Part shown: positions 1-64,000 of the stretch, in pieces
How the letters are laid out: every line of letters starts with the position of its first letter
How positions within the stretch are numbered: position 1 is the first letter of the stretch
DNA from: Candidatus Fermentithermobacillaceae bacterium
Lineage (GTDB): Bacteria; Bacillota; Sulfobacillia; Fermentithermobacillales; Fermentithermobacillaceae
Direction: 5' to 3'
Assembly (NCBI GenBank): GCA_012837895.1
Contig: DUQH01000141.1
Span: 1-64,000 of the forward strand
DNA: 64,000 bases
Made by a program: the position numbers and the translations under genes
The notes under the pieces: model-generated
Seen by the model: only the letters and a program-made list of their open reading frames with translations
Databases searched by the model: none
Told to the model about the DNA's origin: nothing

Positions 1-66
1 GTAGAACAGTACTTCCAGAAGAGAAACAAAAGACTTGGCTTGATTCTTCAGCAGTACCAAAACTGA
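1..66 (+). CDS. C-terminal 21 residues of a gene entering from the left edge
   Basis: An open frame runs in from the window edge and stops at TGA 64-66; the visible end is basic and glutamine-rich (ends QQYQN). Paired 20-bp repeats of insertion-sequence-end type follow within 40 bp, so a transposase C-terminus is a reasonable guess. The fragment is too short to identify, and it could be a chance open frame. Confidence 0.3.
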   Translation, partial: VEQYFQKRNKRLGLILQQYQN

Positions 67-103
67 GAAGTGGCGGAGGACGCCGTCACATCTTAAACAA
101 AGA

Positions 104-159
104 GGGTGACATTTTCACTGTCCAAATGAGTATGCTTGGGGGTGACAAAATCACTGTCC
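104..159. repeat. Pair of 20-bp direct repeats
   Basis: Positions 104-123 and 140-159 share 17 of 20 bases. Both begin GGGTGACA and end CACTGTCC; they differ only in the central A/T tract. They lie 36 bp apart, just after the gene fragment at the left edge. Such repeats resemble terminal binding sites of an IS element, but no second end or target duplication is visible in the window. Confidence 0.5.
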
Positions 160-824
160 GTTGACATAGAATTCATCTGGCCTCCATGGTAGAATTCACC
201 ACAGCCCGTCCTGATTTGTCACACGGCGCCCATGCTCTAATAACCGCCCGTGGCTCGTCACCGTCGGTTTTGATGTCCAGGTCATACATTCATTCATAAA
301 CAAGAAGGATTCAGCATCTTAAGCATCGAATATCAATTAGATGCTACATCCGCATCTCTTTTGGGCAGTAATTTTCCAAGCCTCCCAGCTGGAAGCAAAT
401 GTCCAAACAGAACGCAGGGCGGCGGTGTATCCAAACCTTACGGGGTTTTGAGCTATCAATCGAATACGGTATAAGCAGCACACATCGCAGTACTTAACAG
501 GTCTGACTTACCTAGCTATGAACGTATCTTGCAGGATTCTACCGGGGTCTTGGTTTGCCTGTGGAATCCTACCGCTCCAGCAACTAAAGGTCCACTTGGG
601 TTAGGCGACAATATCGTTAGTTAGAGCCTTTCCGGCACAAAGCTTGCGAAATTGTTCACTTGCCTCAAATACCATGCGGGCCTAACCAAGAACGGCCAAG
701 AGTGGCCCAAGACGCTAGTCGGGAAACTGTTTCAACGTGTTTCAGGTTTCAGCCGTGTTCAAGCGGCAGGCTGGAAAAGGCAAAATCATAAGACAGAAAG
801 GAAAGAGGGGGAAGGCTAGACAAA
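160..824. other. Non-coding region upstream of the peptide transporter operon
   Basis: No convincing gene, RNA or terminator was found in this stretch. The last bases carry a purine-rich ribosome binding site (GAGGGGGAAGG) for the gene at 825. A TTGACA occurs at 161-166, but no -10 box sits at proper spacing. Confidence 0.5.
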
Positions 825-2450
825 ATGCGGAGAAAGGTTGGGATTGTCTTATTACTGGTGCTTGTAATCGCCCTGTTTGTCGGCGGTTGCACGCCCGAAC
901 CCGAAGCGGGTCCGGAGCCCGGTGATGAACGCCAGGTTAGTGGCACCATCACCTACGGCATGACCGGAGACCCGGTGATTTTCAACCCGATTCTGTATAC
1001 CGATAGTCCCTCATCATTCGTGATTAGCAGGGTATACAGCGGGTTGGTAAGAGCTAACGAGAACCTGGAGATGGTCGGAGACATTGCGAAATCGTGGGAA
1101 TTCTCAGAGGATGGACTGGTTTGGACCTTCCATCTCAGGGATGACGTAAGGTTCCACGATGGCGAGCCTCTCACTTCTGAAGACGTGAAGTACACCTATG
1201 AGGCAATACTGCACCCTGACTACACCGGTATCAGGGCCACAAACTTCAAGGCTGTTGATCATATAGAGGCTCCGGATCCCTATACTGTTGTGTTTTACCT
1301 GAAAGAACCGTTTGCTCCTATGCTCACCTACCTGAGTTACGGGATCCTTCCCAAGCATATCTTTGAGCAGACCTCTATCAAAGATATGAAGGAAAACCCG
1401 GCCAACATGGAGCCGATAGGCACCGGTCCATACAAGTTTGTAGAGTGGCAAAGAGGCCAGCACCTCATTCTTGAGGCTAACGAAGATTACTATGGCGAAG
1501 GCCCGTACATTGAACAGGTAATAATCAAGTTCTACCAGGATGAGCAGGTAATGCTCGCAGCCCTGGAGAAGGGTGACATCGACTACATGGGTTCAATCCC
1601 GCCCGATGACATCGACAGGGTGAAGAGCGAACACTCAGACCGGCTGGAGTTTGTGGAATTCCCGACCAATGGTTACACCTACATAGGCCTCAAGCAGACC
1701 CACCCGATCCTCTCGGATGTGAATGTGAGAAAGGCCCTTATGTATGGGTTGAACAGGCAGGGAATTGTTGATGACATCCTTCAGGGATACGGTACTGTGA
1801 TGAATTCAAACATTGCTCCGGTATCCTGGGCATACGCCGAAGGCGAGCTGGAGACATACGGTTATAACCCTGAAAAGGCCAAGCAGCTTCTTGAAGAGGC
1901 CGGCTGGGTAGAAGGTCCCGACGGAATCCGCGTCAAGGACGGCCAGCGGCTGAGCTTCACATTGCTAACCGACTCAGGCTCCAAGATGTACGAATCAATT
2001 ATCATGATCGCCCAGGAAGACTGGGAGAACATCGGAGTCGAAATGAAGCCCGAGTTCCTGGAATGGTCAGTGCTGTGCTCTCAATACCTGGATGTAGCGC
2101 AGTTTGAGGCTTACATGCTTGGTTGGAGCCTCGGCCTCGATCCCGACTTCTACATCTTCTTCCATTCCGATTCTGGAGTAGATGAGGAAGGCAACCTGGT
2201 CGGATTCAACGACGTTGAGTTTTCTAACCCTGAACTCGATGAGTTGCTTGAAAGAGGACGCAGGGAGATGGACCAGGAAGAGAGGAGAAAGATATACTGG
2301 GAAGCCCAGAAGATAGTCAACGACCAGCTTCCGTATGTATTCCTCTACACAAGGAACAACGTTGCGGCTATGGATAAGAAGGTCAAGGGTGTCATTTGGT
2401 CTACCCTGGGCCCAGTGTTCCCCGAGCTGTGGTACATCGAAGAGAACTAA
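825..2450 (+). CDS. Peptide ABC transporter substrate-binding lipoprotein (family 5)
   Basis: This 541-residue exported protein captures peptides, or possibly another small solute, for the permease encoded next door. Residues 1-22 form a lipoprotein signal peptide with a lipobox ending GGC, so it should be lipid-anchored outside the membrane. The body has the family-5 layout (SBP_bac_5), including a tract near residue 70 beginning LVRANENLEM, a TGPYKFVEW motif, and a C-terminal region ending in the typical LPYVFLYTRNNVAAM stretch. Length is normal for the family. The ATG at 825 follows a GAGGGGGAAGG ribosome site. It heads an operon with two permeases and two ATPases (2522-8555). The exact substrate (dipeptide, oligopeptide or nickel) cannot be read from sequence alone. 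Confidence 0.93.
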   Translation: MRRKVGIVLLLVLVIALFVGGCTPEPEAGPEPGDERQVSGTITYGMTGDPVIFNPILYTDSPSSFVISRVYSGLVRANENLEMVGDIAKSWEFSEDGLVWTFHLRDDVRFHDGEPLTSEDVKYTYEAILHPDYTGIRATNFKAVDHIEAPDPYTVVFYLKEPFAPMLTYLSYGILPKHIFEQTSIKDMKENPANMEPIGTGPYKFVEWQRGQHLILEANEDYYGEGPYIEQVIIKFYQDEQVMLAALEKGDIDYMGSIPPDDIDRVKSEHSDRLEFVEFPTNGYTYIGLKQTHPILSDVNVRKALMYGLNRQGIVDDILQGYGTVMNSNIAPVSWAYAEGELETYGYNPEKAKQLLEEAGWVEGPDGIRVKDGQRLSFTLLTDSGSKMYESIIMIAQEDWENIGVEMKPEFLEWSVLCSQYLDVAQFEAYMLGWSLGLDPDFYIFFHSDSGVDEEGNLVGFNDVEFSNPELDELLERGRREMDQEERRKIYWEAQKIVNDQLPYVFLYTRNNVAAMDKKVKGVIWSTLGPVFPELWYIEEN

Positions 2451-2472
2451 CCGTCTGAGGCTGAAAGCAACG

Positions 2473-2500
2473 GGTTGGGTGGGGATTTCCCCACCCAACC
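2473..2500 (+). promoter_or_regulatory. Perfect 12-bp intergenic hairpin between binding-protein and permease genes
   Basis: GGTTGGGTGGGG (2473-2484), a four-base loop ATTT, then the exact complement at 2489-2500. No T-run follows, so it is not a standard intrinsic terminator. A strong stem here probably protects the 3' end of the abundant binding-protein message or dampens readthrough into the permease genes. That role is an inference. Confidence 0.7.
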
Positions 2501-2521
2501 GTGCCAGAGGAGAGGTAGCAA

Positions 2522-3493
2522 GTGCTCAACTATGTCATTCGCAGGCTGCTACAGATAATTCCGCTACTGATCGGAATTTCCATAATCAACTTCACGATTA
2601 TGCATCTTGCTCCGGGCGATCCTGTGCTTCTCTTGACAGAACGCAATGCGCCGCCGGAAGAAGTTGCAAGGATCAGGGCTTTGTACGGGCTTGACGACCC
2701 CATTTACGTGCAGTACTTCCGTTGGCTAAAACAGATACTCAAGGGGGACTTTGGCCGTTCGTTCGTTGACGGTAGGCCTGTCGTGGATCATATCATGGAC
2801 AGGCTGCCTTACACTTTGTACTTGAACTTCGTTGTTATGATAATTATCTATGCGTTAGCTATACCTATAGGTAACATTTCAGCCCTCAGGCAGTATTCTT
2901 TGTTCGACCACGTGGTAACGTTTTTCGCTTTTCTTGGGCAGGCGTTGCCCAGCTTCTGGTTTGCCCTGCTGCTTATATATGCTGTGGGAATAAAGTCTGA
3001 CTGGTTGCCGATTACAGGTGTGGCAACTATAGGTGTGAGTTTGAAAAGACATGGTCTGTGGACGGTTCTCGTGGACAGGGCAAAGCACCTGATTCTGCCG
3101 GTTACTGTGGTCTCTTTAGGAAGTATGGCGGGGATTACCCGGTACATGAGGTCGAGCATGTTGGAAGTCATCAGACAAGATTATATCCGTACTGCCAGGG
3201 CAAAGGGCCTGCCTGAAAAGGTGGTTATCCGCAAACACGCTCTAAGAAACGCCCTGTTGCCTATAGTCACCCTTGTTGGGATGGAGCTGCCTATCCTATT
3301 CAGCGGTTCTGTAATCATTGAAACGATTTTCTCCTGGCCGGGATTGGGGCTTCTTTCCATACGGGCTGTGTTTCAAAGGGATTACCAGATAGTGATGGCG
3401 CTCAATATGATAGGAGCGCTCCTTATGGTTGCAGGCAATTTCCTTTCAGATATCCTTTATGTGCTTGTTGATCCCAGAATCAAGTATTCGTAG
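2522..3493 (+). CDS. dppB: Peptide ABC transporter permease, DppB/OppB type
   Basis: This 323-residue inner-membrane permease forms half of the translocation channel. It starts with the conserved ML-YVIRRLLQIIPLLIG segment of DppB-type proteins, has about six membrane helices, and carries the ATPase-docking loop near residues 215-240 (RTARAKGLPE followed by HALRNALLP). GTG at 2522 is chosen because AGAGGAGAGG lies just upstream and the downstream sequence matches the family N-terminus. It follows the binding protein across a 12-bp hairpin and is followed after 15 bases by its partner permease. Confidence 0.95.
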   Translation: MLNYVIRRLLQIIPLLIGISIINFTIMHLAPGDPVLLLTERNAPPEEVARIRALYGLDDPIYVQYFRWLKQILKGDFGRSFVDGRPVVDHIMDRLPYTLYLNFVVMIIIYALAIPIGNISALRQYSLFDHVVTFFAFLGQALPSFWFALLLIYAVGIKSDWLPITGVATIGVSLKRHGLWTVLVDRAKHLILPVTVVSLGSMAGITRYMRSSMLEVIRQDYIRTARAKGLPEKVVIRKHALRNALLPIVTLVGMELPILFSGSVIIETIFSWPGLGLLSIRAVFQRDYQIVMALNMIGALLMVAGNFLSDILYVLVDPRIKYS

Positions 3494-3508
3494 AAGCGGT
3501 GATTATTC

Positions 3509-4423
3509 ATGGCAGCTGTAAGTAATCAAGCTCCTGGGCAATTGGACCAGAACTTCGGGGGAGATGCACTGACGCTCAAACCTGAAAGCTATATGAGCAT
3601 GGTCTGGCGACGGTTCAGACGCCATAAACTTGCAATGGCAGGTTTGTGCTTTTTGCTCTTAATGTATCTGGTAGCTGTGTTCGCACCGTACATAGCTACC
3701 CAGTCTTACAGGCATACTGATCCCCCCAACAGGCTGCAGGCACCTTCCCAAGAACATTGGATGGGAACGGATAACATCGGAAGAGACCTTTTCAGCCGGG
3801 TGATATGGGGAAGCCGGATAAGCTTATCGGTTGGATTTGTGGCAGCAGGTGTAGCAGTGTTGCTAGGTACAGTGATCGGGGCGTTGGCAGGGTATTTCGG
3901 AGGAGCAATTGACAATATCCTCATGCGGTTCACTGAGATCGTCATGTCGTTCCCGACTTTCTTCTTGCTGATAACAATAGTGTCTATCGTAGAGAGAAGT
4001 ATTTTCAACATAATGCTGGTAATCGGACTGACCTCGTGGCCCGGGCTTGCAAGGATGGTCAGAGGCCAGTTTCTGTCCTTGCGTGAGCAGGAATTCGTGC
4101 TGGCGGCGCGGGCGCTCGGCGCAAGCAACGCCAGGATAATCTTCAGGCACATCCTTCCAAATGCTATGGCGCCTGTCATAGTGTCAGCCACGTTACGAAT
4201 CGGTGGAGCTATCCTCACAGAATCGGGCCTGAGTTTCTTGGGGCTTGGTGTACAAGAACCGTTCCCAAGCTGGGGCAACATTATCAACACAGGCCGTACA
4301 TTCTTGCGTCAAGCTCCATGGATCACTGCTTTCCCCGGGATATTCATATTTCTCACTGTGCTTTCATTTAACTACGTGGGTGACGGTTTGAGAGACGCCC
4401 TTGATCCGAGGCTCAAAGACTAA
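3509..4423 (+). CDS. dppC: Peptide ABC transporter permease, DppC/OppC type
   Basis: This 304-residue second permease of the peptide importer has an N-terminal cytoplasmic stretch with FRRHKLAMAGL, a DppC hallmark. A GTDNIGRDLFSRVIWG motif follows the first membrane helix, and the EAA-type docking loop ends in HILPNAMAPVIV. It ends with the conserved DGLRDALDPRLKD tail. The start ATG at 3509 lies 15 bases after the dppB stop. The gene after it starts one base beyond its stop codon, so translation is probably coupled. Confidence 0.95.
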   Translation: MAAVSNQAPGQLDQNFGGDALTLKPESYMSMVWRRFRRHKLAMAGLCFLLLMYLVAVFAPYIATQSYRHTDPPNRLQAPSQEHWMGTDNIGRDLFSRVIWGSRISLSVGFVAAGVAVLLGTVIGALAGYFGGAIDNILMRFTEIVMSFPTFFLLITIVSIVERSIFNIMLVIGLTSWPGLARMVRGQFLSLREQEFVLAARALGASNARIIFRHILPNAMAPVIVSATLRIGGAILTESGLSFLGLGVQEPFPSWGNIINTGRTFLRQAPWITAFPGIFIFLTVLSFNYVGDGLRDALDPRLKD

Positions 4424-4424
4424 A

Positions 4425-6263
4425 ATGTTAGCTAACCGGCTGAAGGCTTCCAAGAAATGCTTGCAGAGGCCCGGGGGATACAGGGTTGCTTGTTTCCGGA
4501 TCACGCTTGTTACCCTGTGCCTCGTTTACGGCATTTTATCTGCTTCAGCCTGCGGTTCAGGCACTGCTTATGCAGCGAGCCAGAGTCTCGTCCTCCACTC
4601 CAACCTCCCGCCATGGCCGGAAGAGTTTGGCGAGCCACAGACTATTACCAGGGCAGCCCGGTGGCCAGGGTACAAAGGAGTTATAGGGCCTGATTCAACC
4701 ATCTGGTGCATTACCCTTAGTACGCCGGACTTGCCTGGCAAAAGCCACGGAGCCTTTGTGCTTACCCGTATTGACAAAGACATGACTGTGCTGGCTGCCA
4801 TGGAGATCCAACCAGTGCAAGGAGATGTAGTAAGCTTCGATGTAGCTGTCCTGGATGATTGCGCACTCCTTTTCTGGGCGGAGAAACGTGGCGATGATTA
4901 TTGCATCCTGCTGAAGCAGATCCGGTTCCAACCTCAGCAGCCGGAATCGCCCGCTTTGTCCGGTACATGGACATTTTCGGCGGTCGCCAGTTCGGTCCAG
5001 GATGTTGCCGTGACTGTCTCAGGCGGCCAGGTTTTCTTCGGATGGGTTGACCAAGAGGAAGGGAGGCCAGGCGCGTTTATCACACATGTGGAGGAGGGCG
5101 TTTTCACAGGGGATTTGGGAGGAGAGCCGGCTGATCCAGAAAGCCTTGCTAACAGCGCGCTGTCAAACTTGCCAAAGGTCAGGATATCTGACCCGGATAC
5201 CTCGGTGACCTCAATTAGTCTTGCTCCTGCTCCCGACGGGGTGTGGGCTGCATGGGTCCAATCCGGCCAGATTTTGAACAGGATAATGCTCAGTCCGTAC
5301 TTAGATGGGCAACTCAAACCCGCTATTCAGCTTATGCAGACCGGCGCCACTGGTCTTCAGGGCATAAGGCCTCTCATCACAGGTGACGGCCTTTGCCATT
5401 CGGTTTTCACCAGGGGCAGGATACACCAGGGAACCGTAAGGCGTCCGACTGTAGTATATGGCGTCCTTGACAGCGATGGTAACTGGCTGATGGAACCTGT
5501 AAACATCACACAGGGGGAAGGGGAAGCATCAGCGCCTTCTGCTGTTCTGGCTAACGGCAGTATTGCCATAGCATGGTCTGACAACCGCAGTGGCAAGTTC
5601 CAGATACATCATGCTCTAGCCAAGCTTGCTGATGCAACAGTGCAAGACCCGCAAGTGACGCTCCTGTCTTACGGGGCGGCCACTCTTTCAACCAAGGAAT
5701 GCTTTTTCCCGGAGATGCTCGTGTTTGATGACGGTACCAGGGCGGTATTGTATGAGGTATACCTTGCTGAAGGGGATATGCTGGTACAAGGGGTTTCAAG
5801 CCTTAATCCTGTAGAGCCGGGATGGGCGTACTACCTTGGCTTGGACTTTGAGCGGCCATTGCAGGACGGGCTGTTCAAACTTGTTACAGCCTTGAGTGCA
5901 TCCTTGCTGTTTACTCTGCTGGCACTCCCGAGCTTGGCTGTGGGAGTAGGGCTTACATTGGTTTCAGACAAACTCAACATATTCTCTGCAACAACTGCTG
6001 GAGCCAACTTAAGATCCCTGTTTCTTTTTGGCGTGGTGTTCCTTATGAAGAAGCCGGGTGCATGGTATTACTCTTACGCTCCAGTGCTTCCCCATGGATT
6101 GAGCTGGCTGTCCTTCTGGCTTGCTTCACTTGCTGTGATATGCCTGGATATCCATTCTGTATCTCACAAAAAGGATATCTTGTCCTCTGTCCTGTCAGGG
6201 GCATTGTATATATTTTTTGACAACCTGTTTTGCACTGTAGTGAAAGGAGTGGGCTTGGTTTGA
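4425..6263 (+). CDS. Exported protein of unknown function with propeller-like repeats and C-terminal membrane segments
   Basis: This 612-residue protein sits inside the peptide transporter operon, between permease and ATPase genes. Residues about 20-50 form a signal or anchor segment ending near a cysteine and AYAAS. The large middle part reads like sialidase-type beta-propeller blades, for example IAWSDNRSGKFQIHHAL near residue 385 and VFFGWVDQEEGRPGAFI near 205. The last 130 residues hold three hydrophobic segments, so the C-terminus is membrane-embedded. ATG at 4425 is preferred to an upstream TTG because it begins one base after the dppC stop. The family is not recognised. Its position suggests an accessory to peptide capture or a substrate-sensing surface protein, which is inference only. 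Confidence 0.75.
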   Translation: MLANRLKASKKCLQRPGGYRVACFRITLVTLCLVYGILSASACGSGTAYAASQSLVLHSNLPPWPEEFGEPQTITRAARWPGYKGVIGPDSTIWCITLSTPDLPGKSHGAFVLTRIDKDMTVLAAMEIQPVQGDVVSFDVAVLDDCALLFWAEKRGDDYCILLKQIRFQPQQPESPALSGTWTFSAVASSVQDVAVTVSGGQVFFGWVDQEEGRPGAFITHVEEGVFTGDLGGEPADPESLANSALSNLPKVRISDPDTSVTSISLAPAPDGVWAAWVQSGQILNRIMLSPYLDGQLKPAIQLMQTGATGLQGIRPLITGDGLCHSVFTRGRIHQGTVRRPTVVYGVLDSDGNWLMEPVNITQGEGEASAPSAVLANGSIAIAWSDNRSGKFQIHHALAKLADATVQDPQVTLLSYGAATLSTKECFFPEMLVFDDGTRAVLYEVYLAEGDMLVQGVSSLNPVEPGWAYYLGLDFERPLQDGLFKLVTALSASLLFTLLALPSLAVGVGLTLVSDKLNIFSATTAGANLRSLFLFGVVFLMKKPGAWYYSYAPVLPHGLSWLSFWLASLAVICLDIHSVSHKKDILSSVLSGALYIFFDNLFCTVVKGVGLV

Positions 6264-6478
6264 GAAGGCCCGGTTCCCGATGGTCCGTGTTTGCGTTTGC
6301 ACTGACGGGCCTAATCTTGACTGCGGCCTTTATAGCTATTGCCAGAAAAGGAATACCATTTGAATCTGAAGTAGAATTACACAGCCGGTTCTCATCTGCA
6401 GTAAAGGTTTTGTTCTTGGTCTGTATCGTCTTGCTAGGTGTGTTTCAGAACCGTGTTACACAAAAGAGAGACCGGTAA
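6260..6478 (+). CDS. Small two-helix membrane protein in the peptide transporter operon
   Basis: This 72-residue protein has two hydrophobic segments (about residues 7-25 and 45-62) and basic ends. TTG at 6260 is chosen because AAAGGAG lies ten bases upstream and the start overlaps the preceding stop by four bases (TTGA), which indicates coupled translation. The function is unknown. With the preceding gene it forms an unusual insertion between the permease and ATPase genes of the importer. Confidence 0.7.
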   Translation: MRRPGSRWSVFAFALTGLILTAAFIAIARKGIPFESEVELHSRFSSAVKVLFLVCIVLLGVFQNRVTQKRDR

Positions 6479-6490
6479 GGGGGCACGCAT

Positions 6491-7531
6491 ATGGATATGG
6501 AGCAAAATGTAAATCAAGACAGCCGGTATCTCCTTGATATCAGGGGTCTAAAGACCACGTTCTATACATCAGACGGAGTGGTCCCGGCAGTAGACGGTGT
6601 ATCCTTTGGGATAAGACCCGGGGAGACAGTCGGGGTCGTTGGTGAGTCAGGATGTGGAAAGAGCGTAACCGCACTTTCGGTAATGGGCTTGATCCCTGAC
6701 CCACCTGGAAAGATTGAGGCCGGGCAGATCCTGTTTGAAGGAGAGGATCTGCTAGCCATGTCCAATGAAGAGATCCGGAGTATCAGGGGTAACAAAATCT
6801 CCATGATATTTCAGGAACCTATGACCAGTTTGAACCCTGTGTACACTATAGGCGACCAGATCGGGGAAGTGCTCGAATTCCACAGGAACTACACCAAAGA
6901 ACAAGCTTTGGAAAGGACGATCTCTCTCTTAACTTCTGTGGGGATTCCGGAACCGGAAAAAAGAACGAAGCAGTATCCCCATGAGCTTTCAGGCGGGATG
7001 CGCCAGAGGGCTATGATTGCCATGGCGCTTGCATGTGATCCGCAACTGTTGATTGCCGACGAGCCCACCACGGCACTTGATGTTACCATCCAAGCTCAGA
7101 TCCTTGAAGTGATGCGGGATGTACGCGACAGGTTCGGCACTGCCATTATGCTCATTACCCACGACCTCGGTGTGGTTGCAGAAATGGCCGAGAGGGTTGT
7201 TGTGATGTACCTAGGGCGGGTTGTGGAGGAAGCTCCGGTGCGTGAGATCTTCTACAATCCTATGCATCCATACACCCATGCCTTGCTAAGGTCAATACCG
7301 AGGTTAGGCCAAAAGACACGCAGGCTCCATGTTATACCCGGGGTAGTTCCTAACCCCATGTTCATGCCTGAAGGGTGCAGGTTCCATGCCCGTTGTAGTT
7401 TTGCTACAGACAAGTGCCGCAAAGAGGAACCGGACATCAAAGAGGCTGAGCCAGGGCACAAGGTGCGGTGCTTCTACCCCCTGGTTGATGGTAGTCCCGG
7501 TCAAGTGGAAGAGGTGAATAACGTTGGATAA
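6491..7531 (+). CDS. dppD: Peptide ABC transporter ATPase, DppD/OppD type
   Basis: This 346-residue cytoplasmic ATPase powers the peptide importer. Visible motifs are Walker A GESGCGKS near residue 51, Q-loop [10 protein letters not shown], signature LSGGMRQR near 166, and Walker [13 protein letters not shown] near 183, followed by the switch His in ITHDLGVV. The C-terminal oligopeptide-transport domain carries several cysteines ([15 protein letters not shown] and a later RCF), as in DppD/OppD proteins that can hold a metal cluster. The start overlaps nothing upstream. Its end overlaps the next ATPase by eight bases. Confidence 0.95.
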
Positions 7532-8555
7532 GACTTGGAACAACTCTTTGAATCATGCTTCAACTAACAACGGGCTTGATACCGGCAACGACGATGTCTT
7601 GCTGGAAGTCAGGAATCTCAAGAAGTACTTCCCCTTGAGGGGAGGCGTATTTTCCAGGGTCCAAGGATGGATCAAAGCAGTAGACGACGTTTCATTTGAT
7701 GTATACCGCGGCGAAACCCTTGGCCTTGTGGGAGAAAGTGGCTGTGGTAAGACCACTACAGGCAAGTGCATATTGAGGCTGGAGCAACCTACTTCAGGCT
7801 CTGTGCTCTTTGAAGGCAAGGACGTCCTCAGTATGACTTCAGAAGAACTTAGGACACTGCGCAGGGAAATGCAGATTATCTTCCAGGACCCGTACGGCTC
7901 CCTGAATCCGAGGATGACGGTAGGCGATATAGTCGGGGAAGCGTTCGTTATTCACGGCACTGCTTCAGGACATGAAAGAGCCCGGAGAGTGGAAGAACTC
8001 CTGAAGGTAGTAGGACTGAGCCCGTACCATGCCAGACGGTATCCTCATGAGTTCTCCGGGGGACAGCGGCAGCGGATAGGAATCGCGAGGGCACTGGCCT
8101 TAAGGCCCAAGCTAATCATTTGCGACGAGCCTGTTTCAGCCCTGGACGTGTCAATCCAATCCCAGATTCTCAACTTGCTCAATGAGCTCCAGGATGACTT
8201 CCAGCTCACATATATCTTCATAGCGCATGATTTGAGCGTGGTGCAGCATATTTCTGACCGTGTAGGAGTCATGTACCTGGGCAGGCTTGTGGAACTTACA
8301 GACAGCGAGACCCTGTACTCGTCGCCAAAGCATCCGTATACCCAGGCCTTGCTTTCAGCAATCCCGGTACCCGATCCGGACCATAAGAAAAAACGGATAG
8401 TACTGGAGGGCGATGTTCCCAGCTCTCTTGAGCCGCCGTCTGGATGCAGTTTCCATACAAGATGCTCATATTGCCAAGACATATGCCGGGAAGTGAGGCC
8501 GGAGTGGAGGGAAATCGAAGAAGGCCATTTTATCGCGTGCCATCTGGCTGAGTGA
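7524..8555 (+). CDS. dppF: Peptide ABC transporter ATPase, DppF/OppF type
   Basis: This 343-residue partner ATPase has Walker [10 protein letters not shown]-loop [12 protein letters not shown], signature FSGGQRQR, Walker [12 protein letters not shown] and switch His in AHDLSVV. The C-terminal domain has the paired-cysteine tail [15 protein letters not shown]. The TTG at 7524 overlaps dppD by eight bases, so the two ATPases are translationally coupled and close the operon. A long N-terminal extension (about 25 residues) precedes the ABC domain. Confidence 0.95.
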
Positions 8556-8749
8556 CATATCCTTCCTTGACTGGGCATCATGATTTACTGTGATTGTTAG
8601 TTGGTGCAAGACGTCATATAACGATTCTAGAAGCACGGGGCAGTCAAGCAATGGCTAGGGAAACCGGCGGTCTTTCATGCTGGTTGCAACAGCCGGTTAA
8701 CTCAGGGCTCAACTCCGGTCAACCAAGGGCCGGATACAAGGAGGTTCCA

Positions 8750-9496
8750 ATGTCCCGCCGTCATTATCTCACTTTGATATTGATCTTTGTTGGAGTGGTA
8801 ATTGCAGGATACTTATTCGGCAGGATGGTACTCCCCCGCATCATCCTGCGTATTTTGGATTACGAGTTTGAACCTCCGGGCACTTCATGCACCGGTTTGA
8901 GCCTTACTTGTGCAAACTTCAACCCGTCCAGGTGGTTTACAGGAGCTTCGCGAAAGGGAAGTAGTGATGTAAGCCTTGGAAACAAGCTGGAAGTCCTCCG
9001 GCCGGGCACATTTGATCAATTCCCGGGCCCCGGGGCAACCTCTGAAGTCAACGTGGGTACTAAACCTGGGGATTTGGAAGATGATGAAACGACAGAACTG
9101 GAAACAGGCGCTCTTGATGATATCTGGATTGAGGTAAGTGTCACAGAGCAGCTAGTCAGGATCATGGACGGAGACAAGGTCATCAAAGAGATGATTGCAT
9201 CCACAGGCAAGGAAGGGCACGAAACGCCCCTTGGCACTTTCGAGATCCAGAACCGGGGCACCTGGTTTTTCAACGAGAAATATCAACAGGGGGCTAAGTA
9301 CTGGGTTTCATTTAGGGACTGGGGGCTTTACTTATTCCATTCGGTAGCCATGGACAAAGACGGGAATGTGATACAGGAAGAAGCGGAGAAACTCGGCCAG
9401 CCAGCGTCTCATGGATGCGTGCGTCTTGCCATAGAAGATGCCAAGTGGATATATGACAATATACCTGAAAAAACCAAAGTAGTCATACGTAAATGA
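8750..9496 (+). CDS. L,D-transpeptidase (YkuD domain), membrane-anchored
   Basis: This 248-residue protein probably cross-links peptidoglycan or modifies it outside the membrane. One N-terminal membrane helix (residues about 6-28) is followed by a linker and a YkuD domain from about residue 130 to the end. The active-site motif SHGCVRL places the nucleophile at Cys223. The family pattern STGKEGHETPLGTFEI is also present. ATG at 8750 is preferred to upstream starts because a textbook AAGGAGG lies seven bases before it. It stands alone after the peptide operon. Confidence 0.92.
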   Translation: MSRRHYLTLILIFVGVVIAGYLFGRMVLPRIILRILDYEFEPPGTSCTGLSLTCANFNPSRWFTGASRKGSSDVSLGNKLEVLRPGTFDQFPGPGATSEVNVGTKPGDLEDDETTELETGALDDIWIEVSVTEQLVRIMDGDKVIKEMIASTGKEGHETPLGTFEIQNRGTWFFNEKYQQGAKYWVSFRDWGLYLFHSVAMDKDGNVIQEEAEKLGQPASHGCVRLAIEDAKWIYDNIPEKTKVVIRK

Positions 9497-9590
9497 GCCC
9501 GGCCCTCATCTGTGATTGCCTCATCCGTCCTTCAATTAAGATCCTTTAAGCTCCAGCAACTGATTGGGCAGATTGAGAAATGTGTGTCAG

Positions 9591-9619
9591 TTGACATTTA
9601 TCTGTTATTATGTTTATGT
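9591..9619 (+). promoter_or_regulatory. Probable sigma-A promoter for the DegV gene
   Basis: A perfect -35 TTGACA (9591-9596) is followed after 17 bases by a weaker -10 TTATGT (9614-9619). It lies about 70 bases before the DegV start, in an A/T-rich gap. Confidence 0.5.
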
Positions 9620-9689
9620 AAGGCGTAATTGCTGTCGAAAAACCTGATCCCCTTGTGCAGCAAATCAACGTAGCAAGGAGCGTGGAACT

Positions 9690-10541
9690 TTGAGCGGTAT
9701 TGCAGTTGTCACTGACAGCACCAGTGATATCCCTAAAGGCCTGGCTAAGCAGTACGGAATAAGCGTAGTCCCCCTTTCTGTGATCCATGAGGGTGTTGTG
9801 TACCGGGATGGAATCGACATTACTCCTGAGCAGTTTTACCCTATGTTAGAGAAGGCGGACAGCTTACCCACCAGTTCCCAGCCTTCGCCCAGCCAGTTCA
9901 TGGATGTATTTAAGCCGTTAATAGAGTCTGGCAAGCAGGTTTTGTCGTTCCACCTTTCCAGGGCATTGAGCAGTACCGTTGATTCCGCCAGGCTTGCTGC
10001 TCAACAGCTGGCGCCAGACCGAATCCACGTTGTAGACACATGCTCCATAAGCTACGGGATAGCTGTACAGGCGATAGAGGCGGCACGTCTCGCCATGGAA
10101 GGACGAGCTGTGCCCGCAATCCTCGAACGTATAGATCGTCTTAAGAATCGCTCAGATGTCCTGTTCAGTCTGAACGCCTTGGATTACCTGCACAAGGGCG
10201 GCAGGATAGGGAAAGTGTCGTCTCTCGTGGGGAATCTGCTTAACATCAAACCTATAGTCCATGTCCAGGACGGGGTTTATGTACCTATTGGTAAAGTGCG
10301 AAGCATGAAGCAAGCGGTTACAGGGATGGTAGACTTCCTGGCTAATAAGTTCGGAGCAGACAAGGTGCGCGTGGGCGTTGGACACGGACAAGCTATCGAT
10401 TTCGCCAAGATGATTCTTGAGCAGGCAGTGTCACGGTTGAACGTTGTTGAGGAGCCGGTACTGTTTGATGTGGGTCCGGTAATAGGTGTCCATACAGGCC
10501 CAGGCACAGTGGGGATCAGCGTACACTCAGTAACCTATTAG
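9690..10541 (+). CDS. degV: DegV family fatty-acid-binding protein
   Basis: This 283-residue cytoplasmic protein binds fatty acids and, in Gram-positives, hands them to fatty acid kinase. The DegV landmarks are VTDSTSDIP at residues 7-15, TSSQPSPSQF near residue 60, FHLSRALSST near 92 and the glycine-rich HTGPGTVGI near the C-terminus. The TTG at 9690 has a GGAG site upstream. It is monocistronic, with a likely sigma-A promoter at 9591-9619, and faces a convergent minus-strand pair. Confidence 0.93.
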   Translation: MSGIAVVTDSTSDIPKGLAKQYGISVVPLSVIHEGVVYRDGIDITPEQFYPMLEKADSLPTSSQPSPSQFMDVFKPLIESGKQVLSFHLSRALSSTVDSARLAAQQLAPDRIHVVDTCSISYGIAVQAIEAARLAMEGRAVPAILERIDRLKNRSDVLFSLNALDYLHKGGRIGKVSSLVGNLLNIKPIVHVQDGVYVPIGKVRSMKQAVTGMVDFLANKFGADKVRVGVGHGQAIDFAKMILEQAVSRLNVVEEPVLFDVGPVIGVHTGPGTVGISVHSVTY

Positions 10542-10640
10542 GAGTTCCGGGAGGGTAGAGGGAACCAGAACGTACTTAGGGGTGACGGTCCGAATCGTAG
10601 AACATTTGAATCATCGGACATTGAATCCCGGAGCGCGGAG

Positions 10641-11108
10641 CTATTTCCCAAGCTCTTCCCAGTAGACGAATAATTCTGCAAGTTCCCGCAGACACCCAGG
10701 CTTATCCATACATTGGGCAGATGCCTTGAGTCTTGCCAGGCTTAGTGTGAACTCCATGATATCACCTTTTTGTACGCCGATTTGGATGCGTGGGATCACC
10801 ACGGCCCATGCATTTTCCGCATCTTCAATATGGGTCAGCGCTTGTGTCCAGTTTTCGGCGACTACGCTCTCTTGGGCCAGACGGAGATGTAGTTTCACGT
10901 CATCATCGCGGCCTTTGGGCTGCTTTCCCGATCTGGGCAGGTTGAGGATAGCCACGAAAGTCACGAGTACTATCACAGGAACGCCATAAAGCAGTAGCCT
11001 GCCTACGATAACCTGGATGTTGTCCCAGGTTTGGTTTCCGTGGTGATGTTTAGGATGTTTGGTATCCTTGTGCTGTTTGCGATTCTGCTTGGGATTTACC
11101 CTTGCCAC
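10641..11108 (-). CDS. DUF4363-like membrane-anchored protein
   Basis: This 155-residue protein has an unusually basic, histidine-rich N-terminus (about 28 residues), one membrane helix (residues about 36-54), and a helical soluble domain resembling DUF4363 (ENAWAVVIPRI and later ISLARLK-like text). It lies downstream of a DUF421 gene on the same strand, the usual context for DUF4363. GTG at 11108 has AGGTGA eight bases upstream. The function is unknown; it may assist the DUF421 partner. Confidence 0.7.
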   Translation of the reverse strand: MARVNPKQNRKQHKDTKHPKHHHGNQTWDNIQVIVGRLLLYGVPVIVLVTFVAILNLPRSGKQPKGRDDDVKLHLRLAQESVVAENWTQALTHIEDAENAWAVVIPRIQIGVQKGDIMEFTLSLARLKASAQCMDKPGCLRELAELFVYWEELGK

Positions 11109-11192
11109 CGGTACTTGTCACCTGTCTTTGCTGGTTATCTTTTGCCTGGTCACACTTGTCTACCTTTATTTGGCTGTCTTTGCCCGGTTATC

Positions 11193-11951
11193 TTACTTGC
11201 TCTTGATAGGTTCAGATATGTCACTGGGGTGTGCTATATGGTCATCATACTTGTCTATGTATAAGTTTCCGGAAGTGTCCAACGAGGCAACGAACACTTC
11301 TGAAGGGTCCCTTATTCCTTGTGTCCTTAGTTCGTTCAAGAGCCACTTGCGGTCCAGGTGAACCTGTTTTAGGTTGGCATCCAATATGATGCCGTCGTAT
11401 ATGAGCTCTTTTGAGAGGCCTTGGTAGTCTGTGGAAATGTTCATATCCTTTGGAGTAACAGGTTGATGTTGAGTCTTGAGCAGAACTGAGACGCGGCCTC
11501 TCGTTTCAAGCACGGCGAATTCAACCTGAGAAAGGTCGAACACGCCCATGAGTCTCAATTCCTCCATTAGGTCTGAAAGTCTGTACCTGGTCTTGCGTAG
11601 GGCGTCCTCCATTATCTTGCCGTTCATGATAACTACAGTTGGTTCGCCGTCTATGTATCTGGACGCCCAGCGCCACTTCATTACCACTACTTGAAGCAGA
11701 AACGCCAGGGCTACCCATATAGCCATTCCGAAGAACTGAGGCCACGCCCTTATTCCCAGGTCTATGGTCATTGAAGCGGCTATCGAGCCTATTGTGATGC
11801 CTACCGCGTACTCAAAGAATGTCATCTGGCTGAGCTGCTGCTTCCCCAGAATCCTGGTGAATATGAGAAGTGAGAAGAAACTTATTATAGCGCGTACCGA
11901 GACAACCAGTACTTCGTTCAAACCGCTACCACCCCGGATTAGGTTTTCCAA
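11193..11951 (-). CDS. DUF421 (YetF-like) membrane protein
   Basis: This 252-residue protein has three N-terminal membrane helices (about residues 12-95) and a cytoplasmic YetF-type domain. The family hallmark TRILGKQQLSQMTFFEYAVG is at residues 35-54, and the GEPTVVIMNGKI and later LKQVHLDRKWLLNELR segments are typical. The start is probably the TTG at 11951, although no strong ribosome site precedes it. It is followed after 84 bases by the DUF4363 gene. In spore-formers such pairs are linked to envelope or spore functions, but the molecular role is unknown. Confidence 0.85.
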   Translation of the reverse strand: MENLIRGGSGLNEVLVVSVRAIISFFSLLIFTRILGKQQLSQMTFFEYAVGITIGSIAASMTIDLGIRAWPQFFGMAIWVALAFLLQVVVMKWRWASRYIDGEPTVVIMNGKIMEDALRKTRYRLSDLMEELRLMGVFDLSQVEFAVLETRGRVSVLLKTQHQPVTPKDMNISTDYQGLSKELIYDGIILDANLKQVHLDRKWLLNELRTQGIRDPSEVFVASLDTSGNLYIDKYDDHIAHPSDISEPIKSK

Positions 11952-12103
11952 AGGCGGTGGGATGGATTACTGAAGGAGGGAGGAATCGCCGAAGATATAG
12001 AAACTGCTGCAGAGGGATAGGTTGCTGCGAAATGATGATTGTAAAGGAACCGATGGAAAGACCGGACGGGGGATTTGTCGAAAAGTTGGGGGGCAGCCAA
12101 ATG

Positions 12104-12130
12104 AAAAGGGCCTGGATTTTTCCAGGCCCT
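12104..12130 (-). terminator. Intrinsic terminator of the flagellin gene
   Basis: AGGGCCTGGA and its exact complement (12107-12116 and 12121-12130) flank a four-base loop. Read on the minus strand, the 10-bp stem is followed directly by TTTTCAT. It lies about 20 bases past the flagellin stop. Confidence 0.85.
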
Positions 12131-12150
12131 GTGGGTTTCCGATGACTGTG

Positions 12151-12954
12151 TTAGCCCAGTAGCTTCAGGATCGACTGAGGCGTAAGATTTGCCTGAGCAA
12201 GCATCGCAGTTCCTGCGGCCTGCAAGATCTGGTGCCTTGTAAAGTTGGCCATCTCAAGCGCCATGTCTACGTCCCTAATACGCGAGCCGGCAGCTTCAAG
12301 GTTCTCGGCAGCAGTGTTGAGGTTGTTGATTGTGTGCTCGAGCCGGTTCTGGCATGCACCGAGCATAGAACGCTCCGATGAGACTAGCCCGATTGCCGCA
12401 TCCAGTGCGGTGATCGCCCCGGTAGCATCAGTTGTGACATCTACTCCGTCAATGCTCAAAGCGCCAGCAGTTATTTCTTCGATTGCTATGTCCATGGTTT
12501 GGCTGGCGTTGGCGCCAATCTGCAGTGAGGTCGAGAAAGATCCATCTAACAGCGTCGTCTTGTTAAACTCGGTCCTTGCGGAGATATCATCAATCTCCGC
12601 AATGAGCTGATTGATTTCGTCCTGAATCATGTTGAGGTCTTCTTCTTCATAAATCCCGTTGCCTGCTTGCACTGCTAGTTCACGCATACGCTGCAAGATA
12701 GCATGGACCTCATTGAGTGCGCCTTCCGCAGTCTGGATCAATGAGATGCCGTCCTGAGCGTTCCTGACCGCTTGCCTGAGTCCGCGGGTCTGGGCTTTCA
12801 TCTTTTCTGAGATGGCCAGGCCTGCGGCATCGTCTGCGGCCCTGTTGATCCTGTAGCCTGAAGACAGTTTTTCCAGCGACTTGGCCATGAGCCCGTCTGT
12901 AATCGACAGGTTCTTCCACGCGTTTAGCGCAGAAATGTTGGTGTTGATTCTCAC
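12151..12954 (-). CDS. fliC: Flagellin
   Basis: This 267-residue protein is the filament subunit of the flagellum, exported by the type III flagellar apparatus. It has the conserved N-terminal D0/D1 segment (RINTNISALNAWKNL, then LSSGYRINRAADDAAGLAISE) and the C-terminal MLAQANLTPQSILKLLG. The central variable domain is very small, so this is a minimal flagellin. GTG at 12954 is chosen over a more upstream ATG because AAGGAGG lies directly before it and homologues begin here. No other flagellar gene is in the window. Confidence 0.95.
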   Translation of the reverse strand: MRINTNISALNAWKNLSITDGLMAKSLEKLSSGYRINRAADDAAGLAISEKMKAQTRGLRQAVRNAQDGISLIQTAEGALNEVHAILQRMRELAVQAGNGIYEEEDLNMIQDEINQLIAEIDDISARTEFNKTTLLDGSFSTSLQIGANASQTMDIAIEEITAGALSIDGVDVTTDATGAITALDAAIGLVSSERSMLGACQNRLEHTINNLNTAAENLEAAGSRIRDVDMALEMANFTRHQILQAAGTAMLAQANLTPQSILKLLG

Positions 12955-13369
12955 AGTTTCTACCTCCTTGTAGAATTTAGTTCGCATCCTTGCGGAATTT
13001 TGCCCGGCGACTTGTGGAAGCGAGCGCACTCCGGGCCTCATGTGCACTCTCAATGCGTTAATCGTAAACGGGTGGCATGAATTGCAGAATTCTAGTAGAA
13101 AATGAGTCTTTGGTCCTACAGTCTGGTACCGTCGCTGTTTTGGAGCTTCTTAAGATTGAGCCGTGCCAACCATTTTGGCTCAACAAGCTGTTATGTCAGA
13201 ACCGGAGATAGAAAGGCTCTCGACCTAAGAACTAGAAGGCTAAGTAGCGTAGCGGCTAGTTGGCTGATGACGAAGGGAAACGGGAAACAAAGGGATCTAT
13301 ACTTACGGTTGCTTTCCAAGATCCCTTTCAGTCTGCCAAGCGTAATACCTCCCGTCCGCGCCAGGGCCC
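12955..13369. other. Intergenic region between flagellin and Hsp20 genes
   Basis: This holds the flagellin leader with AAGGAGG at its left end. I could not place a convincing sigma-D (TAAA/GCCGATAA) or sigma-A promoter. No gene or RNA was recognised. Confidence 0.4.
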
Positions 13370-13810
13370 TTAAGTAATCTGAATGCTGCATCCGCGCTTC
13401 GACGGACCGGTCTTAGGCAGCGTTATAGTAAGCACTCCATTTTCAAAGGAAGCTTGGGCGTTGTCAGGGTCCACCGGCGCCTCCAGGTTGATAGTGCGCA
13501 CCATCTTTCCGAAGGACGACTCCTGGACAACCCATGTGCCACCTTTGACTTGCCTCTGCTCGCTTTTTTCAGTGGCAATGCTTATCGAATCTTCCGTACA
13601 CCGCAAGTCGATTTTGTCTTTCTCAACTCCGGGGAGTTCGGCCCTGACTATGATTTCATCGCCTTGGTCCAGAACGTCAACGGGGAAACTGCCAAACTGA
13701 GCTTCGGCCAGGCCCCTTGGGCTGAATCCTCTCCACAGTTCATTGAGAAGCGAATCCATTTTCCTTTCCCGGCGTGACAGTTCATTTAGAGGACGCCAAC
13801 GTCTAATCAT
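13370..13810 (-). CDS. Small heat shock protein, Hsp20/alpha-crystallin family
   Basis: This 146-residue ATP-independent chaperone holds unfolding proteins. The alpha-crystallin domain spans about residues 40-140, with PVDVLDQGDEIIVRAELPGVEK and the closing NGVLTITLPK signature. ATG at 13810 is chosen because AAGGAG lies seven bases upstream; the frame is open farther upstream but that part has no family features. It is monocistronic on the minus strand. Confidence 0.93.
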   Translation of the reverse strand: MIRRWRPLNELSRRERKMDSLLNELWRGFSPRGLAEAQFGSFPVDVLDQGDEIIVRAELPGVEKDKIDLRCTEDSISIATEKSEQRQVKGGTWVVQESSFGKMVRTINLEAPVDPDNAQASFENGVLTITLPKTGPSKRGCSIQIT

Positions 13811-14704
13811 AGCCACACTCCTTTCCAGACATAAACGAATTTGCTTCCGGATGAGATAGTTCCCAATATTGGGTCTGATGATACTGCAGCATAAAGGACA
13901 AAGAAAGTCAAAGTCAGAGTTATCTGCTTCCAGGGATGTTGGGGCTGAGTTTTCAAGATTCGACCCCTTTGCTTCTATCGCTTTTTTGGCAGGTAGGGGC
14001 ATGGCCGAAGTTTGGCAAGCTTGAGGTCAGAACCAGGTGGGGTAGGTGCCCCGGGGCACCCTTTATGCCCCCCTATTGATCGTGATAGTCTTCAGATTTG
14101 GGTATGCAGCAACACAAGTCTTCCGGGTCAGCATCTTCGGCAGGTTTGGTTGTTACCTGCGCTGACTTGGTACTCAGTCCCAGGACCAGGACGATCATGA
14201 ATAATAAAGCCAGGACATCGTTCAAGCAGGTATCCCTCCCCCAGAGTGCGGAATCGGTGGATTAGTAATATGCTATGCGCCCCAAAAGACCAATGTGTCT
14301 TCGGCCGGATTCGCGGATCCAGTCCCGATGTATCTTCTTGCAGGACGTATACCTCTGCTCTTGTCTTGATTGCCTTCCGATCAGCCAAGAAGCGCTTTTC
14401 TTATTAGTGTTGCGATTCTGATAAGCGTGGCAGGAGAACTGACTGTTGTGGCGAATATTCCGGTAAGCGTGGCAGGAGAATTGACCGTTGTGGCGAATAT
14501 TCCGGTAACTGGATAAGTACTACCACGCACAGATTCATTGACCGGGCAAGGGGCTGCGATGCTCCGGCACATGACACGAGAACTGAACTCACCAGGTGAC
14601 GCAGGCGGTTTTTTGGTTTAGACCGTGATTTGTGAGCTTCCACGTGGGAAAGGAAGTCTCACTCCTCTAGTGTCACCAAACAAATAGGTATTCGGGGGGT
14701 GATA
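13811..14704. other. Long intergenic region with a 42-bp tandem duplication
   Basis: About 890 bases without a convincing gene. The only clear structure is the exact-period tandem repeat at 14423-14506. The sequence around 14010-14060 is rich in G and C runs. No RNA family was recognised. Confidence 0.5.
14423..14506. repeat. Tandem duplication, two copies of a 42-bp unit
   Basis: Units 14423-14464 and 14465-14506 differ at only two positions. The period equals 14 codons. On the plus strand it reads as a duplicated hydrophobic peptide (SVAGELTVVANIPV) in a short open frame ending at TAA 14514-14516. That frame has no ribosome site, so it may be a gene remnant. Confidence 0.85.
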
Positions 14705-14923
14705 TTGAAAAAAGAACCGTGGATCAGCCAAATATCACGTGAGCTTGCACCACTTATTAGCATACACCGCTACTTGCAGCAATACACAACCGGGCAGGTC
14801 AACATTGTAGTTACGCGCCTCATACGACCTAGTTACTTGACCCTCATTGGTGATTCCGCTTTTCTACTTAGATTGTGCACCGTACTCCTTGGAGGTGAAC
14901 AAACTTGTTTGCAGAAGGAATGA
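14705..14923 (+). CDS. Possible small protein overlapping the DUF6754 gene start
   Basis: This 72-codon open frame begins with TTG after a G-rich site (GGGGGGTG). It contains no recognised domain and overlaps the next gene by 19 bases. Such an overlap would fit coupled translation, but the composition is ordinary and a chance frame within the leader is equally possible. Confidence 0.3.
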   Translation: MKKEPWISQISRELAPLISIHRYLQQYTTGQVNIVVTRLIRPSYLTLIGDSAFLLRLCTVLLGGEQTCLQKE

Positions 14924-15672
14924 TTGTTGATTTCCTGATCGCGATCTCCATGATCCTAGCAGTATTCTACACAGTCAGAAGTAGTACAACGAGAACCTGG
15001 AAAATCCGCAAGATACCAGGCCTTGATGCAATTGAAGAAGCTATCGGCCGGGCAACCGAAACAGATCGGATGGTGCTTTACTTGCCAGGATACGGAGACC
15101 TTGCTGATCCCCAGACCCTGGCATCCTTGGGCGTGTTGTCGGAAGTTGCCAAGTCTACAGCAAGGTACGACTGCAACTTAACAGTGGCAGTTGAGTACGC
15201 CAACTTGGTTCCTGTATTTGAAGAAGTGGTGCGGACCAGCTATTTGGCAGCAGGCATGGCTGATAGTTTCAGACCCCAGCAGATACGCTGGTTCTCAGAT
15301 CACTACTACGGTTACGCCGTCGCAGTTATAGGTATGATCTACAGGGAACGTCCTGCCTCAATGATCATGATGGGTAACTTCGCTTTCGACTCTCTTATGT
15401 ACGCTGAATCCGGGTCACAGGTTGGGGCTATCCAAATAGGCGGGACTGCCAACACCGGCCAGATCCCGTTCTTTGTCGCGGCTTGCGACTACGCCTTGAT
15501 AGGTGAGGAGATTTTCGCTGCTGCAGCCTATCTTACTCAAGACCCCAGCAGAATTGCCACGCTTGTTGTTGAAGACTGGGGCAAGTTCGTCGTAACAGGG
15601 TTAATTATCCTAGGTGCAGTCTTAGCCACAGCAAACTCTGTTGATTGGCTAAACCAGCTCCTGGGAAGTTAG
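14905..15672 (+). CDS. DUF6754 membrane-anchored protein, first gene of a four-gene cluster
   Basis: This 255-residue protein has an N-terminal membrane helix (about residues 6-24), a soluble alpha/beta domain, and a C-terminal helix (about 230-248). The domain matches what I recall of DUF6754: IPGLDAIEEAIGRA near residue 35, a VLYLPGYGDL strand-turn, ERPASMIMMG, and the best conserved block PFFVAACDYALIGEEIFAAAAYLTQDP. The TTG at 14905 is supported by CTTGGAGGTG upstream. It is followed by three more membrane protein genes at spacings of 15, 11 and 7 bases. No catalytic motif is evident and the biochemical function is unknown. A decayed paralogue of its last third lies at 59756-60031. Confidence 0.8.
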   Translation: MFAEGMIVDFLIAISMILAVFYTVRSSTTRTWKIRKIPGLDAIEEAIGRATETDRMVLYLPGYGDLADPQTLASLGVLSEVAKSTARYDCNLTVAVEYANLVPVFEEVVRTSYLAAGMADSFRPQQIRWFSDHYYGYAVAVIGMIYRERPASMIMMGNFAFDSLMYAESGSQVGAIQIGGTANTGQIPFFVAACDYALIGEEIFAAAAYLTQDPSRIATLVVEDWGKFVVTGLIILGAVLATANSVDWLNQLLGS

Positions 15673-15687
15673 GGGGAGTGATACACT

Positions 15688-16302
15688 GTGAAACGTTCAT
15701 TACCCTATAGCCTCACGGTTGTAGCAGCCGTAGTAATAATGATTTGTGTGTTCTTTGGAGTCGCACCGAATGTGCAACAAGAGCTGGACCAATGGTATGT
15801 TGTCAGCAACGCAATGGTGTGCGCTTTTGGCCTTGTTAACTTGACGTCTGTCCACTTTAGGCGCATCCAGCGCAAAGAAGGCGAGTGGGATTTGTCTATT
15901 CTGCTCCTGGTCATAACCTATGGGTACCTGATCCTGGGTTTGGCCAAAGGGCCCACAGATCAACTTTACAGCTGGATTTTTAATGCCACCGCTGTTCCAT
16001 TAGGTGCAACCTTTTATGCACTGCTGGCGTTTTACATTACCTCAGCAGCATACCGTGCCTTCAGGGCAAAAACCCGGGACGCTGCGATTCTCTTAGCAGC
16101 CGGCATTATTGTGCTGCTCGGCAAGGCTCCCCTAGGCGAATACTTGCTTCCCGTCATGGGGCAGTGGACAAGTTGGATCATGGACATCCCGGCCGTAGCC
16201 GCTATGAGGTCTGTGGTTTTCGGTGCCACCTTGGGCGGCTTGATTTCGGCAATACGGATTTTGCTTGGCTTTGACCGTCCGTATGCCGCAGGTGGGGAGT
16301 AG
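15688..16302 (+). CDS. Six-helix membrane protein, second gene of the DUF6754 cluster
   Basis: This 204-residue protein has about six membrane helices (near residues 7-26, 36-57, 72-90, 97-122, 128-145 and 170-190). Between helices 2 and 3 is a basic-acidic loop, HFRRIQRKEGEWD. GTG at 15688 follows GGGGGAGTG. The family is not recognised. The same gene order (DUF6754, then this protein) recurs in the truncated copy at 59756-60256, so the pair behaves as a unit. It is probably a membrane partner of the DUF6754 protein. Confidence 0.75.
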   Translation: MKRSLPYSLTVVAAVVIMICVFFGVAPNVQQELDQWYVVSNAMVCAFGLVNLTSVHFRRIQRKEGEWDLSILLLVITYGYLILGLAKGPTDQLYSWIFNATAVPLGATFYALLAFYITSAAYRAFRAKTRDAAILLAAGIIVLLGKAPLGEYLLPVMGQWTSWIMDIPAVAAMRSVVFGATLGGLISAIRILLGFDRPYAAGGE

Positions 16303-16313
16303 GAGGTGTTACT

Positions 16314-17141
16314 ATGAACATGTGGGAGAAACTGCAGAACATAGACCCAAGATGGTATTACTACCTGTTGGTGTTAGTAGTAGCATTGCCGATTATCAAA
16401 CCGTGGGGGCTTCCCATCAAAGTGGGCCCTGAGGCGCGGTCATTTTACGAGACAGTGGAAGCACTTCCGCAAGGCAGTACAATCTTTCTTTGTGTTGGAT
16501 ACCGCACCGACTCGGTTGTTGAGATGGATCCCCAGCTGGGCACGTTTTTCAAGCAAGCTCTGGATAAGGGTCTGAAGGTCATAGCCTGGGCAGCCGTAGA
16601 CGAAGGCGCTATGGTAGCACAAACGGTGCTGGGGACTATAGCAGAAGAGAGAGGTGCAGTTTACGGCAAGGACTGGATCAACTTAGGGTTCAAGCCAATA
16701 TCAGATGCGCTACTGCAGAAGATGATCGACGACTTTCATCAAGCGATGGCCTATTCCGAGATAGGCGGCGGGAGTCTGGACTCCTTTGAGATCACCAAGA
16801 ACTTCCACTCAATCAAACAAGCTGAACTAATAGTATGCTTGAGCAACGTAACCCCGAGCCCGGGAGAGCGCATGATCCGTATGATCTCCATTCCTACAGG
16901 ACTCCCCATTGTAATGGGAACAGGTTCTGTTAGTGTGCCAGGCGAAATGCCGTACTACGCATCAGGCCAGTACAAAGGGCTGTTAGCAGGCCTGCGTGGC
17001 GCCGCAGAGTATGAACTGCTTACAGATTATCCGGGTAGCGCCATCTTGGGTATGGATGCCCAATCTGCTGCCCACTTCCTCGTAATTGCGCTCATCGCAA
17101 TAGGTAACATTGGCTTTTTCCTGACCAGGAAAGGAAGGTGA
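16314..17141 (+). CDS. Membrane-anchored protein distantly resembling DUF6754, third gene of the cluster
   Basis: This 275-residue protein has an N-terminal helix (about residues 15-30), a soluble domain, and a C-terminal helix (about 250-270). Its layout and several blocks mirror the first gene: EMPYYASGQYKGLLAGLRGAAEY aligns by eye with QIPFFVAACDYALIGEEIFAAAAY, and both are followed by a proline, a short segment and the last helix. ATG at 16314 has AGGAGGTG upstream. The likely explanation is an ancient duplication of the anchored domain. The function is unknown. Confidence 0.72.
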   Translation: MNMWEKLQNIDPRWYYYLLVLVVALPIIKPWGLPIKVGPEARSFYETVEALPQGSTIFLCVGYRTDSVVEMDPQLGTFFKQALDKGLKVIAWAAVDEGAMVAQTVLGTIAEERGAVYGKDWINLGFKPISDALLQKMIDDFHQAMAYSEIGGGSLDSFEITKNFHSIKQAELIVCLSNVTPSPGERMIRMISIPTGLPIVMGTGSVSVPGEMPYYASGQYKGLLAGLRGAAEYELLTDYPGSAILGMDAQSAAHFLVIALIAIGNIGFFLTRKGR

Positions 17142-17148
17142 GCTGTAG

Positions 17149-17757
17149 ATGAGCACTACTTTAAGCAGATGGCTTGAGTTCTTCTTCACTATAAGCATAT
17201 TTTCATTGGTCCTTTACAAAGACAATAAGCTGTTCCGTATAGCAGAGACTGTTCTCGTGGGAATCACGGCGGCTAACGCGATAGTTTTGACGTTCAATAA
17301 CTATATTAAGCCGACAGTGGTATCGGACATTGGCCAGGACGGCAAGTTCTGGTACATTATCCCGCTTATCGCCGGGGCTTTGATGTACACGAGGTTTTTC
17401 GGTTCCATTGGCTGGCTGTCTCGTATTCCCATGGGTTTCTGGCTGGGTGTCGGCTCGGCATATATTCTTACCAGGCAACCGGGGTTGCTTATGTCCCAAA
17501 TCCAAGCCACTTTCCTGTCGCTCAATACCATAAACAACATACTGTTTGTGATTGGCGCAGTGACAGTGCTTGTGTACTTTTACTTCACAGTTGAAACCAG
17601 CAAGGGCCCCATTAAATCCGTAAGCGAACTTGGGAAGATATTCCTGCTTGTGACCTTTGGCGCAGCCTTTGCCAATACTGTCATGTCAAGGGTGTCGGTC
17701 TTGCTTGGAAGGTTGCAGTTTATCATCCAAGATTTCCTAAACCTTGGAGTTTCTTAA
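17149..17757 (+). CDS. Six-helix membrane protein, fourth gene of the DUF6754 cluster
   Basis: This 202-residue protein has about six hydrophobic segments and ends in a short amphipathic tail. It resembles the second cluster gene in size and topology, though sequence similarity is weak. ATG at 17149 is preceded by GGAAGG and lies seven bases after the third gene. It is closed by the strong terminator at 17778-17820, which sets the cluster boundary. The function is unknown. Confidence 0.72.
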   Translation: MSTTLSRWLEFFFTISIFSLVLYKDNKLFRIAETVLVGITAANAIVLTFNNYIKPTVVSDIGQDGKFWYIIPLIAGALMYTRFFGSIGWLSRIPMGFWLGVGSAYILTRQPGLLMSQIQATFLSLNTINNILFVIGAVTVLVYFYFTVETSKGPIKSVSELGKIFLLVTFGAAFANTVMSRVSVLLGRLQFIIQDFLNLGVS

Positions 17758-17777
17758 GGTTGGCTTTGAGTCAGTGT

Positions 17778-17820
17778 GCAGCTCCCACCGGTTATGCCCG
17801 GTGGGCGCTGCTCTCTTTTT
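17778..17820 (+). terminator. Intrinsic terminator of the DUF6754 cluster
   Basis: A stem formed by GCAGC-CCCACCGG and CCGGTGGG-CGCTGC, with a short loop, is followed by CTCTCTTTTT. It lies 20 bases after the fourth gene's stop. Confidence 0.85.
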
Positions 17821-17953
17821 GTGATTGGGAACAGGGATTCATTGCGTCATGTGAATTAAGGGAGCTAGGCACCTATAGCGACGGTCCGAGCTTTAGCATG
17901 GAGTACATTAGGGGATGTAAAACCAGGCAATCAGAGAAAAGGGGAGAGAAGAT

Positions 17954-20314
17954 ATGGCGGAACACGTCAAAGGCAATACCACAGCTAGCTCTGAAAACAA
18001 ACTCCAGGCTACATGGGAGGATTATGCCCGCGCGGAAAGGTTCTTGCCTAGAAACATAGACAAGCTGGCTTTCAGGCTCAGCATTACCCCTAACTGGGCA
18101 GGCAGGAACGATTGCTTTTGGCACAAGGTACGTACCCGTGAAGGCAAGTGCTTTATGTTCGTAGACCCTGACGCCGGCGTTCTAAGGCAAGCTTTCGACC
18201 ATGAAAAACTCGCAGCTGAACTGTCCAGGGCTACCGGGCGTGCTTATGTCCATGCGCGGCTTCCTTTTGATGCGTTCAGGTATACCGATTCCAGCCTTTC
18301 TGCCATTGTGTTCCAAGCAGAGGGCCGTGTCTGGCAGTTTAACCTTGAGATCGGTGAACTTGCGGTCAAGGATTCTAAGCACCTGGGCAAGCAGTCTGAG
18401 CACCAGGATGAGCCACCCTATGAGTATCCGGCCGGATACAGTGAGGTGATCTCGCCTGACGGAGAGCTGGTTGCTTTTGTGAGAGACTTCAACCTCTATG
18501 TTAGACGCACGTCAACAGGTGAGGAAACCCAGCTCACTACCGACGGTGAAGAGGGATATCATTATGCAGCACCGTTGACAAGTCCCCTGCTCAGTGCGGG
18601 GCTCCTGAAACCGGAGCATGCGCTCTACTGGTTAAGGCCAGCAGTGGTTTGGGCGCCTGATTCCAGCAAGATTCTCACGTACAAGATTGACTACAGGGAT
18701 GCAGGCGAGTGTTACCTGGTTCAATCGTGCCCCCTTGATGGGAGCAAGCGCCCAAGATTGCACCGCTACGTCTACCCCTTGCCAGGCGATACTAACGTGC
18801 CAAAAGCAGAACCTGTGATAATCAATGTAAGGTCAGGCGGGACGATATGTACCCAACCTGAACAGGTCAAGGTCAAGATCGATCCTGTGCAGATGTTGTA
18901 TTACGGCGGCCCTCATTGCTGGACTCATTGGTCAGCAGGTGAAAACGGGCGGATCTATTTCATGCGGCGTGAGCGGGGATACACCGTGAAAAGGCTGTAC
19001 GTGATCAATCCGGAAACAGGGGACACCCGGGTACTCATTGAGGAGAAAAGCCCTACAGCAGTTGAACACTTCGCCCCAAGGGCAGTGGATGACGGCAAAC
19101 TGGTTATCTGGCATTCCGAAGAGGACGGCTGGGCTCATCTCTACCTGTATGACGGGATTACAGGCGAACTCAAGCACCAGATCACATCAGGCCCGTGGGT
19201 TGTGCGCGGGATAGAGCATGTAGACGAACTTGAGAGGATCATTTACTTCTCTGCCAGCGGGATGGAGGATGGAAGGGACCCTTACCTCCGCCACCTTTAC
19301 AGGGTGAATTTCGACGGAAGCGGCTTGAAGCTTCTCACCCCGGAAGACGCTGAGCACGAGATCACTTTTACGCCCAGCGGCAAGTATTTCATCGACAGGT
19401 ATTCCAGGATTGACCTGGCGCCTGTGACAGTGTTGCGCGCAAACGACGGTACACTTGTCATGGAACTCGAGCGAGCTGACATAGAACTCTTGCTTCAAAC
19501 AGGGTGGCGTTTCCCGGAGAGGTTCACTGTAAAGGCCAGGGACGGGCAGACTGACATTTACGGCATGATCATAAGGCCGTCCAATTTTGACCCGGAGAAG
19601 AAATACCCGGTTATTGAAGCTAACTACTCAGGGCCCCAGACTATCAGGACCCCCAAATCGTTTGGGGCAAGTGACGGAAGCCGCCAGTTCTGGCACGACC
19701 AGGCCATAGCTGAACTTGGGTTTATCGTTGTCACTGTGGACGGGCTAGGTATGGCTTTCAGGTCCAAGGCATTCCAGGACTATTCGTACAAAAACTTGGG
19801 CGATGCCGGCATGCCTGATCATATTGCCGCCTTCCGGCAGCTTGCTGATAAGTATAAGTATATGGATTTGAGCAAGGTGGGCATTTACGGCGGCTCAGCC
19901 GGAGGGTACGCTTCATGCCGGGCTATACTGGAACACCCTGACTTTTTCAAAGTTGCAGTTGTCTGGGCCGGAAACCACGACCACAGGACTGACAAGGCCA
20001 GCTGGATCGAACGCTACATGGGGTTGCCTGTAGGCCCCCATTATGAAGAGCAGGCCAATCCCACCCTTGCTGGGAACCTCAAAGGCAAACTGCTTATCAT
20101 CCACGGGGACATGGATGAGAACGTGCCTCCTGCCGCATCTTTGCAGCTGGTTGATGCGCTTATAAAGGCGAACAAGGATTTTGATTTCCTGATCCTGCCC
20201 AACGGTATCCACGCTGACGGGTTCCATCCATATATTACCCGCAAGCGGTGGGACTATTTTGTGAAGCACTTGTTGGGAGCAACTCCTCCAGCAGGGTATG
20301 CGATTAAAGAGTAG
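17954..20314 (+). CDS. S9 family prolyl-oligopeptidase/DPP-IV-type peptidase
   Basis: This 786-residue serine peptidase cleaves short peptides, typically after proline or related residues. No signal peptide is seen, so it is probably cytoplasmic. Residues about 60-500 form the DPP-IV-type beta-propeller, and about 550-786 the alpha/beta-hydrolase domain. The catalytic triad can be placed: Ser648 in GGSAGGY, Asp721 in GDMDENVPP and His753 in NGIHADGFH. ATG at 17954 follows GGGGAGAG. It is monocistronic after the DUF6754 cluster terminator and fits the peptide-using theme of the window. Confidence 0.93.
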   Translation: MAEHVKGNTTASSENKLQATWEDYARAERFLPRNIDKLAFRLSITPNWAGRNDCFWHKVRTREGKCFMFVDPDAGVLRQAFDHEKLAAELSRATGRAYVHARLPFDAFRYTDSSLSAIVFQAEGRVWQFNLEIGELAVKDSKHLGKQSEHQDEPPYEYPAGYSEVISPDGELVAFVRDFNLYVRRTSTGEETQLTTDGEEGYHYAAPLTSPLLSAGLLKPEHALYWLRPAVVWAPDSSKILTYKIDYRDAGECYLVQSCPLDGSKRPRLHRYVYPLPGDTNVPKAEPVIINVRSGGTICTQPEQVKVKIDPVQMLYYGGPHCWTHWSAGENGRIYFMRRERGYTVKRLYVINPETGDTRVLIEEKSPTAVEHFAPRAVDDGKLVIWHSEEDGWAHLYLYDGITGELKHQITSGPWVVRGIEHVDELERIIYFSASGMEDGRDPYLRHLYRVNFDGSGLKLLTPEDAEHEITFTPSGKYFIDRYSRIDLAPVTVLRANDGTLVMELERADIELLLQTGWRFPERFTVKARDGQTDIYGMIIRPSNFDPEKKYPVIEANYSGPQTIRTPKSFGASDGSRQFWHDQAIAELGFIVVTVDGLGMAFRSKAFQDYSYKNLGDAGMPDHIAAFRQLADKYKYMDLSKVGIYGGSAGGYASCRAILEHPDFFKVAVVWAGNHDHRTDKASWIERYMGLPVGPHYEEQANPTLAGNLKGKLLIIHGDMDENVPPAASLQLVDALIKANKDFDFLILPNGIHADGFHPYITRKRWDYFVKHLLGATPPAGYAIKE

Positions 20315-20377
20315 AGTTGGCGGGAACTGGATGCACCCGTCTTGAATCTAGACGCAGTGACCGGTACCTAGACCTCA

Positions 20378-20466
20378 TGGGATAGGCACACATGGGATGT
20401 AGATGAGTAAAAACTGAGTTGGAAGGGGCACAAATGGGGTAGGAATGGGCACAGATGGCACAGGAA
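20378..20466. repeat. Short degenerate repeats before the prepilin peptidase gene
   Basis: Several imperfect copies of a GGCACA-ATGGG-type motif occur in 90 bases, overlapping the start of the next gene. They look like small slippage duplications. No function is assigned. Confidence 0.35.
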
Positions 20467-21240
20467 TGGTTCGTCAACGTGACGGTATTGCTGATAGGGC
20501 TCGTAATAGGTAGTTTCGGGGGCGTTGCAGCTACAAAGCTCGCTGCAGGGGCGCCGTCCGGTGACGAAACGCACTGTTCCTTATCGGAGCAATTGCCCGG
20601 CACTTGGGAATTCCTGCCCCTCACTGGTCTTGCTATCAGTCTAATTGTGGGTAAGCACAGGCGTAAGCTTCACTGCGGCAAGTTTCTGTTTGGGCGCCTG
20701 GCCGCGGAACTTGGAACAGCCATTGCTTTCCTGATTCTCTATAGACGTTTCGGCTTAAGCCTACCGGGCGTCGTGCATATGATCATAGCTGTGCACCTGT
20801 GCATTCTTGCAGCAACTGACATTATGTACAGGCTGCTTCCAAACAGGATCTTGCTGTCTGCGTCAGTTTTCGCAGTTCTTCTGCGGTTGTGCTGTGTTGG
20901 GCAAACTCCCGTGTGGCAGTTCCAAACGTGGCAAAGCCAGATTCGGAGTAGCTTGATTGACGGTTTTTGGGGCGCTTGTCTTGGTTTTGGGTTCCTATTC
21001 GCGGCATCCGTCATTAGACCAGGCGCTATTGGCGCCGGGGACGTGAAAATGGCAGGGGTGATCGGGTTCTATCTTGGATTTCCCTCCATTGTGTCGGGGC
21101 TTGCAGTCGGTTTTACACTGTCGGCGCTTTGCATTATTCCCATGCTTTTCGTTGGGCGCCTCAAGACCACAGACAGCATCCCCCTGGGCGTGTTTCTTGC
21201 GCTCGGCACTATGTGGACGGTTGCCGCCAGTTGGGTATGA
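20455..21240 (+). CDS. Prepilin peptidase, A24 family, with divergent N-terminal part
   Basis: This 261-residue membrane aspartyl peptidase would cleave type IV prepilin-like leaders. The two catalytic aspartates lie in ATDIMYRLLPN and in GAIGAGDVKMAG (the GxGD motif). The N-terminal half keeps the IGSF start motif of PilD, but the paired-cysteine zinc motif of the methylating enzymes is not visible, so methylation of the substrate is doubtful. No pilin genes are nearby. The start at 20455 has a weak ribosome site, so it is less certain. Confidence 0.85.
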   Translation: MAQEWFVNVTVLLIGLVIGSFGGVAATKLAAGAPSGDETHCSLSEQLPGTWEFLPLTGLAISLIVGKHRRKLHCGKFLFGRLAAELGTAIAFLILYRRFGLSLPGVVHMIIAVHLCILAATDIMYRLLPNRILLSASVFAVLLRLCCVGQTPVWQFQTWQSQIRSSLIDGFWGACLGFGFLFAASVIRPGAIGAGDVKMAGVIGFYLGFPSIVSGLAVGFTLSALCIIPMLFVGRLKTTDSIPLGVFLALGTMWTVAASWV

Positions 21241-21362
21241 GGTGTCAGTCCGCTTGGAAGCATGACAGACAAGAGAAGCATATGGCAAGTATAAGAATCC
21301 GGCAGACCCAGAGCAGCGGCTTCACCAAGAGCGGTCCGTGAAAAGCGGGGAAAAATACAGGG

Positions 21363-21398
21363 GGCTAGGATGTGACGTACTGCTTACACATCCTAGCC
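21363..21398 (+). terminator. Strong hairpin after the prepilin peptidase gene
   Basis: A perfect 12-bp stem, GGCTAGGATGTG and its complement, with a 12-base loop, is followed by TCTATTA. The T-run is weak, but the position 120 bases past the stop suits a terminator. Confidence 0.6.
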
Positions 21399-21684
21399 TC
21401 TATTAGGTTGTGATTTCTGCTGGATATCATACATCCAATTACTGCAAGGATATCCATTCAATGAGCAAGAATAGATGGAAGCAGTCACGTTTTCCCGGGT
21501 GGGATTACTTTGCCAGCTGCCTTCAGAAGGAACTGTGTCACCGGTGCAGAAGTTAGTAGCTTTAGGAAGTGATATGATCTCACTTGCGGACTTGCGTAAA
21601 CAGCGCTAGTGCGCTGCAAATGCAACTCAGGGATCTTGGCCGGAACACAGGACAGTGGAACTCACTAAGAAAGGAGAATGAATA
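21399..21684. other. Intergenic leader of the D-cysteine desulfhydrase-like gene
   Basis: No gene or RNA was recognised here. The right end carries AAGGAG for the GTG start at 21685. Confidence 0.4.
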
Positions 21685-22671
21685 GTGGATCTTACCAGGT
21701 TTAAGAGGTTGAACTTGTTTCCGCGGCCTACGCCTCTGGAGGAGTTGCCCAGGTTACAGAAAGCTCTTGGATGTAAACCCCGGATTTTCATAAAGCGCGA
21801 CGACCTAACCCAATCAGGGCTCGGCGGCAACAAGAACCGGAAACTGGATTTCATAATGGCAGATGCGGTTGCCCAGGGTTCAGATGTAATAATAACTTTG
21901 GGCGGGGTACAATCAAACCATTGCCGTCAAACCCTTGCGGTAGCTACCAAATTAGGGCTCGAGTGTCACCTTATTTTTGGGGGCGAAGAACCTGCCGTGA
22001 AGCAAGGCAATCAGCTGTACAACACCCTCCTCAAGGCGAATATGCACTTTGTGCCTGAAGAAGGCGATTTGTACGCAGCAGCCGACGATCTTGTTGCAGA
22101 GTTGGAGAAAAAGGGCCGCAAACCATACCTGATTCCTGTTGGAGGTTCGACGCCTCTAGGCGCTCTGGGCTATGTGGAGAGCACCAAAGAGGTAATAGAG
22201 CAAGGGAAGCAGATGGGTGTAACTTTCGGCCATGCCTTTATCGCCTTAGGTTCTGCAGGTACCCAGGCCGGTGCGGAAGTAGAGTCCCGGGAAAAGTGCC
22301 CGTCAATGAGAATCCACGGAGTGTCTGTAAGCCGTGGCGCAGAGTCTCAGAAAAAATTAGTAGCTGAGATGACTAACAAGGTTTACGCCCTGCTTGACAT
22401 TGACAAGACCGTGGGCCCTGAAGATGTGATTGTACATGATGAGTATTACGGTGAGAAATATGCGGTCCCGACCGAGGCCGGAAACGAAGCTATACGGTTG
22501 GTAGCTCAAACTGAAGCTATCCTCTTGGATCCTGTTTACACCGGCAAAGCCATGTCGGGCATGATAGACATGCTCCGGAAAGGGCTCCTTGATGATGCAG
22601 AGGCAGTATTGTTTTTCCACACAGGCGGATATCCTTCTCTCTTCGCGTATGCTGAATACTTCCAGGACTAA
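21685..22671 (+). CDS. PLP-dependent D-cysteine desulfhydrase / ACC deaminase family enzyme
   Basis: This 328-residue cytoplasmic enzyme probably breaks down D-cysteine, or a related amino acid, to pyruvate, ammonia and a sulfur product. Family marks are IFIKRDDLTQSGLGGNKNRK with the PLP-binding lysine near residue 54, LGGVQSNHCRQTLA near 74-87, and the C-terminal PVYTGKAMSGM. L-cysteate sulfo-lyase and ACC deaminase belong to the same superfamily and cannot be excluded. GTG at 21685 follows AAGGAGAATG. It lies 113 bases upstream of an M42 peptidase, with which it may be co-transcribed. Confidence 0.87.
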   Translation: MDLTRFKRLNLFPRPTPLEELPRLQKALGCKPRIFIKRDDLTQSGLGGNKNRKLDFIMADAVAQGSDVIITLGGVQSNHCRQTLAVATKLGLECHLIFGGEEPAVKQGNQLYNTLLKANMHFVPEEGDLYAAADDLVAELEKKGRKPYLIPVGGSTPLGALGYVESTKEVIEQGKQMGVTFGHAFIALGSAGTQAGAEVESREKCPSMRIHGVSVSRGAESQKKLVAEMTNKVYALLDIDKTVGPEDVIVHDEYYGEKYAVPTEAGNEAIRLVAQTEAILLDPVYTGKAMSGMIDMLRKGLLDDAEAVLFFHTGGYPSLFAYAEYFQD

Positions 22672-22784
22672 CGGAGGTTTTGTGAGAGGAACTTCGCTTG
22701 GGTAGAGGTTTTTTAGCTCGTCAAGAGCGGGCTTGTCTATTAGAATACTGTCGTTAGCTACAGTTGGGATAGGGGGGTTCATTC

Positions 22785-23858
22785 ATGGATGAACGAATCA
22801 AACTTCTCAAAGAAATAACCGAGCTCCCAGGAGTCTCAGGCTACGAAGACGAGGTCAGGGGATATATCAGGGACCATATGACCGGGTTTGCTGAGATCAG
22901 CAGAGACAATCTTGGCAGCGCGATTTGCAAGAAGACTGGGTCCTCAGACACACCAAGGATCATGATGGCGGGACACATGGATGAAGTCGGCATGATGGTC
23001 ACATACATCACCAAGGAAGGGTTCTTGAAGTTTCAAACCTTGGGTGGCTGGTGGGAACAGGTCATGCTGGCCCAACGCGTAGTGATTAAGACCTCTTCAG
23101 GCGATGTTCCGGGGATTATCGGGTCTAAACCTCCGCACATACTTGGAGACGAAGAACGTAAGAAAGTGGTTGAGAAAGACGAGATGTTTATCGACATCGG
23201 CGCGAGCAGCAGGGAAGATGCTGAGAATATGGGCGTACTGCCGGGCGATCCTATAATTCCTGTATCGCCGTTTCAGCAGATGAAGAACCCTAAGTATTTG
23301 ATGGCCAAAGCGTGGGACAACCGTATTGGATGTGCCATCTTTATGGAGGCAATAAAGCAGCTGGCCGGTGTTGATCATCCAAACACTGTTTACGGTGTGG
23401 GGACAGTCCAGGAAGAAGTGGGGCTCAGGGGCGCAATGACAAGCGTTTCTGTTGTAGAGCCTGACATCGGACTTGCATTGGAAGTTGATATTGCAGGGGA
23501 CATGCCTGGCGTAAAGGAGTTTGAGGCCATAGCCAAGTTGGGCCAAGGGCCCAGCATCCTCCTGTATGACAGTTCCATGATACCTCACAGGAAGCTCAGG
23601 GATTTTGTGGTGCAGACGGCCAAGGAGGCTAACATCCCGCTTCAGTTTGCCTCCATGCCGGGAGGAGGCACCGATGCCGGACGTATGCACCTGTATAAGT
23701 CAGGCGTGCCGAGTATCGTTGTGGGTGTCCCGACACGGTATATCCACAGTCATGCAGGGATCATCCACCAGGATGACTTCGACAACGCAGTTGCCCTCAT
23801 GGTTGAGCTCATCAAGAGGCTCGATGCAGACACAGTCGCAGATATTAAGGGTGACTGA
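22785..23858 (+). CDS. M42 family metallo-aminopeptidase
   Basis: This 357-residue cytoplasmic, di-metal peptidase trims amino-terminal residues from peptides. Metal and catalytic motifs are visible: AGHMDEVG, KAWDNRIGC, QEEVGLRGA, EVDIAGDMPG and GGGTDAGRMH, ending with RYIHSHAGI. Length is normal for the family. Members form large tetrahedral assemblies. Some are annotated as endoglucanases, a historical misnaming. The ATG at 22785 has a weak ribosome site but matches the family N-terminus. Confidence 0.93.
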   Translation: MDERIKLLKEITELPGVSGYEDEVRGYIRDHMTGFAEISRDNLGSAICKKTGSSDTPRIMMAGHMDEVGMMVTYITKEGFLKFQTLGGWWEQVMLAQRVVIKTSSGDVPGIIGSKPPHILGDEERKKVVEKDEMFIDIGASSREDAENMGVLPGDPIIPVSPFQQMKNPKYLMAKAWDNRIGCAIFMEAIKQLAGVDHPNTVYGVGTVQEEVGLRGAMTSVSVVEPDIGLALEVDIAGDMPGVKEFEAIAKLGQGPSILLYDSSMIPHRKLRDFVVQTAKEANIPLQFASMPGGGTDAGRMHLYKSGVPSIVVGVPTRYIHSHAGIIHQDDFDNAVALMVELIKRLDADTVADIKGD

Positions 23859-23884
23859 ACGTACCGAGTGTTGGTGACCGGTCT

Positions 23885-23926
23885 GGCCGGGTTTGCCCGG
23901 AAGGAGTTGGTAGGGCATGCCCGGCC
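23885..23926 (+). terminator. Hairpin after the M42 peptidase gene
   Basis: GGCCGGG (23885-23891) can pair with CCCGGCC (23920-23926). An alternative inner hairpin CCGGG-TTTG-CCCGG is also possible. Only TGTTC follows, so this is a weak terminator candidate. Confidence 0.4.
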
Positions 23927-24017
23927 TGTTCATACTAAGCGGGGCATATAGAGCCGGTGAGAGCCATTGGGAATTGTGCCGTACCACACGAAAACCGGAA
24001 GGGAGAGTCCGTACGCC

Positions 24018-24836
24018 ATGCAGTTGGAAGCAGTCGAGACTATCCTCAAAGCGGTCAAGGAGTGCCCCGAAGTCAAGGCTGCCTTTCTAAAGGGGTCTCT
24101 GGCAAAGGGTACGGATGATGAGTACTCAGATGTAGATTTGTATTGTCTCGTGGACAGCGCCTACCTTGGGCAGTTCTTAGAGAAAAGGTTGGAAATCCTG
24201 GAGACATACCGCCCGGTTATCTACCACAGTGAATCCAATTTCGTAGGCCCTCAGCTTGTAGCTGTTTTCGACAATGGACTGCACATTGACCTTTACACCG
24301 TTACCCTTGATTCATTCCCGCCGGCAGGACAGTTCCGCGTGCTCTACGATCCTGACTGCCTCCTTGACCGGTTCAGGGCGGGGATCACCGACCACAGTAT
24401 GCCCTGGGAACAAGTTGTCAGGTGCTTTCACAGTTTCAGTTTCAGCATGTTGGAGTTTTACGTAGCGTGGGGACGGGGGGATCAAGTCTGGTCTGCCAGG
24501 CTGGCAAGTCACTTGGCTGGAGACTTGGGCATAGTCTTGCGCTGTCTTTATGATCCTGCAAACGGACAGCTGGGCACCAAGCGGCTGGAGACTGTGTTGC
24601 CTGCTGATATCCGTGACAAGCTAAGGGCTGCAGTGAGGTCATCTTGCGGCGACGCGATTCCCCATGGAGTGCTTCAGCTTGCAGCTCTAATGCGCGAAGC
24701 CATGGAAAGGCTGGAAGCTGAGAACGGGCAGACAGCTAACTGGAAGTTATTCGAGTTTATGGTGGAGCAGATAAAAAGTTTGGTCAAACCGGATGGGTGT
24801 CCCGGTGTTAGGCTTGATGGACGCAACGAGAGATGA
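24018..24836 (+). CDS. Nucleotidyltransferase-fold protein
   Basis: This 272-residue protein has the nucleotidyltransferase signature near residues 24-44: KGSLAKGTDDEYSDVDLYCL, giving the GS motif and two metal-binding aspartates. A third acidic residue may lie in GLHIDLYTV. The overall pattern resembles aminoglycoside adenylyltransferase-like enzymes, but the substrate is unknown. ATG at 24018 is preferred to an upstream TTG because GGGAGAG precedes it and the core domain starts shortly after. Its stop overlaps the next start in ATGA, indicating coupled translation with the TraX gene. Confidence 0.8.
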   Translation: MQLEAVETILKAVKECPEVKAAFLKGSLAKGTDDEYSDVDLYCLVDSAYLGQFLEKRLEILETYRPVIYHSESNFVGPQLVAVFDNGLHIDLYTVTLDSFPPAGQFRVLYDPDCLLDRFRAGITDHSMPWEQVVRCFHSFSFSMLEFYVAWGRGDQVWSARLASHLAGDLGIVLRCLYDPANGQLGTKRLETVLPADIRDKLRAAVRSSCGDAIPHGVLQLAALMREAMERLEAENGQTANWKLFEFMVEQIKSLVKPDGCPGVRLDGRNER

Positions 24837-25600
24837 GTGATATGAAAGCATCTGAAGTGACCGGAAGCAGGGGACTCAGCGGAAGCACGCTGAAAATCAT
24901 GGCTGCCATATCAATGCTGGTAGACCATACATTTGTTGCAGTCTTCGAACAGGGATATATAAGCGGGAAACTTTACATGCCGGGGCTTTTCACCCCCGAC
25001 GGTATGCTCAATTACAATCACTGGATCTGCGGCCTTGGAACGTTTATGCGGGGCGTCATAGGCAGAATGGCATTTCCGATCTTTTGCTTCTTGCTCGTGC
25101 AGGGTTTCACTCATACATCTGACAAGCGCAAGTACAAGTGGAGGCTGTTTGTTTTCGCTCTCTTATCCGAGATACCTTTCAACCTCGCACTCATGGATAC
25201 ATACCGTTTTGGTACCTCCAATGTGATTTTCACATTGCTCCTGGGTTTTGTCGCCCTTGAAGCAATCGAGGCGGACTGGAACTTGGTTGTGCGGGGGCTG
25301 GCTGTGGCGGGCTTTGCCGCGTTGGCTGAAGTTCTCGGAACTGACTACGGCGCGTCAGGGGTGCTGCTGATAACGGTGCTTTACCTGACGAGGGGTAGTA
25401 TGGCAATGACGGCGCTTGCCGGGATGCTGTCTGTACTCGTGTTGCCGTCATTCGGCCAGCTTACGGCCACTCTTGCCTTCATTCCAATATTGTTCTACAA
25501 CGGAAAACGGGGTCTCAACCTAAAATATATTTTCTACGTATTTTATCCCGCACATTTGTTGGCACTGTACTTGGCCCGGTACGTAATGGTGAAGGGTTGA
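24833..25600 (+). CDS. TraX family membrane protein
   Basis: This 255-residue polytopic protein of the TraX family is named for F-pilin N-acetylation, though chromosomal members have no known substrate. Typical blocks are STLKIMAAISMLVDHTFVAVF, GRMAFPIFCFLLVQGFTHTSDKRKY and LLSEIPFNLAL, with about seven membrane helices. It is coupled by a four-base overlap to the nucleotidyltransferase gene. Confidence 0.9.
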   Translation: MSDMKASEVTGSRGLSGSTLKIMAAISMLVDHTFVAVFEQGYISGKLYMPGLFTPDGMLNYNHWICGLGTFMRGVIGRMAFPIFCFLLVQGFTHTSDKRKYKWRLFVFALLSEIPFNLALMDTYRFGTSNVIFTLLLGFVALEAIEADWNLVVRGLAVAGFAALAEVLGTDYGASGVLLITVLYLTRGSMAMTALAGMLSVLVLPSFGQLTATLAFIPILFYNGKRGLNLKYIFYVFYPAHLLALYLARYVMVKG

Positions 25601-25665
25601 AGGAACCCCGTGAAATCAGATAGAGTCCGAGGGTTAGAAAGAACTAAAGGAAATTGGGGAGAGCT

Positions 25666-26622
25666 ATGGTCGGACATTCAAAGGAATTTGTGAAAGCATT
25701 GGCGGACCATGACCTGACTGCAGTCCGCCGGGTTCCCAAGTCTGACCTGCATAATCACTTCGTGCTTGGCGGAAGTAGGGACTACATCTTCCAGCAGACG
25801 GGCATCAAGATGCCGCTTCTGGACAAGACCTTGCATTCTATCCACGACATGCACAAATGGCGCGAAGAGCATATTGCCCTGGGACGCTTTGACAGCATCG
25901 AGTTGCGCAAGGTACTGATTGAAGCGGCGTTTTATCAAGCCAAACAAGACGGTGTTACCCTGCTTGAAATCGGGGAAGATGTATGGGCTAACGGCAAGTT
26001 CTATGGCGGCGATGTATCGCTCTTGGTGGAGACCTTCTACGAAGCACGGGACAAGATCGCTCCTAGCATTGAACTCAGGCTTCAGATCGGTCTTTCACGC
26101 CACTGCCCGGTTGGCGCTCTTGAAGGGTGGCTGGAGCCCTTTTGGGGGAGGCAAGAGTTCTATTCGATAGATTTGTCTGGTGATGAACTGGCACAGCCTA
26201 TCGAAAACTTCGTGTCCATTTACCGTAAAGCCAAGAGCTACGGGCTCAAGCTAAAAGCCCACATAGGCGAATGGGGTACGGCTGACGATGTTGTGCGGGC
26301 AGTGGAGCTGCTTGAATTGGACGAGGTCCAGCATGGAATAGCTGCTGCAGGTTCCCGGGCAGCAATGGATTTCCTTGTAGAAAACAGGCTCCGCCTCAAT
26401 ATCTGTCCCACCAGTAATGTGAAGGTGGGCAGAGTACACTCCCTGGAGAATCACCCGGTTAAAGTGCTTTTCCGGCATGGCGTAGATGTAACCATAAATT
26501 CTGACGATGTGCTGGTATTTGACAGTGATGTGTCAAAGGAGTATTTGAGGCTCTACAGGCATGGAGTGCTAACCGCCGAAGAATTGGATGCTATTAGGCT
26601 GAATGGGCTGGGCTTAGCATAA
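25666..26622 (+). CDS. Adenosine deaminase-like amidohydrolase
   Basis: This 318-residue protein of the adenosine/AMP deaminase superfamily probably deaminates adenosine or a related purine. Metal ligands are visible: His29 and His31 in SDLHNHF, His199 in AHIGEWG, and the aspartates in NSDDVLVF. The catalytic EVQHG-like segment (DEVQHGIAAAG) and ICPTSNVKVG are also present. ATG at 25666 follows GGGGAGAGCT. It is slightly shorter than classical adenosine deaminases, and substrate preference is not certain. Confidence 0.85.
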   Translation: MVGHSKEFVKALADHDLTAVRRVPKSDLHNHFVLGGSRDYIFQQTGIKMPLLDKTLHSIHDMHKWREEHIALGRFDSIELRKVLIEAAFYQAKQDGVTLLEIGEDVWANGKFYGGDVSLLVETFYEARDKIAPSIELRLQIGLSRHCPVGALEGWLEPFWGRQEFYSIDLSGDELAQPIENFVSIYRKAKSYGLKLKAHIGEWGTADDVVRAVELLELDEVQHGIAAAGSRAAMDFLVENRLRLNICPTSNVKVGRVHSLENHPVKVLFRHGVDVTINSDDVLVFDSDVSKEYLRLYRHGVLTAEELDAIRLNGLGLA

Positions 26623-26980
26623 GCTGTTTCTTAACCCTCTCTCAACTTCGTCGCTTTCAGGCAAGATGTGCCTTAAGCATCTGCCCGTTTCGGATTATGG
26701 GAACAATTGTCTATCCATGAGATTATTATGAATGGACATTATACTTGCGGGCAAATAATACGATAGATGGTAATCAAGGAAAAATAAGGGGTTTGAAAGG
26801 ATTTGCGCCCTGTGGGGGCGAATACTAACGGTGAATATTTACAAGTATTGCCTGGGATGACTATCTATGCCATTATCAGTTGTGGTCAGTTGGTTAAGGG
26901 GTTAGCGATAACATCGTAGATGACGCTTTCTAGGGTATCAATGTGCTTGTGTGTCCTGGGTCCATAAGGATTGAGAAGTG
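26623..26980. other. Intergenic leader of the BTAD regulator gene
   Basis: The stretch is A/T-rich in its first half. A weak promoter-like pair, TGGACA (26733) and TAATAC (26756) with 17-base spacing, is present. Nothing else was recognised. Confidence 0.35.
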
Positions 26981-28264
26981 ATGGAGGAACGTACCCAACC
27001 TGGTGATGCTATCTGCGAAACAGATACCTCGTTACATAACGCTTGTGTTGTAGAGATCATCACCTTAGGCGGACTGGATATCAGGTTTCGCGGAAAATCC
27101 CTGATCGAGTCACGCAGTGGATTGCGGAGGGTATTGGAACTTCTTAAGTACCTGATAGCCTTCCGCAATAGGCGCTTATTACCTGAGGTCATTATTGATG
27201 AGATGTGGCCTAGCTGCGATTTTGTGGATCCCAAGAGCGTTCTCAGGACACAAGTGTTCAGACTGCGCTGCTTGATTAAAGACATTGTTGCCGAAACTGG
27301 CTGTCAGGATACCCCTTGGATGGAACTGAACTCCACAAATGGCTTCTACATACTGGAGGTCGGCAGCAGGTGCCGCGTGGACGCCGACATCTTTGAGGAA
27401 ACTATAGCGTATGCCGAGGCAACCGAGCAAGAGGATGTTTCAGCGGCAATCAGTTTGTACAAAAAAGCGCTAGCTCTTTACCAAGGGGCGTATATGGCCG
27501 GCCATGTCCGGGGTGACTGGTTGACTCCTATTCAGAACCATTACCACCGCGTTTACATGCGCGCCTTGTTTAGGCTGCTAGAACTCCTCCGCAATGCAAA
27601 CGCCTATCATGAGATTATCGAGACCTGCGGAAAAGCTTTCTGGATCGAGCCGCACGACGAAGCACTCCACCTGTGCTTTCTCCAAGCACTAACTGATATG
27701 GGAGACACGAAAAGCGCACTCAGCCACTATTCTTATCTCACTTCCTTCTTGGAGAGGGAGCTTGGAGTAAAGCCATCGGCTGCCCTCAGAGCGTTCTACC
27801 GCAAGTTGCAGCAAAGGATTGACGAGAGCCACGAAACAGACCTCGTGCTCATTAAGAAGAGCTTGATTGATGATGAGAGGGCAGGGGCTTATCGCTGTGA
27901 TGTAGACCATTTCCGATCCTTGTGCCAGGTGGAAATCAGGAGAAGTCTGCGCACAGGAAAACCGGTTTTTCTGGGCATGATCACTGTCTCTGGGTTAGAT
28001 GGGTCCCGTAACGGCAAACAGGCTCAAACTGTTGCAGACCGGATTACCCATATGCTGAGTTCCTCTTTGCGCAAAGGAGATGTGTTTGCCTGGTGGAATC
28101 AGAACCAGGTGCTGCTCTTAATTACCTTGCAGGATCGGAAAAATGTCAACAAGGTAGGCCAGAGGCTCCATGCCAGGTTGCAGGAGATTGCAGACAAAGA
28201 GAACGTGCGTGCGAGATTAGAATTCCAACCTCTGACTCCGGAAATCTCGTTGCTAGTCTACTAG
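26981..28264 (+). CDS. BTAD-domain transcriptional regulator of the surface-protein island
   Basis: This 427-residue cytoplasmic regulator starts with a winged-helix DNA-binding domain (about residues 15-110, with LRTQVFRLRCLIKDI). A bacterial transcriptional activation (BTAD, TPR-like) domain follows at about 125-270. It contains AISLYKKALALYQGAYM and the FLERELGVKPSAALR signature. The last 120 residues resemble a degenerate GGDEF or nucleotide-cyclase fold, without the GGDEF motif. ATG at 26981 follows AAGGA. The neighbouring adhesin, SipW, TasA-like and sortase genes suggest it controls them, as BTAD regulators often do beside such genes. The target sites are not identified. Confidence 0.85.
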   Translation: MEERTQPGDAICETDTSLHNACVVEIITLGGLDIRFRGKSLIESRSGLRRVLELLKYLIAFRNRRLLPEVIIDEMWPSCDFVDPKSVLRTQVFRLRCLIKDIVAETGCQDTPWMELNSTNGFYILEVGSRCRVDADIFEETIAYAEATEQEDVSAAISLYKKALALYQGAYMAGHVRGDWLTPIQNHYHRVYMRALFRLLELLRNANAYHEIIETCGKAFWIEPHDEALHLCFLQALTDMGDTKSALSHYSYLTSFLERELGVKPSAALRAFYRKLQQRIDESHETDLVLIKKSLIDDERAGAYRCDVDHFRSLCQVEIRRSLRTGKPVFLGMITVSGLDGSRNGKQAQTVADRITHMLSSSLRKGDVFAWWNQNQVLLLITLQDRKNVNKVGQRLHARLQEIADKENVRARLEFQPLTPEISLLVY

Positions 28265-28629
28265 CAGGCCTATCTACTGCCAGCCACTGGTTTGCCATCG
28301 GTATCGTTCATTAGCAGGCACCGGGTGATTAGGTCCCCCTTACATTCCCCTCTACTCATGTAATCGATATGTAACTGAAACGTTCACAAATTTCACGCTT
28401 ATGTGCTTTCCAAGAAACCCATCTGTCCACGCAATGCAACTGCCCTTTGTTTTACTTGGTTTGGTCGATGATGCGGATTTGTCTAGCGAAGAGGCGGCAT
28501 CTGGCTAGAGCAAACAACAGGGGAGGAAGCGTTTATGGAAAACGCCGGGGTGTCCCGCGCAAGCCCTGCAGTACCAACGGTGAAGTTGGCGCGAAGCCGC
28601 AGACTACAGAGCACATGGAGATGAAAAGC
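28265..28629. promoter_or_regulatory. Leader of the VWA adhesin gene with probable RNA structure
   Basis: Two hairpins can be drawn: around 28529-28546 (GCGTTT with AAAACGC) and CCAAC-GGTGAA-GTTGG at about 28575-28590. They lie in a G/C-rich stretch just before the gene. I could not match it to a known riboswitch. The frame is open through this leader, so an extended N-terminus is formally possible. Confidence 0.35.
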
Positions 28630-31600
28630 ATGAAGAATGGAATGCGCATCTTGCTTGCTGCCAGTTTGGCTATGGTGTTGCTCGTCAGCAGCGGAATCCA
28701 GGGTATTGCGTCGATTGTGGCAAAGGGTCATCCAGGCCAAGTGTGGGCATCGGGTCTTTTAGATGAGTTAGATGAGGCGGATGATGCACAGCCTGACAGA
28801 ATGTTGGATACTGGCAGTCCCAAGACTCCATCCGAGGATGAAGGATTGCCAGATGATGGAAACGGAGGGCTTGTTGAGTCTGGAGATCCTGTCATTCCAG
28901 GGGGTTCTGAAGCACCGCAGCAAGGGGAAGACCCAGTGAACGAACAAGATGCAGACCCAGGCGAAGCAGCACGGCCGGATGTACCTGCAGGCCTGGAGGA
29001 TCGGGGTGGAGATCAGGTAGAGCCGGAACAGCCAGTTGACCAAGGGAATGCCCGTGAAGAACAGGTAGACGCTGGGGAACCGGAAGAGCCCGTAGAGCCG
29101 GAGCAGCCGGAGGAACCCACTGAAACGGAGGAGCCTGTGGAACCGGAGGAATCAGAAGGATCGAAGGAGGCTGAGGAACCGGAAGACCCGGGTGAGGGCG
29201 AACCAGAGGAAACTGAAGAGCCCGAACAGCAGGAACAGCCGGAAGAACTTGAGGAGCCTGAGCCTGAACAGCCGGAAGAGCCGGGAGAGGGCGAGCCGGA
29301 TGAAACTGGAGAAGGTGAATTAGACGACCAAGAGGAGACAGAGGACGGAGAAGGCCCGGAAAATCCAGGTGGGGACACAGAGGAAGCACAGACGTCAGAA
29401 CCGGCTTTGGACGTAACTATCATTACAGACAGGTTCGAGTATGAAGCCGGAGATGTGGTTCGCCTGACCGTGTTCGTGAGAAACACAGGTACAGCCCACT
29501 TGTCTGATGTCACGCTCAGGGTGCCTTTGGCAGGTTTGAAGTTTCCAATTCCGTCAATTGCCCCAGAAGAGGAAGCTGTAATCCCGGCAGATCTTAGCAT
29601 CCCATCTGACTTCTATATAGGTTATATCGGCGTGGGCGCTTACGCTGAATGCCAGTACGAGGATGTTTCTGTGACGAGTCAGGATGCAGTCCTGCTTGTG
29701 GTAGATGAGCCCGTTGATTCTGACTTCAAAGAGTACAGATTGCAGCATTGGTTCGCGGATTGGCAGTCAGTAATACCTCTGGATGTAATCCCGGCTCTGG
29801 ATGAAGAGACCTTGGCGAAGCTGCAGGATGAACAGCTCGGGGAGTTTGACCAATACGTCGCCGGTGTGGATCTATCCGGCCCAAAGGGAATGCCAGATCG
29901 CACTGACACTGTGGAGACTGCGGGCTACGTAACAAGGCTTAAGGATTGGGGATGCAGATATTGGGAGGTTACTCTTGAGGCACACGGTAAAGGTCCCCCG
30001 CTGCCGTTTGATGCAGTCCTAGTCGTCGATCGGTCAGGTAGCATGGGGTCTGGCCCGGGTTCTCCTATGGAATATGCCAAAGAAGCTGCAAGCTGGTTTG
30101 CCGGAGAAGTGCTAAGAGCGAATCCAGAGAACCAAGTGGCCGTGGTGAGTTTTGGACTTGAAGGTGCCAAGCATCCTTTATTCCCGCTACGGGTAGGCGA
30201 CCTCAATGCTGACACAAACGTTGATATTGGGTTTTCCAGCGATCTGGAGAAGGTGCAATCAGCAATCGAGAGCCTATATACACACGGTGGCACCAACACG
30301 CAAGCGGGCTTCCTTAAGGCCCTGCAACTTATGACAACCGCGCGCAGGAACTCTAAGAGAGTCATAGTTCTTCTGACTGACGGTGTCCCAACAGTCAGCA
30401 TAGGTTTTCCTTACGGTCCAAGCTACCCCGCTTTCCACAACGTCCATACTCTTGCAGCTATCTCTGCGGCCCAGTTTTGCCATCTCTTGGGTTACGAGGT
30501 GTTCACAGTCGCCCTTCTAGGTGATGTTCCTGCACCTTGCCTAAGAGTAGCCCGGGATACGATGCAGGCTGCCGGGAACGGGGGATACTACGAGCTTTCT
30601 TCGGCTGAAGACCTGATTGGGATATATGAGGAGATCTTCTATGAACTCATGTATTCGGCAAGAGATGTTGTGGTTACCGCCAAGATCCCTCCTAACTTCG
30701 AGTTTGCCGGATTTGTCGAGCCAGATGAGGGTTTTCTCCCAGCCTCGGCGGAAGTGGAAGGCGAAGGAACTATCATATGGAAACTAGGAGACATCGCTAA
30801 CGGATCTACGGTTGCCTTAAGCTACGTGATCAAGGCCCAAGATGATTATCCAGGCGGTGAAGTCTATACCGATGGTTGGGCGCAGATTGAATACTATCCG
30901 GACGCGGAAAATGATAAGAAAGTCACCGGTGAGTTTGGTTTCGACCCTCCTTGCTTTGAAGTGCCGCCACCGCTAACGGTGACCGCAACAGCCAGTCAGA
31001 ACAGCATTCCTTTTGGCGTTGAGATACAGCTTGAGGCAGCTGCAAGTGGGGGTGTTCCAGCCTACTATTACCTGTGGCAATGCGACACAAGCCCAAAGTG
31101 GTCACAAGATACTGCCGAGGTAACGGTATGTCCTGACAGGGATACAACATATACGGTGACGGCCAAGGATGAGTGGGGATGTATCGCCAGTACCAGTGTA
31201 AAGGTTAATGTCAAGACGGGCTCTATTACCATAAAGAAGATTGTAGAAAACCTATCAGAAGAAGAACAATCGAAAAAGTTCACCATCTATGTGGAAGACC
31301 CCAAAGATGGCAAACTCTGGTGCAAGACGTTAGCAGCCGGAGAGTCTGCGACCATTTCCGGGCTGAGGGCCGATAACCGCACATATACCATCTGCGAAGT
31401 AGCGCCTATGGATTATAGGGTAGTGGGTATCCGTACGTCTCACGGGACCACTTCGGATGGTACCTGTGTGACAGTGACCATTTCCGATAGCTACCTTGAA
31501 CACGAAGTTACCATTACCAATCGCAAAGTCAACAATTCTTGGTTCCGGTATTCGGCGGAAGCAGTCAATACCTTTGTTGTTAGATTCCCCGAAGACACCT

Positions 31601-31728
31601 TCACTCATGACACGAAAGGCCACCCCAATTTAATGCCGGAAGCTGTACTGCCGGAAGTGCCTGGGTTGGTACTTGAACCCGAACCTGGCGATGAGGCCCG
31701 GAACGAGAGTGAAACTCATGACGAGTGA
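28630..31728 (+). CDS. Large secreted VWA-domain adhesin with Glu/Pro-rich stalk
   Basis: This 1032-residue surface protein has a signal peptide at residues 1-38. An acidic Glu/Pro-rich low-complexity stalk follows at about 100-256. Next come a CARDB/DUF11-like beta domain (about 258-360), a von Willebrand A domain with an intact MIDAS DRSGSMGS (about 460-650), a PKD-like segment near 782 and a prealbumin-like domain (about 863-965, beginning GSITIKKIVEN). No LPXTG motif or membrane anchor is visible at the C-terminus, which ends in an acidic tail. ATG at 28630 is chosen for the GGAG nine bases upstream and the fit to a signal peptide; 28615 or 28621 are alternatives. It probably acts as a tip or scaffold adhesin for the fibre encoded downstream. 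Confidence 0.82.
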   Translation: MKNGMRILLAASLAMVLLVSSGIQGIASIVAKGHPGQVWASGLLDELDEADDAQPDRMLDTGSPKTPSEDEGLPDDGNGGLVESGDPVIPGGSEAPQQGEDPVNEQDADPGEAARPDVPAGLEDRGGDQVEPEQPVDQGNAREEQVDAGEPEEPVEPEQPEEPTETEEPVEPEESEGSKEAEEPEDPGEGEPEETEEPEQQEQPEELEEPEPEQPEEPGEGEPDETGEGELDDQEETEDGEGPENPGGDTEEAQTSEPALDVTIITDRFEYEAGDVVRLTVFVRNTGTAHLSDVTLRVPLAGLKFPIPSIAPEEEAVIPADLSIPSDFYIGYIGVGAYAECQYEDVSVTSQDAVLLVVDEPVDSDFKEYRLQHWFADWQSVIPLDVIPALDEETLAKLQDEQLGEFDQYVAGVDLSGPKGMPDRTDTVETAGYVTRLKDWGCRYWEVTLEAHGKGPPLPFDAVLVVDRSGSMGSGPGSPMEYAKEAASWFAGEVLRANPENQVAVVSFGLEGAKHPLFPLRVGDLNADTNVDIGFSSDLEKVQSAIESLYTHGGTNTQAGFLKALQLMTTARRNSKRVIVLLTDGVPTVSIGFPYGPSYPAFHNVHTLAAISAAQFCHLLGYEVFTVALLGDVPAPCLRVARDTMQAAGNGGYYELSSAEDLIGIYEEIFYELMYSARDVVVTAKIPPNFEFAGFVEPDEGFLPASAEVEGEGTIIWKLGDIANGSTVALSYVIKAQDDYPGGEVYTDGWAQIEYYPDAENDKKVTGEFGFDPPCFEVPPPLTVTATASQNSIPFGVEIQLEAAASGGVPAYYYLWQCDTSPKWSQDTAEVTVCPDRDTTYTVTAKDEWGCIASTSVKVNVKTGSITIKKIVENLSEEEQSKKFTIYVEDPKDGKLWCKTLAAGESATISGLRADNRTYTICEVAPMDYRVVGIRTSHGTTSDGTCVTVTISDSYLEHEVTITNRKVNNSWFRYSAEAVNTFVVRFPEDTFTHDTKGHPNLMPEAVLPEVPGLVLEPEPGDEARNESETHDE

Positions 31729-31788
31729 GATGCGCAGTTACAGTTACATGTTTAGTCACCACTACATCGAGAGGAAGGCGAGAACAAG

Positions 31789-32379
31789 ATGAACGTAGCC
31801 CGGGTAAGACAAGTGGGGGCGTACATAGCCAAGTCAGTCACTATAACACTAACCGTCGTCGCCCTGCTCCTTATGTTCTCCTTGGTGCAAAGCAAGCTTG
31901 CCGGTAGAGAACCTGCAATAGCCGGCTGCAAGATTTACATTGTCATGAGCGGTAGTATGGAGCCTGCTATAAAGGTAGGCAGCATGGTGGCGGTAAGACC
32001 GCTTGAGCCTGAGGAAGTCCAGCCGGGCGACATTATCACCTTCCGGAGCGAACGCGGTTCAACCGTAGCCACCCACCGGGTGAGTCGTGTCGACACTGAA
32101 AACGGCCTTCTTTTCTACACCAAGGGTGATGCAAATGACATTGAAGACCCGAGTCCAGTAGACCCGCGTAATCTCGTGGGCAAAGTGGTTCTGACTGTAC
32201 CTCATCTAGGCTATATGTTTGCTTACGCCCGCACCCCGCAAGGTGCAGGAGTTTTGTTTGGCCTTGCGGCGTTGGTTGTTGGCGGGGAGCTCCTATACAA
32301 CTACATGGCTGGCAAGAAACACCGTGACCAAGCGGCAGAGGAGACGAATGTCATTTCGCCTCCTGAGAGCCAGTCGTAA
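31789..32379 (+). CDS. sipW: SipW-type signal peptidase I
   Basis: This 196-residue membrane peptidase should remove the signal peptides of the camelysin/TasA-like subunit encoded next. It has an N-terminal helix (about 16-35) and a C-terminal helix (about 155-175). The catalytic Ser56 lies in MSGSMEP and His96 in ATHRV. The Ser/His pair, rather than Ser/Lys, marks the ER-type SipW subfamily. ATG at 31789 follows GAGAGGAAGG. It lies 60 bases after the adhesin and 97 bases before the subunit gene. Confidence 0.9.
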   Translation: MNVARVRQVGAYIAKSVTITLTVVALLLMFSLVQSKLAGREPAIAGCKIYIVMSGSMEPAIKVGSMVAVRPLEPEEVQPGDIITFRSERGSTVATHRVSRVDTENGLLFYTKGDANDIEDPSPVDPRNLVGKVVLTVPHLGYMFAYARTPQGAGVLFGLAALVVGGELLYNYMAGKKHRDQAAEETNVISPPESQS

Positions 32380-32476
32380 TGGGGGGATTGAGGCAACGTA
32401 GTGGATTGTCGGTATCAATCAGACGGATTAGTTTGGTGATTTAGTCTGAACACTAACAAGAGGAGGAAAAAGGAAA

Positions 32477-33109
32477 GTGAAGAGAAGCATTCCGATTGGT
32501 GTGTTGGTAGTTGCGCTGGTGGCCCTGTTTGTGGTCGGTGGCACCATGGCGTGGTTTACCGCACAGGCAAGCGAAACCAATGAGTTCAAGACGGGTACGG
32601 TGAAGATTCAGGTAATGGAAGAAGTTGACGAAGAACTCGACAACTGGGCCCCTGGTGAGTGGAGGGATAAGGAAATTCGGGTGAAGAATACCGGAAGCCT
32701 GCCCGCAGTCATTAAGGCGGAGTTGGTCCTGACGTGGTTGGAATGGGATGATGTAAATCAGCGATGGGCGGAAACCGATTTGCCCGTTGATAACGTTATC
32801 CTACGAATCAATGAGAGAGACTGGAGAAAAGACCGGTCTGTCCCCGGCCACGTCTATTTCTACAAGCTTCGTTTTGGTGGTTGGGACGCACTGCAACCCG
32901 GTGACGTAACTGAGCCCTTGATCAAAGCTGTAGGGCTGGACGCGTTTAAGACAGACAATCAATATCAAGGCAAGAAGCTAAGAATTGAAGTCAAAGCTGA
33001 TGCACTACAGGCTGGAGATATATCCGCGGCGATTGACGCCTGGAACATAGATGTGGATTTCTTGTCGGAAGAGTTGAAAATGGACTTGTCGGAGTTGATG
33101 AACCACTAA
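32477..33109 (+). CDS. TasA/camelysin-like fibre subunit
   Basis: This 210-residue exported protein has a SipW-type signal peptide: a helix followed by GGTMAWFTAQASETN, where cleavage is expected. The mature part opens with NEFKTGTVKIQV and then a beta-rich domain with WRDKEIRVKNTGSLPAVIKAEL, as in TasA/camelysin-family matrix proteins. It is probably the main fibre subunit processed by the adjacent SipW. GTG at 32477 is supported by AGGAGG upstream. The family usually forms biofilm fibres; activity here is inferred. Confidence 0.85.
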   Translation: MKRSIPIGVLVVALVALFVVGGTMAWFTAQASETNEFKTGTVKIQVMEEVDEELDNWAPGEWRDKEIRVKNTGSLPAVIKAELVLTWLEWDDVNQRWAETDLPVDNVILRINERDWRKDRSVPGHVYFYKLRFGGWDALQPGDVTEPLIKAVGLDAFKTDNQYQGKKLRIEVKADALQAGDISAAIDAWNIDVDFLSEELKMDLSELMNH

Positions 33110-33186
33110 TGCCCGGCTCTAGTCATGAGTCAGTAGAGGTTAGACAACAGTCATCGCCGTTGGTGCTGGTAAGCGAGGGTTAAGGC

Positions 33187-33231
33187 ACACATGCCGGGCC
33201 GGGTTCAATGGTTGCCCGGCCCGGCATGTGT
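33187..33231 (+). promoter_or_regulatory. Perfect 17-bp hairpin between fibre subunit and LPXTG-like gene
   Basis: ACACATGCCGGGCCGGG (33187-33203) and its exact complement (33215-33231) flank an 11-base loop that itself contains CAA-TGG-TTG. No T-run follows. It is very stable and lies 77 bases past the subunit stop. It probably shields the abundant subunit message or limits readthrough into the anchor gene. It could also work as a Rho-sensitive or U-poor terminator. Confidence 0.8.
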
Positions 33232-33271
33232 CGAGAGGCACTCTTCTACCCGGTAGAATGGAGGGGGCCGG

Positions 33272-34036
33272 ATGAAAAACACGATCACTATACTAGCGTA
33301 CGTCTTGATACTGGTGGCGTTGGTTGCTATGCCAGCTTGGGCTGGATCGACATGTCTGGAGCTAATCGGCGACGTAGACGGTTTATCTCTTGTGCCTCCG
33401 GGCAAGAAACTGTTCGACCTGGACAATATGGCTCCGGGTGATAGGGTGACAGCAACCATTATGATCCACAACCATTACTCCAGGTCGTATCACCTTTGGC
33501 TTAAAGCCACTGACCACACAGCTGGTAAACCTGATTTGCTCAAGCAGTTGCAACTTACAGTCACCTACAAAGGTAAAGAGATATATGACGGGCCTGCAGC
33601 CGGCTTCGCCAAAAAGAGTGTATACCTAGGACGAGTGTGGCCAGGTGAGGACGGTGAGCTTATAGCTACAGTAGAGCTTCCCGGATCCAAGACAGGTAAC
33701 GACTTTCAGGGTGTGAACGCAAGTGTAAAGTGGGTATTTACAGCCCAGACGGCCAGTGGTCCGCCCTGGGAACCACCTGAAGAACCGCCGGAGGAGCCGC
33801 CGGCAGAAGAGCATCCTGTGGAGGAGCCACCGGTTGAACCTCCTGAAGAAGAGCCCCCTGTCGGGGAGACTCCTGAGGAGATAGAACCGCCTCCCGTAGA
33901 AGAGGTGCCTTTATCGCCTCTCGATGAGCTGGAAATGCCTAAGACAGGTGAAGAAGCGCCGTATCCGTACTACTTGTTAGGAGGATTAGCAATCCTGGCG
34001 GGAGTAAGTCTTGCCGGCCCTCGCAAACGCAGGTAA
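33272..34036 (+). CDS. Sortase-anchored surface protein with MPKTGE motif
   Basis: This 254-residue exported protein has an N-terminal signal peptide (residues 1-24, ending AWA). A beta domain to about residue 165 follows, related in style to the neighbouring fibre subunit (NMAPGDRVTATIMIHNH). Next is a Pro/Glu-rich spacer (about 170-220) and a cell-wall sorting signal: MPKTGEE, a hydrophobic helix and a RKRR tail. It is the natural substrate for the sortase at 34186-34926. Its likely job is to anchor the fibre to the cell wall or membrane proteins. ATG at 33272 follows GGAGGGGG. Confidence 0.87.
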   Translation: MKNTITILAYVLILVALVAMPAWAGSTCLELIGDVDGLSLVPPGKKLFDLDNMAPGDRVTATIMIHNHYSRSYHLWLKATDHTAGKPDLLKQLQLTVTYKGKEIYDGPAAGFAKKSVYLGRVWPGEDGELIATVELPGSKTGNDFQGVNASVKWVFTAQTASGPPWEPPEEPPEEPPAEEHPVEEPPVEPPEEEPPVGETPEEIEPPPVEEVPLSPLDELEMPKTGEEAPYPYYLLGGLAILAGVSLAGPRKRR

Positions 34037-34056
34037 CCTCAAAAGCAGCAGTGTCT

Positions 34057-34097
34057 GACTACAGGCTGCCATGGATCATCCCGGGCGGCTTGTAGTC
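34057..34097 (+). terminator. Hairpin after the LPXTG-like gene
   Basis: A 14-bp stem (two G-T pairs) joins GACTACAGGCTGCC and GGCGGCTTGTAGTC. The T-run is missing, so it may be an attenuator or mRNA-stabilising element before the sortase gene. Confidence 0.5.
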
Positions 34098-34185
34098 ATT
34101 GAAGAAGGGCTAGGAATGCTGTGCGTTTGCCAAGCCAGTGCTTGGGGATGCATCCTCTGGACACGGAAGCGAGACAGGGAGGTCG

Positions 34186-34926
34186 TTGGCGAACTCTCTT
34201 ATGGATAGTCACATAAAGGAATGCGCGTTTGTGAGACGGATTACTGCTTTCTCCCTTATAATGCTAGGCCTTTGTTTGCTGGCTTATCCTACAGCACGTC
34301 GTATGTATTTTGACTACCGCCAGCGACAACTCCTGGCGTTGTGGGACGAATTCCAAGCAACCCAACCACAGGTACCCACAGCTTCTCAGGGGGGCATTTC
34401 CGGGAAAAACGACGGAACCCGTACTCTTTCGCGTTCTCTAGATATGGAGACTGGGAAAGTCGTGTCTTCTGACAGCCCCGACCCTGAGTTGTCAAAACAC
34501 ATTCTTGAAAACATACAAGGTGTCCTTACCATCGAGAAGATCAATCTCAAAATACCCGTGCTTAAAGAAGACTCTGAGGAAAACCTGAACATATCGGTAG
34601 CTCATATTGAAGGTACTTCAGGCCCAGGCGAAGTGGGGAACTACGTAATTGCCGGCCACCGTATGCGTGCTTATGGCAGGCACTTCAACCGCTTGCATGA
34701 GCTTGCAGAAGGGGATGAGATTGAGTTCACTGACCCGGAAGGCGTGATTTACGTGTATAGAGTGTTCGAGGTCTTGATAGTCAAGCCGGGAGACACGTGG
34801 GTTTTACAGCCATCAGGCGAAGATAAACTGATCACTTTGGTTACATGCGACTACAGCCAGGAACCGTCTGTGCGGCTGATAGTAAGAGGTAAACTGGTAG
34901 AGGACGATTCCCACGGCCTCCAGTAG
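34186..34926 (+). CDS. Class D sortase
   Basis: This 246-residue membrane-bound transpeptidase joins the LPXTG-like protein to its acceptor. It has an N-terminal helix (about residues 18-38), a linker, and a sortase domain from about 105. The catalytic residues can be placed as His158 in IAGHR, Cys221 in TLVTCDY and Arg230 in SVRLIVRG. The TLxTC form fits class D. The start is uncertain: TTG at 34186 lies close after GGGAGG, ATG at 34201 is another option, and GTG at 34138 has no ribosome site. It closes the surface-protein island. Confidence 0.9.
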   Translation: MANSLMDSHIKECAFVRRITAFSLIMLGLCLLAYPTARRMYFDYRQRQLLALWDEFQATQPQVPTASQGGISGKNDGTRTLSRSLDMETGKVVSSDSPDPELSKHILENIQGVLTIEKINLKIPVLKEDSEENLNISVAHIEGTSGPGEVGNYVIAGHRMRAYGRHFNRLHELAEGDEIEFTDPEGVIYVYRVFEVLIVKPGDTWVLQPSGEDKLITLVTCDYSQEPSVRLIVRGKLVEDDSHGLQ

Positions 34927-35047
34927 CTTCCGCTTTTTTCAAAAACACCGGGATTTATACACTAAATCTTATTCCACCCATTGCATACCTCAGGTTCATT
35001 TGGTAAAATTCCTTTCAATATCCATAATCGGATATATTGTATAAGGA
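34927..35047. other. Intergenic region upstream of the ykkC-type riboswitch
   Basis: The region is A/T-rich (TTTTTTCAAAAA near 34937) and is the likely promoter region for the riboswitch RNA. A promoter could not be fixed precisely. Confidence 0.35.
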
Positions 35048-35155
35048 AGGGTACCTTAGGGTTCCGTTTCGGGGTTTCGCTCTGAAAGTCTGGACCGAGC
35101 GGTACCAGCTTTGCAAAGGCAAAGCACACCGTGGGTGGAAAATACCCGAGCGGCA
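35048..35155 (+). ncRNA. ykkC-family riboswitch aptamer, probably ppGpp type
   Basis: The conserved ykkC blocks occur in order: TTAGGGTTCCG (35056-35066), GTCTGGACCGAGCGGTACC (35088-35106), CACACCG (35125-35131) and a GGGT-GGAAAAT-ACCCG hairpin (35133-35148). The family includes sensors of guanidine, ppGpp and PRPP. The nearest clear operon is a branched-chain amino acid transporter, a known type of target for ppGpp sensors, so ppGpp is my first guess for the ligand. The 3' part overlaps the 5' arm of the following terminator, giving a mutually exclusive switch. Confidence 0.72.
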
Positions 35156-35199
35156 AGTTCCTTGCAGTAATTCTGCTTGTCGCCCGGGTTTTTGTTTTT
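35145..35199 (+). terminator. Riboswitch-controlled intrinsic terminator
   Basis: CCCGAGCGGCAAG (35145-35157) pairs with CTTGTCGCCCGGG (35176-35188) in 12 of 13 positions, with one G-T pair and one mismatch. TTTTTGTTTTT follows at 35189-35199. Since the 5' arm overlaps the aptamer's conserved 3' end, ligand binding should block the terminator and turn expression on. Confidence 0.82.
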
Positions 35200-35227
35200 C
35201 CGGGCGCGTGAAACGGGGGTGATAACA

Positions 35228-35356
35228 GTGGGGATTACCAGGACGTCAGTACGCGTACGCCCTGTGGTTCTTGCGGGCGTCGGACTCATGGCGAAAGAGG
35301 GAAGAAGCAGGGAAACCTGGTCTGCTCATTTCGGGTACTCCGTGTATTCCAGGTGA
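35228..35356 (+). CDS. Possible 42-residue peptide directly after the riboswitch
   Basis: GTG at 35228 follows GGGGGTGAT at proper spacing, and the frame runs 42 codons to TGA 35354-35356. It begins GITRTSVRVRPVVLAGVGL. It is the first frame after the riboswitch terminator, so if translated it would be the first gene under its control. No family was recognised. It may be a leader peptide, the stump of a lost gene or a chance frame. Confidence 0.35.
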   Translation: MGITRTSVRVRPVVLAGVGLMAKEGRSRETWSAHFGYSVYSR

Positions 35357-35727
35357 TAGGTTCGATGTTTGATACCTCCCTTCTCAAGCCTTGGCAGATT
35401 ACGTCCAGGGTTCCTTCTTCCATCTTCGTCTTGTAACTCACTTTATCAGGGCTTTTTGAATGACACCTGTGTAAGTGTGATTCGGTCCGGCCGAAAGCGG
35501 CAAACGCCCAAACTGAGATGAAGATTACCGGGTTCCAGATGACACTGTGTTCACATGTTACTTGGCAGCATCAGGTAGCCTTGTGTGGAAACCCTCAAGG
35601 GTACCGCACTGTAATAGTGATATCCGGCGCCCGCCGGGGCATGTGTACCACATGTGTGACTGGTCCAGCCGCTTTCATCCTAGACGCATTGTATACGTGC
35701 AAGACAAACAGGGAGGGAGCATCATAA
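35357..35727. other. Gap between the riboswitch region and the liv operon
   Basis: No gene was recognised in this stretch of about 370 bases. The right end carries AGGGAGGGAG before the ATG at 35728. Whether the riboswitch transcript continues through to the liv genes cannot be read from the sequence. Confidence 0.4.
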
Positions 35728-36990
35728 ATGAAATCCATGAATCATGTGTTCAAAGGCAAGAAGAACTACGCTAGGGCTAAGTTTGACGGTTGTTCCGAGG
35801 GTAAGGATCACATCCACAACAGAGGAAAGAGGTTCATCATTAGCAGTTTCCGCACAGTTAGCATTGCAGCATTTCTGGCTGCTGTCATATTTCTAGCCGG
35901 TTGCACCGGTTCAGGGGCAGACAGCCCTCCTGCCTCAGGCGGGTCTGATGGCGACAAGATAATCAAGATCGGCATGGTCGGGCCTCTCACCGGTGACTAT
36001 GCCACTTACGGGCAGAGCGTGAGAAATGGTGTCCAGACAGCCATCGACGAGATTAACGCAGAGGGCGGCGTTAACGGGTTCACTCTCCAGCTTATTGCCG
36101 AGGACAGCAAAGGTGAATCCACTGAAGCTGCCAATGCAGTCCAGAAACTCATTGACCAAGACAAAGTAACCGCAATCGTAGGAGCTGTGCTGAGCGGCGA
36201 AACCGCAACTGTAGCTCCGATTGCTCAGGATTCAGGAGTCCTGATGGTTACTCCATCATCTACCGCTCCCGGATTGACAGACACCGGCGACTACATATTC
36301 CGCAACGTGATTACTGACGATGTCCAGGCCAGGCAGTTGGCCGAATATGTCGTATCTGAGTTAGGCCTCAAGAAATTTGCAGTGCTTTACGCCAACAACG
36401 ACTACGGCGTCGCCCTGAAGGACAATTTCACCGCCAAAGTTGAAGAACTAGGCGCTTCAGTTGTAGGTGTTGAGTCGTACCTCGACGGCGATGAGGATTT
36501 CAGGGCCCAGCTCACAAAGATCGGCAATGAAGTTGATGCCCTGTACATCGCAGGGTATTACACAGAAGCTGCCAAGATCGCACAGCAGGCCAGGCGACAG
36601 GGTATAGAGGCCAGGCTCCTTGGCGCAGATGGCTTCTATTCAGGTAAACTCGTTGAACTCGGTGGCGATGCTGTCGAAGGTGCCTTGTTCACCGCCGGGT
36701 TCTACTCAGGCGACTCGTCAGAAAATGTTCAAGCCTTCGTCTCAACCTACAAGCAGAAGTACTCGGAAGAGCCTGATATGTTTGCTGCCAACGCCTACGA
36801 CACTATGAAGATAGTGGCGCAAGCCTTGGAGAAGGCGGGTAACGACAGGGCGGCGCTTAAGGCTGAAATGGCTAATGTCAAGGACTTCCCAGGGGTTACC
36901 GGTACAACCTCCTTCGACGACAGGGGAGAAGCGGTGAAGGAAGTCATAATTCTCAAGGTTGAGAACGGGAAGTTCAGCCGGGCTAGGTAA
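35728..36990 (+). CDS. livK: Branched-chain amino acid ABC transporter substrate-binding lipoprotein
   Basis: This 420-residue receptor for leucine, isoleucine, valine or related amino acids is lipid-anchored outside the membrane. The lipobox FLAGC lies near residue 60, after an unusually long basic N-terminal extension of about 40 residues. The mature part opens with IKIGMVGPLTGDYATYGQSVRNGV, typical of family-4 periplasmic-binding (LivK) proteins. ATG at 35728 is supported by GGGAGGGAG; internal starts would give a more usual signal peptide. It heads a complete liv operon ending at 40570. Confidence 0.93.
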   Translation: MKSMNHVFKGKKNYARAKFDGCSEGKDHIHNRGKRFIISSFRTVSIAAFLAAVIFLAGCTGSGADSPPASGGSDGDKIIKIGMVGPLTGDYATYGQSVRNGVQTAIDEINAEGGVNGFTLQLIAEDSKGESTEAANAVQKLIDQDKVTAIVGAVLSGETATVAPIAQDSGVLMVTPSSTAPGLTDTGDYIFRNVITDDVQARQLAEYVVSELGLKKFAVLYANNDYGVALKDNFTAKVEELGASVVGVESYLDGDEDFRAQLTKIGNEVDALYIAGYYTEAAKIAQQARRQGIEARLLGADGFYSGKLVELGGDAVEGALFTAGFYSGDSSENVQAFVSTYKQKYSEEPDMFAANAYDTMKIVAQALEKAGNDRAALKAEMANVKDFPGVTGTTSFDDRGEAVKEVIILKVENGKFSRAR

Positions 36991-37175
36991 CAGCCGTGCC
37001 AGATGATAGCCAAATCAGGTAACACGGGTAACTGTGTCTTAAAGCAGCTACTGATTGGATGTAGTTGAGTACCAGGCAAAAGCGGGGTAGGAGCAGGTCT
37101 TGTTTCCATGACTTGAGATTTAGGTGCTGTCTGCTCCTCCCCAGGCCTGCTTGGACTTAGGCGGAGGTGTGTGTT

Positions 37176-38045
37176 TTGCTGCAGCAAGTTGTCAACGGAC
37201 TCACCCTAGGCAGTTCTTACGCACTTATTGCCCTGGGATATACCATGGTTTACGGCGTGTTGCGCCTCATCAATTTTGCCCATGGCGAAATCTACATGGT
37301 GGGTGCTTTCATAGGGCTTACTGCTTCTCAGATAGCAGGGCTTCCGTTTGCCGCTGCGATGGTGATTGCAATGGCGGGGGCGGCGGTCGTGGGTGTTGTA
37401 GTTGAAAGGATCGCGTACAGGCCGCTCAGAAAAGCTCCCCGCCTTGCAGCGCTCATCAGCGCAATAGGCATGTCGATATTCCTGCGTAACCTTGCCCTTG
37501 CTGTGATGGGGCCTCAGACCAGGGCATTTCCTATTCCCTTTGAAGTGAAACAGTTCACCACCGGCAGGTTACGGATAAGTTCGTTCGATGTACTCATTCT
37601 GCTTACAAGCGTCGGACTCATGCTTGGGCTTCATTTCCTAGTCCACAAAACAAAGATCGGAAAAGCTATGAGGGCCACGGCCGAGGACAAAGAAACTGCC
37701 AGTTTAATGGGGATAAGTGTTAACCGTGTCATCGCCTTCACTTTTGCCATCGGTTCCGCTTTGGCAGCATCAGCAGGGGTCCTGATAGGAATGAATTTCA
37801 ACGCAGTTGATCCGTCTATGGGCATGATGCCGGGGCTCAAAGGTTTTACGGCCGCTGTTTTGGGAGGCGTCGGGAGCATCCCGGGAGCTATGTTAGGCGG
37901 CATTCTGCTTGGCATGGCCGAAGTCATGGGGGTTGCCCTTCTCAAGTCAGAATGGAGAGACGCGATTGCCTTCGGGATACTGGCTTTGGTGCTGCTTGTG
38001 AAACCCTCCGGGATACTTGGCCGAAATCTGCAGGAGAAGGTGTAA
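37176..38045 (+). CDS. livH: Branched-chain amino acid ABC transporter permease LivH
   Basis: This 289-residue membrane permease carries LivH hallmarks: GLTLGSSYALIALGYTMVYGVLRLINFAHG at its N-terminus and GMMPGLKGFTAAVLGGVGSIPGAMLGG near residue 215. TTG at 37176 is chosen because GGAGG ends eight bases before it; a GTG at 37167 overlaps that ribosome site. It is followed directly by livM with no gap. Confidence 0.95.
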   Translation: MLQQVVNGLTLGSSYALIALGYTMVYGVLRLINFAHGEIYMVGAFIGLTASQIAGLPFAAAMVIAMAGAAVVGVVVERIAYRPLRKAPRLAALISAIGMSIFLRNLALAVMGPQTRAFPIPFEVKQFTTGRLRISSFDVLILLTSVGLMLGLHFLVHKTKIGKAMRATAEDKETASLMGISVNRVIAFTFAIGSALAASAGVLIGMNFNAVDPSMGMMPGLKGFTAAVLGGVGSIPGAMLGGILLGMAEVMGVALLKSEWRDAIAFGILALVLLVKPSGILGRNLQEKV

Positions 38046-39107
38046 ATGATGATTAGTCCGTATTATTACCAGCTGCTGGTGATTGCCAGCATCAATGCAA
38101 TCATGGCGCTGAGCCTCAATCTGGTCACAGGATGCGCAGGGCAGCTTTCTCTTGGGCACGCGGCGTTCATGGGAATCGGGGCATACACTGCAGGAATTCT
38201 GACGTCGGTTTATGATGTGCCCTTTGCTGTGTCGCTGATTGCAGGAGGGGCAGTGGCGGCATTGGCTGGCTTGATCGTGGGACTTCCGACGCTACGGCTC
38301 AAAGGAGACTACCTTGCCATTGCTACCCTGGGTTTTGGAGAGATTATCCGAGTAGCTATCCTCAATATGGGAATCACCGGCGGTCCGTTTGGCTTAAGGG
38401 GTATATCCAAGCACACCAACCTTGCCCTGGCGGCGACTGCTGCCGTCTTGGTGTACTGGACGATGACCCGTCTCATGAACTCACGCTTCGGCCGGGCGCT
38501 TACTGCCATCCGCGAGGACGAAGTCGCAGCCGTGGCGATGGGCATTGACGTTACACGTTGCAAGGTACTCGCTTTTGTAATAAGTGCAGCGTGGGCAGGG
38601 GTTGCAGGAGGGCTTTTCGCCCACTGGTTCAGGTATTTGCACCCGTCCTCCTTTGCTTTTGCCGCCTCAGTGGAAATCCTCAGCATGGTGGTCCTGGGAG
38701 GCATGGGCAGTCTGGAAGGCCCGGTTATCGGCGCTGTGGTGTTGACGTACGCGCCTGAATTGCTCCGGGGTGTGTCTGACTTTGTATCCCGGCACCGCAT
38801 GCTGTTCTACGGTGCGCTGCTGGTAATCATGATGCTGGTGCGTCCCCAGGGGCTGGTAGGGGCCGGGGTGAAGGGCCTCCGTGCCGCGAGGTTGAGCAAG
38901 TTTCAGGGGTTTGGAAGGCTTCAGTCCAGCAAGCTAGGACAGTGGATTGCTGCAGCTATGGAAAAAGTGCACTGGAAAGGTTCAACGGGCAGCGACGATA
39001 GCTGTGTTGTTAACGAGCATGTGTCCGGATTGGCTATTGGTCCTGGCACCGGTTCAACAGGTACCGGGGTAGGGCGCGGAGGAGGGGAAGAAAATGCCGG
39101 TTCTTGA
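38046..39107 (+). CDS. livM: Branched-chain amino acid ABC transporter permease LivM
   Basis: This 353-residue partner permease has NLVTGCAGQLSLGHAAFMGIGAYTAG near residue 25, LRLKGDYLAIATLGFGEIIRV near 85 and the MVVLGGMGSLEGPVIGA loop near 217. About 75 residues follow the usual end of the family (VRPQGLVG), a polar C-terminal tail of unknown role. The ATG touches the livH stop. Its end overlaps livG by 14 bases. Confidence 0.95.
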   Translation: MMISPYYYQLLVIASINAIMALSLNLVTGCAGQLSLGHAAFMGIGAYTAGILTSVYDVPFAVSLIAGGAVAALAGLIVGLPTLRLKGDYLAIATLGFGEIIRVAILNMGITGGPFGLRGISKHTNLALAATAAVLVYWTMTRLMNSRFGRALTAIREDEVAAVAMGIDVTRCKVLAFVISAAWAGVAGGLFAHWFRYLHPSSFAFAASVEILSMVVLGGMGSLEGPVIGAVVLTYAPELLRGVSDFVSRHRMLFYGALLVIMMLVRPQGLVGAGVKGLRAARLSKFQGFGRLQSSKLGQWIAAAMEKVHWKGSTGSDDSCVVNEHVSGLAIGPGTGSTGTGVGRGGGEENAGS

Positions 39108-39867
39108 ATTGAGAGAAGTGAGCAAATCATTCGGAGGTATTACAGCCGTGCGTGAGGTCAGCCTGTCGGTTAATCCTGGTGACATCCTAGGTTTGATAGG
39201 CCCTAACGGGGCAGGCAAGACTACCTTGTTCAACCTGGTAACCGGCATATACAGCCCGAGTTCCGGGGAGATCCTTCTCGACGGACGCAATCTGGCTGCG
39301 TTGCAGCCTCACCAGATAACCAATTCGGGTCTCGCCCGTACTTTTCAGAACATCAGGATTTTTGGCCAGATGAGCGTACTGGAGAATGTGATGATAGGCA
39401 GGCACTGTCGCACGAGGTCAGGGATCTTAGGAGCCATCCTAGGCATGCCAGGAGTGAAAAAGGAAGAGAAGGAGACCAGGGAACGATGTCTCGAACTTCT
39501 GGACTTCGTTGGATTGGACGTCGACCCGGATGAAAAGGCATCGAACCTTTCATATGGGCAGCAGAGGCAGCTGGAGATCGCCAGGGCACTTGCCACTGAT
39601 CCGGAACTCCTGTTGCTTGATGAGCCGGCTGCGGGTATGAACCTCCAGGAGACAAAAGAGATTACCTCGCTGATCAAGCGCATCAGGGATGCAGGCAAGA
39701 CCATCCTCCTCATAGAGCACGATATGCGGATGGTCATGGGCACGGCAGATAGAGTGGCTGTTCTGGACCACGGGACGAAGATTGCAGAAGGAAGTCCGAA
39801 GGAAGTCCAGCGGGACCCGGCTGTCATTAAGGCGTACTTGGGAGATGAAGCAAATGTTGTCGCTTAA
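39094..39867 (+). CDS. livG: Branched-chain amino acid ABC transporter ATPase LivG
   Basis: This 257-residue ATPase has Walker A GPNGAGKTT, Q-loop ARTFQNIRIF, signature LSYGQQRQ, Walker B LLLDEPAAGMN and switch LLIEHDMRMV. The AGMN after Walker B and the RTFQNIR segment separate LivG from LivF. The start overlaps livM, and its end overlaps livF by 14 bases. Confidence 0.96.
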   Translation: MPVLELREVSKSFGGITAVREVSLSVNPGDILGLIGPNGAGKTTLFNLVTGIYSPSSGEILLDGRNLAALQPHQITNSGLARTFQNIRIFGQMSVLENVMIGRHCRTRSGILGAILGMPGVKKEEKETRERCLELLDFVGLDVDPDEKASNLSYGQQRQLEIARALATDPELLLLDEPAAGMNLQETKEITSLIKRIRDAGKTILLIEHDMRMVMGTADRVAVLDHGTKIAEGSPKEVQRDPAVIKAYLGDEANVVA

Positions 39868-40570
39868 GAATGTTGTGACTTGCTATGGGTCGATAAGGGC
39901 GCTGAAAGGGGTCTCCATGGAAGTTGCCCAGGGTGAGATTGTGGCCCTGATCGGGGCTAACGGGGCTGGGAAGACAACTACGCTCAAGACTATCTCCGGC
40001 CTTTTGAAGCCTGCTGAAGGGGCAATTAAGTTTGACGATGTGGACATAACCCGGAGCAACCCTGAAGACATTGTGAAAATAGGCATCTCCCACGTACCCG
40101 AAGGAAGACGGGTGTTTTCACAGATGACTGTCATTGAGAACCTGGAGCTGGGTGCGTATTCCAGGTCAGGGAGAGGACTTGGTAGGCAGCAGATTAGGGA
40201 TGATCTGGCCCAGGTGTTTTCGCTGTTCCCCCAGCTAAAGGGGAGGGAAAAGCAGCTCGCAGGGACCTTGAGCGGAGGGGAGCAGCAGATGCTTGCCATG
40301 GGGCGGGCGCTTATGTCCAGGCCGAAGGTGCTGCTCTTAGATGAGCCTTCCATGGGGCTTGCACCTATGATCGTGAAGGATGTTTTCCGCATCATAAGGG
40401 AAATCAACCGTGGCGGCACTACCGTGCTGCTTGTGGAGCAAAACGCCCACTTGGCGCTCAACACTGCTTCGCGTGCCTATGTGCTTGAGACCGGTAAGGT
40501 GGTACTCCATGGTGAGTCGCGTGAATTGCTGAACAACGATAAAGTCCGCGAGGCTTATCTGGGGGAATGA
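39854..40570 (+). CDS. livF: Branched-chain amino acid ABC transporter ATPase LivF
   Basis: This 238-residue ATPase has GANGAGKTT (Walker A), a LSGGEQQMLAMGRALMS signature region, Walker B LLLDEPSMGL and VEQNAHLAL, typical of LivF. ATG at 39854 is preferred to 39845 because GGAG lies nine bases upstream and homologues begin with ML-like starts. It ends the liv operon, and the 53-bp repeat array begins 14 bases later. Confidence 0.95.
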   Translation: MLSLKNVVTCYGSIRALKGVSMEVAQGEIVALIGANGAGKTTTLKTISGLLKPAEGAIKFDDVDITRSNPEDIVKIGISHVPEGRRVFSQMTVIENLELGAYSRSGRGLGRQQIRDDLAQVFSLFPQLKGREKQLAGTLSGGEQQMLAMGRALMSRPKVLLLDEPSMGLAPMIVKDVFRIIREINRGGTTVLLVEQNAHLALNTASRAYVLETGKVVLHGESRELLNNDKVREAYLGE

Positions 40571-40584
40571 TTGTGGTGGCGCCT

Positions 40585-41243
40585 ATTGGTGCATGTGATG
40601 CACCGACTTGGCTCGTTCTTGCGAGTTGACGGCGCTGAATGGTGCACGTGGCGCACCATTTTGGCTTTTTTTTCGCGGGATGACGGCTCCTAATGGCTCA
40701 TGTGGTGTACCATTTTGGCCCTTTTTGGCGGGACGGCAGCCCTAAATGGTGTACGTGGTGTACCGTTTTGGCCTTTTATCGCGGGATGACGGCTCGTAAT
40801 GGTGCATGTGATGCACCGATTTGGCTCTTTCTTGTGGGATCGCAACGTTAAATGGTGCACGTGGTACACCGTTTTGACTCTTTTTGGCGGGACGGCAGCC
40901 CTAAATGGTGCACGTGATGCACCATTTTGGCTTTTTTTCGTGGGATGGCGGCGCCAAATGGCTCACGTGATGCACCATTTTGGCTCTTTTTCACAGCATG
41001 ACGGCTCCTAATGGTGCATGTGGTGCACCGATTTGACTCTTTCTGGCGGGATCGCAACGCTAAATGGTACACGTGGTGCACCGTTTTCGCTCTTTTTCGC
41101 ATGATGGCAGTGCTAAATGGCGCACGTGGTGCACCGTTTTGGCTCCTTTTGGCGGGATGGCAGCCCTAAATGGTGCACGTGATGCACCAATCTGGCGCCT
41201 CCTTATGAACTGACGGCGCATAATGGCATACGCAGTGCACCGT
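40585..41243 (+). repeat. Array of 13 tandem 53-bp palindrome-containing repeats
   Basis: Unit starts lie at 40585, 40638, 40692, 40745, 40798, 40851, 40904, 40957, 41010, 41063, 41116, 41169 and 41222. The period is 53 bases, once 54. Each unit has a core of AATGG-type sequence with the imperfect palindrome GGTGCACGTGGTGCACC (7-bp stem, 3-base loop). Then come TTTTGGCTCTTTTT-like T-rich DNA and a GCGGGATGACGGC-like spacer. Outer units are more diverged. As 53 is not a multiple of three, it cannot be a coding repeat. In the plus direction each unit looks like a small terminator after livF. Confidence 0.93.
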
Positions 41244-41522
41244 TTTGCCCGCTTGGGAATGTACCCCTCCGCGTTCCACCAGCAGGAACGGGCTGCAGGA
41301 AGCAAGCAGTGCGTTAACGAAACGATCAATTGAGAAACCGGTCAATGGAGAAACCGGTCTGTCCAGGGTATCGAAGTAGGACTAACCTGCACCGAGATGC
41401 TTTGTATGCAGAAGAACGTATAGAATAGAAAGGGACTTGCGCGGGACAGGGCAGCCCCGTAGCAGTAATAAGCGACAGAGTCTGCACTCTGCAACCGTAA
41501 CTTGAGAGGAGAGGAACAACTT
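41244..41522. other. Leader of the ABC exporter genes
   Basis: A short direct repeat (GAGAAACCGGTC, twice near 41332 and 41347) lies here. The right end has GAGAGGAGAGG for the TTG at 41523. No other feature was recognised. Confidence 0.4.
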
Positions 41523-42314
41523 TTGATCAGGGCTGAGGGACTTACCAAGGTGTACGGGGCGTTGACCGCCGTAAATGAGCTTACATTATCAGTGGGCCCA
41601 GGAGAGATATTCGGCTTTCTCGGACCGAACGGTTCAGGCAAGACCACTACGATCAAGATGCTGTGCGGGCTCTTGTCACCGACTGCAGGACGGGCAAAGA
41701 TATGCGGCATTGATGTCCATGAAAAACCGGTGGAAGCCAAGGCAATGATAGGCTACGTTCCTGACACTCCAAACGTCTATGAGAAGTTGACCGCCAGGGA
41801 ACTCTTGCAGTTTGTGGCTGATCTAAGGAAGATGGACCCCAAAGAAGCTGCTGATCGCATGGAAGAGCTTCTTTACATGTTTGAACTCAGCGATAGGCAA
41901 GATGAACTCCTCTCAACTTATTCCCATGGAATGAGGCAGAAGGTTTGCATAGCTGCGGCACTCCTGGATGAGCCTAGAGTGCTTTTCTTAGACGAGCCTA
42001 CCGTAGGTTTGGATCCAAAAAGCGCCAGGTTAGTCAAAGAGGTGCTCAGGCAGTTTGCCCAGACCGGACGGGCAGTTTTCATGTCAACCCACATCTTGGA
42101 GATTGCCGAGAGGATGTGTGACCGGGTGGGTATTATTCACCAGGGACATCTGATTGCTGAAGGCAGTGTCGATGATCTCAGGCGGCGGGTTCTTCCTGGA
42201 ACAGGTGAAGCGGTTTCCCTCGAGGACCTTTTCCTCAAACTCACCGGAGGCGAGGAGTACAAAGAGCTCATCAAGCACTTGGCGCCGGATGCTGATAACC
42301 TGCAGGCTGAATAG
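41523..42314 (+). CDS. ABC exporter ATPase
   Basis: This 263-residue ATPase of the ABC-2-linked type has Walker A GPNGSGKTT near residue 39, signature YSHGMRQK, Walker B VLFLDEPTVGLD and switch STHILEIAE. TTG at 41523 is chosen because GAGAGGAGAGG lies about eight bases upstream. It pairs with the permease at 42388 and probably exports a drug, lipid or peptide; the substrate is unknown. Confidence 0.92.
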   Translation: MIRAEGLTKVYGALTAVNELTLSVGPGEIFGFLGPNGSGKTTTIKMLCGLLSPTAGRAKICGIDVHEKPVEAKAMIGYVPDTPNVYEKLTARELLQFVADLRKMDPKEAADRMEELLYMFELSDRQDELLSTYSHGMRQKVCIAAALLDEPRVLFLDEPTVGLDPKSARLVKEVLRQFAQTGRAVFMSTHILEIAERMCDRVGIIHQGHLIAEGSVDDLRRRVLPGTGEAVSLEDLFLKLTGGEEYKELIKHLAPDADNLQAE

Positions 42315-42387
42315 GGTGTCTGCGGGCCTTGGAGGTCCGTCCCGGTAGCGCCACGGATAGTCTGTTTGAAAAGAAGAAGGTGTTGGT

Positions 42388-44145
42388 GTGGAGTACATAT
42401 GGATGATACTTAGAACCGACTTGATGTCGGTGCTAAACAGAAGGAAGGCCGGCAAGAAGGGTAAGCTGCAGCTGGCGCTGCTGCCTGTCTTTTGGATTGG
42501 GCTGAGTGGAGGCGTATATTACGGAGCACACTTACTCTTCAGTTACCTTGATTCCTATCTTGCCGCCGTCCCGGGAATGGCTGATGCCGTAGCTCTCAAC
42601 TTACTTAACGGACTCGCTCTCTACGTTATAGTCCTGGTATTTCTAAGCGGGTTTCAGCTCATCTTCCGGATAGTATATGAATCTGATGATATCGGGTTCC
42701 TGCTCTCCCAGCCTGTTCCTTCTCGAGCGGTCTTTGCAGCCAAGTTCATCACCGCGTATACATCCCTCTTGCCCATGGTATTGGTGTTTGGGGCTCCTGT
42801 CTGGTTTGCATGGGGCTCTGTTAACCGGGTAGGGCTTGGGTTTTATGTGATGGTTATGTTGTCATACTCCCTCTTGCTGCTTCTGGTGCATTCAGCGGTC
42901 ACATTGATGCTGCTTGCTGCAATGAGGTACTTGCCCGGCGCCAGGTTAAAGCGCCTTTTTGTGGCTGTTACAGCGCTGCTGGGAATGTTTATGGTGCTTT
43001 CGTCTCAGGTGATGAGTTCCAGACTCTCTACAGGAGATCCTATGGAACTGCTCAGGCAGATTGAATCCGTTAACCTCAAAAAGACATGGTACCTCCCCAC
43101 TACGTGGTCAGTGAACTTGGTACTCGGTACGTTGGAGAGGTTTGATGTAAGAACTTCTCATTATGCCGTGCCCCTGGCCTGCTGTGCCCTTGCCCTGGCC
43201 TGGCTTGCAGTGAAAATGTCTAACGGGTTGTATTTTGCAGGCTGGTCGGGTCTCGAGGAAAGCTCATCCACGAGCCTTGGCAAGAGAAAGGCTGCGCGGA
43301 GACGCAAGACGTCAGGCGTTTCAAGAGTCTCGGGAGCAGCTTCCGCCAGAATACATTTCTCAAGAACGTATGCTTCCCAGATGCAAGGTGCGTTTTGGAC
43401 TATCCTACGAAAAGATGTGAAACTGCTGCTCCGGGATCCTGTGCTGTGGTACAGCCTGGGGACAAGCGCTATTGCGCTGGGGTGTTTCGCCTACAACACA
43501 ATGCGTGGAGCTAGTGTAGGAGGAATCGAGTATTCTCTAACCGATCGAAGCATGTTATCTAGCACCCTTGTTATGATGGCGTGCATCATGGGGTCAATAG
43601 TCGGATCCCAGACCGGAGGCGTTTCCCTGAGCCGCGAAGGTTCTTCTTTTTGGTTGCTGCAAGCTAATCCAGTTGACGGCTGGGACCTATTCCGGGCCAA
43701 ACTTGCTTACGCTGTGCTTCCGAGCATCCTATTGATGCTGCCCTTCTTCGGTGCCTTCGAATTTGGTGGTTTGCCGCATTATCCTCTATGGCGCAAGCTC
43801 TTGGTGGGTGTGTCCATTTCGACCATAGTTGCTCTATGTCAGATTCTGCTCGATGTCTATTTTCCGGATTTCACCATTAGGGTAGAAATTGGGTCATCCA
43901 AGAGCGGGAGGGGAACCGGGAAACTACTGACGGTGATGTTTGCCAGCATGGCCGTGGCATTAGCCCTTTCTGTGCTGCTGATGATTCCTGCCATACTGGT
44001 AACCAAGGGCACCTACCCTCAATCTTCGCTGGCCCGGCTGGACGCTGCTCTCCACGTAGCCATTGTAGCATTGGCAATTCTCATGATCTCTCTAGGCAAT
44101 CGCGTTGGCTCAAAGCAAGCAGGCCGGCTCCTGAGGTCGGACTAA
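42388..44145 (+). CDS. ABC exporter membrane protein
   Basis: This 585-residue polytopic protein has two membrane blocks (about residues 25-300 and 365-580) separated by a basic, Ser/Arg-rich cytoplasmic stretch (about 290-325). Conserved features resemble large ABC-2-type permeases such as FLQLIFRI and DDIGFLLSQPVPSRAVFAAKF. GTG at 42388 follows AAGAAGGTG. It lies 73 bases after its likely ATPase. The substrate is unknown. Confidence 0.82.
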   Translation: MEYIWMILRTDLMSVLNRRKAGKKGKLQLALLPVFWIGLSGGVYYGAHLLFSYLDSYLAAVPGMADAVALNLLNGLALYVIVLVFLSGFQLIFRIVYESDDIGFLLSQPVPSRAVFAAKFITAYTSLLPMVLVFGAPVWFAWGSVNRVGLGFYVMVMLSYSLLLLLVHSAVTLMLLAAMRYLPGARLKRLFVAVTALLGMFMVLSSQVMSSRLSTGDPMELLRQIESVNLKKTWYLPTTWSVNLVLGTLERFDVRTSHYAVPLACCALALAWLAVKMSNGLYFAGWSGLEESSSTSLGKRKAARRRKTSGVSRVSGAASARIHFSRTYASQMQGAFWTILRKDVKLLLRDPVLWYSLGTSAIALGCFAYNTMRGASVGGIEYSLTDRSMLSSTLVMMACIMGSIVGSQTGGVSLSREGSSFWLLQANPVDGWDLFRAKLAYAVLPSILLMLPFFGAFEFGGLPHYPLWRKLLVGVSISTIVALCQILLDVYFPDFTIRVEIGSSKSGRGTGKLLTVMFASMAVALALSVLLMIPAILVTKGTYPQSSLARLDAALHVAIVALAILMISLGNRVGSKQAGRLLRSD

Positions 44146-44450
44146 CAGGCCTGGATGCTTACTGCGTGCGTTCGGAGCCCTTCTAAGCTTGGTGGAAGTG
44201 TTCTTTTGAGCCGGGCGGAGCCAATTGAACACAAGCTCTGCGCTCCGGTGAGCGCATCCTATTCCAATGCGTCTCTCGTGAACTCACTGGAAGAGGAGTT
44301 CTGAGAGATTTGTGGTATAAAGGAATCTTGTGTGGCGTTTGATGACACCTGATGCACGCCGGATGCGAGCTCCGTGTCCTCAACGTATCAGCAGGGCGGT
44401 ACGAGTATGGGGCCTTTATGTCTTTTATGGTCTGCAAAGGGGGGAGAATC
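44146..44450. promoter_or_regulatory. Leader of the C69 dipeptidase gene
   Basis: A hairpin TGCGCTC-CGGT-GAGCGCA lies at 44239-44256. An extended -10 box TGG-TATAAA is at 44313-44321, without a clear -35. The right end has a strong GGGGGGAGAA ribosome site. Confidence 0.4.
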
Positions 44451-45800
44451 ATGTGTGACACTTTCTACATGAGGAGGCCTGACGGCACCACTTCGTTTTT
44501 TGCGAAGAACAGTGACCGGGATCCAAATGAACCCCAGTACATGTTGTTTGTGCGCGCCGGTTCTATGAGCGCTCCCAAGACATACGTAGAAATGACTTCT
44601 TATGAGGTAAAACATGATGTTTGGCTCTCCAAGCCTTCATGGATGTGGGGAGCTGAAATGGGTGTCAACAGCCGGGGGGTCTCAATTGGCAACGAGGCGA
44701 CGTTTAACAAGGTTGGCGTGGACAAGACAGGCGTTCTAGGCATGGACCACCTAAGGGCAGCCCTGGAGCTTGCCTCAACAGCCAGGGAAGCGCTGGAAAT
44801 CATCATAGAGAATATCCTACGGTTTGGGCAAGGTGGCAATGGAGGATTTGAGAATCCCCTTTATTATCACAACAGCTACCTCATCGCGGATCCAGGTGAA
44901 GGGTATGTATTGGAAACTGTTGATCGCTACTATGCATACAAGAAGCTAAATAGCAACTACAACATCAGCAACAAAATATCACTCAAAGGTGATTTCGACG
45001 GGATCTCGCCGGAATCTCAGGGCAAGGTCACAAACTTCGAGCGGCACTTCATAAACCCCATAGTGTCGTATTTTGCAGGGGCGTATCACAGGGAAAGCCG
45101 CGGCCGGGAGCTTATGGAACGCAGTCACTTTGACCTGGCTGGCGCAATAGATGTGCTGCGGGACAAGCAAACCGGCTGTGTCGCATCCATGAGAAACATC
45201 GGGATGGTAGCAGGAGGTTTGGTGAGTTCCCAGGCAACTGCTTCGCTGATATGCGATTACGAGACAGGGATAATATGGTACACCGAAGGGCCTTGTCCGG
45301 AGATCCAGCTTTTTAAGCCGCTCAAGTTTGACTGCTGTGGTGCCCTGTACAGCCAGGGTGAAGGCACTGAGTCTGACGGCGCCGCCGCACCTCAATCCGC
45401 ACTTCAACTCGAACCTCACGCCGGGCCTAACGACGACCAGCGATCTTGCACCATGTCAGACGAAAATGAGGGTATAAATCGTTGGAAGTACAACAATCTG
45501 TTGTTCAGGGCTGTGCTTAAGGATTATGATAACAAAGTGGCGCAGCTCCGACCTGTACTCAGGGAATACCAAAGCAAGCTGTTTGAGTTGGCAAAGGATG
45601 CAGAAGGGGAGGAACTCTGCCATCACGCTCAAGCCATTAATACAGAGTATATCCAACACGCCCTGGAACTTGTTGGTGAGGGCTCTTTCAAAGGTGGATG
45701 GCAGTTTAGGCGGTACTGGCGTAAACAAAACGAAGTGCTGGTCAGGAAAGAAGATGATAACAGACTGAGGGAACTCTACAGACGATATTTGAAGTCATGA
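44451..45800 (+). CDS. C69 family dipeptidase (U34-type Ntn hydrolase)
   Basis: This 449-residue N-terminal-nucleophile hydrolase cleaves dipeptides. The start MCDTF puts the nucleophile Cys at residue 2, exposed after Met removal. The family text FFAKNSDRDPNEPQ follows at about residues 17-30, then GVNSRGVSIGNEA near 68. ATG at 44451 is fixed by GGGGGGAGAATC and by the need for Cys2; upstream in-frame starts would block self-activation. No signal peptide is seen. It fits the peptide-use theme and stands next to an exporter and a MATE transporter. Confidence 0.93.
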   Translation: MCDTFYMRRPDGTTSFFAKNSDRDPNEPQYMLFVRAGSMSAPKTYVEMTSYEVKHDVWLSKPSWMWGAEMGVNSRGVSIGNEATFNKVGVDKTGVLGMDHLRAALELASTAREALEIIIENILRFGQGGNGGFENPLYYHNSYLIADPGEGYVLETVDRYYAYKKLNSNYNISNKISLKGDFDGISPESQGKVTNFERHFINPIVSYFAGAYHRESRGRELMERSHFDLAGAIDVLRDKQTGCVASMRNIGMVAGGLVSSQATASLICDYETGIIWYTEGPCPEIQLFKPLKFDCCGALYSQGEGTESDGAAAPQSALQLEPHAGPNDDQRSCTMSDENEGINRWKYNNLLFRAVLKDYDNKVAQLRPVLREYQSKLFELAKDAEGEELCHHAQAINTEYIQHALELVGEGSFKGGWQFRRYWRKQNEVLVRKEDDNRLRELYRRYLKS

Positions 45801-45932
45801 AGCGCAGTGATGAAGTAATAGAAGTTCAGCGTGAAATAAGGAGTACCGGATGAGCTCGTCTTCCAGGGGAGCCGGATTCCACGTGACCTGCCATTGGAAC
45901 ACAACAAATGTTTAGGGAAAAGGTGGATTCAA

Positions 45933-47348
45933 GTGCTGGAAAAGATAAACCAAATGTTCGGGACACAGGACATGACAGTCGGAAAGCCAATGTCGAACCT
46001 ATTGAGCTTTTCTATTCCTCTGCTTATCGGCAATTTCGCACAACAGATGTACAGCACCGTAGACTCAATAATTGTAGGACGCTATGTAGGCGACAGAGCG
46101 CTGTCGGCCATCGGAACTACGCTGCCGGTTCTCAGGCTGCTCTTGGTTCTGTTCATGGCCGTCGCAACAGGAACAGGTGTAATGGTAGCGCAGTATTTCG
46201 GAGCCAAAGACAGGACAACACTGTCACGCTCAATTGGCAATGCGGTGACCTTGGTTTTTGCGTCGTCACTTATGGTCATGGCGATTGGAATACCCTTGAC
46301 TGATTCACTGCTGCGGCTGACCAATACTCCTGTTGAAACCTTTGATCTCGCCCGTTCCTACCTGGTTATAATGCTGTGGGGCACCCTGTTCATGGGGTTT
46401 TACAACATTACATCAGGTGTGTTACGGGGGCTTGGTAATTCGGTTTATCCGTTGATGGTGCTTCTGCTCGCATCCCTTCTCAATGTGGTCTTGGACATCT
46501 GGTTTGTCGCAGGCCTCAATATGGGAGTCGGAGGTGCGGCGCTAGCAACGATTGTCTCCCAGGCAGTTTCTGCAGTGCTGTGCATCGGGAAACTATTGAG
46601 GATGACAGGTGTTGTGGACATCAACCGGGCCAACCTGATACCGGATAAGAAGCTCGTGGCCCAACTGCTCAGCCTAGGCCTGCCTGCAGGTGTTACCAGC
46701 GCCATTTTTTCCATGTCTGCAGTGTTTGTACAGGCGCTTACCAACAGTATGGGATACAGGATTGTCACGTGTACCACGGCTGTAATGCGTATAGACGGTT
46801 TCGCAATGTTGCCCAACTTCACCTTCGGGATGGCAATCTCTACGTTTGTCGGGCAAAATATAGGGGCCAACAAGATGGACAGGGTAGCCCAGGGAAGCAA
46901 GGATATCCTGAAGATAAGCCTTACCACAGCTATTGTAATAGTCATCTGTTTGCTGGCGTTTAGCGAGAACCTCATACGTATGTTCACAACCACCGAAGAG
47001 ATTATCATTCTTGGGGTGCGGCAGATCCGGATACTCTCCGTTGGATATATAGGCGTGGCATTGTCTCAGATCTTTGGGGGAATAATGCGCGGTGCAGGTG
47101 ACACAATGCCCTCTATGTGGATTTCCATACTCACCACAGTGGGCCTGCGGGTACCCCTGGCTTATGCCTTGGCATGGTTTACACGTAGCGAGGCCTATCC
47201 TGCAGGTTCGCCCGATGCGATATTCTTCTCGCTACTGATAGCCTGGGTTATGGGTGCTGGGTTTAACTATTTGTGGTACCGGCGTGGAAACTGGCGCGAG
47301 AAATCGCTTATCAAGCATGAGCCTGTTGTGGTGGGAGAAGAAGGGTAG
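45933..47348 (+). CDS. MATE family efflux transporter
   Basis: This 471-residue membrane protein has about twelve helices and should expel drugs or metabolites by ion exchange. Family marks are IPLLIGNFAQQMYSTVDSIIVGRYVG near residue 28, a second-half repeat with NFTFGMAISTFVGQNIGANK near 295, and GIMRGAGDTMPSMW near 385. GTG at 45933 follows AAAGGTGG. An ATG at 45954 and a TTG at 45894 are alternatives. Confidence 0.92.
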   Translation: MLEKINQMFGTQDMTVGKPMSNLLSFSIPLLIGNFAQQMYSTVDSIIVGRYVGDRALSAIGTTLPVLRLLLVLFMAVATGTGVMVAQYFGAKDRTTLSRSIGNAVTLVFASSLMVMAIGIPLTDSLLRLTNTPVETFDLARSYLVIMLWGTLFMGFYNITSGVLRGLGNSVYPLMVLLLASLLNVVLDIWFVAGLNMGVGGAALATIVSQAVSAVLCIGKLLRMTGVVDINRANLIPDKKLVAQLLSLGLPAGVTSAIFSMSAVFVQALTNSMGYRIVTCTTAVMRIDGFAMLPNFTFGMAISTFVGQNIGANKMDRVAQGSKDILKISLTTAIVIVICLLAFSENLIRMFTTTEEIIILGVRQIRILSVGYIGVALSQIFGGIMRGAGDTMPSMWISILTTVGLRVPLAYALAWFTRSEAYPAGSPDAIFFSLLIAWVMGAGFNYLWYRRGNWREKSLIKHEPVVVGEEG

Positions 47349-47462
47349 CTTTAAGGCAGCCCTAAGGTAGCTTGTAGGAACAGGACGGATGTGCCGGACG
47401 TTATATGCAACCCCTAGCTTACCCCGGCGGCAACGGCTGCCGCCTGGTGTACTGTATGATCC

Positions 47463-47490
47463 GAGCCCCCGGATGATGAACCGGGGGCTC
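47463..47490. terminator. Convergent hairpin between MATE and SLH genes
   Basis: GAGCCCCCGG and its exact complement enclose an eight-base loop (ATGATGAA). It lies between the ends of two convergent genes and could serve both. T-runs are poor on either side. Confidence 0.6.
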
Positions 47491-47512
47491 GCTGTTATTC
47501 AGCCAAGAGAGC

Positions 47513-50500
47513 TTACTCTAGCTCTTCCAACGGGGAGTATTCGATTTTCACCGTTGTGCGGTAGTTATTGTTCCTGGTCACCGTCACGCCTGTGATTTGA
47601 CAGCCGGTTCCGGTGTCGTCGCCAACCTGAGGCAGGCCTATGATCATGTCGGCAGTGAACGGGTTTGCGAAGAAGTAGGCGCTGTTTCCGCCAGGGAATT
47701 CGTTGGTCTGGAACTGGATTGAGACTGAATATGCCACCCCTGCTTTGAACTTGCCATCTTCGAGTTCTCCTTCCCAGGTAAACTTGGGATATCCTCCATC
47801 CACCCAGAAAAGCGGCCATTCATCTTGTTCGCTGGCCACGTATTCGCTTACGGGTTCTTCGCCTACCTTAGGATGAGCTATGCTGCCCCAGCGGAACTCC
47901 TCAATGTCCGGCCTTCCCACAGATATTGTGTAAGAGGCACTTGCGGCTTGGTATACGCCGTCAGAATCAACAGACACAGTTATAGTGACAGTACCCCTGT
48001 TCCATGGCAGGGCAACTACACCGTTTTCATCCACAGGGATCAGGTCCGGATTAGAACTGGTCCAAGTGATTGCCCCCTGGCAGTCGTCGGGTAATCCCTG
48101 GAGTGTGGCGCTGTACGGGAAATCGTGGAAGTCCAGCGTGATTTCTTCCTCTGCAAAACTCAGGGACAAGGGTAACAGGGCAGGGCCTTCCTTGATAGAG
48201 TACTTGTGGAGCGTCTCATTATCCCAGGCCAGGACTGCAATGAAATCGCCTTCCTCAAGCACACCTTCATTCTTGGCAGTCTTGCTGTTGAAGTCCTTGG
48301 CGTTTTCCACGACTGTTCCTGATGCGAAGAGTTTCATCTTTGCGAACTTGGCCGGCGTCAGCCCGGAAAGGAACTCCTGTACTCCGGTTACGCCGAACTC
48401 GATGGCCTTCTCATTGGGGCTTATCTCCTCTTCGCGGACAAGATAATCTGTGGAGCTTACCGTTGCAAGCACCAGGTAATCAATTTTGCTGCTTCTGTTT
48501 ACAATGAACAGTTTTCCTGGATGAGCATCGTTATTAGCTACGCACATTTTGAAATCCTTGTCCGTGAGCAGTTCCTGAGACAGCGGTATCAGGTTGCCCC
48601 TGTGATCAGCGATGTTGATGTACTCGTAAACTGACGTATTGGCACCGCCAAACACCTCAAGTCCGGCGATGTAGCCGATGAAGCCAAGACGGCTGTTGAT
48701 GGAACTGTTGGGTGTAGTTACCGGGTTGGATTTGTACACAAGAGAATACTTGTCGGGTTCAACTTCCTTGAGATCGGCCCGGATCCTCTGGACCAGATGT
48801 TTTCCGACCCCTGGCACCCTGCCTGGTTCTACGACATATATGGCGTTTCTGCTCCAGCAGTTCTCGAACTGGTCGACCCTGTAATACCTGCGGACCTGCT
48901 CGTTAGTGGGACTGAAGGCGTCGTTTGAAATGAACCATTCCACGCCGTCATCGTCCACGAAATAGCCCCGCAGCACTATCAAGTGTCCACCAGTAGACCC
49001 TGTAGCGTTTTCGAGGTACAGCGGATCTTCCGGATCATTGGAATATGCCACACTGGCACCTACTGCGGCGCCGCTCTTGAGATGTCTCTTGATGCCTTCG
49101 ATTGTAGAATACTCTACATATGATCTGTAACCGTAAGAACCGGCTGCTGCCATGGCAAAAGACCAGCTGCCGAAATTGCCGGCCCTGAAGTCGTAGCATC
49201 CCATAGCCACTTCTTCAGGCAGCAAGTTCAGGGGCATTCCTTCCCTGGCAGATACGCCGTTTAGGAGCATCGCTGTTGTGGTGGGGTTACATATGACGCC
49301 TGCAATGTTAGGTGAACGGACAGATTGTGAAAACTGGGGTACTTCCACTTCGCACGTGTAGTCAGGGTTGTCGCCTAAGTCATCTCTGAACACCTTGGTT
49401 GGCTCAGCCCCGGCGGTCCTGACCGTTCCGTGGAGGTACCAAAGCACCGGCGATTCTACTCCTGGATTATCCCTGCGTAAAATCACTTTGAGCCTGATCT
49501 TGGAAGCAGTATCGCCTTGGTCAGGGTTTCCGCGGACATAGAACTCGTCCTGGCTGATGTTGACGTACGGTGAGTCGCTGGAAGAAAGCGAAGCCTGGGA
49601 AGATCGCTTGATGAACGGGCTCCACTCGCCCCAAGTGAGATAATGGCTCCATTCATCGTGATTGTCCAGCCACACGCTGGCGGTAACCTCTACCGAGCTT
49701 CCTTCAGGTGTGTCAGCGTTCCAAGACATGACCAGGTATTCAAAAGGCTCAATATGGATCTCCGGAGAAGTGTAGATAGCTTCTGTCACACCTTGCCTGA
49801 GCATTATTGATCCGTCGCCTATCTTGTCGCTTACTACGATTTTGTCGTCATCGAGATCGCCCAGTTCCCATTGCTTTGGCGAGTCAATCTCAAACTGGTT
49901 TCCAAATGCTTGAATGAATTCAGGTTTGCCCTCTACCAGTTCGCCGGCGATAGTAGCGGTGATCCAGTCGCCCAGGTTCAAAGCTCCGGGCATAGCATCG
50001 AGGACGGATCCGCTAACGGTTATGTTCAGGGTTCCGATAACACTGGCGCCTGCTATATTAGCAGCGGCATCCAGGGTCATTTCATCGATGTACGAATCAG
50101 CGTCTATGGTGAGGTGTACCGGGGAACTCACCAGTGTCTTGCCTTCAACCACAACATTTGTAAGGGATACACTACCTTCTCCTACTGATTCGGCGATCAG
50201 CAGATCCCCTTTGATCAGTAGGTTCTCAAGGGTGACATCTGCTGAAGTCACAACTACACTTGCGTTGAGTTCGGTCACCGTTGCAGTTCCGTAAACTCCG
50301 GGTTGATTGCAAACTTCGGCAAACAACCTGTCAAGCACAGTGACCACTTCAGCCCTTGTCATATTTGCCTCGGGTTTGAACGAACCGTCGAGGTACCCTT
50401 TGAGCAACTCGCGCTGGGCGCACGCCATGATGCCCGGCCGGCTCCATTCAGGAATCTCCGGGTCGTCAGTGAACAGGTCTCCGCCGTCGCTGTACCTCAG

Positions 50501-50914
50501 ATCCAACAGCCTGGCGAAAATGACGGCGGCCTCTTGCCTGGTGATGAAATCTTCGGGTTTGACTGTGTTGTCGGGATAGCCCATTAGATATCTGGCTGTC
50601 TTGGCCTTGTCCAGATCTTCTTTGAACCAATCATCTTCCTCTACATCGAGGAAACCTGCCGGTTCGGCCTTGGCAAATCCAAAAGTCCTGTTAACCAGGG
50701 AAGCAAACTCTGCGCGTTTGATTAGGCCGTCAGGCTGTATGGTTTCGTCGGGATATCCTTTGAGGATGCCCAAGTCGATCCAACGCTCTATGGCCTGTTC
50801 GGCCCAGTGGTCTGCTATGTCAGAAGGAGAAGCCGCCATCACCGGTGAGAGTGGGAGGAGCATGCAAATCACTAACAGGGTAGCTAGAAACCGCAATCTG
50901 AATCCGGGGTTCAT
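47513..50914 (-). CDS. S-layer-homology surface protein with papain/C39-like peptidase domain
   Basis: This 1133-residue exported protein has a signal peptide at residues 1-27 and three SLH domains at about 32-200 that attach it to the cell wall. A beta-helix-like stretch (about 210-320), a jelly-roll-like region, then a C39-like cysteine peptidase domain follow. The likely catalytic residues are Cys541 in VICNPTTTAML, His643 in GGHLIVLRGY and Asn663 or Asp664 in ISNDAF. Near residue 960 a Big_2-type Ig domain (ITWTSSNPDLIPVDENGVV) appears. The ATG at 50914 follows AGGAGG. It is monocistronic. The substrate may be peptides or a peptidoglycan cross-link, which is not known. Confidence 0.88.
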   Translation of the reverse strand: MNPGFRLRFLATLLVICMLLPLSPVMAASPSDIADHWAEQAIERWIDLGILKGYPDETIQPDGLIKRAEFASLVNRTFGFAKAEPAGFLDVEEDDWFKEDLDKAKTARYLMGYPDNTVKPEDFITRQEAAVIFARLLDLRYSDGGDLFTDDPEIPEWSRPGIMACAQRELLKGYLDGSFKPEANMTRAEVVTVLDRLFAEVCNQPGVYGTATVTELNASVVVTSADVTLENLLIKGDLLIAESVGEGSVSLTNVVVEGKTLVSSPVHLTIDADSYIDEMTLDAAANIAGASVIGTLNITVSGSVLDAMPGALNLGDWITATIAGELVEGKPEFIQAFGNQFEIDSPKQWELGDLDDDKIVVSDKIGDGSIMLRQGVTEAIYTSPEIHIEPFEYLVMSWNADTPEGSSVEVTASVWLDNHDEWSHYLTWGEWSPFIKRSSQASLSSSDSPYVNISQDEFYVRGNPDQGDTASKIRLKVILRRDNPGVESPVLWYLHGTVRTAGAEPTKVFRDDLGDNPDYTCEVEVPQFSQSVRSPNIAGVICNPTTTAMLLNGVSAREGMPLNLLPEEVAMGCYDFRAGNFGSWSFAMAAAGSYGYRSYVEYSTIEGIKRHLKSGAAVGASVAYSNDPEDPLYLENATGSTGGHLIVLRGYFVDDDGVEWFISNDAFSPTNEQVRRYYRVDQFENCWSRNAIYVVEPGRVPGVGKHLVQRIRADLKEVEPDKYSLVYKSNPVTTPNSSINSRLGFIGYIAGLEVFGGANTSVYEYINIADHRGNLIPLSQELLTDKDFKMCVANNDAHPGKLFIVNRSSKIDYLVLATVSSTDYLVREEEISPNEKAIEFGVTGVQEFLSGLTPAKFAKMKLFASGTVVENAKDFNSKTAKNEGVLEEGDFIAVLAWDNETLHKYSIKEGPALLPLSLSFAEEEITLDFHDFPYSATLQGLPDDCQGAITWTSSNPDLIPVDENGVVALPWNRGTVTITVSVDSDGVYQAASASYTISVGRPDIEEFRWGSIAHPKVGEEPVSEYVASEQDEWPLFWVDGGYPKFTWEGELEDGKFKAGVAYSVSIQFQTNEFPGGNSAYFFANPFTADMIIGLPQVGDDTGTGCQITGVTVTRNNNYRTTVKIEYSPLEELE

Positions 50915-51533
50915 TCCGTTGACCTCCTGTAAGAACTTAGTCGTTGGCTTACCGGTTTGTCAGCATCAGGAATCAATATGTTGACTTCTGTCTTGTTCCT
51001 TGTCTGGCCCCATAAGTTAGCCCTTGAAAGGATGTGCGGGTTGAACATCCGGAACATGTGGCCTTTTGTAACTCAGAGTGATCGTGTAAGTGTCGCTGAG
51101 CGGGCTGCTTGGTCTGAACGCCCGGGCTCAGTGAGTTAGGTGCGGTATTAGGGGCTGGCTTCACCTCCTCGCAAGAGAATCTGCCTGTAATGTTTAATCG
51201 TGTCCGTGTTATGACTGCCAACAATTGGGTATTACATAAATATTCTACCATCGTTATGCTAAGTCCTTCAGATCAGCAGTTGTTTCCAGCGACAGCATCC
51301 ACTTCCAGCTTAGCTCATGGATCGATTCTCCCGACTGAGGAATCCCGAAGCCCGATGAAAAATCAAAACAGACATTAAAATATTAAATCATCCAGTTAGA
51401 GAATTCAAAATCTGTATTGACAAGTTTCACCCACTGCAGTAGATTGACATTTGAGGCAAATGGCATGACAATTCTGGGTAGAAATGGATGTCATGGAAAT
51501 GTCACTTAAGGATAGAGAGGAGGAGATTCCGTA
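50915..51533. promoter_or_regulatory. Divergent intergenic region with tandem promoters for tldD
   Basis: Two overlapping sigma-A promoters can be read on the plus strand. The first is TTGACA at 51417-51422, a 17-base spacer and TAGATT at 51440-51445. The second is TTGACA at 51444-51449, 17 bases and GACAAT at 51467-51472. The minus-strand promoter of the SLH gene was not located. No gene was recognised. Confidence 0.55.
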
Positions 51534-52922
51534 GTGCAGATACACATGAAGGATCTCTTGACCAAAGCTCTCAAACGTTCAACTGAAGAGTACTGCGAGA
51601 TCCGGATTGAAGAAACTAAAGAAACTGTGGTCAGCATTAGAGGCAAAGATATTGAACTCGTAGCGCAGAATGTTTCTGCCGGCGGAAACGTAAGGGCGCT
51701 GTACCGGGGAGGCTGGGGGTTCATTTCCTTCAACCGCCTGGACAACCTGGACAAGAAAGTAGAAGAAGCTTGTGCCCAGGCGAGAATTCTGGGTGAAAGG
51801 CTCAACAAAGATATCAAGTTATATCCTGTAGAACCGGTAGAGGACTATGTGCCAGGTGATTTCGGAAGAGAAGCTTTTGCAGTGCCTCTGAAAGAGAAGA
51901 TGGAGCTCCTGGAAGGTTACAACAAGTTGATCCTGAGTTGTCCCGAGATCACATCATCTTCAATCTACTATATGGACCGGTATACCCATTGGCATTTTGC
52001 AAATTCCGAAGGTACATACATTTACCAGGAGAAGATGGACCTTGGCGGCGGGCTTACTGCCATGGCCACCAAAGGCAATCTCACCACCCAGGATTCTGCA
52101 AGATTCGGGTCAAACAGCGATTACAATGTTGCCCTTGGCCTTGAAGATGAAATACGGGAAGCAGCTGAAGCTGCCAGGCAAATGCTGTACGCGCCTGTGG
52201 TCGAGGCAGGACAATACACGGTTATTCTCGATCCAGACATGTCAGGCCTTTTCGTGCATGAAGCTTTCGGACACTTGAGCGAAGCTGATGACCTTGATGA
52301 AGACGAGAGGATGAAAGAACTCCTCAAGATCGGGACCAGCTATGGTTCAGACGAACTCCACATTTATGACAGCGGCATTGAAGGGCCCAACCGCGGCGAG
52401 TGCAAGTATGACGATGAAGGAGTTCGGATGCAGAGGACCTACCTCATTAAGAACGGCGCGATAGCCGGACACTTGCATTCAAGGGAGAGCGCGGCAAAGA
52501 TGGGTGAAGCGGTTACAGGCAACGCCCGTGCTTTGAACTACAGGTTCCCACCTATTGTAAGGATGCGCACGACGTGCATAGCCCCGGGAAAACACACATT
52601 TGAGGAAATGCTCGAAGGGGTTTCCCTGGGAATTTACGTCCAAGGCGGTTATGGGGGCCAAACGAACGGCGAGATGTTCACCTTCGCACCTTCCAGGGCT
52701 TACATGATACGCAATGGAAGCATAGCAGAGATGGTCCGGGACGTGAATCTGACCGGAAACGTGTTCGATACCCTTAGAAACATTGACATGATAGGCAACG
52801 ACTTTGTGTACAAGAACAGCCCGGGCGGTTGTGGCAAGGGATACCAGGGCCCTCTTCCGGTAGCTCAAGGTTCGCCTCACATTCGCATTCAGAATGTGGT
52901 CGTCGGAGGTGAGAAGAAATGA
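51534..52922 (+). CDS. tldD: TldD-type metallopeptidase subunit
   Basis: This 462-residue subunit of the TldD/TldE (PmbA) protease degrades unfolded peptides or trims modified peptides. The metal motif HEAFGH is at residues 242-247, and a GKHTFEEMLEGVSLGIYVQGGYGGQTNGEMF segment is near 355. GTG at 51534 follows GAGGAGGAG. Its stop overlaps the tldE start in ATGA, so the two subunits are co-translated. Confidence 0.93.
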   Translation: MQIHMKDLLTKALKRSTEEYCEIRIEETKETVVSIRGKDIELVAQNVSAGGNVRALYRGGWGFISFNRLDNLDKKVEEACAQARILGERLNKDIKLYPVEPVEDYVPGDFGREAFAVPLKEKMELLEGYNKLILSCPEITSSSIYYMDRYTHWHFANSEGTYIYQEKMDLGGGLTAMATKGNLTTQDSARFGSNSDYNVALGLEDEIREAAEAARQMLYAPVVEAGQYTVILDPDMSGLFVHEAFGHLSEADDLDEDERMKELLKIGTSYGSDELHIYDSGIEGPNRGECKYDDEGVRMQRTYLIKNGAIAGHLHSRESAAKMGEAVTGNARALNYRFPPIVRMRTTCIAPGKHTFEEMLEGVSLGIYVQGGYGGQTNGEMFTFAPSRAYMIRNGSIAEMVRDVNLTGNVFDTLRNIDMIGNDFVYKNSPGGCGKGYQGPLPVAQGSPHIRIQNVVVGGEKK

Positions 52923-54208
52923 AGAGATTGTTAGATGAAGCGATGGCCCGGGGAGCCGAAGCTACTCTGGTAACCACCGAGTCAAAGAACACCTCAGTGT
53001 CTTTTGATGCGAACCGGCTGAAGACAGTCGGGAGTACTGAATCGCTAAACTTAGATATGCAGGTGATTAGAGCAGGTAAGCTAGGTGTTGCCAGTTCAAC
53101 AAAGCCAGGCACAGAGATGGAACTGCTTGAGAGCGCTCTCGATGTGGCTGAGTTTGGTTCAGAGGTGAATTACAGGTTCCCGGAGCCTGAGCCTCCTGCG
53201 GACCCGGAAGTGTACAGCCAAGAAGTCGCTGATATCGATATCAACCGGATGATCTCAATAGGAGAAGAGCTTATCGAATTCATCAAGACCCTCGATCCGG
53301 CAATCCAGGGTTCGGCAAGCGTAAGCAAGAGCGTAAGCCGGAAGAGTATACGAAACACCCGCGGGCTTGATGCTCACCTGGACAAAACCGTGTTCGCAGT
53401 GTCTGCCGGATTTCAGTTTGTTGAAGGCCAAAATCTGCTGCACTCATGGGATTGGAATGCGTCAACCAAGTTGGATCACAACTTGGAGGCTATGAAAGCA
53501 ACACTCAAGGAAGACTTCGATATCGGGCGGAAGAATGTTGAGGTCAGGCCGGGTGTATACGATGTGCTGTTTACCCCTGGCGGTTTCCGAGACCTGATAG
53601 CGCCGATTTTGGCTTGCCTCAACGGGCGGGCTGTAATGAGGGGAATTAGTCCTTTCAAGGACAGGATTGGAGAGGAGATTTTCGCACCTGCTTTTTCACT
53701 AGTGGAAGACGGCACCTTGGACGAGGGACTCGGAACCCAGCTTTATGATAACCAGGGGGTTGTGTGCCGGAGGACTCCCCTTATCGAGAACGGTGTGCTC
53801 ACGGAGTACCTGTTGGACCTTGAGTCTGCCCACAGGCTCGGAAGGCAGCCTACCGGAACCGGTTCGCCGGCAGGAGCAAGTCCCAACAACCTTCTGGTGG
53901 TTCCCGGCGAAGCACCGTGGGAGGAACTGCTAAGAGAGATGAAACAGGGAATAGTCATTGACCGGACCATGGGAGCGTGGGCAGGCAACCCGTATACAGG
54001 TACTGTCACAGGCAACATCGCCCTTGGATATCTCGTGGAAGACGGCGAGAAGGTGGGCAGGGTGAAAGACTGCATGTTCTCCCTGAACGTGTTCACTCAC
54101 CTCAAGTCGAACCTGTTAGCCCTGAGCCGCGACGTTAAGGACCTGGGCGGGTTGTTATTGCCTTACTGCCTGATAGGAGGCGTTTCCATAGCTGCGCGTG
54201 ATTCGTGA
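52919..54208 (+). CDS. tldE: TldE/PmbA-type protease subunit
   Basis: This 429-residue partner of TldD lacks the HExxxH metal motif, as expected for the TldE/PmbA subunit. It keeps family landmarks such as TNRGLDAHL-like text near residue 145, VLFTPGGFRDLIAPIL near 215 and the LLDLESAHRLGRQPTGTG segment near 300. The coupled start (four-base overlap) points to a fixed subunit ratio. Confidence 0.92.
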   Translation: MKRLLDEAMARGAEATLVTTESKNTSVSFDANRLKTVGSTESLNLDMQVIRAGKLGVASSTKPGTEMELLESALDVAEFGSEVNYRFPEPEPPADPEVYSQEVADIDINRMISIGEELIEFIKTLDPAIQGSASVSKSVSRKSIRNTRGLDAHLDKTVFAVSAGFQFVEGQNLLHSWDWNASTKLDHNLEAMKATLKEDFDIGRKNVEVRPGVYDVLFTPGGFRDLIAPILACLNGRAVMRGISPFKDRIGEEIFAPAFSLVEDGTLDEGLGTQLYDNQGVVCRRTPLIENGVLTEYLLDLESAHRLGRQPTGTGSPAGASPNNLLVVPGEAPWEELLREMKQGIVIDRTMGAWAGNPYTGTVTGNIALGYLVEDGEKVGRVKDCMFSLNVFTHLKSNLLALSRDVKDLGGLLLPYCLIGGVSIAARDS

Positions 54209-54270
54209 AGCAAAACTCTGAGTGTAACGTTGACAATTACTCCTAAACGCTATACCCTGAACATGGAAAC

Positions 54271-54357
54271 GGTTTGCGGGGGAACTCCTCCGAGTTGAGA
54301 AAGGTAAGACCTGACCCCTTGAACCTGTTGGTTAATACCATCGTAGGGAAGCAAACC
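54271..54357 (+). ncRNA. TPP riboswitch (thi box)
   Basis: The aptamer shows GAGTTGAGA, ACCCCTTGAACCTG, then GGTTAATACCATCGTAGGGAA, very near the thi-box consensus. A perfect P1 is formed by GGTTTGC (54271-54277) and GCAAACC (54351-54357). It lies upstream of thiD-thiM-thiE and should shut them off when thiamine pyrophosphate is plentiful. Confidence 0.95.
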
Positions 54358-54362
54358 AGGTA

Positions 54363-54405
54363 CAAACACGATGTTTGACTGGGTGCCTCCCGCGGCGGGG
54401 CACCC
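54363..54405 (+). promoter_or_regulatory. Expression-platform hairpins of the TPP riboswitch
   Basis: CAAACA-CGA-TGTTTG (54363-54377) is followed by GGGTGCC (54381-54387) pairing with GGCACCC (54399-54405). TGTTTG could also pair with the CAAAC of the P1 3' arm, giving a possible alternative fold. There is no clear T-run after the second stem, so the exact switch mechanism is not evident. Confidence 0.5.
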
Positions 54406-54559
54406 GTTGAACTTCTAGGGCATTTGGTTGCATGGCCGGGTCTCCTTCCAGGGTCTCTTTCCGCTGGTATTTCAACATCCCCCAACAAGCAAACTGATAG
54501 GTGAACCTAGACAGCAGAACCTGGTTGAGCTGTACCCAGGTGGAAAGGACGATGCAACA

Positions 54560-55375
54560 ATGGTGAAAAAAGCTCTCACTATAGCCGGTTCAGACTGCAG
54601 CGGAGGTGCGGGTATCCAGGCAGACTTGAAAACCTTTTCGGCTCACGGGGTATTTGGAATGAGCGTAATCGCCTCGGTGGTGGCGGAGAACACCTTCCGC
54701 GTGATTGACATTGAGGATGTCAGCCCTTCGATGATTGAGAAGCAGATTGATGCGATATTTGAAGACATGGGGACTGATGCAGTCAAGGTGGGTATGCTTT
54801 CACGAGCTGAGTGTATGCTGGCTGTGGCGCGCAAACTCAGGGAATACAAGCCTGGGAATGTGGTAATCGATCCTGTCATGGTTGCAAAGAACGGCCACCC
54901 GCTTATGGACCCTGATTCAGCTGACACGCTGATTCGCGAGATTCTGCCCCTGGCAGATGTGCTTACGCCCAACATACCCGAGGCTGAGAAGATCACGGGA
55001 ATGGAGATAAATTCTGTAGAAGATATGGAAACTGCGGCCAAGCGCATCCATGAGCTGGGAGTAAAGTACCCTTTGGTCAAGGGTGGCCATGCCATAGGAG
55101 ATGCTCTGGATGTCTTGTACGATGGGAACCGGATGTGGCATTTCAGCTCAGAACGCATTGACACCAAGAACACCCACGGCACGGGGTGTACCTTTTCTTC
55201 TGCTATAGCTGCAAACCTTGCACTAGGCTTGGATTTGCACGAGGCAGTCAGGGAAGCTAAAAACTACGTTACCACTGCAATCAAGCATTCTCTAAGTATT
55301 GGAAAAGGCCACGGGCCCACCCACCACTTCTATGACCTGTACCGGAGGGGATTGGTGAGGAAAGATCGTGGATGA
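54560..55375 (+). CDS. thiD: Hydroxymethylpyrimidine/phosphomethylpyrimidine kinase
   Basis: This 271-residue ThiD phosphorylates the pyrimidine half of thiamine (HMP to HMP-PP). Family marks are [22 protein letters not shown] at the N-terminus, [17 protein letters not shown] near residue 105 and the [15 protein letters not shown] anion hole near 205. ATG at 54560 has AAGGA about 14 bases upstream, and no strong site closer. It follows the TPP riboswitch and heads a salvage operon with thiM and thiE. Confidence 0.94.
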
Positions 55376-55440
55376 GATTTGGTTCCAGGAACTTATGAGC
55401 TGTGTTCCAACATGACACAAATAGGAGGGAGCCTGTCAAG

Positions 55441-56298
55441 ATGACACGTGAACTCATAGAGCAAATCATAGGCATGATGGAAAAGGTCCGCTCAAAAAAG
55501 CCGCTTATCCATCACATTACGAATTACGTGACGGTCAACGACTGTGCCAACATAGTGCTTGCTATAGGCGCATCGCCGATCATGGCGGATGATATCGATG
55601 AAGTTGAAACCATCACCTCCATTTCGTCGGCCCTGGTGATAAACATCGGAACCTTAAGCCGCAGGACCATTGAGTCAATGATTGCAGCAGGCAAGAAAGC
55701 AAATGAACTGGGCATTCCCGTGGTTCTTGACCCTGTGGGGGCAGGCGCTTCCTCCCTCAGGAACCAGACCACAGAGAGGATCCTCAGTGAAGTGAAGGTC
55801 ACCGTGTTGCGCGGGAACATGTCTGAGATCCGGTTTACCGCAGGCTTGAAAGCCGACACTAAGGGGGTAGAGGTATCAGAGGCAGACCAGAGGATTGGCG
55901 CTGGTGAGGGCAGTAAAGTGGCGCAAGATGTTGCCCGTAGACTAGGTTGTGTTGTGGCCATTACCGGGCCAACGGACATCATCACAGACGGGGACCGCAC
56001 CATCTACATAGAAAACGGAACCAGGCATATGTCCAATGTGACCGGAACAGGTTGTATGTGCAGTTCCCTGGTTGGGTCTTTCTGCGGAGCTATGGATGAC
56101 ACCAGCGGCGGGCCTCTGATTGCGGCTGCAAGCGGTGTACTCGTGATGGGGCTGTCAGGCGAACTTGCCTATGAAGCGTCAAAGCACCTGGGGTACGGCA
56201 GTTTCAGGACTACAATTATCGATGCCGTAAGCAAACTTGACGGCGAGACCCTGGCCGCAAAGGCGAGAATATATGAGGCCGGGTTCGGGATATCTTGA
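55441..56298 (+). CDS. thiM: Hydroxyethylthiazole kinase
   Basis: This 285-residue ThiM phosphorylates the thiazole half of thiamine. It contains PLIHHITNYVTVNDCANIVLAIGASPIMADD, VVLDPVGAGAS and NVTGTGCMCSSLVGSF with the catalytic cysteine. ATG at 55441 follows AGGAGGGAG. It lies between thiD and thiE. The set ThiD-ThiM-ThiE means salvage of precursors; thiC, thiG and thiS are not in the window. Confidence 0.95.
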   Translation: MTRELIEQIIGMMEKVRSKKPLIHHITNYVTVNDCANIVLAIGASPIMADDIDEVETITSISSALVINIGTLSRRTIESMIAAGKKANELGIPVVLDPVGAGASSLRNQTTERILSEVKVTVLRGNMSEIRFTAGLKADTKGVEVSEADQRIGAGEGSKVAQDVARRLGCVVAITGPTDIITDGDRTIYIENGTRHMSNVTGTGCMCSSLVGSFCGAMDDTSGGPLIAAASGVLVMGLSGELAYEASKHLGYGSFRTTIIDAVSKLDGETLAAKARIYEAGFGIS

Positions 56299-56322
56299 GT
56301 CGCTGGAAGGGGAACGCCAGAC

Positions 56323-56955
56323 ATGGAACATCATGTAGATTACAGCTTGTACCTCGTAACCGATAGAGACCTGATGAGCACACCCACTCTTGAGGAAGCT
56401 GTTGAACAGGCGATTAGAGGTGGTGTAACCCTGGTCCAATTAAGGGAGAAGCACGCATCTTCCCTTGAGTTTTACGAGACTGCAGTTAGAGTGAAAAAGA
56501 TAACAGATTCGTACAATGTCCCGCTGATAATCAACGACCGGGTTGACATTGCCCTTGCAGTAGATGCGAGTGGTGTGCATGTTGGGCAAAATGACTTACC
56601 GGCGGCCTGTGTCCGGGAGCTGGTCGGTCCAGACAAGATTGTCGGGGTATCTGCCTCATCCCTTGAAGAAGCTGTCCGTGCCGAAGAAGACGGCGCAGAT
56701 TATCTCGGCGTAGGCGCTATGTTCGCTACGGGCACCAAAACAGACGCGGATCTCACAACCATAGAAGAACTCAAGCGCATAAGGCAGGCCGTGTCTGTGC
56801 CAATCGTTGTGATCGGGGGCATTAACAAGAAAACGCTTCCTCGCTTTGCCGGTACAGGGATTGACGGGATTGCAGTGGTTTCGGCGATAATATCAGCCGT
56901 CGGTATTGCAGCAGCTGCACGTGAATTGAAAGGTCTGTTTGAGCAGATAAGATAA
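56323..56955 (+). CDS. thiE: Thiamine phosphate synthase
   Basis: This 210-residue ThiE joins the phosphorylated pyrimidine and thiazole to form thiamine phosphate. Motifs seen are [39 protein letters not shown] and [17 protein letters not shown], then VVIGGINKK. The ATG at 56323 follows GGAAGGGGAA. It completes the TPP-controlled operon. Confidence 0.95.
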
Positions 56956-57039
56956 CGGACGGCTTGTGTGATGGGCTAGTCCTTGTCCTGCTTGACGTGG
57001 TAGGGGAACGAGCGACAGAGGAAAGAAGAAAGAGGAGAA

Positions 57040-57687
57040 ATGTCAGTGCTTGATTTTGAAGCCGCCATTTTCGACTTGGATGGAACATTGCTCGATTCCA
57101 TGGCGATATGGCATGAGATAGACATTGAGTTTCTCGGACGGCGCGGTCTTGACGTGCCGGATGAGTACATTTCAGCGATTAACTCAAAGAGTTTCAGGGA
57201 AACTGCTGAATACACCATTGAGTATTTTGGCTTCGATGTTACGCCTGAGGAGCTAATGGACGAATGGTTCAAAATGGCTATCGACAAGTACAGTCACCAA
57301 GTGCGTCTCAAGCCTAACGCAAAGGAATACTTGCTGTTCTTGAAAGGGCGCGGCATCAAGCTTGGAACTGCAAGCTCCTTGCCCAGGGTACTTGCTGACC
57401 CAGCACTGAAGAAAAATGGCGTCTATCATTTGTTCGATGCTTTCACCACAACAGATGAGGTTGGCCGCAGCAAGGAGTATCCAGATATCTACCTGCTGGC
57501 TGCGAGCAAACTTGGTGTTCAGCCTGGTAACTGCATTGTGTTTGAAGATATCCTGCCTGGAATAAAGGCGGTGAGAGCGGCTGGAATGCATCCCTATGGA
57601 GTGTATGATAGGTCATCAGAGCACCATCAGGAGGAAATCAGGGCGCTAGCGGAAGTCTATATCAGGGATTTCGGTGAACTTCTGTAA
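57040..57687 (+). CDS. HAD family hydrolase, beta-phosphoglucomutase-like
   Basis: This 215-residue HAD phosphatase or mutase has the nucleophile motif FDLDGTLLDSMAIWHEID at residues 10-27, a helical cap, then TASSLPRVL and FEDILPGIKAV with the acidic metal residues. The substrate is not known. The ATG at 57040 follows AGAGGAGAA. It is near, but not clearly part of, the thi operon. Confidence 0.88.
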   Translation: MSVLDFEAAIFDLDGTLLDSMAIWHEIDIEFLGRRGLDVPDEYISAINSKSFRETAEYTIEYFGFDVTPEELMDEWFKMAIDKYSHQVRLKPNAKEYLLFLKGRGIKLGTASSLPRVLADPALKKNGVYHLFDAFTTTDEVGRSKEYPDIYLLAASKLGVQPGNCIVFEDILPGIKAVRAAGMHPYGVYDRSSEHHQEEIRALAEVYIRDFGELL

Positions 57688-57734
57688 ATGTGGCATACCT
57701 TCTGCTTTGGCACTTATCAAGTATCAAGATGTCC

Positions 57735-58535
57735 TTAGAGATACAGGTCCCGCTTGTTGAACATCGCTATGCCTGCTGCATACAATACAGCTGCCAGCGC
57801 GACAAATACAGCCATGCTAACGTATGCGAAGCTTGCGCCTTCAATAAGCTGTTCGGGTTGAAACAGGTAGTAAAGGGACAACTTGCCTAGCCAGCTGAAC
57901 TTGTCGCCTACATCACCTATCATTTGCAGCTCCAGGAAGGTAAGGGGGACACCGATACCCAGCCCCAGACTAACCTTGCTTTCGTTGGCTATGCATGATG
58001 CAAGGAACCCGATGCCGCCAATGGCATAGTACATCAGCAGTGAATATACGTTGACCAGGATAAAATCACCGGTTTCCATTTCGCCTGGGAGCATGATTTC
58101 AGAAAGCCCTAGAGCACAGATGGTTATCACGGCGAAAAACATGGTTATAGATGCCAGGCTGAATAAAGCTTGAGTGGCGACAATTTTCTTACGCGAGTTA
58201 GGTGTGGAAAGCAGGTATGCCCTGCTACCTCTGTCAACGTGGGCAGCAATAAGTCTGTGATTGACCACCGTTGAAATCACCATGGGGAACAAGAAAAGCA
58301 GGATTCCATACATATAAATGGTAAGGAAGGACAAGAGCGTATCCCCGACACGTTCCATGCCGAAAGCCTTTAGAAGGCCCTCAGGCAGCATTTCAAGCAT
58401 CTGTTCGATAGCCTGGGTGCTTTGGGGATCATACATGGACAGTACCACGGCGAAGTATCCGATGTAAACTGCAGTCATCAGTATCCAAATGGTACGTATG
58501 CCTCTTATGTTGGCCTTAAACAATGTCCATGACAT
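57735..58535 (-). CDS. ABC-2-type exporter permease
   Basis: This 266-residue polytopic protein begins MSWTLFKANIRGIRTIWIL and has about six helices, a layout seen in exporters for peptide antibiotics or drugs. ATG at 58535 overlaps the upstream ATPase frame by 20 bases, which fits a coupled pair. Because that ATPase is frameshifted, transport by this pair may be lost. Confidence 0.8.
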   Translation of the reverse strand: MSWTLFKANIRGIRTIWILMTAVYIGYFAVVLSMYDPQSTQAIEQMLEMLPEGLLKAFGMERVGDTLLSFLTIYMYGILLFLFPMVISTVVNHRLIAAHVDRGSRAYLLSTPNSRKKIVATQALFSLASITMFFAVITICALGLSEIMLPGEMETGDFILVNVYSLLMYYAIGGIGFLASCIANESKVSLGLGIGVPLTFLELQMIGDVGDKFSWLGKLSLYYLFQPEQLIEGASFAYVSMAVFVALAAVLYAAGIAMFNKRDLYL

Positions 58536-59417
58536 GCCGGTCGTCTTCCTTTCCGTAATAGCCGATGAATATCTCCTCAAGGGTTTGGTTGACAGTGTCT
58601 AGGCCGGTTACATGGCACCGGGCCAGGGTTGACAAAATCTTACTGTAATCATCTCCCACGAATATCTCAACCTGGTTGTTGCCAACTACCGCGTATTCCA
58701 GCCCGCTCGTCCTGATGATGTCTAAGTCTTGGCTGCCGGCCACTGAGACCAGATAGCTCTTTCTCTGGGATGTCTTCAGGGTAGCTACATCTTCTATTGC
58801 CACAATCTTTCCTTCCCTGATAATCGCAGCGCTGCTGCAAGTGCGCTCTATTTCGTCAAACCTATGGGAAGACATAAGTATCGTCTTACCCCGTTGTTTT
58901 TCTTCGAGAATGAGCCCGATAAACCGCCTTTGCATCAGGGGGTCCAGCCCGCTGGTAGGCTCGTCAAGGATGAGCACCTCAGGGTCATGCATGAATGCAG
59001 CGACCAGCGCAAGCTTCTGTTTCATCCCTTTGGACATTTTGCGAATAGGCCAGTCTGCTTCCAGTTCAAAGCGTTCAATGAGATTATCTCTCAAACTGTT
59101 GTTCTTGGCGCCCCGCATGTTGCCATGAACTCAAGGAATTGGTGCCCGTTCATATCTTCAAAGAATGCAATCTCGCCTGGAACATAACCTAGCGACTTCT
59201 GGATTTCGGCAGCATGAGTCCTGCAATCCATACCGTTTATCTTGCAGAAACCTGTTGTGGGGTTGGTGAACCCAAGCAGGACCCGGATGGTCGTAGTCTT
59301 GCCGGCACCGTTAGGGCCGAGAAAACCAAACACTTCGCCCTTTTTCGCACGGAAATTCACATTGAATATGCCTTTTCCGTTGGAATATACCTTGCTGAGG
59401 TTGCGGGTTACTATCAT
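58516..59417 (-). pseudogene. ABC exporter ATPase broken by a one-base frameshift
   Basis: The two parts read as one ATPase of about 300 residues. The first (59417 down to about 59120) starts MIVTRNLSKVYSNGKGI with Walker A GPNGAGKTT. The second (from about 59118) continues RGAKNNSLRDN with signature MSKGMKQK and Walker B VLILDEPTSGLD. The frame breaks near 59118-59122, between FMAT and MRGAKNN. The normal family sequence runs straight across this point, so one base is missing or added. No slippery run is seen there, so a programmed shift is unlikely. A true mutation or a sequencing error are both possible. Confidence 0.8.
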
Positions 59418-59668
59418 TCTCTACTCTCCTATACAGCTAATTGCCTATGGATGGTGCGGGAGTAGCTTCACCCATAATATCATCACAAATCCGGATATCC
59501 GGCAACCTCATGGGCTTTTTGATTTCAACATCATTTCGTTTCTTTAAGAGTTTTTTGGAAAACCGGTAGGAATTTTGGATATCTGCATCGAAAGAGATCA
59601 TTACAGGCTGATACCGGTAATAACAACCAGTCAAGCTACCGCCTACCGGCAGCCGGAAGAGGAGGAGT
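59418..59668. other. Divergent intergenic region
   Basis: No gene or RNA was recognised. The right end has GAGGAGGAG, a strong ribosome site for the amidohydrolase start at 59669. Confidence 0.4.
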
Positions 59669-59760
59669 GGTGATTTGGGCACCAGACCGGAGAAAAAATC
59701 CTGATTACTGGAGGCAAAGTTGTAGACGGCTCAGGTAATCCATGGTTTTACTCAGATGTA
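59669..59760 (+). pseudogene. N-terminal stump of a D-aminoacylase-type amidohydrolase
   Basis: GTG at 59669 follows GGAGGAG. After an A6 run (about 59693-59698) the frame shifts to read KILITGGKVVDGSGNPWFYSDV, the classical N-terminus of N-acyl-D-amino-acid deacylases. One base too many in the A-run would explain the shift. The match stops at GATGTA 59755-59760, where DUF6754-type sequence begins. Confidence 0.8.
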
Positions 59761-60031
59761 CCTGGCTGAGTCGGCAGCCGCCTTGGATTGCATTTCAATT
59801 GCCGGTACCGCCAGGGCTACTCAGCTCCACTTCTTCGTCGCAGCTTGTGACTATACTCTCATCGCTGAAGAGATTTTCGTGATTTCCGCTTATCTTACCC
59901 AGGACCCCACCCAACTTGGCATGGTCAGGGGAGGAGACATATCAAAGGTAATCGCTTGTCTCCTTATCGCTGTAGGTGCTATATCAGCTACTCTCGGACA
60001 AGACATTATAGGCTCAATCATAAGCAAGTAG
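59756..60031 (+). pseudogene. C-terminal fragment of a DUF6754 paralogue
   Basis: The 91 codons match the last third of the protein at 14905-15672: FFVAACDYTLIAEEIFVISAYLTQDP aligns with FFVAACDYALIGEEIFAAAAYLTQDP. About 165 N-terminal residues are missing and no ribosome site precedes it. The divergence shows it derives from a second paralogue, not a recent copy of the gene in this window. Confidence 0.85.
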
Positions 60032-60050
60032 TGTGGGGTGAGAAAACATC

Positions 60051-60256
60051 ATGCGTACAGAGTTGCCTGTGGCGATAGCATGCATAAGTGGGTTCATAAT
60101 CCTGATAGCTCACTTCTTCAACATAGGTCCTTCCAAGACAGCTGCAACGCATTTACAGGACTGGGGCATCATAGTCGCTGCCTTCGCAATTGTAGTCAGC
60201 ACCGTCAACCTCATGATGGTGCATACCAGGAGGCTATCGAACCAGCGTGAAGATTC
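60051..60256 (+). pseudogene. N-terminal fragment of the second DUF6754-cluster gene
   Basis: The frame from ATG 60051 aligns by eye with the start of the protein at 15688-16302. It shows two similar helices, then VNLMMVHTRRLSNQREDSW against VNLTSVHFRRIQRKEGEWD. The match ends at about 60256, where amidohydrolase sequence resumes in another frame. GGGGTGAGAA precedes it, so this end was a normal gene start. Confidence 0.82.
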
Positions 60257-61276
60257 ATGGAAGAAAGTGAATTGGCCAAAATGGTCCGGGAGTACGGCGG
60301 GATATTCTCTTTCCACCTGGAGAGCGAAAGCAAGGACCTTGTGCGATGTGTCTCACAGGCCCTTGAAGTAGCTGAAAAGTCAGGCGTTTCACTTCAGATT
60401 TCTCACCTAAAAGCTGCTTTTCGTCCCAATTGGGGAATGGTGAATAATGTGCTCCAAATGATTGACGACGCCAAGCAAGCCGGCACTAATGTCGGCTTTG
60501 ACGTGTATCCATACATAGCATACGGCAGTGGCCTTATCGACCTTATGTCTCCTTGGATCCGTGAGCAAGGTGCAGGCAAGATGGTTGAAATGCTAAAGCA
60601 CAGCCCGGTCAGGGACCGGGTGTTGAGCGAGATGGAACATCCAACGGAAGAGTGGGAGAACCCTGCTCACGGCTGCGGATGGGACAACATTAGGATCGCT
60701 ATGCTGAAAACCGACGCAAACCGGAAGTACGAGGGCATGACTGTCAGCCAGGTAGCTGAAGACATGGGACTTACCCCGGCAGAGGCCACCGTTAAGCTTA
60801 TGATAGAGGAAGAAGCAGCTATTAAGGCTATCTATTTTGCCATGTCTGAAGAGGACCTGGAGACTATAGTGAAGCACCCTGATTCGATCTTTGCAACAGA
60901 CGGCAGGGCGGTAGCTCCTTACGGACCCCTGGGGCAGGGCTCGGTACACCCTAGGTATTACGGTACCTATCCGCGCATACTTGGCAGGTATGTTAGGGAG
61001 AAGAAGGTTTTCACCCTGGAAGAAGCCATTAGGAAGATGACTTATCTGCCTGCCAAGAAAGCCGGCCTTAGGAACAGGGGGCAGCTGGCAGAGGGGTATT
61101 GGGCAGACATAACAGTCTTTGACAAGCACAAGGTCATCGACGTAGCTACTTTCGAGGACCCCCACCAGTATCCAACCGGGATTGAGTATGTGATCGTGGG
61201 TGGCCAGCTTGTGATTGAAAAAGGAGAACATACAGGAAGACTGCCAGGCAGGGTTCTGAAAAGGGGAGAATCATAG
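60257..61276 (+). pseudogene. C-terminal two thirds of the D-aminoacylase-type amidohydrolase
   Basis: The open frame of 339 codons contains ELAKMVREYGGIFSFHLESE, LQISHLKAAFRPNWG, FDVYPYIAYGSGL, FATDGRAVAPYG and GQLAEGYWADITVFD, all typical of N-acyl-D-amino-acid deacylases. Roughly 180-200 residues, including the first metal-binding His-x-His, are missing between the stump at 59760 and here. It is probably inactive unless a separate start yields a stable fragment. It is followed by the hairpin at 61333. Confidence 0.85.
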
Positions 61277-61332
61277 CCTGCTTTTCCAAAGATGTTCTTT
61301 TACTAAATCTGGTTGCTGTTAGTGCCGTTTAA

Positions 61333-61368
61333 GGGTCAACCTGGTGGGTGTTCATGCCAGGTTGGCCC
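61333..61368 (+). terminator. Hairpin after the amidohydrolase gene
   Basis: GGGTCAACCTGG (61333-61344) pairs with CCAGGTTGGCCC (61357-61368) in 12 positions, one of them G-T. No T-run follows. It separates the broken amidohydrolase from the GntR gene. Confidence 0.55.
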
Positions 61369-61529
61369 AAAGGGGCCGCCAGGTAGATTTATTCTTGAGC
61401 TTTAGTTATAATGAAATGTCGAATCGCTGTAGCCTAATATGGCAGTACAGAGAAATGTTGTATTTGATGGGCAATAGTGCCATCACATTGTGTGTAGACT
61501 GCGAAATCCATAGGAAAGGGGGGTAGCTG

Positions 61530-62282
61530 ATGCTCAACAAGGAGGGGCACGTTCCGCTTTACATACAATTGAAAGACCTGATACAGGAGAAGATCGAATC
61601 CGGAGTCTATGCTGAGGGAACGGCTATCCCGTCTGAACGGGAACTCTGCAACATGTACGAAGTAAGTAGAATCACCGTAAGGCAAGCGATTGAGCGGGCC
61701 GTTTCAGAGGGCCTCTTGGTAAGAAGGCCTGGGAAAGGGACTTATGTGTCTGCCAGAAAGATTCATCAGCCTCTCGAACGCATTACCTCCTTCGGGACAA
61801 CCATGACCGGACAGGGTTTGCTTGCCAAGACATCAGTTCTTGAAGCACAAAATGCATATGCACCGGCCAAGGTGTATGATATTCTGCAAGTCAGCAAGAA
61901 CACGCCATTGGTAAAGCTTGTACTCTTGGGAACCGCCAATTCACAACCGCTGGCAATATACACATCCTACTTCAGACCTGACATTGGTGAACAGATGGCT
62001 GATTATGCCTTAGAGTGGGCAGCCCAGGGAAGGGCTTTTTCTTCATTTGATCTCTATGAGGGTATGAGCCATGAATTGCGGCCGGTTGTGGCACGACAGA
62101 CATTTGAGGCAGGTTTGGCATCGAGTATGGTGGCACGACACCTCAGGCTAGGCAACCCTGCGGTGGTATTCGTTGTAGAGTCGGTAGCAGAATCGAAAAC
62201 GGGCGTGCCAGTGGAATACAAAATCGCCTATTACAGAGCGGATCGCTACAGATTCTCCATCGCCCGTAAGATCGGGACGTAA
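61530..62282 (+). CDS. GntR/HutC-family transcriptional regulator
   Basis: This 250-residue regulator has an N-terminal winged-helix domain (residues about 5-75, with PSERELCNMYEVSRITVRQAI) and a UTRA ligand-binding domain (about 95-240, ending VPVEYKIAYYRADRYRF). The ATG at 61530 follows AAAGGGGGG. It probably controls the following AtuA/DUF4387 genes and perhaps the upstream amidohydrolase, with a small acid or amino acid derivative as effector. Confidence 0.93.
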   Translation: MLNKEGHVPLYIQLKDLIQEKIESGVYAEGTAIPSERELCNMYEVSRITVRQAIERAVSEGLLVRRPGKGTYVSARKIHQPLERITSFGTTMTGQGLLAKTSVLEAQNAYAPAKVYDILQVSKNTPLVKLVLLGTANSQPLAIYTSYFRPDIGEQMADYALEWAAQGRAFSSFDLYEGMSHELRPVVARQTFEAGLASSMVARHLRLGNPAVVFVVESVAESKTGVPVEYKIAYYRADRYRFSIARKIGT

Positions 62283-62359
62283 TAATTCGTCCAGTTAAGT
62301 CAAATTCCGCGAAATTTGATCATTTCAAAGAAGGATTCCTGAGTGCCCTTGTGGTAATA

Positions 62360-62390
62360 ACCTATTATGACCGCCTATAAACTAATAGGT
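62360..62390. promoter_or_regulatory. Inverted repeat, candidate GntR operator, with a nearby -10 box
   Basis: ACCTATTA (62360-62367) and TAATAGGT (62383-62390) form an exact 8-bp inverted repeat with a 15-base spacer. A TATAAA (62376-62381) lies between the arms. It sits just before the ribosome site of the AtuA-like gene and 78 bases after the regulator gene, a good place for control by that regulator. Confidence 0.5.
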
Positions 62391-62409
62391 CTTGAGGAGG
62401 GCACGAACG

Positions 62410-63254
62410 GTGTCAAACAAAGAAAAGCTAACAATTCTATGTCCCAACGGGCACCTGGGGTTTGCTCCTTCCATTGGATTGGAGTAGAGCAGAAGCCTGA
62501 CTACTACTGTTGCGATTCGGGAAGCAATGACATAGGGCCAACGCCCCTTGGAGCCGACTTGTCTGTCAGTCCTTGCGAGTGGCAGGTACACGACCTGGAG
62601 ATGTTGCTTGTAGCATCCAGGAAACAGGGAGTACCCATGCTCATTGGCTCCTCCGGAGATACAGGGAGCAACAGCCGGGTTGACATGTATGTGGACATCA
62701 TAAAGAAGCTGGCAGAGAAGCACAACATGCCCAAGTTCAAGCTAGGTTACTTCTACTCTGAAGTGCCTGTTGAGCATATAGTCAAGAAACTAAAAGAAGG
62801 CGTGGAGATTGAAGGGCTGGATGGAAGGCCGAACCTGACCGTTGAAGAGGCAGAGGCCACAGACAGGATTGTAGCGGTAGCAGGCATCCATCCGTTCATG
62901 AAGTTGCTCGATATGGGGGCAGACGTCATCATCGGAGGCCGTTCAAGTGACTGTGCCATTTTTGCCGCTCGAGCACTTGAGCCTGTAAAGAACGTACAGC
63001 CCCATGAGATGTGTATTGTAGTTGAAGGTATTGCTCCGACCAAGGAAGAGGCAGAGGAAGTCGCTATGATAGGATCAAGGCAGCTGTTCTATGCGCGCTT
63101 GCCAGAAGTCAAGGGCACTGCAGGCACTGCTGCGTTCATCTTAGACGAAGTGTTCCCCGCTTCGCCTGCATACAAGTGGACCCTGAACCATGTCATCCCA
63201 GTTGATGACCCAACGGAATTCTTCCAGGTTCACATTGTGGAAGCAGGAGTTTAA
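62410..63254 (+). pseudogene. AtuA-like (DUF1446) gene with frameshift and probable internal deletion
   Basis: GTG at 62410 follows GAGGAGGG and reads VSNKEKLTILCPNGHLGFAPSIGLE before a stop at 62485-62487. The family sequence continues in another frame as EQKPDYYCCDSGSNDIGPTPLGAD, so one base is lost or gained near 62480-62495. From my memory of the family, about 150-180 residues are missing after DVIIGGRSSDCAIFAARALE, where sequence jumps to PVKNVQPHEMCIVVEGIAPTKEEA, which normally lies near the C-terminus. Members are about 450 residues; this one would be near 280. It precedes a DUF4387 gene, a common partner. Confidence 0.72.
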
Positions 63255-63267
63255 GGAGGCTGTGAAA

Positions 63268-63594
63268 ATGAAGACTGTCAGACTGGAAGAGCTCGCCAAA
63301 GTCATAAGAAGCAAGAACGCAGGGCCCGACAAGGTGACCTTTGATATCATCTTCAAGAGCCGGGACGACTACGAAGCTGTCAAGGCTAGCAAAGCACTGA
63401 CTCCTGAAACGGTTACAAAGCTGTTTGGCGTTAGTAAGGACAAGCTCAGTGATTTTGTCGAGTACGATCCTGCATGCGCAATAAAATTCACCCTATACAG
63501 GTCCATACCTAGCGGCAGCCCTGGGGATGGAGATGTCTTTGGTTGTCAACAGTATCCGCCTCTGATGGGCCTGGAAATCCCGCTCCAAGCGTAG
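63268..63594 (+). CDS. DUF4387 domain protein
   Basis: This 108-residue cytoplasmic protein matches DUF4387: LEELAKVIRSKNAGPDKVTFDIIF at the start and DPACAIKFTLYRSIPSGSPGDGDVFGCQQ near the end. ATG at 63268 follows AAGGAGG. It typically accompanies AtuA-like proteins, and the pair may act on a small organic acid. Function is unknown, and its partner here seems broken. Confidence 0.85.
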   Translation: MKTVRLEELAKVIRSKNAGPDKVTFDIIFKSRDDYEAVKASKALTPETVTKLFGVSKDKLSDFVEYDPACAIKFTLYRSIPSGSPGDGDVFGCQQYPPLMGLEIPLQA

Positions 63595-63626
63595 GGTAAG
63601 TGTTAGTAGTTTAGGGTAATTATTAC

Positions 63627-63660
63627 GTCACGGGGGAGTCACTCGGACTTCTCCCGTGAC
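63627..63660. terminator. Convergent hairpin between the DUF4387 gene and the right-edge gene
   Basis: GTCACGGG and CCCGTGAC form the base of a stem that extends inward with several further pairs. It lies between two convergent genes, so it could serve both. T-runs are weak. Confidence 0.5.
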
Positions 63661-63699
63661 TCATTGCCACAAGAGCCCCGGTCCCTTACCCGGAGTTCA

Positions 63700-64000
63700 C
63701 TAGCTGCCTAGTCTTTGTACTAACAAGTAGAACCCTACATAATTGACCATGGGTTCCCTGCCGTCCGGGTACAGCTCGCATCGCATGTTGGTTATAATAA
63801 CCTTGATTCGCAAGTTAGCGCTGAGGCCTTCAAACACCATATCTTCAGGTTTGAAGGTTCCGTTAGCTACCCTATCTCCCGGTTTGGAGGTTCCGTCAGC
63901 TTCTAAGCCCTCATCGCCTGACACCACGTATTTGTGTTGGATGGATCTGATGAAGTCCGCAAAAGAGCCTTCCCATTCGATCTTGCCGTCCAAGCCTATG
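63700..64000 (-). CDS. C-terminal part of an unrecognised protein running off the right edge
   Basis: About 100 codons on the minus strand end at 63700 with LLVQRLGS; the frame stays open to the window edge, so the start is outside. It contains an 11-codon imperfect duplication (GTSKPGDRVAN / GTFKPEDMVFE). No domain was recognised. Strand and frame are supported by the lack of stops and the convergent hairpin. Confidence 0.5.
   Translation of the reverse strand, partial: IGLDGKIEWEGSFADFIRSIQHKYVVSGDEGLEADGTSKPGDRVANGTFKPEDMVFEGLSANLRIKVIITNMRCELYPDGREPMVNYVGFYLLVQRLGS

Follow-up and report, generated by a model that had tools for sequence, protein, structure and literature searches.

The known role of TasA fibres is that of a matrix scaffold. 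Their subunits join via residues 28–38, with contacts at F29, I32, and F39, and the N-terminus of TapA resembles this donor strand (excerpts of PMC9674648). In C. perfringens, according to the excerpted part of PMC7395162, deletion of srtB was without effect and BsaA is without an LPXTG motif. RrgA and GBS104 are named as related adhesins in excerpts of PMC7835359, where Mfa5 is not expected to use the donor-strand mechanism by which the other subunits are incorporated. How an adhesin might cap a TasA fibre, or how the fibre might be attached covalently to the cell, was without a described answer in the literature searched: for TasA with sortase, LPXTG, or VWA/tip, for BTAD with SipW, and for a c-di-GMP riboswitch with SipW or TasA, no title or abstract described such an arrangement, subscription journals being thinly covered.

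The window analyzed here, i.e., the whole stretch of 64,000 nucleotides from contig DUQH01000141.1 of a Candidatus Fermentithermobacillaceae bacterium, contains an island of six ORFs (ORF list combined with Pfam and NCBIfam profiles), all on the + strand and spanning positions 26978–34926 (Table 1). These encode, in order, a BTAD regulator, a VWA adhesin, SipW, a TasA/BsaA-like subunit, a protein with an MPKTGE sorting signal, and a sortase. Intergenic gaps across the set measured about 60–350 bp, and a promoter and terminator scan of the island gave scores no different from shuffles; together, gaps and scan neither proved nor excluded a single operon. The six co-directional genes were as given in a preliminary description of this DNA, apart from the class assigned there to the sortase. 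We propose that the product of the island is an adhesive fibre anchored in the cell wall, with a VWA tip, a TasA shaft growing by donor-strand exchange, and a sortase-anchored MPKTGE base, a reading that on the evidence set out below could go either way.

Table 1. Positions of the island genes and of their discussed features, numbered from the first nucleotide of the window.
Feature	Position	Strand	Evidence
BTAD (SARP-like) regulator	26978..28264	+	PF03704 E 4.6e-23, 82.6 bits vs 22.1
VWA adhesin, 1037 aa	28615..31728	+	VWA_2 E 1.7e-15; probable start ATG 28615
VWA domain, MIDAS residues intact	30016..30384	+	PF13519 best stretch, residues 524-646 of 1093-aa ORF
Donor-strand-like motif WFRYSAEAVNTF near VWA protein C-terminus	31540..31575	+	W-F-x7-N-x-F
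SipW-type signal peptidase I	31789..32379	+	TIGR02228 (sigpep_I_arch) 117.7 bits, cut-off 51.85
TasA/BsaA-like fibre subunit with SipW-type signal	32477..33109	+	TIGR04090, TIGR04088, Peptidase_M73
Predicted donor strand WFTAQASETNEF of TasA-like subunit	32552..32587	+	aligned to F2 of chain 8aur_A
LPXTG protein with modeled TasA fold	33272..34036	+	TIGR01167 21.7 bits vs 15.9; VIA-align to TasA
MPKTGE sorting signal	33935..33952	+	LPXTG model
Sortase, nearest profiles C and E	34138..34926	+	PF04203 E 7e-34

The SipW gene scored 114 bits with the SipW_Bacil profile, below its cut-off of 190. The subunit encoded downstream reached the BsaA family (TIGR04090, 62.7 bits vs. a cut-off of 60) and the SipW-type signal peptide model (TIGR04088, 31.8 bits vs. 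a cut-off of 19) and matched Peptidase_M73 (E 1.1e-13); the TasA equivalog profile NF046066 was not reached (30 bits vs. 450). Judged by sequence, it is probably a relative of Bacillus TasA, not TasA itself. Its family profile retrieved TasA from the PDB (8aur, E 6.2e-5; 5of1, E 1.7e-4) and Foldseek placed 8aur first (E 1.8e-5), but VIA-align of the model to TasA gave a Z of 6.6, below unrelated rows, with integrin rows ranking higher. Read across a signal peptidase cleavage site placed by eye, the protein continues as A|WFTAQASETNEF, the predicted donor strand; over residues 20–38 the pLDDT of the model is under 50. An LPXTG sorting signal was found in 0/14 TasA-like proteins, one of which (L075) ends at a contig edge.

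The ORF of the VWA protein is open from TTG 28447 (28447–31728, 1093 aa), and its signal segment begins at ATG 28615. This N-terminal signal segment is followed by a Pro/Glu-rich stalk, the VWA/MIDAS domain, and Ig-like and CnaB-like domains. The MIDAS motif claimed earlier is intact in all its parts (D-R-S-G-S, GGT, and TDG); an LPXTG motif and a C-terminal hydrophobic segment were looked for in the sequence and neither was found. A search of the PDB with E no higher than 0.01 retrieved seven distinct sequences, every one a pilus, fimbrial, or cell-wall surface-anchor protein: SpaC and kin (6m3y, 6m48), 2ww8, 3tvy, 3tw0, 3txa, and Mfa5 (6to1), the last at E 9.9e-10 for the VWA homologue of genome G543. 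We take 2ww8 to be RrgA and 3txa and its kin to be GBS104, and presumably most of these tip-adhesin relatives come from sortase pili. The Pfam tip-pilin GBS104-like Ig domain was present in 9/10 VWA homologues, the exception being the window's own protein. Both the MIDAS motif and the homology to SpaC, RrgA, GBS104, and Mfa5 indicate that the protein resembles VWA fimbrial tip adhesins.

Among 61 genomes (the source genome and 60 relatives), matches were obtained to the TasA-like protein (5), SipW (11), and the sortase (16). The whole set is present in genome G004 of the same genus, where the BTAD gene is truncated and the VWA gene has a broken frame; three of the four same-genus genomes were without sortase and TasA matches. 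Tissierella creatinophila carries BTAD-VWA-SipW-TasA-TasA-LPXTG-like genes with no adjacent sortase, and G010 carries VWA-TasA-TasA-LPXTG-sortase with SipW on another contig. A profile of the VWA C-terminal region matched 4/154 genomes of the class and 13/398 of the phylum, and in the phylum search only four genomes (the source genome, G411, G462, and G348) reached the tail of the VWA model. VWA profile searches around G348, G462, and G411 matched 4/22, 1/4, 1/13, and 5/26 genomes in overlapping sets, and the related loci read VWA-SipW-TasA-LPXTG-sortase as far as their contigs extend. In all nine loci whose contigs extended far enough, the VWA gene shared its locus with a TasA gene. The set is kept, in the same order, across several families of the phylum. 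Because the whole or nearly whole set recurs in relatives, the island is more than a chance neighborhood; joint conservation had been named in the preliminary description as a check, its lack as grounds for refutation, and the genes were indeed found together. The base-protein profile matched 70/398 genomes of the phylum; in 15 of these (the source genome included), the match extended from the TasA domain at least as far as position 236 of 264, with E below 1e-25. In 20 base-protein loci that were fetched, the core SipW-TasA-LPXTG-sortase recurred in part or whole, and a BTAD gene adjoined it in five (E under 1e-100). The BTAD link of the preliminary description, with the gene as a putative regulator of the set, holds for only part of the loci. 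None of these 20 further LPXTG-type loci encodes this VWA protein, although G411, which is among them, has it on a different contig; the tip is accordingly not universal and represents one version of a more widespread anchored-TasA arrangement.

Three observations extend beyond the preliminary description: a donor-strand-like VWA C-terminus, a TasA fold in the modeled MPKTGE protein, and c-di-GMP riboswitches in relatives. The first of these is a W-F-x7-N-x-F motif, found 41 to 64 residues from the C-terminal end in 10/10 VWA homologues, all with an F-to-F spacing of 10, the same as in the window's TasA-like protein. A search of 17 loci, comprising 1,075 stop-to-stop ORFs and 190,956 aa, found this pattern 16 times, in nine VWA tails and seven TasA N-termini and nowhere else. 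As the pattern had been chosen after the sequences were inspected, two pattern-independent tests were added. In the first, columns of the VWA family alignment were permuted, which preserves relatedness, and the mean score against a TasA profile was taken as the statistic, leaving out the TasA paralogue L010 6536-7090; the observed value was reached in 0/20,000 permutations for 13 and 16 columns and in 2/20,000 for 24. In the second, a leave-locus-out profile of 24 residues ranked the tail as the top match of its own locus in 5/10 cases and second in 3/10, and in 2/10 the tail was not the best match of its own ORF. With the permutation strong at 13 and 16 columns and the 24-residue profile weak, the likeness of the tail to the TasA donor strand is real but limited to about 13 residues. 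In tip-bearing genomes, the spacing of TasA itself was 10 in 9/14 proteins and 11 in 5/14, the latter including both proteins of Tissierella and both of G411, whereas the VWA tails always had 10. Perfect covariation of tip and TasA spacing was thereby rejected, the 10/11 split being nine and five in tip-bearing genomes vs. four and 14 in tipless loci (Fisher p 0.03 on samples that are not independent, with one protein at 13 left out and proteins missed by the pattern absent). Loci L046 and L047, interrupted by contig ends, were excluded from the tip counts. A second donor-like C-terminus, in a 1299-aa protein of L127, belonged to an RCC1-repeat protein with a different spacing, and WFPRRFPRYNCL was a spurious match on the opposite strand of three overlapping loci; both were dropped.

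The tail may instead be the conserved end of a CnaB-like module with another use, such as docking or processing, in which case the secreted adhesin would simply be co-encoded with a TasA matrix operon. The shortness of the match (12–13 residues, with a weak 24-residue profile), the spacing mismatch in three genomes, and the many TasA-LPXTG loci without the VWA protein all fit such a use, but it leaves unaccounted for the column permutation (0/20,000), the absence of the motif from all but two protein types across 190,956 aa, and the TasA gene shared with the VWA locus in all nine assessable cases, and we regard it as fairly unlikely. The same tail could also serve a TapA-like protein, i.e., a nucleator or chaperone that starts TasA fibres near the cell and forms no tip, the MPKTGE protein then being a separate wall-bound TasA-like protein. 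In B. subtilis, TapA gives its N-terminus to TasA and sits only at the beginning of the filament (excerpts of PMC10151520 and PMC9674648), and the VWA tail would follow the same strand logic. Such a chaperone would, however, be an unusual one, a 1000-aa VWA/MIDAS protein with pilus tip adhesins as relatives, and it lacks any anchor that would keep it at the cell, which makes this role unlikely.

The proposed base of the anchored fibre consists of an ordinary Sec-type signal, a TasA-like domain, a Pro/Glu-rich wall spanner, and the MPKTGE signal. Its AlphaFold2 model, built with 10 homologues, is of modest quality (pLDDT 69). With this model, Foldseek placed an archaeal bundling pilus and TasA at the top of its list, and VIA-align superposed it on TasA 5of2 with a Z of 11.2 over 131 aa at 2.6 Å; monomeric TasA scored 11.2 and 10.8 and the TasA fibre (8aur) 8.9, followed by the archaeal bundling pilus (7.4) and then the next, unrelated row (7.2). 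As modeled, the protein has the TasA fold, scoring well above unrelated folds. A profile search of the PDB placed three proteasome rows above TasA 8aur, which were set aside as low complexity arising from the acidic tail. The alignment runs from residues 26 to 163 of the MPKTGE protein and 39 to 235 of TasA; residue 26 directly follows the predicted Sec cleavage AWA|G (placed by eye) and residue 39 directly follows the donor strand, so that the published strand at 28–38 has no counterpart in the MPKTGE protein. The donor motif W-F-x7-N-x-F was likewise found in 0/10 of its homologues. The model thus resembles a TasA subunit that lacks the donor strand and that could receive a last strand and end a fibre; since it fits the self-complemented monomer better than the fibre form, an open groove in it is hypothetical.

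The sortase carries the catalytic-type motifs VIAGHR, LVTCDYS, and RLIVRGK, and a hydrophobic segment at the N-terminus only. All its class scores were below cut-off (C, 95.3/160; E, 85.3/160; D, 60.4/165 bits), and classes C and E also scored above D in most of six relatives' sortases. The class D label given to it previously has to be dropped, neither NF033746 (60.4 vs. 165 bits) nor NF058671 (60.1 vs. 140 bits) being reached. In the source genome, the LPXTG model found one protein, that with MPKTGE, and the sortase query one gene, the two adjoining; the genome is 96% complete and further sortases or LPXTG proteins may be missing from it. With the signal confined to the TasA-fold MPKTGE protein, the sortase would anchor the base and not polymerize the shaft. 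The earlier pairing of a TasA fibre with covalent anchoring is supported as an association, but for the shaft subunit itself no sorting signal was found.

A sortase-polymerized pilus, in which the sortase is the pilin polymerase, the MPKTGE protein forms the shaft, and TasA is minor or separate, would fit class C as nearest profile in the window (95.3 bits) and in 5/6 relatives, as well as the presumed sortase-pilus origin of most of the PDB tip-adhesin relatives. Against it, all seven sortases scanned fell below the class C cut-off. DP[FWY] is the lid motif of class C sortases; neither this lid before the sortase domain nor a C-terminal hydrophobic segment was found in any of nine sortases. 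To our knowledge, a sorting signal is present in every pilin and tip of canonical sortase pili, whereas here it is confined to the MPKTGE protein and missing from the VWA tip. Such a pilus is accordingly very improbable. That the island is an ordinary TasA/BsaA-type matrix operon with anchoring and adhesin as dispensable or decaying extras would fit the damaged BTAD and VWA genes of G004, the three of four same-genus genomes without sortase and TasA matches, and the C. perfringens neighbor srtB, not needed for BsaA polymers (excerpts of PMC7395162), but with the window copy intact and the set kept across several families this can be all but discounted.

The regulator has a degenerate GGDEF-like region at residues about 300–403, in which R-K-G-D is kept and GG[DE]EF is absent; GGDEF_2 (0.02) and GGDEF (0.038) matched this C-terminus weakly. 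Among BTAD homologues, R-x-G-D was present in 10/10 and GG[DE]EF in 0/10, and the signature of an active diguanylate cyclase was therefore lacking from them. In GGDEF domains, an R-x-G-D-type motif can act as the I-site for c-di-GMP, and we would guess that the BTAD protein senses c-di-GMP through it. In relatives, a c-di-GMP-I type riboswitch (Rfam) lay directly before the TasA gene in 9/16 TasA-bearing loci scanned (L010, L044, L118, L119, L122, L123, L124, L126, and L128). In L119 and L123 the riboswitch reaches into the called TasA ORF, whose start was probably placed too far upstream; L044 has one more c-di-GMP riboswitch before its VWA gene, and several others in relative loci precede a transglutaminase-like gene located downstream of the sortase. 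No c-di-GMP riboswitch was found in the window with Rfam; a candidate suggested by eye in the leader before the VWA gene gave no match at E up to 10, and in its folding this leader did not surpass shuffled sequences (z +1.28). A phase-variable inversion upstream of the same gene was also considered and rejected, no convincing flanking inverted repeats being found. In G004, in which BTAD is truncated, the segment before the VWA gene is inverted.

For the anchored fibre, we envisage that SipW would free the TasA-like subunit and that the shaft would grow by donor-strand exchange, each subunit using its N-terminal strand to complete the sandwich of the following one. The tip would be the VWA protein, whose C-terminal W-F-x7-N-x-F would mimic a donor strand, fill the groove of the first subunit, and start the fibre. 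At the other end, the MPKTGE protein, with a TasA fold but no donor strand, would receive the last strand, and the adjoining sortase would link it to peptidoglycan. The BTAD regulator with its R-x-G-D motif may tie expression to c-di-GMP. The distinct matrix-fibre type suggested in the preliminary description is partly supported by these data and can be narrowed to a VWA tip with a donor strand, a TasA shaft, and a TasA-fold LPXTG base. More broadly, and with slightly less than an even chance of being right, the locus may represent a third Gram-positive pilus route, in which a sortase-pilus tip pilin swapped its LPXTG for a TasA donor strand, the base lost its donor strand and alone is fixed by sortase, and c-di-GMP control operates phylum-wide, via riboswitches before TasA or via BTAD with a dead GGDEF. 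If true, a motif of about 12 residues could turn a surface protein into a plug for TasA fibres, the donor-strand model would be directly testable with peptides, and donor-strand and sortase-anchored fibre classes would be joined in one structure, tied to c-di-GMP in several families.

Compared with described systems, the island shares SipW, a TasA-type subunit, and the donor-strand F-to-F spacing with tapA-sipW-tasA of B. subtilis, and in both a second protein would offer the first strand. It differs in having no TapA gene among its six, in carrying this strand near the C-terminus of a VWA adhesin, and in encoding a separate TasA-fold LPXTG protein with its own sortase; neither the VWA nor the MPKTGE protein combines an N-terminal donor strand with a complete Ig fold, as expected of TapA. 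With sipW-bsaA of C. perfringens it has in common a SipW-dependent subunit of the BsaA family and a nearby sortase gene, but in the window a TasA-fold LPXTG protein partners the sortase, and a proposed VWA tip is present. The TasA-CalY-CapP system of Bacillus cereus is similar as a TasA-type heterofilament with a helper protein, but is described as sortase-independent (excerpts of PMC13082335). Sortase pili with VWA tips (SpaC, RrgA, GBS104) offer relatives of the VWA/MIDAS tip and a sortase-anchored base, whereas the tip and shaft subunit of the window are without a sorting signal and the joining of its shaft is predicted to be non-covalent; of an LPXTG shaft subunit, a class C profile score above cut-off, and a lid, each sought in the window as a mark of class C pili, none was found. 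In the Mfa1 type V fimbriae of Porphyromonas gingivalis, Mfa5 differs in its type IX C-terminal signal (excerpts of PMC7835359), but it matches the VWA protein, and both systems would place a VWA tip on a donor-strand-type shaft.

Among the 16 TasA-bearing loci scanned, 9 carried a c-di-GMP-I type riboswitch directly preceding the TasA-like gene, an association for which no description was found in the literature searched. Riboswitches of this type, one or two per locus, also preceded a transglutaminase-like gene located 3' of the sortase or LPXTG gene in several relatives; the one such gene tested matched PF01841. Additionally, a c-di-GMP-II riboswitch was detected 673 nt upstream of a BTAD gene in one locus.

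Just 5' of the VWA gene, relatives encoded a conserved small protein of approximately 80 aa with an FRS-x-EL motif, for which no match was found in the window. In G004, a genome of the same genus, the VWA-gene leader and a small 83-aa ORF lay in the opposite orientation to the operon, and only about the first 49 residues of the BTAD gene product were left before the gene was cut. This arrangement may represent a real rearrangement or an assembly error. Elsewhere in the window, a TPP riboswitch and a Guanidine-I riboswitch candidate were detected, the latter upstream of branched-chain-type ABC transporter genes.

Positions of riboswitches and associated genes in the window and in loci of relatives (L-handles)
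Feature	Location	Score (bits)
c-di-GMP-I type riboswitch before TasA-like gene	L118 7537; L119 9527; L122 12812; L123 6664; L124 7544; L126 7747; L128 10613; L010 7096; L044 8468	
c-di-GMP-II riboswitch	L128 15257–15339	
Transglutaminase-like gene	L077 2883–3674; L078 6298–7176; L081 4040–4873; L118 10781–11611; also L119, L122, L123	
FRS-x-EL small protein	L081 11699–11944; L076 4602–4778; L080 11170–11316; L078 103–195	
Inverted leader and ORF (G004)	L043 11719–12303	
Guanidine-I riboswitch candidate	window 35044–35154 (+)	47, below gathering score of 63 (E 6e-6)
ABC transporter genes	window, from 35728	
TPP riboswitch	window 54268–54367 (+)	63.1 vs. 54.3

Follow-up and report, generated by a model that had tools for sequence, protein, structure and literature searches.

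Towards the end of the stretch of DNA analysed here (the window, 64,000 nucleotides, positions 1-64000 of contig C73 of genome G000), the beginning and the end of amidohydrolase genes are found on either side of pieces of a DUF6754 gene cluster, and the question this raises is whether cluster DNA has entered a gene to which it did not belong or whether DNA has been lost from genes that were always neighbours. G000 is an assembly of 2.05 Mb in 146 contigs that is 96% complete, and the site was compared with that in congeneric genomes, with Candidatus Fermentithermobacillaceae bacterium DTU015 (G002) as the reference and with G001 and G004. It is highly likely that what remains here is a single resident operon, with the order A1 - D1-D2-D3-D4 - A2 - GntR - AtuA - DUF4387, that has been worn down by deletions in place. 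The phenomenon is thus ordinary gene decay, the erosion of an operon, at an unusually legible stage.

The evidence that carries this reading is the same site in G002, on contig C48, which is identical to LFST01000036.1 of DTU015. Here every gene of the row is whole, starting with a D-aminoacylase of 542 aa (A1), followed by the DUF6754 gene D1 (258 aa), D2 (204 aa), D3 (278 aa) and D4 (203 aa), then a second D-aminoacylase of 541 aa (A2), a GntR regulator (250 aa), an AtuA gene (457 aa) and a DUF4387 gene (110 aa). The flanks are common to both genomes, with thiD, thiM, thiE and a HAD gene on the left and DUF4153 on the right, and the contig is colinear with G001, G002 and G004 over 37-57 kb. 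The query falls into three pieces that lie on one strand of a single G002 contig in the same order, with bases 1-91 matching C48:4057-4148, 91-603 matching 6272-6784 and 600-1598 matching 9479-10477, at 78-85% DNA identity (best E 4e-235). These are the start of A1, the end of D1 with the start of D2, and A2 without its first third. As G002 has the whole genes between the same flanks, this part of the window is that operon minus DNA; the pieces, their order and strand, the missing DNA and the intact operon in a sister species can all be read directly from the comparison, and we infer that the intact state is the ancestral one.

A1 and A2 are two different genes, which lie 3.2 kb apart in G002, and this decides against the preliminary description, which had taken both ends for one amidohydrolase; one end is A1 up to codon ~29, the other its neighbour A2 from codon ~207 onwards. 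The A1 stump (59675-59759, plus strand) has 84.7% DNA identity to G002:C48 4051-4148, and whilst the start of a D-aminoacylase is indeed present, as had been described, it is already frameshifted, since a 1-bp loss in an A run brings a stop nine codons after the homologous TTG at 59675. Its end is the first deletion junction (59757-59759), where position 59759 corresponds to 4148 as well as to 6272 in G002:C48; about 2,124 bp are lost, being the remaining A1 and the first two thirds of D1. The D1 remnant that follows (59759-60031, plus strand) consists of the C-terminal ~90 codons, with 92% aa identity to G002 D1, and spans positions 171-253 of the 257 in the PF20539 profile, scoring 93.3 bits against a curated cut-off of 27 (E 1.7e-26). 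The identification of 59756-60031 as the C-terminal third of a DUF6754 protein was therefore right, as was that of the start of the second cluster gene behind it, which is found at 60051; this D2 remnant (60051-60270, plus strand) holds the first ~73 codons at 79.5% aa identity to G002 D2.

The second junction (60268-60271) is placed near 60270, with 60271 mapping to G002:C48 6784 and 60268 to 9479, so that 6784 is joined to 9482. About 2,698 bp are lost here, comprising the remaining D2, the whole of D3 and D4 and the first 206 codons of A2. The A2 remnant (60268-61276, plus strand; 82.6% aa identity to G002 A2) carries the D-aminoacylase type of C-terminus that had been recognised (PF07969, 7e-17), although its homology to A2 begins at 60268 and not near 60257. 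The middle of an amidohydrolase has hence not been replaced, for the cluster pieces stand in their ancestral place between two genes, from which 2.1 kb and 2.7 kb have gone.

Downstream, the GntR/UTRA regulator of the operon (61530-62282, plus strand; PF00392, PF07702) has an intact ORF with 80.8% aa identity to that of G002, and the AtuA-family gene (62410-63254, plus strand; PF07287) is a remnant when aligned to G002 11698-13071. It has a frameshifting deletion of 13 bp after 62473 and one of 516 bp after 62975, lesions of the same operon that had escaped the preliminary description. The DUF4387 gene (63268-63594, plus strand) appears intact, with 79.8% aa identity to the G002 copy, which matches PF14330, and by their ORF layout the remaining genes in the window are complete.

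On the left, the HAD-family hydrolase gene (57040-57687, plus strand) has 77-85% DNA identity in G001, G002 and G004 and always lies just before the operon site; the G002 copy matches PF00702/PF13419 in Pfam. Between it and the operon, G000 has on the minus strand (57735-59417) an ABC-2 permease gene (57735-58580) and, broken in two by a frameshift, an ABC ATPase gene (59091-59417 and 58516-59118), recognised from Pfam matches and split ORFs, and these have no match in the aligned loci of G001, G002 and G004. Upstream of A1 is a conserved non-coding element of 69 bp (59559-59627) that is 91% identical to G002 (L013:3848-3915) and includes a 28-mer, ATTACAGGCTGATACCGGTAATAACAAC, identical in G002 and containing the palindrome TACCGGTA. 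It is a candidate promoter or operator, and possibly one on which the adjacent GntR regulator acts.

Decay of the same operon is seen in other congeners. In G004 the HAD gene is followed by ~260 bp of unassigned DNA, a piece of 88 bp made of the end of AtuA and the start of DUF4387, and what is left of a shortened DUF4387, with breakpoints that differ from those in G000, and in G001 no operon lies between HAD and DUF4153, which adjoin each other. In an rpoB tree G002 and G004 are grouped (96), the placement of G001 being uncertain (support 60). Given this grouping, the operon existed in the common ancestor of G000, G002 and G004 at the latest, and its erosion in G000 was independent of that in G004, whilst G001 may never have had it. 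Stepwise loss can be followed in an uncultivated thermophilic lineage, from the intact operon of G002 through the partial erosion in G000 to a small scar in G004 and no operon in G001. A comparable case within the same genomes is a gene for an SLH/C39-peptidase protein of 1,133 aa (window 47513-50914), which is whole in G000, G002 and G004 and is present in G001 (L212, about 5910-7283) as three ordered fragments only, with deletions of about 1.4 kb and 0.7 kb and junction overlaps of 0-1 bp.

A gapped operon may also be made by an assembler that skips internal pieces of an intact one, for instance when strains are merged. G000 was probably binned from a metagenome, as it has 146 contigs and its relatives are MAGs, there is a related public contig (L081, JAKOUW010000249.1) that looks suspicious too, and no relaxed selection is seen so far in the remnants, all of which would suit such an artefact. 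It would nevertheless need at least four separate deletions and a frameshift within one operon, at sites with few-base homology at most and with the neighbouring genes left intact. The skipped DNA is moreover on no other contig; a search for the lost DNA in the rest of G000, a genome that is 96% complete, gave nothing close and only paralogue-level matches (up to 78% identity, at most 267 bp, E no lower than 1e-12), and the amidohydrolase middle that had been counted as missing is not in the rest of the genome. Finally, G004 is a separate assembly that lost the same operon from the same site with other breakpoints. An artefact is thus improbable. As for L081, which is labelled Chloroflexota, its positions 1-4307 are identical to the DTU015 contig (L057) and both start at the same base, with an abrupt fall after 4,307 to about 77% identity inside A1, the gene that is also broken in the window; it is either a chimeric public contig or a recombination.

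The next possibility is that the remnants still have a role for which they are retained, for example as a shortened A2 protein of 339 aa or as regulatory RNA or DNA under the intact GntR. The open A2 frame is long, its dN/dS is low, and GntR, DUF4387 and the element at 59559-59627 are intact. Against this, the A2 remnant has lost H60, H62 and C89 (A2 numbering) in the deletion, which we take to be the first metal-binding motifs of D-aminoacylases (the family of PDB 1m7j), and retains H222, H252 and D417. The complete metal-binding site (HxH, Cys, two His and Asp) is hence not found in it, HxH and Cys being deleted, and the A2 remnant should be inactive. In addition AtuA is frameshifted, this form of the operon is known in no other genome, and the low dN/dS mostly reflects the time before the deletions. 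A retained function is accordingly very improbable, and with the catalytic ligands of the H-x-H and Cys motifs lost, the sequence indicates that the operon remnants are very probably dead.

That pieces of some foreign DUF6754 cluster were inserted into a single amidohydrolase gene by microhomology, for which paralogous donors would be abundant in G000, is contradicted by the G002 locus, where the amidohydrolase ends belong to different genes flanking the cluster and the pieces have the same ancestral order and orientation, and with a first junction that overlaps by just 1-3 bp this reading was dropped as next to impossible.

If the region is the remnant of a resident operon, two deletions in place, of ~2,124 bp from A1 to D1 and of ~2,698 bp from D2 to A2, would have brought the first codons of A1 up against the D1/D2 boundary, and this in turn against the end of A2. 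The ends of two amidohydrolases brought together in this way look like one gene with a foreign middle, and deletion scars that lie side by side can pass for an insertion when a sequence is read without tools. A 1-bp frameshift at the start of A1 and the deletions of 13 bp and 516 bp in AtuA would be further steps in the same decay. It stands that the junctions are scars of recombination, but the ATGTA said to be shared at the left junction is not supported by the parental sequences, the left parent reading GATGTGC in G002 and the right parents CTCTACC in G002 and CTGTACC in L081. The overlap is 1-3 bp, and recombination driven by microhomology at this site has no support beyond that. The overlap at the second junction is up to about 4 bp and that at J3 is 2-5 bp, so that repeats at the junctions amount to 0-5 bp with no clear direct repeats, as far as can be told against a reference that is 20% diverged at the DNA level and leaves exact breakpoints uncertain by a few bases. 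The deletions were probably RecA-independent illegitimate events that required little or no homology.

Their age may be judged from the remnants, in which dN/dS is ~0.06 for A2 and ~0.03 for D1, values like those of neighbouring intact genes and obtained with dS near saturation. Since relaxed selection is so far not seen in the remnants, the deletions would be recent, and they would have been neutral once the operon had lost its use.

The cluster from which the D1 and D2 pieces come may matter more than the decay of the operon itself. The window has an intact copy of D1-D2-D3-D4 (14905-17757, plus strand), with 276 bits to PF20539 for its D1 (14905-15672). It is a paralogue and not the source of the fragments, which in their DNA are 79% identical to the G002 cluster, and in this the preliminary description was correct, as it was in supposing that the genome had another cluster, for DUF6754 has 12 matches in G000. 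There are 9 in G002, 14 in G006, 15 in G010 and 27 in G028, and the family is absent from 14 control genomes. At most of about 55 loci examined the full order D1-D2-D3-D4 is found on one strand, the remaining loci being cut by contig ends, lacking a member or having a gene that the caller or profile missed. A further cluster, at about 8200-9900 of G000:C121 (L140:3700-5400), is decaying beside an intact one, with D2 frameshifted, D3 cut near its C-terminus and D1 and D4 absent. D3/D4-like genes also occur on two Bathyarchaeota contigs (L066, L067), each contig having a D-aminoacylase at a distance of about 8-9 kb, and the cluster is thus also present in archaea.

To our knowledge DUF6754 is a family without known function, and a literature search on it found no mention of the family, just as one on DUF4387/AtuA returned unrelated papers only; NCBIfam gave no names of use for D1-D4. 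D2 is predicted to have about five membrane segments and D4 at least three, with one or two plus a soluble part in D1 and D3. No relatives of D1 or D3 were found among solved structures, and AlphaFold models built from 3-4 sequences were poor (pLDDT 48 for D1 and 59 for D3), a fold search with the D3 model giving generic dinucleotide-fold matches only, at TM-scores of about 0.2-0.3. The idea that D1/D3 and D2/D4 are homologous pairs was rejected, as profile comparison gave them less than 5% probability. Neighbours of the clusters include D-aminoacylases and enzymes of the DUF885, M20, S9 and gamma-glutamyltranspeptidase types. Amidohydro_3 was found for 10 of 81 neighbours, against no listing among 41 proteins lying further away (one-sided Fisher p ~0.014), in a comparison among the first 25 families listed, with unmatched controls and with several neighbours that are orthologues. 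The Fermentithermobacillaceae are described as fermenters of peptides and amino acids (PMC10215811). It is possible, if rather doubtful, that D1-D4 act together as a membrane uptake system of several subunits, so far undescribed and with peptides or N-acyl (D-)amino acids as its probable substrates, which in several of these genomes has expanded to ~9-27 paralogous copies per genome of 1.4-3.8 Mb, each copy matched to its own cytoplasmic hydrolase, and with a quick gain and loss of copies of which the window locus would be one loss. A four-gene membrane system that recurs many times next to peptidase and amidohydrolase genes, in bacteria that ferment peptides, has in any case a function that is open to test.

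Compared with known families, both the remnant of D1 and the whole D1 at 14905-15672 score above the curated cut-off of PF20539, the remnant being the C-terminal third only. The intact A1 and A2 of G002 share the fold signature and metal-ligand motifs of D-aminoacylase and N-acyl-D-glutamate deacylase (PDB 1m7j, 3gip); unlike these enzymes neither remnant in the window can form the active site, as A1 is cut after ~29 codons and A2 lacks its first third. As a process, the reductive evolution of Streptococcus agalactiae has proceeded by many short and long deletions, which are attributed to RecA-independent illegitimate recombination between short repeats (PMC3637634). The operon in G000 likewise has short and long deletions, and a similar mechanism may be supposed, although its junctions have 0-5 bp and no clear direct repeats where those of S. 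agalactiae have short repeats. In Salmonella, decay is followed by kilobase deletions, and bacterial pseudogenes are eroded under a deletional bias (Kuo and Ochman 2010, PMC2916853). The locus described here is similar in that unselected genes are disrupted and then removed by deletions of kilobase size, with relatives retaining intact counterparts; it differs in that sister species show, at a single site, several stages in the loss of one whole operon, and in that the organism is a free-living thermophilic fermenter and not host-associated.
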